Part shown: positions 1 through 64,000 of the stretch, piece after piece
Numbering within the stretch: position 1 is the stretch's first letter
Layout: each line of letters starts with the position of its first letter
From: Rhizophagus irregularis
Taxonomy: Eukaryota; Glomeromycota; Glomeromycetes; Glomerales; Glomeraceae
Reading direction: 5' to 3'
NCBI RefSeq assembly: GCF_026210795.1
Contig: NC_089435.1
Span: 4,774,001-4,838,000 of the forward strand
DNA length: 64,000 nucleotides
The notes under the pieces: model-generated
The model's input: only the letters and a program-made list of their open reading frames with translations
Told to the model about the DNA's origin: nothing
Database searches by the model: none
Position numbers and translations under genes: made by a program

Positions 1-734
1 TATAATAAATTATTAATTCAACTTTTTACGTAGAATTGTAGAATTGCGAGTTCTCGTCAAAAAAAAAAAATCCATTCGGAATTTATGTAAACTCCCTCTA
101 AAAAAAACATTTACACGTGTGTAGTGTGTATTAAGAGTATTTTCTAATCTCGGTTAGCACTTTTGGAGATCCTTAGTACAAAAAAATGTAATCAAACTTT
201 AATTATTTTCCGACTTTAAAATTTGTAATTGAGATTATTTGCTAACGTGGCATTCGAATCATATTAATTTTTAATTTATTATTATAATTAAATAAAGCGA
301 AAAATTTTATTTGAAAAATGTATTACAGAAATTTTATAATAATTATTAAGGTAAATATAATTACAAAGAATTTCAGTTCGAGAATTATAAACAATCACTA
401 CTGAAATATTTATATAATTAAAAATAAACATTGCTAATTTAATTTAGAATCAATTATGGATATCTGTTATAAATCCTATTTGTTACTAATAAATAGAATT
501 ATTAACAAATATCTAACATATTTATGTTTATATTGTCTCAGATATTTCAGATCATTTGCATTTACTTTCATAAAATAAAATGCCATGATCATTAAAATAG
601 CCAACGGCTTTATTAATGCCACCACCATCCCGCAAATTAAATGTGCAATATACAAATATATCATATTACAAAATAAAAAAAGGAAAATGCAAATGCAAGT
701 GCAAAAAAAAAATACAATTATTTATTTCCATCCA
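1..734. other. intergenic, 3' side of the G-alpha gene
   Basis: AT-rich DNA downstream of the G-alpha stop codon. The short frames here lack coding character. A 14-bp string, AACGTGGCATTCGA, near position 245 recurs near 18443 upstream of the F-box gene; see findings. I see no RNA gene. Confidence 0.6.
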
Positions 735-2687
735 TCATAGGATACCACTATCTCGCAATGCATTCTGCAAAATTGTCTCTTTTACGGCCGCAAAAACAAG
801 TCTAAAAAAAGTGTAAAGAAATTTAATATATAATTTAACTATTAGAGGGAGAAAACAAAAAAAAACCATTATAACTAACCGTATCTTTAAATAATAAAAT
901 TAGTAGAATTTATAAAAAAAAACTTTAGTATCATAAAATATAACAGTATAAAAACCACTTAATGACTTTTACTTACATTCGATGTATCAGTAGCCTGTGT
1001 GAGACTATCATAAATTTCAAATACAGATAAAAAGTCAAATATAACTAATTCCTGTACAATTAAATGATCAAATAATTGTGAAAATGTTACTCACTGTGGA
1101 TATATATTGAGTCGAGCTCGATTGGTTTGTGTGAATCGCCATAATATATACTTTGCGGCTTTATTTACATCAGCACCCCCTAAACAAGAGAGACTCATAA
1201 TTTAATAATAGAGAAACAGAATTAAATTATACGAAATAAATGAATTACCGGAATATTCGGGAAAATATTGTTCAAGAGGTACCCTCGGTAGTTTTGCTCT
1301 GAACAAGTCAATTTTGTTAAGAAATAAAATAATTGAAGTTCTCAAAAACCATCTACTATTAATAACTGATTCAAATAATATGAGACTTTCTGCCATACGA
1401 TTCTAATAGTGGAAATAAAAAAAAAAGAATTATATCAATAATTGTTAATAAATTAATAAATTCGTTAAAAAAATATAAATTTTATTTATAATAATAATAA
1501 CACCTGGCCTGATTCTTCTAACAAAACTTGGTCATATTCGCTTAATGCCACACAAAAGATAATTGATGTGACGGCTTCAAAACAATGAATCCATTTTTTT
1601 CGCTCTGATCTTTGGCCTCCTACATCAAACATACTAAATAAAGTATTCGTTCAATAATTAAGGAAAATATTGATAAGAAGTTGCTTCGCTCCACACATAT
1701 TATTTACTTTTTTTTAAAAAAAAAAACGTACTGTATGCTCAGTTGACCCATATTAAATCTTGTTTCTGATATTCCTGTAGTTTTGGTTCTTGCGCGCAAA
1801 ACATCCGCTTCAACTGGAATATAACCATGAGCTCCAATCCGCCTTACTTCAGCAAAAAAGCTATAATCGCACAATTATCAAAACAATTAAAAAATGTAAG
1901 TAAATGCCCAATTCTGATGAACTTATCTAATAGTTTCGTATAATCATATATAGCATATACTAACTAAGGTGCTGAATCCATCAAATAAAAATGGCTTTGT
2001 TGATCCAAAATTTCTGTTATTATTGGATCATGCCATACAGAATCAATTGCTTCAACTATTTCTTGACTTAGTTGAAACGCTGGGTCGGATTCAACATAAT
2101 AATCCAAAATTTTATCAGCAAAAGCCTAAAATAAAAAAAAAACAAATCAGTAATAATGTTGGATTTAACATGATACATTTTCTGACATTTATTTCATAAA
2201 TTACTCACTCTGTTTTCGGGCCTTCGAGGCTCTTTTCGAAATTTCTTCATTGCAAAAATAATGGCTTGTGCTGAGTCAATAAGGTTTTTATAAACTGTTA
2301 TCCGGTAAAGTGCCAATTCTTCTTTTGTATAACCGTTTTGATGTATTATTTTCATCTGTTTAACTATCGTTGACTTCCCCGATTCTCCTGACCCTGTAAA
2401 TGACAATGCGCAAGTAAATGCTACGGTTTGCCCCGAAAAAACCGACTGAGAAAACTAATTAACTAGTTGTTGCAACTTTCCTCTAACTCTTAATCAGTAG
2501 TTAGAAGAAAATTTATTTCTTTTGCTTGCGTCGAGTTTCCAACGAGGCAAGCAAAGATGAGTTATATACCTAGCAGGAGAATTTTACATTCTTTCTTGAA
2601 TCTCCGGCTATCCTCTTCAATCTGTTTATCAATTTGATAACTCCGTAACCGCGATTCTTTTTCTTCAGCAGATAAACATAAACCCAT
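735..2687 (-). CDS. heterotrimeric G-protein alpha subunit, 10 exons
   Basis: GTP-binding alpha subunit that relays receptor signals at the plasma membrane. Exons (minus strand): 2687-2570, 2393-2209, 2125-1965, 1860-1732, 1633-1504, 1402-1249, 1179-1095, 1004-977, 884-880 and 801-735. They total 1062 nt and give 353 aa, the usual family length. The start MGLCLS carries Gly2 for myristoylation and Cys4 for palmitoylation. The P-loop GSGESGKST is at residues 40-48. Switch I ([10 protein letters not shown]), the G3/switch II motif [13 protein letters not shown]4 NKID and G5 TQATDTSN all follow in order. The C-terminus RDSGIL lacks the Cys at -4 that pertussis toxin modifies. A 5-nt microexon (ATACG) is needed to restore TSN-IR-LVF. 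Divergent from TOR, with 225 bp between the two ATGs. I did not assign the fungal G-alpha subgroup. Confidence 0.95.
880..884 (-). other. 5-nt microexon of the G-alpha gene
   Basis: On the minus strand, ATACG is preceded by an AG (TTTAAAG) and followed by GTTAGT. Joining AAT + ATACG + ACTT reads N-I-R-L, the family consensus after TDTS. Without it, the last exon is out of frame with the exon before. Confidence 0.8.
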
Positions 2688-2912
2688 AATGTTTTATAAT
2701 AGAAAAATGAATGAAATATTTCCTTCCCACAAAGAGTATTTTCTGAATATTTTTGTAACCTAGTAAGTGATAAAAAAAATCATGTGTCTTTAAGTCATGA
2801 ATATTTTAATGCACATGATTTAATTTTAACTATCAGTTACGCCGATCTAATTTTTTAAAAATCTACTCTTTAAATAATCGTCAATACTTAGAATCGATTA
2901 ATATTTATTACT
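2688..2912. promoter_or_regulatory. bidirectional promoter region, G-alpha / TOR
   Basis: 225 bp lie between two divergent start codons, so both core promoters and 5' leaders must lie here or overlap the genes. No clear TATA box can be picked from the AT-rich background. Co-regulation is an inference from layout only. Confidence 0.5.
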
Positions 2913-5900
2913 ATGGACGATATAATCAATCGACTTAAAAACAAGTAAGGCATATTTGTTCTATAATAGGGCATGATTAATTTGATCTAAATTGTTTAAA
3001 TCGCCTTTTACAGAGACAAGGCTGTTCAACAAAAAGCGGCTTTAGAGCTTCGACTTTTGGTAACCATATAATTTAGACTTTTATTTATTTATTTATTTAT
3101 CGAGCACGATTTTTGATAAATAAACATGTTTTTTTAAAATAGGTCGAAGGACAACCTAATTTATTAAATGAAGCCAATAAGCGAATTTTTGAATTGATGC
3201 AGGGAGATACTCCAGACAAAATTGGTGGCATTCTTGCAATTGGTATGTAAAAGTTTTTTGGTAATTAATCTGTTTAGTGACTTGAAAATTTTTCATGGAA
3301 CTATAATTATTTTCTTCCAGACTCGTTGATAAATAATAATATCGAAACGACAACTCTTTCCCGTTTTACGAATTACTTAAAAATGGTTCTTCCAAGCGGT
3401 GATCAACAAATAATGATTTTAGCATCTAAAGCATTAGGCAAGCTGGCTGCGCCAAGTGGTGCCGTAACAGCTATATTTGTGTCGCGAGAAGTAAATACAG
3501 CTTTGGAGTATTTGCAAGGTAGGAGACGGATCGATCGAATTTATATAACGCATATAATATTAAAATAATATTTATATAAGGTGACCGAAATGAATCGCGT
3601 CGGTATGCTGCTGCCCTTGTATTACGAGAATTAGCGCAAAACGCGCCAACTTTAATATATACTTATGTATCATCAATTTTGGACAATATATGGGTTGGAT
3701 TACGAGATCAAAAACAGATAATTCGAGAGGCTTCTGCAGAGACTTTAAGTGCATGTTTGAAAATTGTATATGAGCGTGAAAGTTCAATGAGGATTCAATG
3801 GTATACAAAAATATATGATGAAGCATCAAGAAATTTAAAGCCCGGTAATGCTGATCAAATTCATGGGGCATTATTAGCATATCGAGAATTATTACATCAT
3901 GCAAAATCGGTTCGTTACTTTTCTAAACTAATACTTCCCTTACAGTTAATTAAGTTTATTGATTTTTTTCCGCAAATTTTAATTACTAGTTTATGCATGA
4001 AAGGTATAAGAATGTGTGTGAAACTGTGCTTCGCTATAAAGATCATCGTGATGGTCTTATTCGGAGAACTGTGATTTCTTTAATACCGGTTCTTGCAGAA
4101 TTTGACAACAAGGAATTTGTCGCTACATATGTTCACAAATGCATGCTATATTTATTAGCACAACTCAAAAAAGAAAGAGACAGATCTATATGTACGTATG
4201 ATTTATTCAATAAAGATGTCCCTATTTTGGAATTTATAACTAAGTAATAATATTGTAAAATAGCTTTTATTGCTATAGGACAAGTGGCTATAGCCGTAGG
4301 TAGTAATATAGGTCCATATTTAGATGGCATATTAAGCAATATTAAGGAAGGGCTTACACCTAAAGCACGAAACCGCGGCGGTAACGAAGCTCCATTATTT
4401 CAATGTATTGGGATGTTGGCGCGTGCTGTTGGTCAGGCACTTACCATGCATATGCATGAACTGTTGGATTTAATGTTTGCATGTGGGTTAAGTGAACCAT
4501 TGCGACAAGCTTTAATGGAGCTGGCCGTATTTATTCCTCCTTTGTTACCGAATATTCAAGGTTTTATTCCAAATTTTATATTATTATGATTATATTCTTT
4601 CTATTCTTATTATTAAAATATAATTGCTTTACAATTAAATAGAACGTCTTCTGAATATGTTATCTACAATTCTTAGCGGACAAACATTTCGTGCCCCTGG
4701 ATCACCTGCATCCGAAGGACCTGACTTAAGACGTCACCTTAAAACTGATATATCAGAAATGAAAGATGTAGAGACGGTAACATTAGCTCTTAAGACACTC
4801 GGGAGTTTCAATTTTGAAGGCCACATTTTAAATGAGTTTGTAAGAGATTGTGTAGTTCGGTATCTTGAGCAAGATAACCATGGAGTACGAGAAGCAGCTG
4901 CATTGACTTGCTGTCAGTTATTTGCTCGAGATCCAATACTGGACCAAACTAGTAATCACGCTATTTTAGTAGTTAATGAAGTATTGGAAAAGCTTTTAAC
5001 AGTTGGTGTTGCAGATCCTGGTATTTAAAGAAAATTGATTATTTTGAATTAAGTAATATTTTTTTTATTGTTTTTTAATATTTCTTTGTTAATTCAGATC
5101 CGAATATTAGAGAGACTGTGTTGAAAAATCTCAATGAGAGATTTGATAAACACTTGGCACAAGCTGAAAATATTCGATCGTTGTTCCTTGCTTTGAATGA
5201 TGAAATTTTTACTATTCGAGAAATTACAATTACCATTATAGGTCGTCTTGCTTCCCATAATCCAGCATACGTAATGCCATCATTACGTAAAACGCTCATT
5301 CAGCTTCTTACGGAGCTAGAATATTCCAGCGTGAGGTGAGAATAAAAAATCATTATACATGCTTTTCTAATATTATTTATTTTATTGTAATCTGTTATAA
5401 TTATTTTTTTTCTTTATAGCCGTAATAAAGAAGAAAGTGCACGACTGTTGAGTCTTTTGGTCTCGGCTTCACAAAGGTTAATAAAACCTTATGTAGAATC
5501 GATATTAAAAGCCCTTTTACCGAGATCTCGTGATCCAAACCCTGCTGTAGCATCAAGTGTATTAGCTGCACTTGGTGAGTTAGCGCGTGTTGGAGGTGAA
5601 GATTTAACACCATATTTGGATAATTTGATGCCTTTGATAATTGATGCTCTCCAAGATCAAAGTTCAACTGTAAAACGAGACGCTGCACTTAAAACTTTGG
5701 GACAACTTACAAGCAACACCGGTTTTGTAATTGAGCCATATCAAAAATATCCTCAATTACTTTCTATTCTAATCAACATTTTAAAGACTGAACAGTCACC
5801 TTCCATCAGACGCGAAACTGTTAAATTAGTGGGAATTCTCGGAGCATTAGATCCTTATCGTCATAAGGTATTAATATATTTCCTATAATCAATTGTATTA

Positions 5901-8900
5901 ATTTATAAATACTTCTATACTTTATTAATCGACTTACATACTATTTAGATAACGATTGCTTCATCCGAAGATTCGTTATCGGATCCTAAAACAACAAATA
6001 CAGATGTGACACTTTTAATGATAGGTTTAGGGCCTTCTTCAGAAGATTACTATCCAACCGTAGTTATTAATGCATTAATGAAAATTCTTCGAGATTCTTC
6101 ATTAAATGCCCATCACACCGCTGTTATTGAAGCTGTAATGTATATTTTCAAAACATTAAGCTTGAAATGTGTTCCCTTCTTACCACAGGTAGGTTTTCAT
6201 TTATTTTTATAGTTCATGTTTATGTTTATATTAATAACATTTTAAAAAAAATTTTAATAGATTACACCTGCGTTCTTAGGAGTGATGCGTACGTGCCCCT
6301 CCGGCATGCTTGAATTCTATTTCCAGCAATTAGGTATCCTGGTTTCTATTGTTCAACAACACATCAGGAATTATCTTTCCGATATTTTTGCTTTGGTTGA
6401 GAATTTCTGGAATCCAAGTTCCACAATTCAGATAACAATTATTAACCTTGTTGAAGAAATTGCCAAGGCTCTTGATGGTGAATTTAAAAATCATTTGCCA
6501 GTGTTATTGCCTATAATGTTACAAATATTTGACCAAGATAAGAGTGAAAAGCGTCAGCCAACTCTTAAAGTATTGCATGCTCTTGTAGTATTTGGTACAA
6601 ATATTGAAGAATATATGCATCTTGTTATCCCTGTTGTTGTCAAGCTTTTTGAGAAGCCAGATGTACCACTTCAACTTCGCAAAGCAGCAGTTCAAACTAT
6701 TGGTTCAATGTCTAAAAAAGTTAATTTTTCGGATCATGCATCTAGAATAATTCATCCATTAGCTCGTGTGTTAGCACTTCCATATGGTGATTTGAGGATA
6801 GCTGCAATGGAAACGCTTTGCGCTCTTGTTTTTCAACTCGGATCGGACTATGCTATATTTATTCCAATGATAAATAAAGTAAAAAAAATATTTTCTTATA
6901 TTTTTAACACTTTTTTGCTTAAATTTTATTTAATTATCTAATTAAATTCTCGTATAAGGTAATTCTGAAACATCGTATACAAAATAATGATTATGAGATT
7001 CTAGTTTCGAAACTTCTTAAAGGAGAACCATTACCGCAAGAATTTGGAAGTGAAGAAAGGTATATTATGAAAATACACGGAATATAATTATTTTACATAT
7101 TTACATATATATTATTATTATTTCGGTAAAAGATTTAATGAATCAAGAGCAGAAGAAACGCCCGCAGCAGAAACAAATGCTAAAAAATTGCCAGTCAACC
7201 AGCAGCATTTGAAAAATGCATGGGAATGTTCTCAAAGATCTACTAAAGATGATTGGCATGAATGGATACGTAGATTAAGTGTGGAATTACTTAAAGAATC
7301 TCCATCACATGCTCTTAGAGCGTGTGCAAGTTTAGCTGGCGTTTATCATCAACTTGCGAGAGAATTATTTAATGCAGGATTCATATCTTGTTGGTCTGAA
7401 TTATACTACCAATATAAGGTAACCTAAAATCAACATTTTAATTTGTAATTAATTTATATCGCATTCGGTAGGTTTACTATTATTGATTGTCTTCAAACTT
7501 TTCTAGGATGAATTAGTAAGTTCTTTAATGTCTGCATTGAGAGCACCAAATATTCCTGCAGAAATTGTTTCGACCATTTTAAATTTGGCTGAATTTATGG
7601 AACATTATGATAAACCTCTTCCGATTGACATAAAAACACTCGGTAATCACGCAGAAAACTGTCATGCGTATGCTAAAGCCCTTCACTATAAGGAATTGGA
7701 ATTTATAAGTGAAGCGTCCACAGAAACAATTGAAAAATTGATTCAAATCAATAATCAACTACAATTACCAGATGCTGCCATAGGTATACTTACACATGCA
7801 CAACAGAATCCAAATTTACAGGATTTGCAATTAAAAGAAAATTGGTACGAAAAGTTGAATCGTTGGGAGGATGCTTTGACAGCATATGAGAAAAGGCGAA
7901 CTGATGATCCAAATGATTTTGAAGCAACTCTTGGTGTGATGCGTTGCTTACACTCACTGGGTAATTGGGATGGGCTTTCCGAACTTGTCCAAGAAAAATG
8001 GCCCGAATCGGATATTACAAATCGCAAGTCAATGGCTACTTTCGCAGCTGCTGGTGCATGGTCTTTAGGCCAGTGGAGTTTAATGGAGGATTACATTGAA
8101 AATATTAAGCCCGATAACTATTATAGACCATTCTATCAAGCTATTATTGCTTTACATAAGAACCAATATTCCGAGGCTGTTCGTCACATTGATAAAACTC
8201 GAGATTTATTAGACACAGAATTGACAGCTCTCGTTGGAGAAAGTTATAATCGAGCCTACAAGTAAGTACCAACAGACACGACATAATATGACTTTTTTGA
8301 TTAACATATATAATCACTTAATCTAATTTGTAATTTTCGTTAGTGTTGTAGTTCGTGTTCAAATGTTAGCGGAATTAGAAGAAATAATAACATACAAACA
8401 ATATGCAGATCAGCCTGATCGCCAGGCAACCATCCGAAAAACTTGGATGAAGAGGTAGATATGTTTATTTTAAGATAATTTTATTTAACGAGGACAAAAA
8501 AGCTCGTATTGGTAACGTTGAATTATTTTGTTAATGTTCATAAAATAAAATTATTGTAGACTTAAAGGGTGCCAACGTAACGTGGATGTTTGGCAACAAA
8601 TTCTCAAAGTTCGCACATTGGTAATTTCACCAAAGGAAAATATGGAAATGTGGATTAAATTTGCTAATTTATGCCGTAAGAGCGATCGTCTTGAGTTAGC
8701 GGAAAAAACATTAAGACAACTTTTAGTTGGCGATCAAAAATTGGAAGTTATTCATTCATCGGTAATTATATGTTAATTATATAAGAAATTTCATTTTTTT
8801 TTTTTGATTTTGTTCGCTATATTGTAATAATTTTTTGAGTATAGATTCTTGCGAGAGCTTCACCGCAAGTTGTCTACGCACACTTAAAATGGATGTGGGC

Positions 8901-11900
8901 TAGTGGAGTTCGTGAAGAAGCTTTAGGCTATTTACGTGATTTCACGACAAGAATGTCTAATGATCATCACCGAGTCGGCAACACTGGTTTACTCGCACGC
9001 TGTTGCCTTAAGAAAGGAGAATGGCAGAAAGTTTTACAGGATGATTGGGATAGAGTATGTTTAAAAATTGAACATTTTACTTAATTATTTACCTAATATC
9101 TGAATTGCAAAATTTTTAGGAAACTATTCCAGATATCTTGCAATCATATTTACTCGCAACACAATATGATAAAGAATGGTATAAAGCTTGGCATGCATGG
9201 GCTCTCGCAAATTTTGAGGTCATTTCTTTTTATGAGAAATCTAACTCTACCGAAAATAATACGCCGGCCGATCAAAATATTACAGTCACTGAAGAAGTTA
9301 ACGGGGATATTCATCAAGAAGTGTTACGTTATGTAGTACCATCTGTTCAAGGTATAAAATAATCGTTCAAATGTAATCATTTAAAGCCTTTCTGTGAATT
9401 TTTTTACTAAACTTTAGTTCATTTTTGTAGGTTTCTTTAAATCAATCGCTCTTTCAAGGGGTAATTGTTTGCAAGATACTTTGCGGTTGCTTACTCTTTG
9501 GTTCAAATATGGCTATCAAGAAGAAGTATGCAATGCTATTAAAGAAGGATTCAGTAATGTCAATATTGATACATGGCTTGAAGTTATTCCACAGGTTTGC
9601 TCATGCAATAAATGTTATCTTTTATTTATACCTTTATTTTAATAATAATATTTTTTCATAATCATATAAACAAATTCGGCAGCTTATTGCACGCATTCAC
9701 GCTCCAAATCAACAAGTGCGCCGTCTTATTCACGATTTGCTAGCCGAGGTCGGAAAGGAGCATCCTCAGGCTTTGATTTATCCTCTTACTGTCGCTTCGA
9801 AATCTCCGAGTTCTTATCGACAAACCGCTGCTGAATCAGTTATGGATAAACTACGTGCACATAGTGCTGTTCTCGTCGATCAGGTATTTATGTTATCATC
9901 ATTATTTGCATAATAATGCCATTCTCCATAACAATCAATGCCATCAAACTTCCTAGGCTTTACTCGTTAGTCAAGAACTTATTCGTGTTGCGATCCTATG
10001 GCATGAAATATGGATGGAAAATCTGGAAGAAGCCTCTCGTCTATTCTTTATTGAACGTAACTTCGAAGCTATGTTCAATATATTGGATGAATTGCAGGAA
10101 CGCCTTGATCGTGGTCCTGAAACTTTGCGAGAAGTAGCTTTTGTACAAGCATATGGAAGGGAACTTCAAGAAGCTGGTGGATGGTGTAAGAAATACAAGC
10201 AAACGGGAGATATGACTTTCTTATCTCAAGCCTGGCAAATATATCACGAGGTAAGAGATTTTTTTTATTTTTCCTTTATCTTCTAAATATTTATAACTTA
10301 TAATACTCATTTATAAACACAAAAATTAGATGTTTAAAAAAATAACTGCACAAGTGGGAACTATTACTACTCTTGAACTTCAATATGTTTCTCCGAAATT
10401 ACTAGCAGCGAGAGATTTAGAACTAGCAGTTCCAGGTTGTTTTATAATTTTTTATAACAATTTACAAAATTTTTTTATTTATAAATTTCCGAATTGTTCT
10501 TAGGTACATACAAAAGCGGAGAACCTGTAACCAAAATAGCAAGCTTTATATCTACAGTCAATATTATTTCTTCTAAACAGCGCCCTAGAAAACTAAATTT
10601 GATTGGTAATGATGGCAAAGAATATCAATTCTTGTTAAAAGGTAATAGTCGTGTTATTTATTTATAATTATCTACGAATAATTATTTTAATACTTTATTA
10701 TATTTAATAGGTCACGAAGATTTACGACAAGACGAACGTGTAATGCAATTATTCGGCTTGGTTAATACTCTCCTCTCCGTAGACTCTGAGACATTTAAGA
10801 GACATTTACACATACAAAGATATACTGTTACTCCTCTCACACCTAACATCGGTCTTTTAGGATGGGTACCAAATTGTGACACTCTTCACGCTCTAATTCG
10901 CGATTATCGTGAGAGCAAAAAAATCCTCCTTAATATAGAACATCGTTTAATGCTACAGGTATGTTAGTTAAGTTAGTTTGTTCAATTTTATTTTATTTTT
11001 ATAATACAAATTTATAACATCGTATGCAGATGGCACCCGATTATGATCAATGCACTATAATTGAAAAAGTGGAAGTGTTCGAATTTGCCCTAGCTAATAC
11101 AACAGGCCAAGATCTATATAAAGTTTTATGGCTTAAGAGTAAAAACTCTGAGGCATGGTTGGAGCGACGTACTAATTATACTCGATCCTTAGCACTAATG
11201 TCAATGGTTGGCTATATCCTTGGATTGGGAGATAGACATCCATCAAATATCATGCTTGATCGTTATACAGGGAAGATTGTGCATATTGATTTTGGTGATT
11301 GTTTCGAGGTACATTTTCAATAATAACATGTACATAACATACTGCTAAATGTGTTATTGTTATATTACTAAATCTTTTTCTATCATAGGTTGCGATGACT
11401 CGTGAAAAATATCCAGAAAAAATTCCATTCCGTTTAACGCGCATGTTAGTTAATGCAATGGAAGTAAGTGGTATAGAAGGGAATTTCCGTACTACATGTG
11501 AAGCCGTGATGAGTGTATTACGAAAGAACAAGGAAAGTTTAATGGCTGTTCTTGAGGCTTTCGTACATGATCCTTTAATAAATTGGAGAATTATGGCTAA
11601 TCCGAGTCCAAGACAAGGTGATCTTTGTTTACTTTATCTTTATTACTATTATAATTGAGTTACTTATTAATGCTATTATACTTTATAAGATGGCGAAAAC
11701 ATGCATGCAGTAGCAGGTTCAAGCAATCGTCGTGCCCGTGATATAATTAATCGTATTTCAAATAAGTTAACAGGTTAGGACTGGCCTAAAAGAATTTATA
11801 TCTTAAATAATTATAAATAGTAATTCTCATTAATAATTAATTGTAGGCAAAGATTTTAAACCGAATCAAGTATTAGATGTGCCTTCACAGGTTGAAAAAT

Positions 11901-12041
11901 TAATTCAACAAGCAATTTCAGTTGAGAATCTGTGTCAATGCTATATCGGATGGTAATATTAGGTCTTATATTCGTCTATTCAATTATTATATATACTTTG
12001 CTAACTTTTTAACAAAAATTTATAGGTGTGCCTTCTGGTAA
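2913..12041 (+). CDS. TOR: TOR serine/threonine kinase (PIKK family), many exons
   Basis: Target-of-rapamycin kinase, the catalytic core of TORC1/TORC2 that couples nutrients to growth. It starts [10 protein letters not shown] (first exon 2913-2944, 32 nt) and runs through roughly 30 short exons to GWCAFW and a stop at 12039-12041; I estimate about 2,350-2,400 aa. Order: HEAT repeats (about 3.15-6.9 kb), FAT domain (about 7.2-9.9 kb), FRB (about 9.96-10.25 kb, with WHEIW and EEASRLFF), kinase domain (about 10.5-11.7 kb) and FATC (about 11.85-12.04 kb, with CQCYIGW). Kinase motifs: [13 protein letters not shown], catalytic loop GLGDRHPSN (about 11,220-11,246) and HIDFGD (about 11,281-11,298). 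The Ser codon at 10035-10037 matches the FRB serine that contacts FKBP12-rapamycin. No disrupting stops or frameshifts were seen in the parts checked. Not every splice site was verified. Confidence 0.96.
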
Positions 12042-12560
12042 TTGAGGATTTACCATTGTGTTGGTGTACGAAATTTTAATTATCGATTACGCAAGAATGC
12101 CTACTTGGCTTAAGAAACATTAGAATTGTACAATATTATACACTAGAAATTTTGAAATTATGGATAATCGTTTATTATATTATTTATATATAATACGGAA
12201 ATTAATTTATTAATCACCCGCATATTACTAATCAAATATAATTAGTAACATTCACTATTTAATATCAGTGTAACATCTATACAATGTAGCGATCGCTGAC
12301 AAAGCGATCGAGAGAAGAATCAGTACTAGATAAATTTCTAAGCTATTGATTGTTCAAATAAATTAAGCTTCACATTTAACAATTTTCTTGTGATATTCCG
12401 AAATTTGCATTAAATTATGAATGTACTATTATTAGAAATTTTTTTTTATTCTTATGAAATACATTAATTTATAAAAAAAAATAGCATAGTATTCAAGAGA
12501 TACTAAAGTATTATCAATGGTTCTCTGATCTGAATTTAATAATTCTTTCGGCTTTGTTAC
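12042..12560. other. convergent 3' intergenic region, TOR / cactin
   Basis: About 520 bp between the stop codons of the convergent TOR and cactin genes. Both 3' UTRs must lie here. The only local structure I noticed is GATCGCTGACAAAGCGATC near 12,291-12,309. No gene seen. Confidence 0.6.
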
Positions 12561-15500
12561 TCAACGACGGTAATAATGACGTTTAAAATGGAAATGTAAC
12601 TGTAAAACTCCACGATCAAAACTTGATTTAAAGCCTTTTTTGTGAGAATATTCCCATTCACGATTAACAATACGAAAAGCAATATCCTAAATGATAGAAG
12701 ACAAGTTTTTAAAATATCTAAGCTGTCAACATTAAAAATAAACTTCATACATACTTCATAAGGAGGTCCTGCCATAAATCTGATCAAGACTGTATCATTG
12801 TTTCCAGGTTCTCTTTCAATTTTATATGTTGGTGCTTTTGATTTATCAATTAAATCGGGATAAAATATATTAAATTTATATCCTTGAACAACTTTTGGAG
12901 GTGGATTATCGCTATCGTAATGAGTTTGGTTATATTTATTCCATTCGTATCCTGTATGAACACGATTGAAATATCGTGGTTTCCTTGGACGATATTTATC
13001 TTGCCATAGATATGTCTAAATAAATTATTTAATAAGTAAATTGAAGGCTGGTTAAAAATTGATTATATAAAATTGAAAATTCACCGTTTTAGCTAATTCT
13101 TCCTCTATATTAAATATAGCTTCATCTTCATCCAAATCTTTAGCAGCCTCTCGCTCGTACAATACTTTTGAAACCTATATATCAAAATAATTTAGAAAAT
13201 CAATAATATATAAAGTAGCAAAATAAACCTCGAATTATACTTACTAATGATTCTTCCTCCTCCTCCACGGTAGGTTTCTTTTGCTGAACTTTCATAGGAA
13301 TAAATTGATTACGAAGAACCTCTTTACGTTTTTCTCTCTTTAATAAAATTAAAATAAGCAAAGTATTAAAAATTTTATAGATTTTCTTCATTTAAAATTA
13401 ACATACCAATGATTTCATATCTTCGCCAAGATCAACAATTTCACATTGTTTATCCTCTCTGGGTAATTTGTCAAAAGGTCTTGGGCTCATTAATTTATCA
13501 TATTCCTCAATCAAAGAATAATCCTCTTCCTCTATTGCATCATTGTCAATAGTCCCTTGCCCTTCTGCTTTAATCTGCACACTATGTGATGCAAGTGCTG
13601 TTTCTAATTCTTCTTGTACTTTTATAGCCTCCTGTCTCTGTTTTCTCCTTAGTTGCTCCAATCTTTTTTGCAACACAATTTCATGCATTGCTTTTAACTT
13701 AGCCTTTGCTTTCCAAACAGTTATAGTTTTTAACTGCTGTTCCCAGTATTCAACTTCCACAGCTTCTTGTCCAGATAACTTTTGTTGAATTTGACTCTGC
13801 AGTTTGTTTAATTGTTCATAAGTTTTACCAGCCAACAATTTATTAATATCATCTTTAACAACGGCGGTAACATTGCCAGTAAGATTTTTTTCTTCTGCTT
13901 GAAGTTCAGAAAGCTTGTTATCACATACTACAATCATTGCCTATATAGCGATAAAAAATTTTTTAGATACAATCCAAATAAAAAGGCCAATAAATCATTG
14001 TAGTAATAATACTTACCCTCCAGAAATCGAGATTATTCGGATTTTTCTCAAGGCTTAAATATTTCTGAATGTCTTGATGTAATTCTTCAACCTCTTGCAA
14101 ATTTAAATTCTATGATCATAAAATTATGTTAAATTGTGAATTTTCCAATTTTACATTCGTGACTATATTTACCTCAAAAATAGTGTAAGGTTCGTCTATA
14201 TCAATTTCTAAAGCTTCATCCACATCTTCATTTTCATCAGCCAATCGCAGGTTGATAGCAAGAATGTCTATTGGTTTTGCTCGACTTTCCTTGATACGAA
14301 TTTCTGCGCGGCGCTTTGCTTGTTGAAGATGAAACTAGTGAATAGAGAAAAGAAAACCACTTAGTAATCAATTAAATGAATATCTTTCGCAGATTGAATC
14401 AAATTTTACTTCATCTTCTTTAGCTGCCCAATCGCCCATAGATGCGATTTCAGCCTCACGTTGCATCCGTGACTATAATTATAATTTTGTTAATAAACAA
14501 TATTAAAGAACATAAATGAACAATCGAGAGCTAAATAATTACAAGTTCTTCATCTCTTAGTTGCTGTTCTATTTCACGTTCTACTCTCCTCTTTTTCAAT
14601 TTTTCAAGTTCGAGCTATTAATAACAAAGATATGTGAAATAATGAAATAAGAAAAAAACCGATATGTAAATTTCTTAATGGATTCGAAAAGGTCTCAACC
14701 TGTGTTTCTTCACGACGTTGTTGTTCTTGACGTAAAATCTCCTCAGGAGTTAATCCCAATTTCTTCTCGCGATCTTTCTTTTTAGTCCATTCGAATTTTT
14801 CTCCTAAATTAGCGTCATTAAATGGATTGTCGCTGTTTGAATAAATCGACAAATCTATATATGAAAATTGATCTGCTTTATGTTCCTATAAAGACAATTA
14901 ATTAATTATAAATTGGATATAGATCATAAAAACCAAAATATGAAATTTAATAATAGCTACCCATAATTACATACTCTTTTGTGTTTCTTCGATTCTTTTT
15001 TCGCTTTTTTTGATTTTTTTTTCGTTTCCTTTCCTCTTCTTCCTCGTTTGATTTGTGATGTCTCCTTCCCTCCCCCTCCTCAGATGATCTACGATGCTTC
15101 CTTTCCTTTTCTTCCTCGGATGAATATCTTCTTTTGGATGATCTATTGCGTCCTCTCTCCTCCTCGTCAGAATATCTATCACGATGTCTTCTGTCCTCCT
15201 CATCAGAATATCTATCACGATGTCTTCTGTCCTCCTCATCAGAATATCTATCACGATGTCTTCTGTCCTCCTCATCAGAATATCTATCACGATGTCTTTT
15301 GTCCTTCTCGTCAGAATATCTATCATGATGTCTTCTGTCCTCCTCGTCAGAATATCTATTACGATGTCTTCTGTCCTCCTCGTCAGAAAATCTATTACGA
15401 TGTCTTCTGTCCTCCTCGTCAGAAAATCTATTACGATGTCTTCTGTCCTCCTCGTCAGAATATTCATTTCGATATTTTCTCTCTTGCTCTTCGTCGGATG

Positions 15501-15756
15501 ATCTATTACGGTGTCTGCTACCCTCTTCTTCAGAATATCTACTACGGTGCCTCTTATCCTCTTCTACAGAGTATCTATTACGTAGTTTTCTGTCCTCCTC
15601 TTCGTCAGAATATCTATAACGACGTTTCCTGTCTTCTTCGTCAGAATATCTGTTGCGACGTTTCCTGCCCTCGTCGTCTGGTGAATATCTACTATGTTTC
15701 CTGCTCTCATTGTCTGGTGAATATCTTCTGGGATACGAGGGATAGTGTGAAGACAT
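12561..15756 (-). CDS. CACTIN: cactin, spliceosome-associated protein with an RS-like repeat N-terminus
   Basis: Cactin is a conserved nuclear protein that joins late spliceosomal complexes. The start MSSHYPSYPRR at 15756 is preferred over an in-frame upstream ATG at 15861, because the divergent urate oxidase starts at 15900. The first exon (15756-14971, 262 codons) is an RS-like domain of about 17 twelve-residue units of the type RYSDEEDRRHRD. Next come the mid-region (SDNPFNDANLGEKFEW, DEFHLQQAKRRAEIRIKESR, RAKPIDILA) and the long helical middle. The very conserved C-terminal domain includes YKFNIFYPDLIDKS, VLIRFMAGPPYE and RGVLQLHFHFKRHYYRR, with the stop at 12561-12563. It has roughly ten exons. 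The first intron is best taken at TAT|GTAATT (phase 0), because the stronger-looking GTATGT four bases upstream breaks the frame. Confidence 0.93.
15150..15690 (-). repeat. 36-bp coding minisatellite in cactin exon 1
   Basis: Tandem 36-bp units encode RYSDEEDRRHRD-type dodecapeptides. The central units (about 15,170-15,470) are nearly identical, and the edges are diverged. This points to recent unit duplication in the middle of the array. Confidence 0.9.
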
Positions 15757-15899
15757 TATAATTTTAAAATCAAGGACATTCGATTGATTGTAATGAAGAT
15801 CATAAATCATAAATAAATAAATATCATGTGATAATGTTTGGTGAGGATCATCATTTATCACAGTTTACGAGTTGATTTGGTTGATTTAATTTTACCGAT
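15757..15899. promoter_or_regulatory. bidirectional promoter region, cactin / urate oxidase
   Basis: 143 bp separate the two divergent start codons. No specific motif is claimed. Confidence 0.45.
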
Positions 15900-17029
15900 A
15901 TGTCTGGAGTGTATCTTAAAGAACAAAGTTATGGAAAAGATCAAGTTAGATTAGTTAAGGTTATACGTACGGGCAAATGGCATGAAATTGTAGAACTTAC
16001 GGTAATGCATAAATTATTTAGTTGTATTAGGTGCTTAAGCAAGTTTAATATAATAATACTTTTTGTTTAAATAGATTCGTGTTCTTTTAGAAGGCGACTT
16101 TGCCGACTCTTATACAAAAGCTGATAATTCGCTCATTGTCGCAACGGATACGATGAAAAATACTATTTATATTCTTGCTAAACAATCATCTAATGTTAAT
16201 CGTATTGAAATTTTTGCCACAGAAATTGGACAACATTTTATTTCAACTTATTCACATGTATCCAAAGCTAATGTTTGGATAAGTAAACATAAGTGGACAA
16301 GAATGCTTGTTAATGGAAAATTACATGATCATTCTTTTTTAAGAGATGGTGAGGATACTCGAAACACTAAAGTCGTTATTACAAAGAAAGGTGGACCAAA
16401 AGATGTGACTATTGAAATTGAGTCAGGCCTTAAGGATATGTTGGTGTTAAAAACTACCGGTTCAGCATTCTACGGATTCTTGAGAGATAAATGTTAAGTT
16501 AAATATATTTGTATCTTTTTGTATAAAATCCTTTTATCTTATTTTTTTTCTCCTATGTATAGATACAACTCTTCAAGAGACTAATGACCGTATCCTTTCA
16601 ACCAGTGTAGATGCAACTTGGACTTATAACATTTCTAATATATCTTTGATTTCACAAATTCCTTTTGACGATATTTTTGATTCAATTAGACAAATTACTT
16701 TAGATACTTTTGCTACACACAATAGTTCTTCGGTGCAAGCAACTTTATATCTTATGGCTAAAATTGCTTTAGAAAAATTTCAACAACTTAGTTCTATTCA
16801 TTATGAATTACCAAATAAGCATTATTTTACTTATGATCTTGATAGATTTGGATTAAAAAATACTGGAAAAGACACTGATATTTACTATCCTGTAGCTGAC
16901 CCAGCAGGTAAATATTAATATTTTTTTTACTCTCATCTTAAAACTAAATTTTTTCTTTCTTTCTTTTTTTTTTGAAAAAAAATAGGTTTAATAACTGCAA
17001 CTATTGCAAGAACTAAACCAAAATTGTAA
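15900..17029 (+). CDS. UOX: urate oxidase (uricase)
   Basis: Oxidises urate to 5-hydroxyisourate in purine catabolism, usually in peroxisomes, and so feeds ureide nitrogen release. Exons 15900-16001, 16075-16492, 16563-16907 and 16986-17029 total 909 nt and give 302 aa, the family length; all junctions are GT-AG and in frame. Visible signatures are YGKDQVRL (catalytic Lys13), VATDTMKNT (catalytic Thr58), RDKYTTLQET, SVQATLY (substrate Gln), NKHYFTYDL (catalytic His) and GLKNTGKDT. The C-terminus is KPKL, so the terminal tripeptide PKL is a non-canonical relative of the SKL peroxisomal signal. Divergent from cactin. Confidence 0.96.
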
Positions 17030-17504
17030 TTAGATACAATAAATAATTTATTATTATTCTCTGCATATTATTGATAAATCTCAATAATAAAATCATAAAT
17101 ATCTTTATTTACTTATAAACATTGAAATATTGAAATAGTGGTTTAAATAATAAAAATATATACCTCTCTCAAGAATACTAACCAATAAAATAAGGTCAAT
17201 TAAAAGAAATATTATAAAGTCTTTTTTTGTATAGCTTACCTTTTATCAAATTTATTTCAATGTATTATAAACTTTAATAAACAACACAATTTCAATAATA
17301 AATATAATATTAGATATATAATAAGTTGATATCAACTTATTTATAAAATAAATATTATTTAAAAAATCAATATCAAGAAAATTAAATTAGTAATCTATAT
17401 GTAATATAATTAATTCTAAATATAATCTAATCTAATTATATATTCTATATTTAAAATCTCTATTCAAAAAATTCCTTTTCCTTACCTTTCCTTTTACCAG
17501 CTCT
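17030..17504. other. intergenic, urate oxidase / F-box (convergent)
   Basis: About 475 bp of AT-rich DNA between two convergent stop codons. No ORF or repeat of note. Confidence 0.6.
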
Positions 17505-18236
17505 TTAATTTACATTAAAAGCATAAGGAAAGAAATATACATATTGGTCTTGCCATTTATATTTATATATTTCATCCATAAATTCATTAACCTCTTCTTT
17601 TTTCTCTTTAACCCAATTGTCTCTTTCATGTTTATTTTCAAAACTATAATATTTGGCTTTAATTGAATGTAAATCATCCGACCAATAAAGTTTTTCATCT
17701 CTTTTATGATATGGTAAACATTCTAATAATTCTTTTGGTAAATTTGGCATAGTCATTTTAATGTATGAAATACTATAAAGTGTATAAATTTTTTTTTTTA
17801 TAAAAATATATACATTTTTTTAAATTAGTATAAATACATTTAAGCTATAATGAATTATTCAAAAAAAAAATTTTTCTTACCTGACAGTTTTTCTTTCGAT
17901 ACATTCTTTACAACAAAATCTACTAAATTCCCAATATCTACAACCAAACAAATCTTTTTTTTCAATTTTAATTTTACAAATACTACATTTATCAGCTAAC
18001 AAAGTAAACCAAATATATTCTTGTTCACTCATAAATTTTGATGGTGGTAATGAAGGATAAGGTAAAATTGGATCAAATGAAAGAACTCTTGAACATGTCC
18101 AAACTTTTTGTATAGAAACAGCTTTTGTCCATAAAATTTTACGATACAATTTACAAACGAGAGTTAATGTGTAGAGATCTTTAACATATAAATGAATACA
18201 AATTTCCAAAAAAATTTCAGGTGGAATTTTTTCCAT
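17505..18236 (-). CDS. F-box protein with a C-terminal Cys cluster, two exons
   Basis: Probable substrate adaptor of an SCF ubiquitin ligase. Exon 1 (18236-17881) ends KTV-AG|GTAAGA. Exon 2 (17772-17505) begins after TTTATAG, and joining gives AGT (Ser) and an open frame to FNVN-stop; total 207 aa. Residues 1-45 fit an F-box: IPPEIFLEICIHL, then LYTLTLVCKLYRKIL. Residues of about 85-115 hold Cys pairs (CSICKIKIEKK, CRYWEFSRFCCKEC) that look like a small zinc-binding unit. The C-terminal half is charged and Tyr/Trp-rich. F-box families are strongly expanded in Glomeromycotina, as I recall. The substrate is unknown. Confidence 0.8.
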
Positions 18237-18689
18237 CGTGTGGACGGTATGAAAAGGATTAAAATTGTTCCAAGTCGGTTTTTATACAGTATATATTCAC
18301 AAATAGACTATTCCATTTTTGTAAAACCCGAATTAAATTTTGATCAGTGACCTTTCGGGTCCTTGCTTTGTCCAACATTTCTTACATCACGTTTATGTAA
18401 ATCAGAAATTTTGCTTATATAATATTTAATTGATGATCAGCAACGTGGCATTCGAGCTTGTTTAATTTCTTATTTTTTTATTGAAATTTCTCGAATATTG
18501 ATTGGTTGAAATACATAGTTTCATTGGAACAATATATAAATTATTTTGAATTTTAATTCTATTATTACATATCAGATATTTATATAAACTAATTAGATTC
18601 TTTATTAAAAAATTATTTGACAATTTATTTTAAGATTGTAAGTTATTTGTTTAAACAATCTAATTGTTAAAATAAAAATCATATGCTAT
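18237..18689. other. intergenic upstream of the F-box gene
   Basis: About 450 bp holding the F-box promoter and the 3' side of the glycosyltransferase. It includes the 14-bp string AACGTGGCATTCGA near 18443, shared with position about 245. Otherwise AT-rich. Confidence 0.5.
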
Positions 18690-20534
18690 TTAAAATGGAA
18701 TTGAGATTTCAGCATTAGGAAATTCCTCTAACACTTTAACATTTGATAAACCCCTAAGTACAGGAGCAGCAGGACAACCACCTATAGGTGCATAATGTAC
18801 AATAAAATCACCACGAACATATCTATCAGGGAAAGTATTTAATGAATGATCATCATATTCCAAATTCAAAACCTATGATAAAGTAAATTAGAATAAAAAC
18901 TTCAAATTCAAATGACAAGAATTCTTAGTACTTACATTTTTTCTCCAGTATGGATGTCTAATAGCATCACGCATGGCTTCCTGTTCTAAACTACCAGTGT
19001 AAGAGAAATCATATCTAGGTTGTATTCCACGTCTAAGAAGATCTCTAGTCCAAGCGGAATTTTTAATTAAGAAAACACCAGCATTAATCATTTTATCATT
19101 AATAGGTCTGGCTACAATAATATTAATTTTTTCAAACTCTTCCTTTCCGCCAACTTTTTCTTCGCACATTTCCAAAAAGCGTTCAACAGTAAGAGATCTA
19201 TTAACGAAAATAGCGTCCATATCAAGCCATATTAACCATTCATAATAGGGCAAAAGTTTTTCTATGGCATCAATTTTACCCCAAACTGGTTTTCTATCAT
19301 GATAAAGTTGTTGTGCAAATTCAGCTGAACGAGACACGAATGCGTAACCATGCATTTCGGCATATTCCCGTTTATTCTTTGCAGAAAGAAATCCAGCTTC
19401 TAACATACAATTATCTTTATATAAGAAACTACTTGTTACTACAGCTACATTTGGTCTAAATTTGGATGCTGTCTCCTTTGAGTACATTTTAAGATCAGAG
19501 CGAGCATTACAAGGAAGTGTTGTTGGAATATTAAGTTCATTTTTAATTTGTTTAATTTCCACATCTTGATAAATATGACCAATTGCAACAACACAATCAG
19601 CACACTCAATACTAGTTATTGTATTTGGCCATTCTATTATACTTATTGGATCATTAATAAAAATCAAATCGCTCGGAATTTTTTTGTTTGGATATTTCTT
19701 ATGATAAAGGTATAGACTTGATAAAATACTTGTGTGGTTTAATTTAAATTTCAAATTATCGAGAATTGGTTGTATTGCTGATGCCCCTATTATTACTGCC
19801 ATGTTTTCCGTTCTGTTAGAATTGAATGACCCCCAAACCAATTTTTGTGTATCCGTTACTAGTGTCGAAGTTGAAATTTTATTTTTGATTTTTTCGAGAT
19901 TTATCATAGTAAATGTGTCTATTATTACTAAATGATCAAATGTTGTACATTCTTCTTGTAACGATTTAGCCTGAATATATTTAAAGGATTAGATTTAGTA
20001 AGTGACATCACGTGAATTTTATCATGTGACACTAATGAAACATATATCGAAACTTACGTTTTCCAGTAAATAATGGTGTAGGTCATCACTATGTTGAATA
20101 TCAATTTCAATAATATCATTAAACTCCATTTTTTCGGCCGTATACGAATGTAGAATACTCATATCAATTTTCTTTGATTTATTTGCCAAGAATCTATAAA
20201 AAATTTCAGTTGTGTCTTGTTTCATGCAAGGAATTAAATTATCTGTGATACCAAATAATTCTTCCCTCATTAGCATACGTTTGTCAACTTGTTCCATTTG
20301 TGAAAAAATAAACAATGCTATTTTATAATGCGGACATGTCATATTCTGTACTGAATTATCAACAAATGGAATTTCTGAAGAATATCCATTATCGTTAACA
20401 TCGTTATGGTAATAATTATTATAATAAGATATTATGAATAAAAATAATATAAATGCCGTAATTAATAAATGATATAATTTTATTTTACGAAATGTGTAAT
20501 ATGTCGAATAATTTGATCGTTCCTCAGTTCTCAT
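18690..20534 (-). CDS. GT34-like (GMA12/MNN10) Golgi glycosyltransferase, type II membrane protein
   Basis: Probable alpha-glycosyltransferase of the secretory pathway. Exons 20534-20058, 19970-18936 and 18872-18690 are all phase 0 and total 1695 nt, giving 564 aa. An N-terminal cytosolic stub is followed by one membrane anchor (KLYHLLITAFILFLFIISYY, residues about 18-37). The N-terminal 190 or so residues are unlike the core and may be a stem or accessory domain. The catalytic core has YAFVSRSAEFA, WGKIDAIEKLLPYYEWLIWL, the DMD (DxD) metal site, then INAGVFLIKNSAW, EQEAMRDAI and RGDFIVHYAPIGG. The final exon supplies the conserved His-containing YVRGDFIVHYA segment. Family assignment is by motif order; donor and acceptor sugars cannot be read from sequence. 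Confidence 0.85.
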
Positions 20535-22687
20535 CTTTCGAATAGATTTTAATTTTAATAAAGTTTAACAAGGGAGAAAAAAGAATCACATTTAACCAAT
20601 TTGAATCATCTAACAAGTATTTATATTAAATGTACTGTACGGTTGGAAAATACATTCACGATCCACAAATATTAATGAATTTTTTTGCTATTGAAATTGA
20701 CTAATAATATCTGGTCATACCATAATTCTGCTATTACTACATATGTGAATATAATTTATCATACATATGATTGTTTTTTAGTAGACAAAAGAACTAATTC
20801 GTACTACGAGGTAGGATGAGTATATGTGCATTTGTTTATTATTTTCTTTACCTTTCTTTAAAAAAATAAATACTGACTACAAGTATTAATAGAAGAGATT
20901 TTCTTGTTTATGCTTCAATTAATTAATTTTTGCATTTCATTAGAATTTAAAATTTCCATTTGAAGGCTGTAGTACATTAAAAGAATGACGATTGGAAAAT
21001 TATTATAGTGATGAACGATCATTACATTATTATTGGTCACTTTTTTTAAAAAAACTATAATTGGCTACAGCTACTTACAATTTAAAATGTGTCATTTGCG
21101 TCAACCTTGAAACACAAATGTGGTAAAGCGTATTAGTACATTATCTCATCGAATAGATGACATACCCTTCCCGCGGCCAGAACAAAGATTTAGAAAGACT
21201 GTTGCACTTATATATATAAGTTTATATAAAATTAAGGCAATACTATAAGTAAAAGGGTGCATTTAGGAGGGTGTACACTAATTAAAGGTACAAAACTCAT
21301 TTATTATTCTAACTGTGCTTTTAACAAATTTTTATTTATTACAAATCTATAATTTTGGTTTTATCAAAAATTCAAAATCAATAACCTAATCTCCTCCAAT
21401 TCAATTGAATTCCCCATTGTAAATCCTTTACCATATTTGCAATACTGCTTAAACTTGAATTCGGCATATGAAACCGATTATGCAGGATGAAATTTCTTGT
21501 CACAATGAGACACATGATTTTGTCTGCAACGTAACTTTAGATTTCCGCAATTGATAGTAAGCAAATTTTGAGTTTAGTGGAACTTCATTTGACATTTTAA
21601 ATTTTCTAGAATGGATGATCTTGAAAAGGTATTTGCAAATAATTAACAACTCATTCTCCCTCATTTCGAAGCAAATTTATATATACTGAATACAGTTACA
21701 ATACAGATCTTGAAATAATATTTTTGAGATTCAAATCTATTTTTCTCGATTGATAAAATATAATAAGATTAGATATATTAACTGAATTATAAAAATAAAA
21801 AAAGACTAAAAGAAAATTAAATTTACTAGTTATTAAAATTAAAAAAAAACTATATGCAGTAAAAAATTGAAAAAAAGTAGATAAACTAAAAAAAAAAATT
21901 ATTTATATTATTTTTGTAATCTATAGAACATGCAAGAATTTATTAGATTAAAAATAGTAAAAAATAAATTTCCTAAATCAATTCTCACTCCATTTGTTTC
22001 CAAAAGTTAAAATATTTACATAATTTATATAGTAAAAAATAGTATTAAATTTTAAAATAAATTATTTTAACATCCAATAATCTGATTTTGATAATTTTTA
22101 TACTATTCATCTTATTAAAAGGAATCGAATAATGAATTCAGAGAATTTCTTAATTTGCACTGAGTATTCATACATGTATTACGTGACTTTATTAAAGAGT
22201 TATGTAAAAAAAAATTTTTAATAAATATAATTTTAAAAGGAACATGCAATATGTGTATTTTTGTCTGTTTTACAAATTTACTTAAAGCATCGAAGTTGAT
22301 TTTGTTAATTCTACCAAACATTAAATGATCAGCGTAGAAACTTTACTTTTTTGAAAACCCGGTGTTTGAACACCCGAAAAAAATAAAATTTATAATAATA
22401 AAAAATTTGTATATTTTAAATTGTATAATCTTATTTTTATTAATCAATTTATTATATAATATTAAACAAATTGTTTTATAAGTATTTTAAAAAAGTAAAA
22501 TTTATATATTAATTATATTAATCAGAATTACAGCTAAATAATTTTTTTTTAAAAAAAAAATAATTATTGTTTTATAAATTAATATATATAAATATATTTT
22601 AAAATAATAGATTTCATTAGCTTTTATATTTTTTTTATTTTTACAAATCACTTTTAAATATAATAAGTAAATAATTTATTACTATAC
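20535..22687. other. AT-rich intergenic with transposon remnants
   Basis: No gene supported. A fragment at about 21,253-21,290 (AGGGTGCATTTAGGAGGG...) resembles the interior of the MITE at 41.5 kb. The segment 22,250-22,320 matches a module shared with two MITEs near 29.8 and 30.2 kb, and 22,358-22,377 resembles a MITE end (CGGTGTTTGAACACCCG). Confidence 0.5.
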
Positions 22688-23049
22688 TACTTTACTAAAA
22701 ATTGCCAATTTTTTGAAATATTTTTATAGGCCTAGATACAATAGTTTTCAAAACATTATTTTGTAAAATTTTTAAAATATATCAAAATATATTTAAGGTA
22801 TTTTTGAAATTAAAATATTAAAAAATATTAAAGTTAGTAATTATATTATAATATAAAATAATAATAAAAGTATTGAAAAATTATTGTGATATTATTTTGA
22901 AATATTTTTATAGACCTAGATATAATACAATCACAAAATAATAACTAAGTATAATAAAAACATTTTAATATATTAAATGTATTTTAGTAATATTTTAAAA
23001 TTACTGATTACAAAATTATTTCAAAAAATTGGCAATTTTTAGTAAAGTA
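22688..23049. mobile_element. foldback/MITE-like element, 33-bp perfect terminal inverted repeats
   Basis: The left arm 22688-22720 (TACTTTACTAAAAATTGCCA...) and right arm 23017-23049 are inverted copies over 33 bp. The interior is extremely AT-rich and contains a partial internal repeat near 22,897 (GAAATATTTTTATAGACCTAG). I could not define a target duplication or coding capacity. Confidence 0.65.
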
Positions 23050-23324
23050 ATTCATTTATATTAGATAAAATTATTTTTATTATATCAGAATTTCAGAAAT
23101 TTTTGAAATAAATTATAAATTATATTTTTAGCAAATTGGTTTATTTTTTAAAAAATTAAAAATTAAAATTATATAATTTTTTTAGTATTTACTAATTATA
23201 ATTGACTTTAAATTAAAATTTTAATATACTTTACAGAAACTCAAAATTTACAAATAATGTTATTTTAATATATTTTTAATATAATTTTAATAGAACCCTG
23301 GACATCTTTTATAGAATTCACAAC

Positions 23325-23553
23325 AGGACCCCGCTTACTTATAATAAAGGTCACCGTAGAAAATTGGCCCTTTACTAATAGTTTTTACCTTACTTTTTTC
23401 TTAAATTCTATTGGTTAATTAGCTAAAAAGGAAAAAAATCATAACAATAGTATAACATAAAATTTCCTTTTATAGTAGAATCTGCAAAGAATTTTATATA
23501 TGATTTTTACTTTAGGCCTGGGGGTGACCTATCTTATAAGTAAGCGGGGTCCT
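23325..23553. mobile_element. hAT-type MITE with 8-bp target site duplication
   Basis: A 229-bp element with inverted ends AGGACCCCGCTTACTTATAA / TTATAAGTAAGCGGGGTCCT. The inversion continues, with a small gap, into GGTCACC / GGTGACC. It is flanked by a perfect TTCACAAC direct repeat (23317-23324 and 23554-23561). An 8-bp duplication is typical of hAT transposases. It has no ORF, so it is non-autonomous. Confidence 0.85.
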
Positions 23554-23602
23554 TTCACAACTGACTTTTTGTCAAAAAAGACCCAATTTGCTCTTTTTTT
23601 AT

Positions 23603-23756
23603 TTTCTGTTTTTTGCAATTATCTCAGTATCCAGTGATCCAATTCATGCGATTTTTTTTTTTGTAGAGCTCAATAAGAGCCTAAAACAAAAAAAGTTCGT
23701 ACAAATTGGACTACTGGATATCAAAATAATTGCAAAAAACTGATTTTTTTTGTGAA
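23603..23756. repeat. imperfect inverted repeat (foldback)
   Basis: TTTTTTGCAATTATCTCAGT and ATCCAGTGATCCAATT on the left pair with AATTGGACTACTGGAT and AAAATAATTGCAAAAAA on the right. It lies about 40 bp to the right of the hAT MITE. No target duplication found. Confidence 0.6.
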
Positions 23757-23799
23757 ATTTAGGTCAATTTATGAAGAAGTTATCACTAAGTTGTATATG

Positions 23800-24090
23800 T
23801 AATGTCTGGAGTTCTATTTTAATGTTATTGATATAATATTACAATGATATTAAAATGACATTAAAATAATATTTAAATATTAAATAATATCAAAATGACT
23901 AAAATGATATCATTAAATTTAATTTAAATATGTTATTTCAATATTATTTCAATATTATTTTGATATGCCATTTCAATATATTTTAATATTGCAATAATAT
24001 AATTTTAATATTGTTTCAATTTTAATATTAATAAATAATATTGAAATAATATCAAAATAAAAATAACATTAAAATGATATTGTAACAACA
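23800..24090. repeat. low-complexity AT satellite-like tract
   Basis: Many imperfect reiterations of AATGATATTAAAATGACATT-like strings in both orientations, so the tract can fold on itself. No coding potential. Confidence 0.6.
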
Positions 24091-24249
24091 TAATTAAATT
24101 AAACTTAACTATATATGTTAATTTTATATTGATTGAAAACTTCAAGTTTCTATAAAGTAATATTATTGTATTTTATTAATATATTTCTTATATTTAATAC
24201 AATTTTCTACTCTATTAATACATTCTTTTTTTTTATTAATTTATTATAT

Positions 24250-24502
24250 ACAGGTCGAAAAGTGAAAAATCAGGCATCAATCAGTTACCAATCGGTCACC
24301 AATCAGGTAGCTGATTGGTGACTGATTGGTGACTGATTGGCATTTTCGCCAAATACCATCATCAATCAGGCAGTTTGCTAACTTTTGATCCAGTGATCAG
24401 AAAAAAATGAAATATAGCTCATTGGAATCATCACCAATCAGCTACCTGATTGGTGACCGATTGGTGACTGATTGATGCCTGATTTTTCACTTTTCGACCT
24501 GT
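24250..24502. mobile_element. foldback MITE with 72-bp terminal inverted repeats
   Basis: The left arm 24250-24321 starts ACAGGTCGAAAAGTGAAAAA. The right arm 24431-24502 is its inverse complement over 72 bp, with one mismatch by eye. The arms contain reiterated CAATCAGTCACCAATCGG-like strings, so secondary pairings exist. The near-identity of the arms suggests a recent insertion. No convincing target duplication could be assigned. Confidence 0.75.
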
Positions 24503-25458
24503 GATAGATATGACCTTGTCTTAATATAACTATGCTTACTTATATATATTAAACTTATAAAAATAAGAAAAACAAAATACATATAAAAACTAAGCATTAT
24601 AAAAAAAGACTATTTCTTTAAAGAAAAAGTTAATCTGTTACCTAAATGATTATATCACTATTATAAATAATAATACAACCAAAAAATTTTTAAGTAACTG
24701 TCAAGATCTATTTAAAATTTTACCCAATAACCTTTCCAATAAAATGCTAAATTATTCCATTTATTCTATTAATACATTCTTTTTATTCATACATTCTAAT
24801 TAATTATTTTCAACCAATTATTTCAAATTAAATAAATTGAATATTATTTTTAATTAAAATAATAAAATAAGTTAATTTAAAAATAATAATATATGTAAAA
24901 TAAACAAATAGTAAATAAATACAACAATTTCAACAATGATTTTATTAATAATTACAAAGTTTTCAGAATTATTTGACTTTAAATATAAAACATTAATAAT
25001 AAACAACCAATTTTTTTGTATTATAAATATATATATAATAATAAATATCTTCTTTTTTGTAACCTATATGATTTAATAACTTAAAACTTTTATTATTTAT
25101 TAATTTACCTATTATTTATAAAAGTTTTGTAATTTTCTTATAATTAAAATTTCTTCTTTAAATACAATAGTATATATTATTTTTATTAGATAAAATTACT
25201 TTATCACAAATATTATTACAATTGTTTACAAAAAAATAAAAAGAAAAGTTAAAATAATTATTATTTTCATTTATCTTAAATTTTTTATTTTAAATCTACT
25301 TTTTTACCTTAATTTTAAACTAATTTTATTATAAAGTAATATAAACTAATTCTCTTTATTCTAATTTTAAGTTATTTTAAACTAATATTTATTACTTTAA
25401 AAAAAATACATTTTTAAACTAATTCTTCTTATCCTAACTTTAAACTACTCCAAACTAA
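24503..25458. other. AT-rich gene-free DNA
   Basis: About 950 bp of low-complexity A/T sequence. No ORF, repeat or RNA gene that I can support. Confidence 0.5.
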
Positions 25459-27057
25459 TACAGTCACCCCTCTCTACAGCGAACCTCGATATAGCGAATA
25501 ACATGATATAACGGATCATACAGTGTGGTACCGATTTTAAATATGAAAAAAACCTTGATATAACGAAGTTTACTATTTATTTACCATATAACGTAGTACG
25601 AAGTAAAGTGTGTGAATTTCTTATATAAAAATGCCTCTCGATATAACGGATTTTTTTTATAACGAATTTTTTTCAGTTATAACGAAGAATTTCTTTATAA
25701 TTAAATGTAATTATTAATAAATATTGATGCATTATGACATTAAATATCACCCCTGTGTTTTATATTTAAATTATGGATCAGGATTGTATCGGGATCGTAT
25801 CAGGATTAATAATTCTGGCTATTTTATTTAATATTTAGGCAGAATTACATTAATTTACATTAATTCGGTTGTATTAGGATTCGATGTGAATTGTTATTAA
25901 TTTATATTTATCAGAGGGGGTAAGGACACTCCTAGTTAAATTAATATATCATTAATAATTTATTTATTATATAGTCAGTTATTGTTAAACAGCATTCCTA
26001 CAAAAAAAAGGAATTATAATAAACATTTTTATATAGAACACTTCAGGAAGCATTCCCTATAATAAAAAAATAAAAAAGAACATTAGTAAATGTTCTTAAA
26101 CGAAATAAAAAAGAAAAAATTGAGTTGTCCCACTTACTTGCTTTGTTCTCGAGCGTTCATTTCGAAGTCCCCACAATAAAAAAAAATAAAAAAGAATATT
26201 AGTAAATGTTCTTAAACGAAATTAAAAGAAAAAATTGAGTTATTTTGCCATTCTTGTCTCGAGCGTCCATTTCGAAGTCCCCACAATAAAAAAATAAAAA
26301 AGAACATTAGTAAATGTTCTTAAACGAAATAAAAGAAAAAATTGAGTTGTCCCACTTACTTCTTGGTCCCAAGCGTCCATTTCGAAGTCTACAATAAAAA
26401 AAATAAAAGAAAAAAGCATTAGTAAATGTTCTTAAACGAAATTAATAAAAAAAATCGAGTTCCCCACTTACTTCTTGTTTCAAGCGTCATTTCGAAAGTC
26501 ACAATAAAAAAAAATAAAAAAGAACATTAGTAAATGTTCTTAAACGAAATTAATAAAAAAAATCGGGAGTTCCCCCACTTACTTCTTATGCTTAAGCGTC
26601 CATTTCGAAGTCCAGGAAGTTCCCTATAATAAAAAAATAAAAAAAGAACATTAGTAAATGTTCTTAAATAAAAAAAATTGAGTTCCCCACTTACTTCTCG
26701 TCTCAGGCATCCATTTCGAAGTCCAGGAAGTTTCCTACAATAAAAAAAATAAAAAAAGAACATTAGTAAATGTTTTTAAATGAAATTAATATAAAAAACC
26801 CCCCAGTTCCCACTTACTTCTCATTCTAGGCATCTATTTTGAAGTTTAGAAAGCACCCCTATAAAAAAAAGATTAAAAAAAATGTTAAATTATCGGTAAT
26901 CAGATCAACAAGTCACATGATCTGTATAACCGATATTCCTATACCGAAGAATTCATTATACAATACCGAATAATTCGTTATAGTGTTAACGAAGTTGCTT
27001 ATAACGAAGCCCTGATCAGCTGGAACCTAGGGTTCGTTATATCGAGAGGGGACTGTA
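25459..27057. mobile_element. pogo/mariner-type non-autonomous element carrying an exon-intron-like tandem array
   Basis: The left end TACAGTCACCCCTCTCTACA and right end (inverted: TACAGTCCCCTCTCGATATA) start with TA, the target of Tc1/mariner/pogo elements. Both ends continue into subterminal strings such as GATATAACGAA and CGTTATAACGAAG. There is no transposase ORF. The centre (about 25,980-26,880) is a tandem array described separately. About 1.6 kb. Confidence 0.75.
25985..26880 (-). repeat. tandem array of about 7 units, each laid out as mini-exon plus intron (minus strand)
   Basis: Units of about 110-123 bp. Each is marked by a near-palindrome, GAACATTAGTAAATGTTC on the plus strand (about 26,079; 26,190; 26,300; 26,412; 26,522; 26,645; 26,758). 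On the minus strand the best units read: polypyrimidine tract, then TTGTAG or TTATAG, a 40-41 nt block containing CCTGGACTTCGAAATGGA, a GTAAGTGGG donor, then a hairpin containing TACTAAT about 27 nt before the next AG. Two units have lost the acceptor (TTGTGG). The mini-exon of the best unit encodes LPGLRNG. Confidence 0.75.
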
Positions 27058-28306
27058 TTATTAAACTAATTATTTTTATTTTAATCTTAAAATACTTTAA
27101 AACTAAATACTACTTTAAAGCTAATATTACTTTAAGTTAACATTAGTATTTTACTAGTATTATTTTATTTAATTATATATTTTGAGTAAATTCTAAAAAA
27201 TAGATATTTTTGATTTCTTTTTCAGTTTTTCTATAAGATAAATTTATACGAAAGAAAAAAATAAATAAAATTATTTATAGGGTTTTGTATTCAATATTAA
27301 AGAAAAAAAATAAAAAAATCTAAATAAAAAAAAGTAGGTAAATATGAAAAATACAAATTAATGATAATTAAAAAGTTTAAATTATACAACTATTATATTA
27401 AATTACATAATTTATATAATTTAAGATTACTTGCCAATTCTTTCCAAAATTTTATGTCCAAGATTTTACCATAGTTTTATTATAATTTTGCAAAATTTTA
27501 GCAGTTTCAGTATTTATAGTAAATTTCATTAGATTTTACTTTTTTTTAGAGTTTCGCCAACTTTTTAATATAGTTTCAGTAGGACTCCGCTTAAGATTGC
27601 AATTTTTTTTAATTTTAAGTACTATCTAATTTTAAATACCATTATAACTTTAGTAAAAAAATATATATAATGAAATTATAATAAAAATACTTTTAAATTT
27701 AAATATTAATTGATGTTTAAAATTAAAAGAATATAGTAATGAAAAAATGTATTTGTAACAGCCTGTTACATATCTTATTTGTAACATCCTTTTTTTATTT
27801 TTTTTTAATAATAAATTTAATATATGTTTCACAAATAAAATTTTTATATGCAAAATTTAATTTGGAAAACTTTTACTTAATGTACTTAAAACAGTTTCAT
27901 AGACAAAATTTTAAGTTATAAGCAGTTTCTTGAAATTTTTTAAAAAATTCTTTTGTTTTAGTTACACAACTGATCTTTTGTTTTTGTTTACATTACGCCT
28001 GATCTTAAATTTTAATTGGATAAAATTGGGAGTTGTTACAAATAAGACGCGTAACAGGCTGTTACAATTAGATTTATCCTATAGTAATAATAAAAGTAAA
28101 ATGATTTTTATTTCTAATAAATTTTATCTTTAATAAATATTAATACTTTATAATTTAATTTTTTATTTAGATTTGCAAAAAAAATTAAAATTAAAAGTTA
28201 AAATCAAAATATTTTAGTTTTAAAAGTCTAAATTAAAATTAAAATCAAAATTAGTTAAAATTATATAATATTATATAATTTAAATAATTATAAAATATTT
28301 TTTTAG
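27058..28306. other. AT-rich gene-free DNA
   Basis: About 1.25 kb. The short frames at 27.65-28.13 kb are Leu/Ile/Phe/Lys-only AT translations without coding character. The string GTAACAGCCTGTTAC near 27,756-27,770 recurs in part near 28,049-28,064, suggesting an old repeat. Confidence 0.5.
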
Positions 28307-28593
28307 AAGTATTTGTTAGTGAATTTTACAATATCATCTGGCAACCACATTGTAAGGCAGTAGCAGAATGGGAACATACTAAAGACATAAAAAAACAAGA
28401 TTTAAGGAAAAGGCCATTAGCATATCAACGCATTGCATACAAACGGATTCTAACTATACAAACAGAAGAGGGCACGTTTGACTTGGAAAAAAGGAAAATG
28501 TTGAAACATAATGAACAATGGTCAATAGCATTAGAAAAAACAAAACAATACATTAATCAATTTATTAGAGAAGGAAACAGGGTACTTTGGAAG
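28307..28593 (+). pseudogene. orphan coding exon, possibly a transposon-gene remnant
   Basis: A 287-nt open stretch without a start codon. It is bounded by TTTTTTTAG on the left and AAG|GTATAT on the right, a plausible acceptor and donor. It reads EVFVSEFYNIIWQPHCKAVA, EWEHTKDIKKQDLRKRP, then a charged helical segment ending FIREGNRVLWK. Base composition is clearly less AT-rich than its surroundings. The pattern FYNIIWQPHC...AEWE resembles what I recall at the C-terminus of retrotransposon polyproteins in Glomeromycotina, but this is unverified. No partner exons were found nearby. Confidence 0.4.
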
Positions 28594-29623
28594 GTATATA
28601 ATAATACAAAATATACAAATATAATATAACCTTTCTTTTTTTTTTTATCTAGAGGGTTTTACTTAAGTCTTATGAAATAGTGATCCTATATAATTTAATA
28701 GCTACTATTGAAGAATATAGGTGAATTTCATAAGGTAATGGTAAGGCACAAAAGCAATTTTTTGGATAGGGAACTGGTTTTGAATTTTAATAAATTAGTT
28801 ATATAACAGATGTTTTTTTATATTCTTACATATAATTAATAAACTTACAAATTGCACTACCTTGGCTAAAAAAAAAAAAAATAATTATAAAATAATAAAA
28901 TTTTAAATTACAATAATTTATCAATATTAAATTTATTTGAATTAATATTAAAACTATAAATATATTATTTAAAATTTTAAATTCTTTTAATAAATAAATT
29001 AAATGATATAAAAATTATTAAAATCTAATCACTAAATACTAAAATTATAAATAAAATGTCTAAATATTTTAGTAAAAATAAAATAATTAATATAAATACT
29101 ATTAGTATACTTTTATTCATTTTAATTAAAATTTTTAAATAAGTTATAAATTATTAAATTCTGATTATTAAATGTTAAAATATCCTTAAAATATCTTTAT
29201 TATTAAATTTTAACCATTTTGATTTTTGAAAAGTATTTTAATAAATTTAATAAATATAAAACAAATTTATATCTATTAATTCATTTATCAAAGAAATCCT
29301 GTACCTTTTGTTATTCAAATAAATTCCATATGTATTTTATTAATAAATCATTTATCTATTTATAGTAAGTATATAAAAAACTCTTAATCTATGACTTTAT
29401 AAGTAATTTAAACTATATTATTTTGTAAAAAAAAATAATTAGTATAATAATTATATTAAATTTAATATATAATGGAATATTATATAATTTTAAATTCAAT
29501 AATTTTATATATAAATTATTTTATTTTATAAAAAAAAATATAAGTATTTTTATATAACAATATATATATATATATTTAAAAAATATTATTTTATAATTAT
29601 AAAATATATTTTTATATAAAAAA
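28594..29623. other. AT-rich gene-free DNA
   Basis: About 1 kb of A/T-dominated sequence with a short (TA)n run near 29,563-29,576. No supported feature. Confidence 0.5.
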
Positions 29624-29911
29624 TAGGGATTAAAATTTGAACGCACCTGTGTTTTAAATGCATCCCTCTATTTTGGAAATTTTTATATAATAAAAATGCT
29701 GATCATTTTATCATGTGATACCGGCGAATTTCTGATTTTTTTGAATAAACACAATTTATACCTTATACACTTATAAATAAACTCATATTATATGTGTATT
29801 TTGCCTCCTCTACAACTTTACTTACTATGACAAAGGGGGTTTAAAACTTCATTTTTGACTTATACCATGGGAGTGCATTCAAATGCAGGTGCGTTTAAAT
29901 TTTAAACCCTA
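29624..29911. mobile_element. MITE, inverted ends TAGGGATTAAAATTTGAACG
   Basis: The left end TAGGGATTAAAATTTGAACG continues into CACCTG. The right end, CAGGTGCG then TTTAAATTTTAAACCCTA, is its imperfect inverse. The flanks both read AAAAAAT, a possible 7-bp duplication, but this is ambiguous in AT-rich DNA. It contains the interior module shared with the next MITE. Confidence 0.65.
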
Positions 29912-30027
29912 AAAAATAAATAATATGAAATTTAATATTTTTTAAAAAAATAATTTTTTTTTAATTTAACAAAAAAGTTTTGATATTTATATAAATAATT
30001 AATAAAAAATAAAAGAAAATTTCTAAG

Positions 30028-30270
30028 TTTACACGGGATGTTTGTACACAGGTCATATAAATATAATTTTTAATAAACTAATTTTTTGTTTTTTAATTTG
30101 AAATTGAATGCTACCAACATTATACTCTTTTACTTTTTATTCTTATTATATTACAAATAAATATATATATTTTCACCTGCTCTGCAAGTTTACTTAAGAC
30201 ATTAAAGAAGGTTTTGAATGCCATTTTTAATCTACTAATATGACCTGTGTTTAAACACCCCGTGTATAAA
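30028..30270. mobile_element. MITE, inverted ends TACACGGGRTGTTT / CACAGGTCATA
   Basis: Left arm TTTACACGGGATGTTTGTAC then ACAGGTCATA; right arm TATGACCTGTGTTTAAACAC then CCCGTGTATAAA. The arms are inverted with small gaps. There is no ORF. The interior near 30,170-30,240 (CTGCAAGTTTACTTAAGAC) matches the interior of the 29.6-kb MITE and a solo copy near 22.26 kb. Confidence 0.7.
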
Positions 30271-33002
30271 TAGAAATTGCCAAAATAAAAATATATAATT
30301 TTAAAATAAGCAATTTTTTAAAAATTATATTAAGTATAATTTAGTATACTTATAACACTTATAAGGTATATTTGCTGTTTGGATAGAGTGCAAATTATTT
30401 ATTATAGGTTTGATTCTTATAATTTTTCCTTTAAATAAAAAGCATTGCTTTCTTTAAGTATAATAATAAAAATTCTAATATTTTTAAAAGAATTTTTCTA
30501 ACTATCACCGGGATGATGATCACTGATGACTGAAATTATGACGATCGACTAGCATTAAAAAAATAGAGTGCTGGTAAAATTTGATAATTCTTTTTTAAAT
30601 TTTATGTTATTTTTATATTTTCAATACTAAAATTTTTTTTTAATTTTCTTTAAATAAGCAAATATTTTTTGAATTTATTACAAATTTTTTTTATATAAAT
30701 TTGTATTAAAAAATTTCTAATATTAAAAATTCAATATTTAAATTTAAACTGGTATTATAAGTTAAATTATAATAATTAAAAACCAATAAGAGATTATTTT
30801 ATATATTTTAAATATATATGTTTTATTCTTAAAAAAATAATAAATACTGTAAATTATTAACAAATATTTGATTAGGGTAATATTTTTTTTTAAAAAAAAT
30901 AGGATAGGATTTCTAACTTTAAATTTAGTATTAATGATTTCCAGAATATTGCATAATTATTTTTATTCTATAAATAAATGCACACCATCTTCAGTTAATT
31001 TTAAGTAACTAAAAAGATGACCTTTCATTAAGAAAGTAATCTGGATAAATCATATAATTAGAATTAATTATTAGGCAAAATTATTTATTAAATGGGAACG
31101 ATAAGTATCAATGAGCTCATAATGATGAATTTCAAAATAACTAGGAAGTGGAGGATTTAATGTAACTATATCGGTTTAGACGCACCTATGAATTTTACAT
31201 CAATTTAATTAGTTAAAAATTAAAAAAAAAAAGTTACGTGCTGTTACGTAACAATACATACATTTAGTCATAAATTGAATTGTTTGCGTACTTTTATATC
31301 CGGAAATTTTAATGAATTCTTACAATTTTAACCCTCTTTGTAATTTATAACTTCGATGTGATGACTAAAAAATAATCCAAATCTGGTTATTAACTTTGGC
31401 TATCTTTAAAATAACTTGTTTGAGGCTTTTTATTTTCCCATTTGGTTATATATGACTACTTTTTTTCTTTACAAATAAAATTAGAAATTTAATGTATATC
31501 GGACTCGAAATGATCAATCGGAAAACAATATGAATTTTCCTAGGGAAAAAAAAAGAATTCTTTTTTTTTAACCAAAATTAGTGAGATCCCGGATTTCTCA
31601 CAAAGCCCCATTCTTATTATATAATAAAAGAAAAAAGTCACAAATACAATACCAAACTAAGCCAAACTAAGTCACATTTGTAAAATCATTTAATTCATAC
31701 TAAGCCGGATTTTCTCCCCATTTGTAATTTTAAAAAAATAATTAGTTTAGAATCTAAACTGAAAACATTTTGGGCTTTAAATTCGATGATTCATACAAAA
31801 GTATACAAATTATATCAATGATACCATAAAAAAAAAATATGTACATAATCTTTTAGATCATCATATTGATGAATGAATGGGATGATCAAGTCGAAAGATT
31901 TATGCAGAATTTGTAAGTGAACGAGCTACATAAAAAATTGTTCTGAATATTCAAAGAGAAAAAATCAAAAGTAAGCGTTAAAATCATAATAAATGTGATT
32001 AAAAAATTCTTAGAATTTAATAAAAAAAAAGTATTATTTATAAGAAAAAAAACCCCCCAATTCACCATTCGGTCACACAATTGAATCACATGATTTTAGA
32101 CGGTTTGATTGTCGATCGCAACCCTAATTACGAATTATCCATGTTCAATTATGGTCCCAGTCCACAATCAATCTAAAAATGAGAAGGGAACTTAAATATA
32201 AATATTTTTTAAAAAAATTGCATTCTCCAAAATGAAAATTCCATTTGGAAAATGGCCCACTAACTAAAATCGAATGATCATTTATGTCATTATTGTTCTA
32301 AAAAAAGGTTCAATTAAAGTTCAGAAATTTTTTCTCATTGTGTTTACAAATAAATACAAAAAGTCATGCGAACAAGATTATTTATGTGACACAACTCTTT
32401 TGGCACATTTTTGTAAATTTGTGCAATATTTACATATAACACTACATATTTTACCATTTAATGATTATATTATTTATCGTCATAAAAACATGAGATTGAT
32501 AGAAAAAAAAAGGCAGTGGAGGCTTAGTATGATATATAAGGTGGCTTTGTTCCCGATATATTAAGCCATTTATGTTGTTAAATAATCGATTCATTAAATA
32601 TATACTGATAAATCCATAAAGGGAAAAGATCAATCAAGATCAATCAAAGATCAATTAACAGTAAATTTAAAAAAATATACACTTATTCTAAAATTTCCTT
32701 TCATGTAGGCAAAAAGTAATAATAAATTTTATTTATTTATTTTTTTTTTTTTTACGTATCAATTTCATTTTAAAAATAAACTTAATCGAAAAAATCTTTC
32801 GCGTCTCTTCTACTAAATTCTCATAAAACGCGTAAAAAGTACAGGTAATATAGTTACATTTATAATAAGCTCCCGACTTTTATTTCAATTAGAACTTCCC
32901 AACCTTAATTTTTATAACATCGAATATAATAATAATAATAATATATATATTTTTTTTGTATATAAGCAAGTAGTGGGAAAATTATTAAAGGGTTATATTA
33001 AT
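30271..33002. other. gene-free DNA before the AGL cluster
   Basis: About 2.7 kb, AT-rich on the left and somewhat less so from 31.0 kb. None of the short frames has coding character or recognisable motifs. The AGL-A terminator and 3' UTR should lie near 32.8-33.0 kb. Confidence 0.5.
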
Positions 33003-33630
33003 TTAAGCAAATATAGCACCAAGAATTACAGCTGCGAATGAAACTCCGACTTCGGCTTTAAGACTGTTTCCGGCTCCTGTTGCTGATTTGGCAGGTGTGC
33101 TTCCTGATGCTCCTGCTGGAGCAACTGATGTACCTGTTCCTCCACCTGGAGTAGGTGCGGCTGTTTTCGCTGGTGATGGTGCTGCTCCTTCTGGTGGTGG
33201 TCCTGCTGGTGCTCCTCCTGCTGGTGGTGCTCCTCCTGCTGGCGGAGCTACTTTACCCTTAGCATCACCTCCTGCATCTTTGGGTGCATCTTTGGGTGCA
33301 TCTTTGGGTGCTCCTTTGGCTCCATCTTTAGGTGCTCCATCTTTGGGTGCTCCATCTTTGGGTGCTCCATCTTTGGGTGCTCCATCTTTAGGTGCTCCAT
33401 CTTTGGGTGCTCCATCTTTAGGTGCTCCATCTGGTGGTGGTGCTCCTGGTGCTGGTGCTGGTGCTCCTGGTGCTCCTCCTGGTCCCCTATTATCACAATA
33501 CAAGAAGTTTATTTTATCTATTCAGTCATTAAAATTTTTTTCTTTAGGAAAAAACTTACTGTGCAGCAACGCAGGCAATCAATACGGTGAGAACAATAAG
33601 AAGAAAGAAGATACGATTATTAAATTTCAT
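33003..33630 (-). CDS. AGP-like (AGL) secreted, GPI-type repeat protein, copy A
   Basis: Exon 1 (33630-33560, 71 nt) encodes a signal peptide, MKFNNRIFFLLLIVLTVLIA then CVAA. The intron 33559-33487 is phase 2. Exon 2 (33486-33003) begins GPGGAPGAPAPAPGAPPPDG; total 184 aa. The centre is a GAPKD pentapeptide repeat (about seven copies, then KDAPKDAPKDA), followed by Pro/Ala/Gly blocks and a Ser/Thr-rich linker. The tail GNSLKAEVGVSFAAVILGAI fits a GPI attachment signal, though it is short. Family: fungal AGP-like proteins, which I recall from Glomus as charged polyproline-type surface proteins. A role at the wall or symbiotic interface is inferred. Plus-strand frames over this gene are shadows. 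Confidence 0.85.
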
Positions 33631-33684
33631 TTTATAATTTGATGAAGGTTATCAGAAAAGAGATAATTGGAAAGAAAAGGAAAA

Positions 33685-33830
33685 AGGGCTCATATTTATT
33701 AGTTTTTTTTTTCGAATATTTGTTTATATCCATATTTCCTTTTTACGGAAACATCTCCGGGATACATTTTTGAAACGTTACACTTCATTTACTTGTTGGC
33801 GTTAAAATAACGCTTTTTGGCAAAAACTGG
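33685..33830 (-). promoter_or_regulatory. conserved promoter block, AGL copy A
   Basis: On the minus strand a TAATAAATA TATA-like motif lies about 60 bp upstream of the ATG (33,690-33,703). Further upstream is AAATGTATCCCGGAGATGTT (33,749-33,768), then GCCAACAAGTAAATGAAGTG. Both blocks recur upstream of copies C and D and partly B. Confidence 0.65.
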
Positions 33831-34776
33831 TGGCTATACTTGTGCGTTTTAAATTCATTTATTATACAATGGTATCATTACACAAAAAAATCGGGTCCAA
33901 CAAAAAATATTCATATTTTATTTTTAGATTTTATTTAAATTTTTGTAGATCATTTTTAAGTTATTAATTAGTTTATATATATATATATTTGTTATAAATA
34001 AAAGGTTATCAAAATTAACGCCACTGAAATAATAAATTGTATTCTATATTTTTATGAAATGATTTTTTTATAATTTACCGTATATAACTTTAAAGACAAA
34101 AAGTGTACATGAATGCAACCGCATGGAGACATTCCCTCATCACTATGAGAGGTACTCACTAGGCAGTGTAGCAAAAATTATGATTGGAGTTGCGAATTGT
34201 GTCATGTGTATTTTAATAAACTAATAGGAAGCCGGTGTGTAATTTTCAAAAATAAATAGGAGAGAATTTGTGTTTCCGTGCAATTAGATTGTTTGACATT
34301 TTAGTATATACTGTTATATTGTGGGATTGTGGGATGACTATAGTTAATAATTCAATTCAGATATTCACAAATGAATATCAGACGATCAGAATCGGTTTAA
34401 CACATAACTGGCCAACTTCAGATTTTATTATGTACTCCATAATTCAACATTGCATGTTTTGTCACCGTTAACAACTGAGAATATTAATTTGATGGTTATG
34501 CTAACGAATAAATGCTAGATTATGTTCGTAAAGATGTGATCAAATAGTCATCTATTTACCATTCGGAATTTCGGATAAAAAAAAAATTGACCCAAAACAT
34601 TTGTGGAATTTATATTAAGAGAAAAAAATCTCTCGTTTTTTTTTTGATTTTTTCGTAAAACGCGGTATTAAAGAATTATCATATATCGATTTTTCAATTA
34701 ATTAAATCACGATTTTACTTTGGCAATTAACCTTGCTTTGGAACTAAATGACCCAATAAAAAATCATAGAAATTGA
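33831..34776. other. intergenic, AGL A / decayed copy B
   Basis: Contains duplicated cluster DNA. For example, CACTAGGCAGTGTAGC (34,157-34,172) and TTTGTGTTTCCGTGCAATTA (34,268-34,287) have close relatives near 40,867 and 42,150. No gene supported. Confidence 0.5.
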
Positions 34777-35133
34777 TCACACGTCATCGTTCGCTGTTTG
34801 TGGTATGATTGATGATGTTTCTGCTGGTGGTGGTGGTGCTGGATCTGGTGGTGGAGCGCCTTCTGCTGGTGGGCCAACTGCCTTGCCTTTAGCTTTAGGT
34901 TCCTCTCCTTTAGGTGCTTCTTTACCTTTAGGTGCTTTACCTTTGGGTGCTCTGGGTGCTTTCCCATCACCTCCCGGCTCCCGGTGGTGGTGCTCCTCCT
35001 GCTGGTGGTACTGGGTTCTCCTGGTCCCCTATTAGAGACGTATACTGTATTTATTTATTTATTTATTTATTTATCCATCAATCAACACAATGAGAACAAT
35101 AAGAATAAAGATTATAATTTTATTGAATTTCAT
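34777..35133 (-). pseudogene. decayed AGL copy B
   Basis: Keeps the signal-peptide start MKFNKIIIFILIVLIVLI but then runs DG-stop. The Cys-Val-Ala-Ala-Gln end and the GTAAGT donor are gone, replaced by a (TTTA)n tract at 35,047-35,073. The repeat region (APKGKAPKGKEAPKGEEPKA) is open only after a frameshift relative to the GPGEP block near 35,030. The GPI-like tail is missing; the frame ends at 34,777. No complete product is possible from the visible signals. Confidence 0.75.
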
Positions 35134-36807
35134 TTCTTATAATTTATGTCGGTTATAAAATGAAAAAAAGATCTCGTATTTATTAAAATTTTTTTATGTT
35201 TCTTTTTTTTTACGGAAACATCACTGGGACACATTTCGAAATAAAATAAACGGCTTGCAATGATATCGTTACATAAAAAATCAGGAAGGGGCTTGTTTTT
35301 TTATTTAATTTATTAGATATTTTTAGTCATAACAGATATTCATCCAAATAAAAATTTAAATTTAATTATATTTTGTTATAAATAATATGTTTGAAACGCC
35401 CACTTGAAATTTTGTAAATAACAAATTGCATATTAAGAGACTTAAATATTCAAATCATAATTTTATTTATTATTAAAAAAAGGGGGGTTTTGAAATAAAA
35501 GTAATCTCTAACCATAAAACAGCCAACCAGTTTTCTAATTCCAGAAAATGCTCAAATATTTATCTTAAAGATAATATCTAAAAATAAAACAAAAACAAAA
35601 CAAGGTAAAAATAAACGCGACGACATTGGAAATTATTTTGAAGTCAGATAGCCAATATGTTAAAAAAAATGACCGCTTAGAATCGATATTCGTTAAATCG
35701 ATTCCAGATAAAAAAACATACAAATGATCTTGTTAAAAAAAATTGTGAAAAATATGAAAAATAAAATTATGAAAATATCTGTTTCCAGTTAATCTAACTC
35801 CGCCGGTGGCCGATTGTCATTACTCTGGCCTGGTGGGACATCAAAGAAGAAAAAATAAAAAAAAACAAAGTAAATTTAGTCGCTTGGAGGAGACAATTCT
35901 TTACTAAGCAATGTAGCAGAAAATAGAATTTATAATAATACGCGGGAATCATACGTATTTTAGTAAACAAAAAATAAAGAGATTGACATTTTAATTATAT
36001 GAGATACATATAAAGTGCATCACAAATAGGGATGTAAAATTTACCGTAATTTATAAATTTTATTGTTACGTTACGGTAATTTTCTATGTTACGTTACATT
36101 ATGTTATTGTAACATAAAATTTTTTTTTAATCAAAATCTGAAGAAACAATAAATTCCAATAAAAAAATGATATAAATATAAATACTGTAATTCTAAATGA
36201 ACAAAAATGCGACAAGATTGCAGGAATATGTTAAAACTTGTATGATAAGATCATAAAAAAAGTTGAATCCGAAACTGTAAAACATGATAATGAGCCACTT
36301 TTTATTTGTTAATGTTTGTTATAAATTATAAACTTGGCCAAGATTAAGGTAATACTGGCTGAATTATCTTAATTCTGGTAAACATATCAATACATATCAA
36401 TGTAATGGTGTTACATAGATTTCAGGCCGAAATTGATTTTATTATATGAATTAATTTTATCGTAATACGATTGATAAACTAAAGCGCGGGTATTAGGGAA
36501 TTATTATATAAGAAAACAAGAGAAAATGAAAATACGAAAAAAAAAATCCTTTTATTATTATTATTATTCACGCGATAAAGTTGAATTAAAATTAACAAAT
36601 TATTATACTATTTTCCAACCCATAATTATTAACCAAAAAAAAAGATCTATTGTTTGGTAACTAAGTAAAATCTAATGTTCGAAATTTTTTTATTTCGATC
36701 ACGACGCTATTATTATCTATTTTTAAACACAGTACAGATCATAGTATTTATAATGTCTATAATTACTACAAAGAAAAATATTATAGATGATAGAATTATT
36801 AATTAGT
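35134..36807. other. intergenic, AGL B / C, with duplicated cluster sequence
   Basis: The B promoter remnant (TCTCGTATTTATTA at about 35,173; ACATCACTGGGACACATTTC at about 35,218) shows it was duplicated with the gene. The segment 36,480-36,690 (ATTATACTATTTTCCAACCC and neighbours) is closely repeated at 42,560-42,780, downstream of copy E. No additional gene. Confidence 0.55.
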
Positions 36808-37344
36808 TTAAGCGAGGATAGCACCAAGAACGGCAATAGCAACGAATGAAACTCCAATTTCAGATTTAAGAGAATTTCCGGATCCTGTTGCTGTTGTTCC
36901 TGGTGATGATTTTGGTGCGGCAGCAGTCCCGCTTGATGTTGATGGTGTTGCTGCCGGTGGTGATGCCGAACCTGATGGTGTTACTCCTGGTGGACCTCCT
37001 GCTGGTGGAGTGCCTGGGGCAGCTTTTCCTGCATCGCCTGCTGGAGCTTTACCGCCAGCTGGAGCGCCTCCTGGTGCTGGAGCTGGAGCTTTTCCGCCTG
37101 GTGCTGGTGCTGGTGCTTTTCCCGCGTCACCTCCTGGTGCTGCTGGAGCTTTTCCGTCGCCTCCTGGTGCTGGTGCCCCTGGTACCCTATTATCACAAAT
37201 ATGAGGATTTATTTATTCAATCATTATTAATTTTTTTATTTATTATTTTTTTTTTCATGGGAAAAAAACTTACTGTGCAGCAACGCAGGCAATCAATACA
37301 ATGAGAACAGCAAGAAGAAAGAGGATGCGTTTATTGAATTTCAT
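36808..37344 (-). CDS. AGP-like (AGL) secreted, GPI-type protein, copy C
   Basis: Exon 1 (37344-37274) encodes MKFNKRILFLLAVLIVLIAC then VAA, a signal peptide. The intron 37273-37187 is phase 2. Exon 2 (37186-36808) starts VPGAPAPGGDGKAPAAPGGD; total 149 aa. This is the shortest intact copy. Its repeats (GGDGKAPA, GKAPAPAPG) are diverged and not a uniform array, so it may approximate the ancestral form. The tail is GNSLKSEIGVSFVAIAVLGA then ILA. It shares signal peptide, intron phase, promoter block and tail with copies A, D and E. Confidence 0.85.
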
Positions 37345-37399
37345 TTTTTATAATTTTAAGTGGGTTAATGAACAGAGATGGTTGAAAAAAAGAAGAAAA

Positions 37400-37495
37400 A
37401 GGTCTCGTATTTATTAGATTTTTAACGGAAACTTCTCCGGGACACATTTGCCGGTTGGCGGTAAAAAAAGTAACGCTTTTTAGTAAAAACTGTAT
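37400..37495 (-). promoter_or_regulatory. conserved promoter block, AGL copy C
   Basis: TCTCGTATTTATTAG (minus-strand TAATAAATA, about 60-70 bp upstream of the ATG), ACTTCTCCGGGACACATTTG, then GTAACGCTTTTTAGTAAAAA, matching the blocks of copies A and D. Confidence 0.65.
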
Positions 37496-39161
37496 TAATC
37501 ATTACACAAAAAAAATTAAGGGATATTTATTTTTAGATGTTTATTATTCTGAAATGAATTTTTTAAGCTAGATCATAAATAAAAATTTACCCGACGAAAA
37601 TATTTGATATAAATAAAAGACCATAAAAAAAAGAAACTTTATTATAAACGAACGCCTATTGTTAAGGTTCGTAAATAATAATAAATTGCATATTATTAGA
37701 TATTATTAGAAACCCAAGGATCAATATTAGAAATCTTGTAAATTTTAATTTAATTTATTTTTGACTTTTTTTTTCAGATTAATAAGATTAATTATATATA
37801 GCAAATTTTAAGTTGTTCAAAAAAAAATGATTGAAAAAATAAAAACTGTGAAAATGTCCTTTTCTAGCTAGTTTAATTCTGTTATTGGATTATGATTCAT
37901 CCGGTTATCCATCCGGTTAATTTTTTGAATGAATATTACAAATAGATAAATCTTAAGAATTATTCGCCGCAGATGATTTTTATGATGCCATAATTGCATT
38001 TAACTATTACATTATTATGTTAAAGTTTCGGAAATTTATGATTATTCGGATCCTCAAAATTTCCAACGAGTTATTCTCTATTGTCCATAGAGTGCACAAA
38101 ATTAAGTTTGAATATTCATTCGGATTAATATTATCCGTTTTTTTACCTTCTATTTGGGAAATAAAATACTTTTTTTTTCTTTACAGTTATATACAGTGTT
38201 TATATCCGAGTTTGTCCTATCCTGTTATATTGGCAGATATCCAGTATTAATAAGATATCGCATATAGATTATATGACCTAAAGGATATCCAGATATTATT
38301 GTATCTAATCAAACGGATGTTCTATTAGGCCTTCATAAATTCCTAATGCCGAACATACCTGCCAAAATTAACCGTAATTCCGGCAGAAATGGTATAATGC
38401 TAATATTCATACCAGAAAATCATTGAAATTAGAATTTACTTTTTATTAGTAATTTTATTATTGTGAGGAGCAAGTGACCGTTAAACATCCGCCAAAATGA
38501 CGGATTTAACCAAAAAAATTTTTGGTGGTTATCCGGATATAAAAATTCTTAGCAGTAAACTTAACCGGATACAATCAAAATAATTATTACTAAAAAAACA
38601 ATTGATCCAAGTGGTGGCGCGAACAAATTTTGGTGTGATCAAAATAATTATAAAACAATTGATCCAAGAGGTGACGCGAACAAATTTTGGAATTTACAGT
38701 AGATTAAGCGAAAAATTTTCGCGGTTTATCTTTATCTGTGTTAATGGTAAATTTTGTTGAATATTTTTGTTCAAAAGCTTAGGGCTTGGTTAAAAGGATT
38801 TCGATCAAAACACAGTTTAAGTCATTATGTTAATTTTATCACGTAATACGTTTTTAAACTTTAAAAAAAATTAAATCTTAACTTTCATAAGACGCAGTAT
38901 TAGAGAATTATTCAAAAAAAAAATTTTCGTTGCAAATTATTATTATTATTCAAGCAAAAAAGGTTTAATTTTTTTATTTAATTTGACATTAACGCACGCT
39001 TCAACCCACCAAAAAAAACCTTATATATATTAATCTATTTTTTATTTTCCGTCACAGCAATATTATTAATTATTATTAAATATAAATATTATTTATAATT
39101 TCTATATAATTTTATAATAAAAATGTTCTTTTTGATGTTTTGATGATAAATTATTAATTAA
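37496..39161. other. intergenic, AGL C / D
   Basis: About 1.67 kb. Includes a local direct repeat of TTGATCCAAG-GTG-CGCGAACAAATTTTGG near 38,601 and 38,660, with a third relative (GGGACGAACAAATTTTGGGA) near 42,463. The one frame near 38.0-38.25 kb lacks coding signals. Confidence 0.5.
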
Positions 39162-39915
39162 TTAAGCGAAGATAGCACCAAGAACGGCAATGGCAGCGAA
39201 TGAAACTCCAGATGATTTAAGAGTATTTCCGGATGATGCTGCTGCTGCTCCTCCTGTTGATGATGTTTTTGGTGCGGAAGCAGCACTGTTTGGTGGTGGT
39301 GGTGGTGGTGTTGCTGTGCCTGCTGGTGTTACTCCTTTTGGACCTCCTGCTGGTGGAGCTCCTGCTGGAGCAGCACCTGGAGCAGCACCTGGAGCAGCAC
39401 CTGGAGCTGGAGCACCACCTGGAGCAGCACCTGGAGCTTTTCCGTCAGCTGGAGCTTTTCCATCAGCTGGAGCTTTTCCATCAGCTGGGGCTTTTCCGTC
39501 GGCTGGGGCTTTTCCGTCAGCTGGAGCTTTTCCGTCAGCTGGAGCTTTTCCATCAGCTGGAGCTTTTCCATCAGCTGGAGCTTTTCCGTCAGCTGGAGCT
39601 TTTCCGTCAGCTGGGGCTTTTCCGTCGGCTGGGGCTTTTCCGTCAGCAGCACCGTCAGCTGGGGCTTTTCCGTCGGCTGGAGCTTTTCCATCAGCTGGAG
39701 CTTTTCCGTCAGCTGGAGCTTTTCCGTCAGCTGGAGCTTTTCCGTCAGCTGGTCCTCTATTATCATAAACAAGAAATATTTTTTATTTATTAAACTATTA
39801 AAAAATTTATTATTATTTTTTTTTTCAGGGAAAAAAAAACTTACTGTGCAGCAACACAGGCAATCAACAAAGTGAGAACAGCAAGAAGAAAGAAGGTACG
39901 TTTAGTGAATTTCAT
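39162..39915 (-). CDS. AGP-like (AGL) secreted, GPI-type repeat protein, copy D
   Basis: Exon 1 (39915-39845) encodes MKFTKRTFFLLAVLTLLIAC then VAA, a signal peptide. The intron 39844-39757 is phase 2. Exon 2 (39756-39162) runs GPADG then about 17 near-identical ADGKAP hexapeptides, then Gly/Pro/Ala blocks, a Pro run and a Ser/Ala/Thr linker; total 221 aa. The tail is GNTLKSSGVSFAAIAVLGAI then FA. The regular Asp/Lys alternation gives no net charge in the repeat and fits a polyproline-type rod. The 18-bp unit is almost unchanged, so the array is recent. It lies between C and E in the same orientation. Confidence 0.85.
39432..39752 (-). repeat. 18-bp coding minisatellite of AGL copy D
   Basis: Tandem 18-bp units (GCTTTTCCGTCAGCTGGA on the plus strand) encode ADGKAP on the minus strand. 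Variants differ mainly at single sites (CCATC/CCGTC, GGGG/GGAG). Confidence 0.9.
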
Positions 39916-40002
39916 TTTTATTATTATAATATTATGTGGGTTTGTGAGTTAATGAATATGAATGATTGAAAAGAAGTGGAATGATTGAAAAAGAGAGGAA
40001 AA

Positions 40003-40140
40003 AAGGCTCGTATTTATTAGATTTTTTCTCTCAACCTATATTTCCTTTCTTGGAAGTGTTCCCGGGATACATTTTGAAACGTTACACTTCATTTAATGCT
40101 TGGCGTTTAAGGAACAAACGCTTTTAGCAAAAACTGGTTG
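40003..40140 (-). promoter_or_regulatory. conserved promoter block, AGL copy D
   Basis: GGCTCGTATTTATTAG, TTCCCGGGATACATTTTGAA, CGTTACACTTCATTTA and ACGCTTTTAGCAAAAACTGG appear in the same order and spacing class as in copy A. Confidence 0.65.
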
Positions 40141-41489
40141 GTATCATTACACGAATAAAATTAGGTTTATTTTTAGATATTTTATTATGAAATATGAATT
40201 TTACTCGACGCAAGTTTAATTAGTTAATATTTAATTTGTTAAGAATATAAGGCTATCAAAAAGCAACTTTACCATATATGAACTCCACTGAAATTAAATT
40301 GCATATTTATCGGCAATTGAGTTAGTAAAAAAATGGGTTTGTTGAAAAAATTTTTTAGATTTATAAATTTTTGATTATAGAAAATTTTTTTATCGCATGT
40401 AAAGGATAAAAAAGGATAAAAAGATAAAAATATAATCATGTTACTATATTGAAAAAATAAAATATCCATTTCTAGTTAGTAGTTACTCTGCTAATGGGCG
40501 ATGCTAAATTTAAATGCCCCGTCACCCGAATACTTATTTTTTTGAGATACCCGAAGACTACATCTCAATGTAAAATCAAAATCTTTGTTCAAGTAGAGGG
40601 AAATTATAAACGGATTGAATTTGTCATCTATCTGAATTAATTTTAATCAATTTTAATTCCTCTTTATTATTATGTTAGGACAGGTCATAATTCTCGCAGT
40701 CGCTCCTATATGTAACATATAATCAAAAGGTGCCTAGTCATTCGAGCCGTCTAATTCGTCTAATTAGAATTACAAAGAAGAAAAATAAAAAAAAACAATC
40801 GTTCCAACACATATGCAAGATAAATATAACTGCATACCGTGACAATTCTTTCCTCCAAAGAGAGCACTAGGCAGTATAATACGTAATACACGAATGTACC
40901 ATACTATATAAACTTATTGCCGTTTCGGTCATTCGATCATTTGACACAAATTTCCAAGCCACGCCGCCGATCACATACGAAACTTTTTTTTTTCTAATAA
41001 AGTATTTTTTAATCTTTTTTTTATGTTCCGATAAATAGACTCTATACACACTATATACTCCGAACTCGAAGTCTTTTTACTAGAAACAACTCAGTATATT
41101 TACTGCTTAACTTTGAGATCACACTTTAGATCACACTTTAGATCTTCGATCACACTTTCTTTGGGTTATTGAATAACGCCAAAATGGCACCGTAAGTAGT
41201 AATAAGAAATGCTTTTTGTCGTATTTAAAGACGATAATTGATATTTTCAAAGTTGTGTATCATATATTTATTTGTAAAAAATTGTTTTTAGGCGCTTAAT
41301 ACACTAATTATCATATTTTAATACATTTTAAAACTATAGACGGTAAAAACAAGTCAAGAAAGTAGTATTATTAGTTGTTTTATAGGTTTTGTATATGAAT
41401 TATTTACTTGCTAATATTTTGTTAGCATGTAGTAATATTTATGTAATTTTGTATAGAAACTTTTTAATTAATCTATACAATTTATTAAA
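40141..41489. other. intergenic, AGL D / MITE
   Basis: Contains a duplicated fragment (GAGCACTAGGCAGTATAATA near 40,862) and a short triple direct repeat of AGATCACACTTT near 41,117-41,158. No gene supported. Confidence 0.5.
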
Positions 41490-41681
41490 TACAGCCAGAC
41501 CTCCATAATTGCACACCCCTTGGGACCATATGCATAATTTTCAAAATAGTGCATTTAAAGAGGGTGTGCATTTATAGAGGTAAAATAATTAGAGATCATA
41601 TAAGAACCAGAGGGTGCATTTAGAGAGGGTATACATAGTGGGTGCAATTATGGAGAGTGCAATTATAGAGGTCTGACTGTA
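41490..41681. mobile_element. mariner-type MITE, TA-flanked
   Basis: Left end TACAGCCAGACCTCCATAAT; right end inverted TACAGTCAGACCTCTATAAT, two mismatches over the first 20 bases. It begins and ends with TA, and the interior repeats GTGCATTTA-GAGAGGGT strings. 192 bp, no ORF. The TACAGTCA start groups it with the elements at 25.46 and 48.96 kb. Confidence 0.8.
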
Positions 41682-42969
41682 TTGTGTAGAATTATTATTA
41701 TTTTAGCACTATTGAATAAAAATTATAAGAGAATCTAATATATTAGATATAAGGTAATAGATGATTTTATACTTAAAAATACTTGGATTTTAAATAGATC
41801 AAATAGATCATATTTTTAATTTTTTCGTTTATAATCTATTTTTCAGTTCTTACATTTGAATAAATTTATACAAATAATTAATTATTAATATTTCAATTAA
41901 ATATAATAGTTTCCAACCTTTATTTGCTTTGGTTATTATGTCTGTACTGAAAATTTTAAAGCAGTATAAGAGCGCAGAGCGCGGCACGTTTAAGTTTATA
42001 TACATACATCTGATTCTGAGATATATAATAAAGTAAACGCATATTGTTATCATGTGACTGGTTGTGTTTTTTTTGTGCTGCAATGATCGGTTAGGAGTAA
42101 TAAAGATGACAATGGCCTAGTTAAAAAATAAACAAATAAATAAAAAGATAGTTTGTGTTTCTTTGCAATTAGAATGTTTGACTTTAGATATTCAATTTTT
42201 AAACAATGGTGCTTAACACCTTAGTATGTGTTTTCGCAAAAACTATGGCCTAAATTAAAGAAATTGTAACTTTTTTATACTGCAAATGTTAGCAAAAAAT
42301 TTAATACATACATAATATGAATTTTAATTATTATATTATTAACTACTACTAATATTGTAGAATAAAACACCCACTGGTATGATTGGTATGATTTATAAAT
42401 AATTTTTTATTTTATATTTGCATTAATGAGATAATATCGGAAAGGAAATCGACCACTTAGATTGGGACGAACAAATTTTGGGAATTTAGAGATCAAGCGT
42501 TTTCGCGTTGTTTTTTATTTTACTAATATTATTATTATTATTATTATTTATTTATCGTGCGGAATGTGGGTTATTAGAGGATTATAATATTAAGAAAAAT
42601 AAAAAATGAAAAACCAAAAAAAAAACGATTACAAATATCTATTACGCGAAGTAAGTTGGGATTTTTATTAGAAATTAACGCGTTTACTTTGGAAACTAAT
42701 TATTATACTATTTTCCAACCCATAATTATTAATCAAAAAAGACCTTATTGTTTAAAAAGAGGAACTAAATCTAATAAAAATATAATATGAAATAATAAAA
42801 AACTATTTAAATTAATGTTCGGAATTTTGTTTTTGGTCGTATCACTATTATTATTTATTATTAAGCACGGTAAATATAATATAATAACTTTATAAAGTGT
42901 ATATAATTATTACAAAAAAAAAAAATCTTTTTTTTTATGATGGTAAATTATTAAATCTAATTAATTAAT
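41682..42969. other. intergenic, MITE / AGL copy E
   Basis: The segment 42,560-42,780 duplicates 36,480-36,690, and 42,150-42,190 duplicates 34,268-34,300. No independent gene. Confidence 0.5.
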
Positions 42970-43742
42970 TTAAGCGAAGATAGCTCCAAGAACGGCAATG
43001 GCAGCGAATGAATATCCAGATGATTTAAGAGAATTTCCGGATGATGCTGCTGCTTTGGCTGATGCTGATGGGGCTGCTCCTCCTGCTGGTGATGCTGCTG
43101 GTGTTTTTCCGTCAGCTGGGGCTGGTGCTTTTCCGTCTTTTGGAGCAGCACCTGGAGCTGGAGCAGCACCTCCTGGAGCAGCACCTGCTGGAGCTTTTCC
43201 GTCAGCTGGAGCTTTTCCGTCAGCTGGTGCTTTTCCGTCAGCTGGTGCTTTTCCGTCAGCTGGAGCTTTTCCGTCAGCTGGAGCTTTTCCGTCAGCTGGT
43301 GCTTTTCCGTCGGCTGGTGCTTTTCCGTCAGCTGGTGCTTTTCCGTCGGCTGGTGCTTTTCCGTCAGCTGGTGCTTTTCCGTCAGCTGGTGCTTTTCCGT
43401 CGGCTGCGTCTGGTGCTTTTCCGTCAGCTGGTGCTTTTCCGTCGGCTGGTGCTTTTCCGTCGGCTGGTGCTCCGTCAGCTGGTGCTTTTCCGTCGGCTGG
43501 TGCTCCGTCAGCTGGTGCTTTTCCGTCAGCTGGTGCTCCGTCAGCTGGTGCTTTTCCGTCAGCTGGTGCTCCGTCAGCTGGTCCTCTGTTATCATAAAAA
43601 AGAGTGATTTGATTAACAACTTCACCATATTATATTAATTATTCTTTTCTTGAATAATAATTGTGAAGGAAACTTACTGTGCAGCAACGTAGGTAACTAA
43701 AGCGAAGAAAATGGCGAGAATAATGAAGATGCGTTTATTCAT
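42970..43742 (-). CDS. AGP-like (AGL) secreted, GPI-type repeat protein, copy E
   Basis: Exon 1 (43742-43678, 65 nt) encodes MNKRIFIILAIFFALVTYVA then A, a signal peptide diverged from the other copies. The intron 43677-43586 is phase 2. Exon 2 (43585-42970) begins GPADGAPADGKAPADGAPAD; total 226 aa. The first part alternates ADGAP with ADGKAP, then follow many ADGKAP hexapeptides, Gly/Pro/Ala blocks and an Ala/Ser linker. The tail is GNSLKSSGYSFAAIAVLGAI then FA. The upstream region keeps only the TATA-like TATTTATTAG (43,896-43,905); the CCGGGATACATTT block seen at A, C and D is not evident, so regulation may differ. Confidence 0.85.
43195..43585 (-). repeat. 18-bp / 33-bp coding minisatellite of AGL copy E
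   Basis: Tandem GCTTTTCCGTCAGCTGGT units (plus strand), with a higher-order unit at the 5' end of the exon that inserts GCTCCGTCAGCTGGT between 18-mers. The change from 18-mer to compound repeats marks the growing edge of the array. Confidence 0.85.
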
Positions 43743-46700
43743 TTTTATATATTATTATTATTAGATCTTAGAGGGGATTATTAATTTTATATTATTAACA
43801 AGGTTTTTTTTATTTTTTATTTATTATTGTAATGAAAGATTTAATTTTTTTTTGAACCTTGTTGGTGGTGATTGAGTTGAAGGAAAAATGGGCTGTATTT
43901 ATTAGGATTTTTTTTGATCGTTTCACTTAATAAATTCATATAAAATATATATTGTTTGTTATTATTATTATTTATTTATTTTACCCGTATCTCTTTTACA
44001 GCCACTCTCAGCGATTATGTTTGAAACGCATAAATAGTACATAATAGTACAAAAATATATATATATATATATATATTACAATAAATTACTTATATCACTT
44101 TGCATATACTAATTTTAAGTGCATGGCTCAATCAGGGATTAATTGATATCAGCGATCATTATAAAAAAAAACTTACCGAGTATTTTAAAAAAAAAATTTT
44201 TTTTTTATTTATTTAAAAATAGGCTGGTTTTTTTTTTGGAATACGGGTTTTGTACAAGGATACGCAATTTATATCAACGCCCAACCTTTTTTTTACAAAT
44301 ACAAAAGCAGTAAATATATTACTTGCATATCACCAACTTTTTATATATATTTATACATCAATGATACATAGTGTATCACCTTATGTTACAAATATTAATT
44401 TTATTTTTCACCCAATCAACGTTGAACTTTATAATCACCATCGCAGAACTTTCTCTAAAAAAGAGTTACCGATTCACACGCGAAAAAGGTTTCTAAGCCA
44501 TTTTTTATATTAAATGTTTTTTTTTGGACATACGTTTTTTTAAACATTTTTTTACCGGCAATCTACTCGATTTATTAGTAGCAAACAAAATAATTGTAAT
44601 TATTCATCACAATGTGTCACACAACCTAAAAAAAAGGATGATAATAGCAAATTCAATAAACGTTTGTTCTCTTTCGTTTCGACGTGTGCTTCGATATGTA
44701 CTTGCGCGTGTGTTTTACATAAAGGAGTAACATGTGACAAAAAAAATTTGTGAGACCATCATGTAAGGGGAAGGGGAGAAGTAACCAAGGTACAGAAAAA
44801 AAAAATTTTTCCAAAAACAATATTGTTGACATTTATGTTTCACTTAATGGCGCCACGAGTTATGAAATGTAAAATAGATATGTTCTTCGAAATGAAATGA
44901 AATAACCGAGCTTTTATTTACACTTCTATAAAGGAAAAATAAGTTATTAGTTTATGGAATACCATATTTGGTAAAGATTATTTTTTTCTCCGACAATCAA
45001 TAATAAAATTATATTTTTAATTATGTTCTATGTTAATCATTTATTATTATTCTCTGGTAAATGGAAACTTCTAATTGATTAACCGATTTTGGGTTCGGCC
45101 CTTCGGTTCATGCAGTCCAACACTTGGTCCAACCCTGGGAAAAGATTTGTATTTAATTTTGAACCTAAATTAGGTATCTGATCAAAAATTTACTTGATCA
45201 AATGTAACAAACAATTAAAAAAAAATTGGAGAACGTAATGGGCGAAAATTCTGACGTAAAACAAAAAGTTTATGAATAAATCTTATTAATAAGGAACAAA
45301 ATGTAACAATTAAACTGGATTCATGCCGAGGTACAAAAAAAAAATTTAATCTTCAATAAGTTCATTGGTCATTATTTCACATTTTCGCCCTTCTTCCCCC
45401 CCTCATTATAGTACAATATGCAAACTAATTTAACACAGAATATACAAAACAAACGCACAAGGGAGTAGAGAAAAAAAAGAAAACATATGCGGGTGACAGC
45501 ATTTAGTTATTTAGTACAAAAATGGAAATAAAGTTAAATATTTATTTTTTTTTTCAAGTGCTCGAAGACATATTTGGAAACTGTTATATATTAAATGCAT
45601 ATATTTATAAAAGACTTTCTTCTTTACGGTAACCTCAGAAAAAAAAAGAAAAGACAAATTGAACAAACAATAAACGAAAATATTTATGGGTCATCAATTC
45701 GGGTCACTATTATCACATAATGCATGACAAAATTAATATGGTATGACGGTATGACACACATGCTTATTTAGTTATACATTCTCCACAAGTTTTTTTGTCG
45801 TATAACCTTGTAACTCCGCGTTCGGATCAACAAAATTAAGTTCTCGTTTATTGTTATGTTTTTATAGTAACAAGGCAAATTTTTTCTTTTTTCTTTGCGG
45901 AAAACTTTTTATTGTTTTAAACTTACGGAAAAGAGAAAAATATCGGCTTTATCCGTCATTTAATGTTTATGGCAATAACTTCGTATGGAAATAAATTACA
46001 TATAATCAGAAGACAAAAGTATTTGTGGTTTAGAGTGAGCGACCTTTTTTATCTATCATGCATAATCTGCTAAATAAACATATATGTACATTAGATTAGA
46101 GAGTTATGAATAAGAGGATTTTTTTTTCACGTTTGTCGATCTTTCATCTATCTGTAATCGGTTGTGTTATGTTACATTTTAGATGCAATAAGGTTCAACT
46201 AATAAAAGAAACACAAAAATTTGCAATAATAAGCACGACATTATAAATAACTAATTACAAATTAATTTGCAATTTGAAAATCCCTTAATAAGAAAAAGGA
46301 AACCTTAAGAAGTTACGCACAGGGATACTTTTTTTTTTCCTTCTAGACTCGAACAATTTTTTTCTAATCTGAAATCGGGTCCAAGTTCCCGTCTCATTCT
46401 CTCATTTGATTGGCTAATCGAGTCATTCAATTTACTTAATTTAACGTTCATTTCCATAGTAGTCATTTGATTTCCTTAAATCGTAATACCTTTCCATTAT
46501 CAATCATCGGAATCTTAATCACTCGGAATCTTAAATCATTCGGAATTTCAATCTTTCGGAATTATTAAATAATTGAAACTTTAATCTTTTTATGCATGAT
46601 ATTCGGGGGTAAGATAAACTATTTTGAGTAATAATAGATTATGATTATGAAGATTATGTTTATCGCCAATAATCACAATATTCAATCTGTCTATTGTCTT

Positions 46701-48475
46701 TTTTGTCCTGATTTGTAGATTACCAATATATATGCGTCTTTGATTACAAATAGAAGGCGGAAAGTTCTTCGTATGTTTAAATTTATACCAAATAAAGAAA
46801 CGTAATTTTTAATGCCCATGTATAGAATTTATAATTAATAACAAAATAAAAAAGAAAAATGATTTCTCTTATAGAATTCGATACTTTGGCAAGTTTAACT
46901 GGTCAATTATTATAATTTATAATTTACAGATTTTTTCGAAAAAAAAAAAAAGTTCTGTTTTTTTCGCAAACTTTTCCAAAATTTTTCTTTCTTACATGTA
47001 ATAATAAATAATTCATTTGAGAGAATTTTTTTTTTTAGCACGTTGAAACTTAAAAGAATCTTATTATTAAAAAAAAATTTTATTACAAAAAAAAATAATT
47101 GTATGCAAAAAAAAGCAAACTTATGCAAGTCAAAAAATAAAAAGTTAACCCGCTCTTTTTAAAAAATTTTCGTAAAAAATGCTGTAAATTGTTTTTTTTT
47201 TTTGAATCAATACAATTCTTGCTTAAATTAATTCATTGTTTTTTCTTCTTAATATTACAAAATCAAATTTCCCTATATGGGATTTCGATCACCCAACTGT
47301 TGAAAATTTTTCTTAAAAATCATGCAAAGTCATGTATATTAAATTAAATGTTTTGAATCTTTTTTTTTTCTATTTGGAAATCTTTTTTTTTTTTGGGTCT
47401 TCCAATAAAATATTTCCCTGGTCTTTTTGAAAATAATGAAATAAATCGGTAAATTAATAATTCCTGGTAAATCGGCTCATTTCTTTGTATCTTCTCTCAT
47501 CGGAACACGTGATATTTTGTTCTCTTTGTAAATTATCACGTGAATGTGAATAGCGAAATTTAAAATATAGTGATATTTGGTTTTATAATAATAATCGAGT
47601 GTCATCGATCGAAGAGATATTACCGCAAGCAAGTAGCGACATGACCATCTCAAAAGTCTCACAAACTAAGTTGCTATTAATTATATACCCAACTCAACTT
47701 TTCATCATATATCAAGAAATAAACATTTTTTTTTTTAAAAAAAAATTCTTTGCTATATTATATCAGAAACACGCTTAAAAACAATTAGCATTTACAGATG
47801 TTATTGTGATGTTAATTCTCGTCATCATTATTTACCAGAATCGTAGAAATTTTACCAAAATTTATGACAATGCTGAAATTGGGCAAATAATAATTATTTT
47901 TCTCGTTTTTATCTTACATTTCATCTTTCTGAGTTATATTCTCAAAATCTCAATATTAAGCCCGAATTATTTTGATTCTTGTGATGCGAAATAAACGAAT
48001 GATTTATTCTTGTCACACATAGATCGATTTGGTTAATATGAAATATATACAAAACTAACTAACCTGAATTGAACAGGACTACATAAATAATGGTAGGGGG
48101 CGAAGCAGTTCGGATGATATTTTAACCACCATACCTAATAACTGTGTTATTATGCAGGCGTCCAAGATCATGTTCCATATGAAAAGCACAGTAAATATGT
48201 GATAATTAATCTATATGACGTAATGCGTCAAAATATCAAAGATATTTAATTTAAAAACAACATGATCCTATTTGGCTGCATAATAACATAATATACAGTA
48301 TAAAGTATAATAATAATTTAAAAATAATCATTCGCTAATTTTAGAAGAAATTAAGCATCTTAATAAACGCGTAAAATTAATATAAAAAATATGGTAAATA
48401 AAAATCGTGCAATGTTTGTTATACTTAAATCTATCAAACCATTAGGAAAGATAAAGTATACCTGGTCCCGTCTAA
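43743..48475. other. long gene-free region
   Basis: About 4.7 kb. Upstream of copy E there is a (TA)n run at 44,056-44,077. From 44.2 to 48.4 kb I find only short frames rich in Phe/Ile/Lys without recognisable motifs. Poly(T)/(A) runs are frequent. No repeat, MITE or RNA gene that I can support. Confidence 0.45.
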
Positions 48476-48717
48476 TACAGTCCCTCGATATACGGATATT
48501 CGATATATTAAAAACTTGATATACCAGTAAATTTTTACTCTCCCACTATGTGAGAGAATATATAAATATCGGTATAATTTTGATATAACAATATTTTTCA
48601 AAGGTTTTCGTATGAATCCTAACATATCGCAGTTTGCAGTTTGACGGTATATGTACCGTATATTTGCGGGCCATAGTACCCCGGGTATGTTACAAATTTC
48701 GAGGGTTGACCTTGTAC
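48476..48717. mobile_element. probable degraded pogo-like element
   Basis: The left end TACAGTCCCTCGATATACGG resembles the ends of the 25.46-kb element. A right end with CGAGGGTTGACCTTGTA is only a loose inverse. Internal GATATA-rich strings agree with the family. Boundaries are uncertain. Confidence 0.4.
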
Positions 48718-48963
48718 TACCATGTCTATAACACAAAATTTTAATCTGTTATAATAACATATATTTCAAAAGCTTGTATAATAATCATATAATTCCTGGG
48801 CAAAATCTGATTCTCTAAATAATAAAATCAATAGAAAAAGTAACTTTTTTCATGTAAAAAAAGGGGAATACTATACATAGGGCCCACAATATATGGTATT
48901 ATAGTATGTATTATACATAATATAAAAGTATGGTTATAAAAGATTTTTATTTGTTAAAAAGTA

Positions 48964-49164
48964 TACAGTCAACCCTCTCTAAGTGCATTCTTTCTAAATG
49001 TATACATTATATATTTTTCTTTAATGCATCCTCTTATTCAGTTTCAAGTATATAAGATCATATAAAATATCTCTTTAAATACATATCTTTTTAAATACAC
49101 ATTTTTTCGAATTTTCATTATAGTTCTATTGTTCTAAAGGGATGCATTTAAAGAGTTGACTGTA
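48964..49164. mobile_element. mariner-type MITE, TA-flanked
   Basis: Left end TACAGTCAACCCTCTCTAAG then TGCAT; right end ATGCATTTAAAGAGTTGACT then GTA. The inverted ends start with TA. About 200 bp, AT-rich interior, no ORF. Related by termini to the 41.49-kb element. Confidence 0.75.
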
Positions 49165-50153
49165 TAAACTTAAAAGTGAAACTGACTTTTTTTTCTTTAT
49201 GTTTTATAATGTTATTTAGAATGCTTTATTGAAATTATATAAATAAAAGTTACTACAGCAATTTAAAAATACACAAATAGAAAAACCATTTATCATAAAA
49301 GACTATTGATTAAGGATAGATTAACAGTTAATAAACAAAAAAGTAAAACTGAATTTCTTTTATATTTTATATATTAGTATAGTATAATAATAAAAAAAGT
49401 TTTATAAGCCTAATAAAAATAAATTAAATATCAAATGTGATAAATTGAATTTCTTTAGTTAATAGACTTTTATTAATAATAAAATCAGCTTTTTCAAAAT
49501 GGAATTTATATTTGAATTTTTATATATGGATTGATATAATGTAAAAGATTATTATTTAATTTATACTAGTATTATATACTAAAATTATTTAAAATTTTTG
49601 ATTCAATTATTATAATAGTTAAAAAACTCTTAATATTATACTATATATTTATATATTAGTAAATAATAAATAATGAATTTATACTGAATTTATGGATTTT
49701 ACTAATCAAATTACTAGTAACTAATAATATAAATCTATTTAAATTTAATGGTTTATTTAATTTAATGTATTATTTATGTTTTATACTATTACATATTTTA
49801 TATATTTATAAAGTTTTACATAACAGAAATAAAGTTAATTACTTGTTTATTTAATTAGACTTTTTTTTTAAATAATATATTTTTAATAACAGGCATTTAT
49901 AATTTTCTCAATTATTAAGTAAAATTTATTACAAAATCTAAATAAAAATTTTTTGCTTCTATAATAATTTATTATTATATAAACAATTATTAAAATTTTT
50001 GTAAGTTGACATTTATTAATAATTCACTTTACTTTTTTTCTTTGGTAATATTAGTTTACTTTATTACTCTACTAGTAATATACTTTTACTTTATTTTACT
50101 TGCAATTTTTACATTACTATATCATCAGAATTAAATAAATAAAATACTAGTAT
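49165..50153. other. AT-rich gene-free DNA
   Basis: About 1 kb of A/T-dominated sequence between two transposons. Nothing else supported. Confidence 0.5.
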
Positions 50154-50161
50154 AAAATAAG

Positions 50162-52195
50162 TAAGGATGGGCCCGCAAATAATTTCCAAAATCCGCAATA
50201 TTGCGGATTTTGGAGCTGAATTGCGGTTAGTAACCCGCAATTCCGCAATTCTGATTGGCTGATAATTAAATTTTTTTCTAATGATAATTTAATAAAAAAC
50301 ACACCGGTTTTATAAATATAAATTTAATCAAAAAAAATTTTTTAATAAATTTATTTATTTATTATTTATTAGAAACAATAAACCATAATTTCTGAAATGG
50401 CGCAACTGCACCAAAAACTAAATCAAACACAGACAACAATGGCGAACTTAATAATACTAATCAAAGTTCTGGGCTGGAATCTACAAAAAAAAGTGAAAGA
50501 ACGTTAATAAACGTTCTTACATAAAAAAAACATAAAAAACCTTGCTTCCCCCTCTAAAAACACCTACCGGTCTTTATTTCCAAGTTCCAGGCCGGAATCT
50601 ACAAAAAAAAGAAGTAAAGAACGTTAATAAACGTTCTTACATAAAAAAATAAAAAAACCCCGCTCCCCCCTTTAAAATACTCACCGGTCTCCATTTCCAA
50701 GTTCCAGGCCGAATCTACAAAAAAAAGAAGTAAAAGAACGTTAATAAACGTTCTTACATAAAAAAACCAAAAAAAAACCACTCCCCCTTTTAAAATACTC
50801 ACCGGTCTCAAGTTCCAAGTTCCAGGCCGGAATCTACAAAAAAAAGAAGTAAAAGAACGTTAATAAACGTTCTTACATAAAAAAACAAAAAAACGGCTTC
50901 CCCTCCCTTTAAAATACTCACCGGTCTTCATTTCCAAGTTCCAGGCCGGAATCTACAAAAAAAAAAGAAGTAAAAGAACGTTAATAAACGTTCTTACATA
51001 AAAAAACAAAAAAAACTGCTTCCCCTCCCTTTAAAATACTCACCGGTCTTCATTTCCAAGTTCCAGGCCGGAATCTACAAAAAAAAGAAGTAAAAGAACG
51101 TTAATAAACGTTCTTACATAAAAAAAAATAAAAAAACCCCTGCTCCCCCCCTTTAAAATACTCACCGGTCTCCATTTTCAAGTTCCAGGCCGGAATCTAC
51201 AAAAAAAAAAGAAGTAAAAGAACGTTAATAAACGTTCTTACATAAATAAAACATAAAAAAACCCCGCTTCCCTCTTTAGAAACACCTACCGGTCTTTATT
51301 TCCAAGTTCCAGGCCGGAATCTATAAAAAAAAAAGAAGTAAAAGAACGTTAATAAACGTTCTTACATAAAAAAATAAAAAAACCCACTCCCCCTTTAAAA
51401 TACTCACCGGTCTCAAGTTCCAAGTTCCAGGCCGGAATCTACAAAAAAAAAAGTAAAAGAACGTTAATAAACGTTCTTACATAAAAAAACAAAAAAAATT
51501 GCTTCCCCTCCCTTTAAAATACTCACCGGTCTCCATTTCCAAGTTCCAGGCCGGAATCTACAAAAAAAAGAAGTAAAAGAACGTTAATAAACGTTCTTAC
51601 ATAAAAAAAACAAAAAAAAAACCCCCTTCCGCTTCCCCCCTTAAAATACTCACTGGTCTCCATTTCCAAGTTCCAGGCCGGAATTTACAAAAAAAGAACG
51701 GTGTTGTTTTTTTTAAAATGAAAAAAAAATTTAAAATTGCGTAATGCAATTCTTATTTGATTTGTACTATGCTATCCGATAATCTAATCCAGATCATTAA
51801 CTATTAATATCAATAACCGTCGAATTAACTGGCCGGTATATTTTTTCTAAAAAATAAATGACTTTTTTTAAAAAATTTTATTAATGAAAAACCGAATTTT
51901 TTTTACTTTTAGTAATAAGAAGAAATCGGTTTCTTTATTAGTTAATTAAAAAAATTACATTTATTAAAAAAAATTGTTCTTTTTTTTGCGGGCAATCCGC
52001 AATTCCGCAAATAATCCGCAATTCCGCAATTAATTACGAAATTGCGGATCATTTGCGGAATTGCGGAAAAATTGCGGAATTGCGTCTAATTACGGATTGC
52101 GGAATTGCGGATATATAGACTTCAAAATCCGCAATATTCCGCAATACCGCATATCGCAAATATTCCGCAATTACTTATTTGCGGCACCATCTTTA
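50162..52195. mobile_element. hAT-type non-autonomous element carrying an exon-intron-like tandem array
   Basis: A 2,034-bp element. Left end TAAGGATGGGCCCGCAAATA; right end inverted TAAAGATGGTGCCGCAAATA. It is flanked by a perfect 8-bp direct repeat AAAATAAG (50154-50161 and 52196-52203), as expected for hAT. Both subterminal regions are packed with GCAATTCCGCAA / TTGCGGAATTGCGG strings in both orientations, the usual layout of transposase-binding repeats. There is no transposase ORF. The core (about 50,470-51,700) is a ten-unit tandem array. Confidence 0.85.
50468..51705 (-). repeat. tandem array of 10 units, each laid out as 31-nt mini-exon plus about 88-nt intron (minus strand)
   Basis: Period about 113-127 bp. 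Each unit holds GAACGTTAATAAACGTTC on the plus strand (about 50,499; 50,619; 50,737; 50,856; 50,977; 51,096; 51,218; 51,345; 51,458; 51,578). On the minus strand a unit reads: T-rich tract and TTTTTTTTGTAG acceptor, a mini-exon ATTCCGGCCTGGAACTTGGA / AATGGAGACCG (31 nt), a GTGAGTATT donor (GTAGGTG in two units), then the hairpin with TATTAAC about 25 nt before the next acceptor. The outermost unit (51,680) has lost its acceptor (GTAA). A partial unit lies at each end. Confidence 0.8.
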
Positions 52196-52246
52196 AAAAT
52201 AAGTAAATAAAATAAATTTAACAAATTAAGTAAATCAATAAATAAA

Positions 52247-52714
52247 TTAATTTGTAATTCATCTAGTAAAAATCAGAGCAAATTATAAAAATTCCTATAT
52301 AAAATTGAAGGAAGCAATTAAAAATATTATCTTATAATCTAGTAATTGGATTTCAATAAATCTTTAAACTATTTTATAATTTTTAATACCTTTTTTAAAA
52401 TAAAAAAAAAGATATTCAAAATTGGACCAATATATTATGAGATAATTACAAAAAATTACTTTTGCAAAAAAAAAGCAGATTTGAAATTTGAAAGCTATTT
52501 AAATAATTTTTGACAATTATCTTACAATTTATTAATCCAATTTTAAATATTTTTTTTTTTTATTTTGAAAAGAACATAAAGAACATTGAAAATTACAAAT
52601 TAACTTAAAAATTCATCAAAATCCAATTACTGAATTATGAGATAATGCTTTTAATTATTTTTTCCAATTTTTATATAATAATTTGCTCTGATTCTTAGGT
52701 GAATTGTAAATTAA
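52247..52714. mobile_element. foldback element with about 110-130 bp imperfect inverted arms
   Basis: Left arm TTAATTTGTAATTCATCTAG then AATCAGAGCAAATTAT, and further in TAGTAATTGGATTT. The right arm carries the inverse: AATCCAATTACTGAATTATG, ATAATTTGCTCTGATT and GTGAATTGTAAATTAA. The arms are diverged, so it is older than its hAT neighbour, whose target duplication ends 43 bp away. Confidence 0.65.
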
Positions 52715-53643
52715 GCAAATTTAATAAAATTGAAAAAATCAAAAAAAAAATTGAGTTGAGAAAATTTTTTAGTATAAATAGCCAATTAATAACTTTTTAA
52801 ATAAATATTACTAGTGGTGGTTGTTATTATACCAGCATTAGGACAGAATTTCACAACATTTTTAATTCTACCCGGAAATCATTATAATTTTTCTAATAGC
52901 GGTTTGTCCAACCTTTTAAGCAAAAGATAAAAAAACTGAATGAAATAAGTATTGGTAAATTGTCCTAATTATAACATTATTACAACATTTACATAATTTT
53001 TTTGAAATGTTTAAATTAAAAAAATCCACTGCCACATATTATTTGGAGAAATTTTAATTTTAATTCTACACAAGATTTGTAACTGTGTCCTCAAATTTCG
53101 TAATTTATTTTAACAATAATTTTTGGCATGACAGATTATAAATAAGTATAAATATATTTTTTGTCAGTATGTATAGTATATTATACTTTCTTGACCTTGA
53201 CCCTCCGACAACAAGATGTCGTTCACTCAGGACCTCGGACAATTATAATCAAGGTCATATCCCTTATGTTAAGAATTTTCAAAAATTTATTATTACCATC
53301 TTGAATTTATTTTAAAAGATATAAATGTAAAATTTTAATAAAATAGTTGCCTTCCTACTATTTATAACTTTGTAATTTAAAAAGTAATATTTAATAATAT
53401 AGTTTTTTATTTTTTTGAATATTTCTATGTATACCGATAGTATATTTTTTTGCCAAATTTTGTCTTGTTACACGACTTTATCTCTAATTTTAATCAGTAA
53501 ATTTGCATAATTTTGGTATCAAAAGATTCTTTCTTTAAAAGAACCATTTTTTTCTATATTATTTTATAATATTAACTTAATAAAATTATAAGATAAATAA
53601 TGTATAAAGTTTAAAACATAGTCGGATATGACCTCAACTATAA
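52715..53643. other. AT-rich gene-free DNA
   Basis: About 930 bp. No supported feature. Confidence 0.5.
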
Positions 53644-53907
53644 TCATCCGGGGTCCTGTTCACTCTCTAACATCTGTGATTTGATGTTGCGCAATGTACG
53701 AAATGCTATAACCAAACAAATCTGTTCATCCAGTTTTTCATTGACAGAAGAGAGGTAAAGAGAAGCAGCTTTCAACTTTAACTCAAACATGGCAAGTGGA
53801 TCTGACTTGCTTTCAAAATCGTAGGTCTTCGATCTTTTAAATGGTTTACTTTTATATTTTTCAACCGGTGGAGTATTTAAAAAATTCCTCAAAAATTCGT
53901 GATCCAT
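53644..53907 (-). CDS. hypothetical small protein, 87 aa
   Basis: Starts MDHEFLRNFLNTPPVEKYKS and ends MLESEQDPG. It is predicted helical, with KLKAASLYLSSVNEKLDEQI and FRTLRNIKSQ segments, and has less AT-biased codon use than the region around it. No family recognised. The open frame extends upstream without ATG to about 53,960, so this may be the last exon of a gene whose earlier exon includes the next feature; no convincing donor was found. No signal peptide. Confidence 0.35.
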   Translation of the reverse strand: MDHEFLRNFLNTPPVEKYKSKPFKRSKTYDFESKSDPLAMFELKLKAASLYLSSVNEKLDEQICLVIAFRTLRNIKSQMLESEQDPG

Positions 53908-54059
53908 ACTTTTACATTCTTCATTCCCCTTAGATGCTGTTGATGATGATAGTAATTGTTATCATTTTCACCCTGATCTCCTACTATTTAAGTATATTTG
54001 CTCTTTTAATTTTGAACTAACTGTGAGAAATATGTATATATAAGATTCAAATCATCTAG

Positions 54060-54251
54060 TTATAAAGAGTCTTCCTCCATTTTTTGAGCACGAGTCACTT
54101 CGTCATTCCAGAAGCTATATGTGTGTGGATCTGAATCTACGTTCTTTTCTGCTACCAACAATCCCTTGTTATTTATTATTTCGTTTATCTCATTTTCAAT
54201 TTCAATACATAATGAATCTATTATACCTTTAACTCCAAAGTGAACTCCCAT
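54060..54251 (-). CDS. hypothetical small protein or exon, 63 aa
   Basis: MGVHFGVKGIIDSLCIEIEN then a Glu/Asn-rich helix, ending TRAQKMEEDSL. It is followed about 150 bp later on the same strand by the 87-aa frame. Acidic, without signal peptide or known domain. It may be one gene with its neighbour, but the splice signals are not clear. Confidence 0.3.
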   Translation of the reverse strand: MGVHFGVKGIIDSLCIEIENEINEIINNKGLLVAEKNVDSDPHTYSFWNDEVTRAQKMEEDSL

Positions 54252-57106
54252 TTATTTCTTGATCAATTTTAGAAACACATTACGATCATAAGAGAAGGAG
54301 AAACACAATAAAGCATTTGTTTCGAAACTTCCCGTCTATACTCAATGAAATTTATACATAGTAATGATAATAAAACTTTTGATCTTTATATATAGGTAGC
54401 ATCAAGAATTTTTTTTTTCCATTTAAAAGAGTAAAGATTACTCAAAATATGAAAGTAAGTTGCATAATGAATTCCGCTAATACTCTTTTTTCTAACATCA
54501 CATCATATTTTAAGATCTTTCTTTATGAATTCAATCAATTCACGTTTATTTGTTACTTCGGTTTAAGATTTTTAAGTTGTTCTTGAAGCACTATTACAAT
54601 ATCCCACTAACTCAGATTTTCAAAGTTTTTTTTTTTATGATTTGAGCAAATCCATTGATCAGATTTTCGTGAAATCATAAGACCAAGTTAAAGTAAATTT
54701 CCATTCCAAAATCGATTCTTAAGCCTATTACAAATCATATAAAAAGTGAATGCTCACTGATCATTTTGATTTCTTCTATATATGCTGATCAAAATCATTG
54801 TTATATTAGATGTCCATGAAAATTTAGGTCATATTTCTCTTCAATCTTATTATATCGGCACATTAATAACTTCATTTGTCAAATTGGTGAAGTGATAATT
54901 TGACACAGCGCAGTATGACGAAAATATGTGCAATACAAATAATTTTAAAAATTACCATTCGATTGAATAATAAAAATAAAAGTGAGGTATACTTGGTTTT
55001 TGTTCTGGAACTTTTGCAGTAAAAGATGATTCGATCAACTATAGAAATTATATGCCGAATTATACAGTATTGCCTAAAAATCTGTGTACTCCTTCCCTCG
55101 AAAGCATTTCATTTATTTATGTTACAGCCTATTCCTTAATTCAGTAAAAAAAAAAATATTTATATATTTATATATAGTAATAATAAAAAAAAATAATTAA
55201 AAATAAAATTGGAAACGGAATTACCAAACTGTTTCTTAAGAGACCAAAAAAATTACTTTTTTATGCAATATTTATAAATTGCTTGCTCGGAACACTCTCA
55301 TGTAAGACTTGTAAGCCCACCGCAAAATAACCACTCTGATACCTTATAAGATCAGGACTTGCGTGGCAACCGCGGAAAGAGATGCAATATCAGATACAGT
55401 GCAAACTGCAAAGTTTTTTACGCGTCGCCATTTTTAGATGGTGATCACCATATCACATGATACCATGTGCGTGACATCTCGTATTGACGACATTTAGACT
55501 TTATTAACTACTTCGCCGTCATAAAAATTCATATATTTCAACAAGTCAGACACCTTCACGGGCACAGATGCCCGCTGAAAGTATAAGAAATTTTTGACAA
55601 GCGGGTGTCAGCTTGAACTTCATACGAAAGCCCAGAATCAGTAGTAAGCTTCGTGAAAGAGCTATTTGAATATAATGATTCCACTGAATCTAGAAAATTG
55701 CTCGAGACTTGCGATCAAAATTTCCACGTTCAAGTTTTTCATCCCTATCAAGTAACTCAGCGAATTGGCAGAACTACTTGAAACAGTCGAGAGAAATCTT
55801 TTCATGTGAATTACACAAACGATCAACCTCCGAGTAGATATCGATTACAACCAAGATAATGCAAAAAATAAAAAGGAATTTTTTTTGGATCCGTCTCGAA
55901 ACATTTAGCGATTTTAGAAGATTGTGACGGTTGATGAAACGGTTGTTTATATCCTTTATATTACACAGTTTCGTAAAGAAACTTACAAACAACCCCAAAA
56001 GTATCAAAATCAAAAAAAGTTAGTATGAAAACAGCAAATGTCATTTTATCAAGAAATATCTTAACTTTCTTACTTCGTTGAAAACACGGATTCTACAAAA
56101 GATCCTTTCGACTTTATAGTGAGAAGCGAATGAAGACATCAAGAGTCTTATGGAGATATTTTGGCATTGATTAATTTTCATATACAATAATTAGGCTCAC
56201 CAAAATGAATTTTCGTCATATGTGTTTTGATCTAGCGGAATTTAACAAATAATGTTGAGACAACATCATGAGAGTGCCCAAGTGTCCAAGTGATAAAGTG
56301 ATGAAGTGGATGAAAAATTTGTATCGAAACAACCTTGCTAAATTTGTATCGCTTTATAGTGTCATCAGGAAAATAACGTTTGATGGTGATCCAAATGAAA
56401 CATATGATGATTAAAAGAATTAGAGCATTCACTTCATTGAAATAGGTATACGATAGTAACTGAACTTTCGTTCTGTTTATTGTATATATAATAAGCCATT
56501 TTTCTAAATGCGAATTTTTATGCTTTAATGGGATATAGGCACAGCTACTTAGATTCGTTTATAAAAATTATTTTTGGCGGAAAATACACATACACTTTAC
56601 ACCCTGAAATTTAATAAATTTAATAAAAGTGTAAGTGGTTTATTAAGGCCAGATTTAGCTGTGTAATTGGCAAAATTATGTAAAGTACTTCTTAAAGGAA
56701 AGAAGTCAATTAACAAGTTACTATAAAAAGGAGAACTTACAAATCTATTGACTTTTTAAATATGGGTATATATCTGTTATAATTATATTTGTTGTTTCTG
56801 CTATGTTTATTTACAAAATTCATTTGATATTATAGGAGGTACCATAGAATCATATGTTATTGATTCGACAAACGGCGAAATTAGCAATTGATAAAGGATC
56901 TTTTCCGTTGATTGTATTAATATTTTCCTATTTTGTAATGATAAGGTAATCAGAATCTTTAATATTAATTTATTTTTAATATAAATCTTTGTATAAATCA
57001 CTTATTCTGTTCTTTCAAATTCCATCATTATTTTGTATTTGTAGCAATATGTTAGGGAAATCATAATGATTGTGAAAATCGTCCACCACCACCGGGTTCT
57101 TATACA
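54252..57106. other. mostly gene-free; possible gene debris near 55.6 kb
   Basis: The segment 55,611-55,770 on the plus strand is less AT-rich and open: SVVSFVKELFEYNDSTESRK, then LLETCDQNFHVQVFHPYQVT and QRIGRTT-stop. It lacks a start and clear splice sites, and continues after the stop in the same frame. It may be a decayed exon. The minus-strand frames here look spurious. Confidence 0.35.
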
Positions 57107-57406
57107 CTACTCGAAAAGATCGAAAATGTGAAATTTAAATGCAATCACGCCACAGCTCAAATTATTATTGAAACAAAGATTTTTGATATGAACTAGAATA
57201 TTTAGCAAAGTAATTGATTGTTCACACTTATATGATTTTTTTCCCGGATGCATCACAGATATTGACATGATGACACAGTGTTTGGTATGACCTTCGCAAA
57301 CATGGTTTAACCAAAGGTGATCGTCCCTGTCTTTTATTTCACAATCTCCATTATTTACATTTTTATATAAACAACTATGTGGAATTTTAAACTTGATTTT
57401 TAACAT
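57107..57406 (-). CDS. hypothetical Cys/His-containing small protein, 99 aa
   Basis: MLKIKFKIPHSCLYKNVNNG, then CEIKDRDDHLWLNHVCEGHT, ending FHIFDLFE. It has eight cysteines and several histidines but no recognised zinc-finger spacing. Composition is more balanced than nearby spurious frames. No homologue recognised and no context support, so this may be chance. Confidence 0.25.
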   Translation of the reverse strand: MLKIKFKIPHSCLYKNVNNGDCEIKDRDDHLWLNHVCEGHTKHCVIMSISVMHPGKKSYKCEQSITLLNILVHIKNLCFNNNLSCGVIAFKFHIFDLFE

Positions 57407-59689
57407 TATTAAATTCCGTATAATTGGATGGAAGTTATTATAAATTTTTTATTAATTTGAGCTATTTGAACTTATGAAAGAGGCGATGCTTTAAAGTAAA
57501 TCTGTTATGAAAAGCTGAAATATAATAGCTATGAATAATCTTAGTAATGAGTATGAATTATATATAGTATATTATAATTAGATTACTTCTAATATTTTAA
57601 TATTATAAAGTCTTAGATGGAAACATTTTTACAAGCATATTAAACTTAAAATACTTCCCAATCTCTTCCCTAATTAATCCATCATGCAAAAACCAAATCG
57701 GCATCGTTTTACAAAAGCAAGAATTTTCTTATTATATTATTAATTAACAATTATTTTTCATTTCATGTATTCATATAATAGCTATGAATAATCTTGGAAT
57801 ATGGATTATATACAGTATATTGAAATTAGATTATCTCTATGTTTATTAAATCTTAAATGTAAACCTTTTTACAAGCATATTAAACTTACAAATACTTCCC
57901 CTCTTCTCTAATTTGACTCCACGATTTACATCAAATTCCCTTTCTTCTTAATTATTTTTCATTTCATGTACAGTATTCATTTATTTTTTTTTTGAAAAAA
58001 AAAAATAAATAAGTTTTGTAGTATAACATAAACATTTTTAACCTTACAATTTTCTACTGTCATTTAGCCATGCAATGTTATGGTGAAAATCATAATTAAT
58101 TTATGCTTATAGATTATTTGTCATATTAATTGGCGTTTACTATTATAAATCATTCTTTCATTCTTTATCAATAATGAAATAGAAAGGATCCTCAGAAAAT
58201 TCGGAATGAGGTGAACTCTACAACTTTTCTTAACATTATTGTTATCGTCATATGAAACATATACTACTAAAACTTTACATGCGCATTATCAGTCACGTCA
58301 CGTGCATTTTTCACGCATCAGTGTTTTGACTACGAACGCTTTTAATTTAACACATGTAAATAGTTTTAAATAATTCTGGCTATTCTTTGTTCTGCCACCT
58401 TAATGTTATTTGTACGCTTATTATTTTGATCTCGATATCGTTGTTAAGCCCTGATCTTAAACCTGATTGGTCCTTACACGCGCGCAAATATATGTACAAT
58501 CTACTGTACTAGCTGACTAGCACATTACTCGATTAATTCATGACAAACTGATTGAAGAAGTGCATCGCCGCATTTTTTCTCTTCACTTCTCGACACAAGG
58601 AATTAATGATGTATGTATATACTTTATAAAAATCACTATAAATTGTTAATCTGAACCCGGATAAATTCTTTTTTTCCAGATATCCGGATAGTTACGGAGT
58701 ACGGACTTACGGCTTTACCTGCGATTTCGGATTTTTTAATGGGAAAATGCCTCCTATTTCAAGACAATTAAAAAAAAGCACGTGAAATACAAGTTCAAAA
58801 TCAAAAGAAAATCTAAAAGATTCCCTTAAGGATGGCCTTAAAGAAATTCGTTCCCCAAAGAAAAAAAATCAAGAGAAGTTCTTTCAGAGATGCAAGAAAA
58901 TCAATTAAATGAGATTCGGACATCACATCTCTTTGAAAAAATGTTTGGTAAATGAAATTTAAATATTTGTATACGAGATTAATACATTTTTTCAAAATTA
59001 TGATATTACTTAATTATAAATATAGGTATCAAATTTACAAAAAATCTGTAATAGTAAAATTGCATGAGACTATACATATATTTGATTTTATTAGTCCATT
59101 GACCACGTCCTGCTTCTAATAATAAATATCCTTACAATATAATCTATTGTATACAAATAGTATACAAATATAAAATGATACATAATAAAATAATATAATG
59201 AAAATAATAAAAATAATTAAACTAACGAATTCTATATCAAAAATAAATAACAATCATTTCATAGGACGGAATGATCAACCAGTTACTGCACAATATCATA
59301 AATTCTTGTGCAACATCGAGATTCTTTGATTTGAAATTCATTTTTTTTTTAGAAGCTTGCTTCGCAAGAAATTCGTTACTAAATCATTTCAATTTCATAT
59401 CTTATGTCATGTATTTATTTTCATTCCTTGTGAAGTTTTATTAAATAATTCCTAACATGCATTAAGTTTAGCGAAAATAATAAACAGGTCAAATAAAATT
59501 TCACGTAACTAGCAAACATATAGCAAATACTAGTAATTAAGCTTTATTTATTACACGATAAACAATTGATTTAAAACCGATTTGATATTTTCTTAATATG
59601 ATAAAATAAAAAAAAACCCTATATTCTATATGCAAATCTCTAAACGAGCAAAATATCCGTCCGCTAAATTTATTATCACCGATGGACTA
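57407..59689. other. gene-free DNA
   Basis: About 2.3 kb. A duplicated block (AGCTATGAATAATCTT...ACAAGCATATTAAACTTA) occurs at about 57,527-57,650 and again at about 57,778-57,890, a local direct duplication of roughly 120 bp. No gene supported. Confidence 0.45.
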
Positions 59690-61145
59690 AATTTAGAATG
59701 TGACAATAAAATATTGTTAATTAAAATATTATTTTATCTATTATCATTTTTACTATCACTATTATCATCTTCAACATTATTATTTCTGACCAATGACGTC
59801 ATTGCTTTTGTTCTTATCTTTTGTTTTAATTCTTGCTTAATATCTCGTAGAACATCTTGTTTCATTTGTTCAATAACATTTTCATCGATATATGATAAAT
59901 TTCCTTGTCTAATATTTAAATAATTTCATTATCTTTTCCTAGTTCACGTGTCGTTCCTTCACTTCCTTGTTGAATATTATAATTTGGTAAATTTGGTGTA
60001 AATTCTTGTTCATGGTTCGAAATTATTACATTATTCAGTCCAGAAGTAAATTCTTTTTTTTTATTTTACACCTTCTTACTAAAAAAAAGCATAAACTAAC
60101 TAGAAAAGTTAAAATTAAACCACCAAGTATCCCTCAGCAACTATCATTTTAAATTCTGTTGCTACCGTTGATTCTACTTCTGATACATTTGCTGCTACCG
60201 CTGTTGTTGTTGTGATTATTACGGTTTTAGTTGTTGCATATGTTGGTAGAGCTTGAGCTGGTAGAGCTGGACTGCCACTCTGTAATTACAATATATTCTT
60301 AGAGCATTTCCATGTATGATTCCATGATTCAACTTCTAAATGACACCTCACGCATTTGTTAGATTTAATCCCAACTTTCCTTTAGCTATAAAATATCATA
60401 AATTGGTAATGTTTAAAGGGTCTAAAGGCTCGTACTTTGTATCTAACTCGTTCGTTGAGAATTTATTAGTTGAAATTCCATTCTTAATTAATTTGAATGT
60501 AAGCGCCCATTCTATATTGTAACAGATACTCATAACAAAATAAATTTGTTAATTGATCTAGCATTAAGATCTCCACCTTATTAGCGATATATGTTGGATT
60601 TTTCGCCCCCCACTGTTCATAACAACTGTAAATAATGTTAATATTATTCCATTTTAAATTAAACTCATCTAGTATACTGTTCCATATTATCCATATATCT
60701 TCTAAATTAAGATATTCTTCATATAACTCTTTCTTCATATCTTCCATTTTAATATTATAATCTTCATCCTTATATTTAAATGACGTTAAGAAAAAAACCT
60801 GTAACTTTTTTTCTTCTATCAATTGCTTCGAAATTTTAATAACATATAATTTTGTAATCAATTTCTTTTCTAGATCATTATAGGGAATATGAACTTTTCA
60901 TTAATTATAATTCATATAAATGTCACTTTTAAACTTTTGGTGCTATATGGGATATTCTCTCATTAAATTACATATATTTATAAATTTAATCGCTAAAGCC
61001 TAGCTATGAAATTACTTATTCTAGGCCTCTATAATTATAGATAAATCTGCTTTTGATACGTTTGTATCAAATGGAGTGGTCATCCACACATCATAATCCA
61101 TTGACGAATAATTACAATTCAATGATGCCAATATCCATGGCGTTT
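59690..61145 (-). pseudogene. decayed gene for a single-pass membrane protein
   Basis: Minus-strand fragments, in order but in different frames: an ectodomain piece WILASLNCNYSSMDYDVWMT (about 61,020-61,140); a 125-aa open piece with YEEYLNLEDIWIIWNSILDE and CYEQWGAKNPTYIANKVEIL (60,861-60,484); NELDTKYEPLDPLNITNL (about 60,400-60,470); a Thr/Val-rich stalk with TTKTVIITTTTAVAA (about 60,220); a membrane segment GILGGLILTFLVSLCFFLV then RRCKIKKK (about 60,060-60,140); and a cytosolic tail with NVIEQMKQDVLRDIKQELKQ (about 59,840-59,890). Stops and frame changes separate the pieces. The TM-plus-basic-plus-helical-tail layout resembles what I recall of fungal kelch/beta-propeller surface proteins, but no propeller is visible. 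Confidence 0.5.
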
Positions 61146-64000
61146 GATAAAAAATATTATAATTAAATCGGTAGTATATAAATTAAAACAGATAAATTTG
61201 GACAATAAGAAAATGAATAAATACCAGTATTTATATTTACCCTTAGGTGGCACTTTCTTGGTGTACAGAAAGAATAATGTTATAATTGCAGGATTACAAG
61301 AATATATAATTGATAATGTTGATAGTCTGTTGCAAGTTAAATATTGTTTGGAACACCAGTTTGTTATATTTTTCCTAAAGTAAATGGTTTAACACACTTT
61401 AATGTTATATGTTGATATATTTAGGCAGTAGTGGAGTGCTACTCATTTAACACTATTCTTGTGACTGATAGAAAGATAGATGATTCTCCGATTATTATCA
61501 ATGGTGGTTAATTCACAAACCATCATCTAAAAAAAAGAAACAAGTGAGTCTAAACAACATGAATGTTTGGGCAGCAAAACCTTGACACACAATTTATTTG
61601 TTGAAAACAGAGATAGATGTTCATAGTAAGCAGTCTAAGACCACATAACTGTGGCCACGATGAGCTTCTATGCTAGAGCTCTAAATCCAATGAAAATATA
61701 TCCATGACAAGATATCACAGTGTTTGAGGCTGATAATTTGTTCCTCCTTTAGAAAAATAGACCTCACATGACCCGTGAGGAAGGTTCATAATTATTCCTC
61801 CTGTAAATGAATAGAACAATAGTCCTCACATCATTGTCATGCTATGGTGGTCTGGATTTTCCTTCTCAAACAGCATGAAATTTAAAGATAAATAGTACCT
61901 TAATTAAAACTGATCATTATGATTCTTCAAGTCCAACCAAAAAAAAGATTTTCAGAGCTAAAAGATGGTGAGATCTTTTGTTCGCCTCCTTCACTCGTTC
62001 TTAATTTCACTGTTTCGTCACTTCCTCCCCTCTTTGGTTGTTGGTGCCATATGAAGTGACGCCTGGGGAGAGTTGCGTAGCATAAAACCACAGGCTTGAA
62101 ACGTTAGTTGGGTAAGCCCTGTAAAAAATCTGATCCGTGTTTTATCTTTCCATGTTTTTTCCGTGAATGTATCATTTTAATTATAGCCTTAAATCATGGA
62201 AATTTTCATCTCGCTAACACGGATATCCGTGAATGTATCATTTTCACGGAATTTTTACGGAATACACGGAGAAATAATGGAAATATTCGGATAAAAATTT
62301 TTTATAGGGAAGTTATTTGAAGTAGGACGTGGTATACTGTTTGTTTTAAATTTGTTTTTTTTATAATTAAGTATTTCAAAATTTTCCATATAATTTATAC
62401 TATAGATTTAATTGTTAAACGTGTAAAATGCGAAACGCGTTAATCAAAAAATGAAGTCATTTCAGACCTATATGATAACTACTTAAAATTAGAAAAATTT
62501 ACTAATTGCCCAAAGAGTGTCGTTATAGCGGGCAGCACTTGTACCATAATTTTTAATTAATAAATTTCACAATTACAAAAAAGCTTCAAGTACTTTTTTA
62601 ATGTAAAACATATCCAATTATTGGCTCCCATTCCCTAAAATCAGTAAAACGCTTGCTTCAGCACTCTTAGAAGAAATTAGTACATGTATCATCAGTAAAT
62701 TTTTGAAGAGCACCAAGTTATCCCCTCTAATGGATTTTATATCCCTAAACTATGGAAATTATCCAAGTTACTTATATATTTTGTTATTTTTTCGTAAATT
62801 TATCATATTTACGGAGTTTTTACAGAAATTACGGATAAAGTTTTTTACAGGCTATAAACTGATCAATAAAACATTAATGATTTTTAAATATGATGGCAAA
62901 TGGTAAATCCGTAATATGAATTAAAATCTCGTTTTTTTTTATTTTTTTATAATATACTTAAGCAATTGAAAAACTTTGATACAAGAAATTTAATCTATGT
63001 AAAATTTGTAGTCAAATTAAAAGAAAGAAACAAATCAAAATTAATATAATGTAATATAATTTGGAGTAGTATTACATAACTTTCTCCTTGGGTGGATCGA
63101 AATTGTATAATGACGAAATATATATTCAGTTCTTTTGAGGTTGAGCTTTATATAATTTGATACAATAAAAAATATTATATCTCTTTTGCACAGAAGATTA
63201 AAACCAATATAACATTATTTATATTTAACAGAAATTTGAATAGAAATCTAACTGTTGTAGCGGCAAAGATTAGTCCAATAGCTTGCCTATATATATGTTA
63301 CTGCAATCTCATTTATGTCACTCATAATTTATACTTTACGCTTCAGAAATAAAATAATTTCTTTTCACACAAAGTGAACTCATCTACAGAGGAAAATGAT
63401 GAAAAGCTAGTAGAGTATATTAGTATATTTAAAGTCACATTATCTTTATGAATATTAATTATTAAAGTATAATGTTCGGAAATTTTAATATGAAATTATT
63501 ATTATAAATATTAAAAATATCCACGAGAAATTTTGAAATAATTGTCCATTTCATTATATTGGACTATAGCTCAGAAGATTACAATACAATATTCCACAAG
63601 CTTACTCTAATGGGCCGTTGGAACTTTTTATTTTATAGAATGTATTGTAATTAACAAAATTTTTTTGTAATAAAATTAAATAACGCCTTAAGAAAATTTT
63701 CTCATAGATCATTAAGAAACGGTTTATCAGCAGCAATTATATCATTTTTGGCCATATATTATAAAAATATATGCTGTATAGCTATAAATAATTTTAGAAT
63801 TATTTTTAAAATGTTAAGAAAATTTCTAACCCTAAACCGGAGAAGGATACATCCACATGCATGGATGGTAACAAATGGCGTTAAAATGAAATACGTAACC
63901 TTTTTTAGTTTGATATATTTTCTTCTGTTCATACTTCATATCCATCCCAATATCTCAGTGTCATAAAATTCTGCAGATTCAAGTATAACTAACTTTATTC
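61146..64000. other. gene-free right end with diverged direct repeats
   Basis: About 2.85 kb. The segment 62,150-62,310 (ACGGATATCCGTGAATGTAT, TTTTTACGGAATACACGGAG) has a diverged direct copy at 62,740-62,855 (TTTACGGAGTTTTTACAGAA). The frames at 62.1, 62.7 and 63.7 kb are AT-type translations without motifs. The window ends without a gene boundary. Confidence 0.45.

Follow-up and report, generated by a model that had tools for sequence, protein, structure and literature searches.

Tandem arrays of mini-exon/intron units in hAT-like and mariner-like elements of Rhizophagus irregularis

Results and Discussion

The window, a 64,000-nucleotide stretch of the Rhizophagus irregularis genome (C7:4774001-4838000), contains a hAT-like element in which splice-ready mini-exon/intron units are arrayed in tandem on the minus strand, an arrangement confirmed by our analysis of the sequence. 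Oriented, gene-like arrays of this kind are firmly established at the sequence level in several DNA transposon types of this one fungus. The array can be considered, with moderate confidence, a tandemly multiplied exon-intron module that descended from, and probably still acts as, a non-coding spliced transcription unit in non-autonomous DNA transposons. The genome searches described below covered 146.7 Mb in 32 contigs.

Anatomy of the array and of its hAT-like host element

TRF analysis defined the array as a repeat of period 119 with 10.2 copies and 87% matches. When read on the minus strand a typical unit consists of the mini-exon ATTCCGGCCTGGAACTTGGAAATGGAGACCG followed by a donor, a spacer of variable length that is G-rich and then T-rich, a hairpin, a T tract, and GTAG. 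The first-pass annotation had described ten minus-strand units of acceptor, mini-exon, donor, and branch motif, and both TRF and the unit-by-unit reading agree with it. The features of the array and of the element that includes it are as follows.

50162..52195, minus (array strand): hAT-like non-autonomous element, group A; terminal inverted repeats (TIR) TAAGGATGGGCCCGCAAATAA / TTATTTGCGGCACCATCTTTA; ends common to L010, L015, L017, and L024
50154..50161, no strand: left 8-bp target-site duplication AAAATAAG
52196..52203, no strand: right 8-bp target-site duplication AAAATAAG
50464..51695, minus: tandem array, mini-exon/intron unit of about 119 bp, 10.2 copies (TRF and minus-strand reading)
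51654..51684, minus: mini-exon 1, 31 nt, GTGAGT donor, GTAA in place of the acceptor, hairpin absent upstream
51527..51557, minus: mini-exon 2, 31 nt, GTAG acceptor, GTGAGT donor
51408..51438, minus: mini-exon 3, 31 nt, GGAACTTGAG variant
51290..51320, minus: mini-exon 4, 31 nt, ATAG acceptor, GTAGGTG donor
51166..51196, minus: mini-exon 5, 31 nt
51044..51074, minus: mini-exon 6, 31 nt
50922..50952, minus: mini-exon 7, 31 nt
50803..50833, minus: mini-exon 8, 31 nt, GGAACTTGAG variant
50685..50714, minus: mini-exon 9, 30 nt
50568..50598, minus: mini-exon 10, 31 nt, GTAGGTG donor
51578..51597, minus: branch-point hairpin 1 of ten, AGAACGTTTATTAACGTTCT; predicted 9-bp stem and 4-nt loop in a consensus-like intron
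51477, 51362, 51238, 51114, 50994, 50873, 50754, 50637, and 50517, minus: minus-strand starts of the remaining nine hairpins
50350..50480, minus: terminal exon, GTAG acceptor, no donor at the position homologous to that of the mini-exons, AATAAA at about 50350-50375; 3' end approximate

Nine of the ten mini-exons are 31 nt long and one is 30 nt long. The donor is GTGAGTATT in eight units and GTAGGTG in two, and the ten hairpins are all identical (AAGAACGTT-TATT-AACGTTCTT), with TATTAAC spanning the loop and the 3' arm. The acceptors consist of a T tract and GTAG, with one ATAG and a first unit that lacks AG. Hence the earlier statement that acceptor and donor are present in every unit holds for most of them, but not for the first, which has GTAA, nor for the array end, where the last acceptor enters the donor-less terminal exon at about 50480. 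The acceptor, donor, and branch motif are indeed more regular than the spacer, and elements elsewhere in the genome show the same organization. The layout arose in 9 of 5000 shuffles of one consensus-like unit at the dinucleotide level and in 21 of 5000 at the mononucleotide level, the criterion (acceptor, 15-60-nt exon, GTRAGT, and branch-like motif) having been chosen post hoc on a unit already seen.

The two ends of the host element are related (TAAGGATGG..., with TAAGGATGGnnCCGCAAATA-like sequence at both sides), short terminal inverted repeats are present, and the subterminal repeats are ATTGCGG-rich. The 8-bp duplication is perfect in five of the seven copies in which both ends were read, namely those of the window, L010 (GTTTAGGG), L017 (TCTATAAC), L024 (CCTGCAGT), and L077 (ATTGTGAC); it has two mismatches in L015, and none was found in the composite L027. 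These TIRs and 8-bp duplications, in the window and in the copies, fit a hAT element, as the first-pass annotation had proposed. No ORF of at least 100 amino acids is found within 50162-52195, and a hAT transposase gene, the mark of an autonomous member, is absent; on its sequence the element is classified as hAT-like and putatively non-autonomous. A 110-nt probe from the left end matched at least 40 places in the genome over most of its length (10 at 93-100% and 30 at 85-92%; 40 of 100 candidates were scored). An Rfam scan of 50100-52250 with permissive filters gave 18 matches, none of them in the array or at the gathering score of its family, and these fall on palindromic subterminal DNA of the element. 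Nested transposon-like insertions were seen by eye in the group-A arrays of L015 (about 4820-5130) and L028 (about 4430-5150); an intron-like spacer holds one of them, and the other lies at an acceptor.

A second array in a mariner-like element

The window includes a second array, within an element that has different termini.

25461..27055, minus: mariner/Tc1-like non-autonomous element, group M; TIR CAGTCCCCTCTCGATATAACGAACC, TA duplication
26054..26798, minus: second tandem mini-exon array, 112-bp unit, 6.6 copies (TRF and reading)

The group-M unit has exons of the form ...GGACTTCGAAATGGACGCTTGAGACAAGAA, the donor GTAAGT, the hairpin AAGAACATT-TACT-AATGTTCTT, and TTGTAG. The window copy is partly decayed, with a splice site lost in several units; in well-kept copies the exon is mostly 30 nt long and its sequence is, by eye, related to that of group A. 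The hairpin shows an A-T pair at the position of a group-A G-C pair, which looks like one founder change. The TA duplication and CAGT-type TIR were read at both ends in the window (25459-27057) and at one end in L033-L035 and L045, and the end TIR CAGTCCCCTC... has 33 matches in the genome, 20 of them exact. No ORF of at least 100 amino acids lies within 25461-27055, and group M is classified as putatively mariner-like by its ends alone. The locus L043 is a hybrid in which a mariner-type array is followed by a hAT-type mini-exon unit, a structure that may hint at how modules pass between element families.

Distribution in the genome

The hairpin has 308 exact matches in the genome and its reversed control none; 545 matches to a related hairpin pattern were found at up to 2 mismatches (control, 2), and the 118-nt unit has at least 259. 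The genome search with the mini-exon that had been suggested for finding other arrays was productive: its core has 153 matches at up to 3 mismatches (reversed control, 1), and arrays are found in other element types. Similar arrays occur in element types with four different termini, groups A, B, C, and M. Group B comprises L009, L011, L016, L025, and L026 (end CACTGGTCAAAATCAAT) and group C consists of L022 (end GTAGGGCTCCGATCAG), both recognized as separate element types from the inverted repeats of L009 and L022. The arrays of A, B, and C can be aligned with one another at about 80%, and the layout is also that of about 15 other locus types that bear the hairpin. A captured multi-mini-exon gene, one of the ideas raised at first pass, is a possible source, but versions of the array occur in element types with four different termini.

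Thirty short loci were picked from the hairpin matches, and by eye the hairpin of 27 of them lies in surroundings that clearly resemble an intron; two (L051 and L052) are doubtful cases, and one (L037) is an unrelated satellite that is palindromic. Several of these loci recur almost unchanged (L053/L056/L061/L064, L055/L057, L059/L062, L046/L065, and L038/L070) and are therefore dispersed repeats as well. Two ORFs beside L038 gave no Pfam match, and a scan of viral contigs for the hairpin gave no matches. Shifted self-like matches of about 3.4 kb in L016 (about 150-3730) and in the matching parts of L025 and L026, three closely similar copies, point to a long tandem repeat that immediately precedes the group-B mini-exon array.

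Gene-like layout of the arrays

We scored 11 group-A regions in which the units had been located by the exon core alone, which avoids the bias of a regular-expression parsing that demanded splice-like ends. AG was present in 64 of 68 internal units and a GTRRG(T/A) donor in 60 of 68. Thirteen units lack an upstream hairpin: nine were judged true first units, all with GTAA instead of GTAG and all with a donor, and the other four were judged internal units cut off by rearrangement, two of them with AG. L014 and L036 yielded no first unit. The absence of the first acceptor probably reflects a single ancestral change that was then inherited, and not nine separate ones. The seven group-A terminal exons found have, by eye, no donor; GTAG is present in six, and four AATAAA hexamers occur within 200 nt in each of them. 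Judged by sequence, the group-A ends match those of a transcription unit, with a first exon that lacks an acceptor, a last exon that lacks a donor, and a poly(A) signal. Families B and M keep the leading acceptor on the first exon.

The sister hAT L077 (1,433 bp, same terminal type, perfect duplication) includes an array of a different unit, with exons of about 41 nt that end in TTTTGAAATTGAG or similar, GTAAGR donors located 4 nt earlier with respect to the exon core than in group A, acceptors of the TTTTTGTAG type, and a CACTAAC branch-like hairpin in the last intron only, all as read by eye. The splice layout appears to be kept in L077 although the unit has changed. This element (67-1499, with a clean 8-bp duplication) is inserted into a transposase-like ORF of the CDKCNGKLV type, probably a gene of another transposon. 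Exon length differs between families (30, 31, 41 nt, and others). The first-pass annotation had named splice sites that vary as freely as the spacers as an observation that would speak against its reading; within one family the splice dinucleotides do decay like their neighbors, but between families they are kept while the spacers and much of the exon change.

Conservation, hairpin pairing, and folding

Among 80 group-A units the donor G and T are conserved at 93% and 95%, and the acceptor A and G at 91% and 81%, the last figure being lowered by the first units. These bases are conserved no better than neighboring bases, and after insertion the copies appear to diverge in a neutral manner, with most changes at C and G. 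High CG methylation has been reported in most transposon families of this fungus, as has low methylation of many copies of recent hAT and TcMar elements (PMC8647823).

Analysis of 343 hairpins gave no support for covariation of the hairpin arms within hAT families, where the mismatch between hairpin halves looks like CpG decay. At the founder level, 41 to 53 of 55 hairpins from 22 locus types were paired at seven core positions, a result that is weak because three-base loops were mis-registered and the search used a sequence template. Folding of four whole introns was modestly stable (z of -1.6, -1.4, -3.2, and -3.3). Inspection by eye of the last 60 nt of 23 approximate introns of the TOR/PIKK-like gene of the window, taken from a simple model in which several are doubtful, revealed no such hairpin, so that, to the extent that a single gene can show, host introns do not generally carry it. 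A genome search for joined mini-exons, as expected of intronless retrocopies, found no A/B-type and no M-type junctions at up to 3 mismatches.

Several of these results would be expected if the array were a passive minisatellite, in which a transposon took up an exon-intron fragment a single time, slippage multiplied it, and nesting or recombination passed it on between elements, the splice motifs being fossils with nothing spliced now. The neutral decay within family A, the hAT hairpins without covariation, the failure to find joined retrocopies, and a unit number that differs freely between copies are in its favor. We nevertheless consider this explanation rather unlikely, since the motifs are kept while the unit sequence, exon length, and donor position differ between families, the array ends are gene-like, and spliced gene models exist (see below).

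In groups A and M the hairpin varies least of all parts of the unit, and one could regard the GAACGTT-N4-AACGTTC repeats as DNA-level palindromes, i.e., protein-binding or recombination sites that drive array growth in an incidental intron-like setting. This is very improbable, as the array units of L077 mostly lack the hairpin and the 22 locus types keep CTAA or TTAA on the loop side upstream of a pyrimidine tract and AG, a feature that the search required.

Coding capacity and annotated gene models

The consensus 31-mer is open in all three phases, as had been noted at first pass, and a 31-residue periodic protein encoded by the spliced 31-nt exons had been predicted from it. Joining nine of the ten exons of the window array (the first was unparsed) gives 3, 1, and 3 stops by frame. 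We parsed 32 arrays and compared the 26 with at least four parsed exons, some of them near-copies, with 2000 permutations of the exon order each; the best frame was in no case significantly poorer in stops than the permuted order (P from 0.178 to 1.0), and many exons of groups B and C include TAG. The joined exons of L029 do have one frame free of stops, but the annotated proteins described below differ over the exons used. The arrays show no sign of coding, and a repeat-protein gene is the explanation that we regard as most improbable.

Protein searches with the spliced translation of L029 (23 matches at E values up to 10, 20 of them below 0.01) and with that of family M (16 matches) recovered 39 annotated proteins, all from R. 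irregularis, with no other species among the matches. According to simple peptide patterns, at least one mini-exon junction is crossed by 22 of the 23 models found with L029 and by 10 of the 16 found with family M, and the models include sequences that match the joined exons of the arrays of C5 (L016) and C12 (L022). They belong to several locus-tag series, leave out exons, and differ in the exons chosen, and are therefore evidence of recognizable splice signals and not of a protein. Gene models that run across such junctions can be software artifacts; those of strain DAOM197198 are reported to have been built with Illumina and Nanopore RNA (PMC10234402).

Some family-M models (P0026, P0027, and P0035-P0038) have different N-terminal portions but share the mini-exons that follow and resemble one another at the end, and the N-terminal part of P0027 (SSPIESLDPEIFTFKVEALWKAF) is matched at 151 other places in the genome, some of them adjacent in one locus. 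This would be the expected outcome of an exon trap, in which an element inserted in a host gene offers its acceptor to a host donor and adds mini-exons and an early poly(A) end, generating chimeric transcripts; the leading acceptor retained by family M is also consistent with it. As a general explanation it is unlikely, given that group A has no leading acceptor, that the chimeras are annotation models with no locus placed in this genome, and that the tandem nature of the units is left unexplained.

Proposed mode of action

The arrays are likely to be spliced, as their sequence suggests; transcription, splicing, and any benefit that keeps the signals are what we infer from it. Under the interpretation that we favor, that of a non-coding spliced transcription unit, RNA polymerase II would transcribe the element on the minus strand from a start upstream of mini-exon 1; the mariner family keeps a leading acceptor and its transcription could thus start at a host promoter. 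The spliceosome would excise the short introns by means of strong donors, a branch point displayed by the hairpin, a U-rich tract, and UAG, the 30-31-nt exons would be joined, and the transcript would end on the terminal exon with its AATAAA signals. Slippage or unequal exchange may raise or lower the unit number and the elements would spread by cut-and-paste, two processes that together would account for the presence of the module in elements with at least four different termini.

A further step, which we put forward only tentatively, is that different DNA transposon families, within one fungal lineage, have a selfish RNA-level module in common, a mini-exon array with a hairpin-held branch point that is selected for being spliced. 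The gain could be the look of a host mRNA, with escape from RNA interference, or the trapping of host transcripts. If true, it would represent a new class of mobile splicing cassette.

Comparison with known systems

Non-autonomous hAT and mariner MITEs have TIRs, an 8-bp or TA duplication, no transposase-sized ORF, and in some cases an internal minisatellite of variable copy number, all of which are shared by the elements described here; the difference is that here the repeat unit is an oriented exon-intron module common to families with different ends. Pack-type elements are DNA transposons that carry gene fragments, exons and introns included, as cargo and can make novel splice forms; a soybean CACTA element is reportedly an example with such cargo. 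The exon/intron cargo is common to both, but here no source gene or protein was found, and one module is present in tandem and in several element types. The micro-exon genes of schistosomes resemble the arrays in their long series of very short exons, but in schistosomes most exon lengths are divisible by 3 and the products are secreted proteins; here the exons are mostly 31 nt and include stops.

The SP7-like genes are repetitive genes of the same fungus, and their published description includes protein-coding repeats, a conserved intron before the first repeat, and the motif Y[KR]Rx[AP]x[AP], with mini-exons not described in the part of the article considered (PMC11333574). We rejected an identity with them on account of the different anatomy; the motif was not seen in the models found here.

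Introners, the nearest idea at first pass together with the captured gene, are reported to be spliceosomal signals on non-autonomous DNA transposons, of which some have TIRs and a target-site duplication (PMC9860276), and in these respects they are like the elements of this study. They do not fit, because an introner is one intron that is inserted into genes and spliced out, whereas here donors as well as acceptors lie inside the element, occur up to 12 or more times, and are separated by exons, and a terminal exon with AATAAA follows them, splice sites at the element ends being absent. A term search of the main text of the introner article found neither Rhizophagus nor Glomeromycotina (PMC9860276). 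Among the top-ranked matches of a literature search there was no description of transposons with tandem mini-exon arrays.

If spliced, these would be transposons with splicing itself as cargo, natural minigenes in which as many as twelve nearly identical exons of 30-31 nt alternate with introns of less than 100 nt, and they could serve as a test of how a fungal spliceosome pairs neighboring sites, recognizes tiny exons, and uses a branch point in a hairpin. Even as fossils they represent one exon-intron module common to transposon families with different ends. Uncharacterized repeats have been reported to make up 24% of the R. irregularis genome (PMC8647823), and the arrays may explain part of this large unclassified fraction as well as some odd small predicted proteins.

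Other genes in the window

The window also includes the large multi-exon TOR/PIKK-type gene (3146-11625, plus strand; FAT domain at 7507-8265 and mTOR domain at 6261-6941) and pieces of a cactin-like gene (13398-13940, minus), a uricase gene (16075-16497, plus), and a GMA12/MNN10 glycosyltransferase gene (18888-19988, minus). An ORF at 14947-15864 (minus) has 36-bp tandem repeats that encode a charged repeat of the RRHRDRYSDEED type. Four neighboring minus-strand ORFs (33003-33521, 36808-37212, 39162-39782, and 42957-43634) carry low-complexity tandem repeats (KDGAP, ADGKAP, and similar), and we take them to be possibly known variable cell-surface proteins. Their ends are alike (GNSLK or GNTLK ... 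VSFAA or VSFVA ... LGAI.A) and resemble a GPI-anchor signal.
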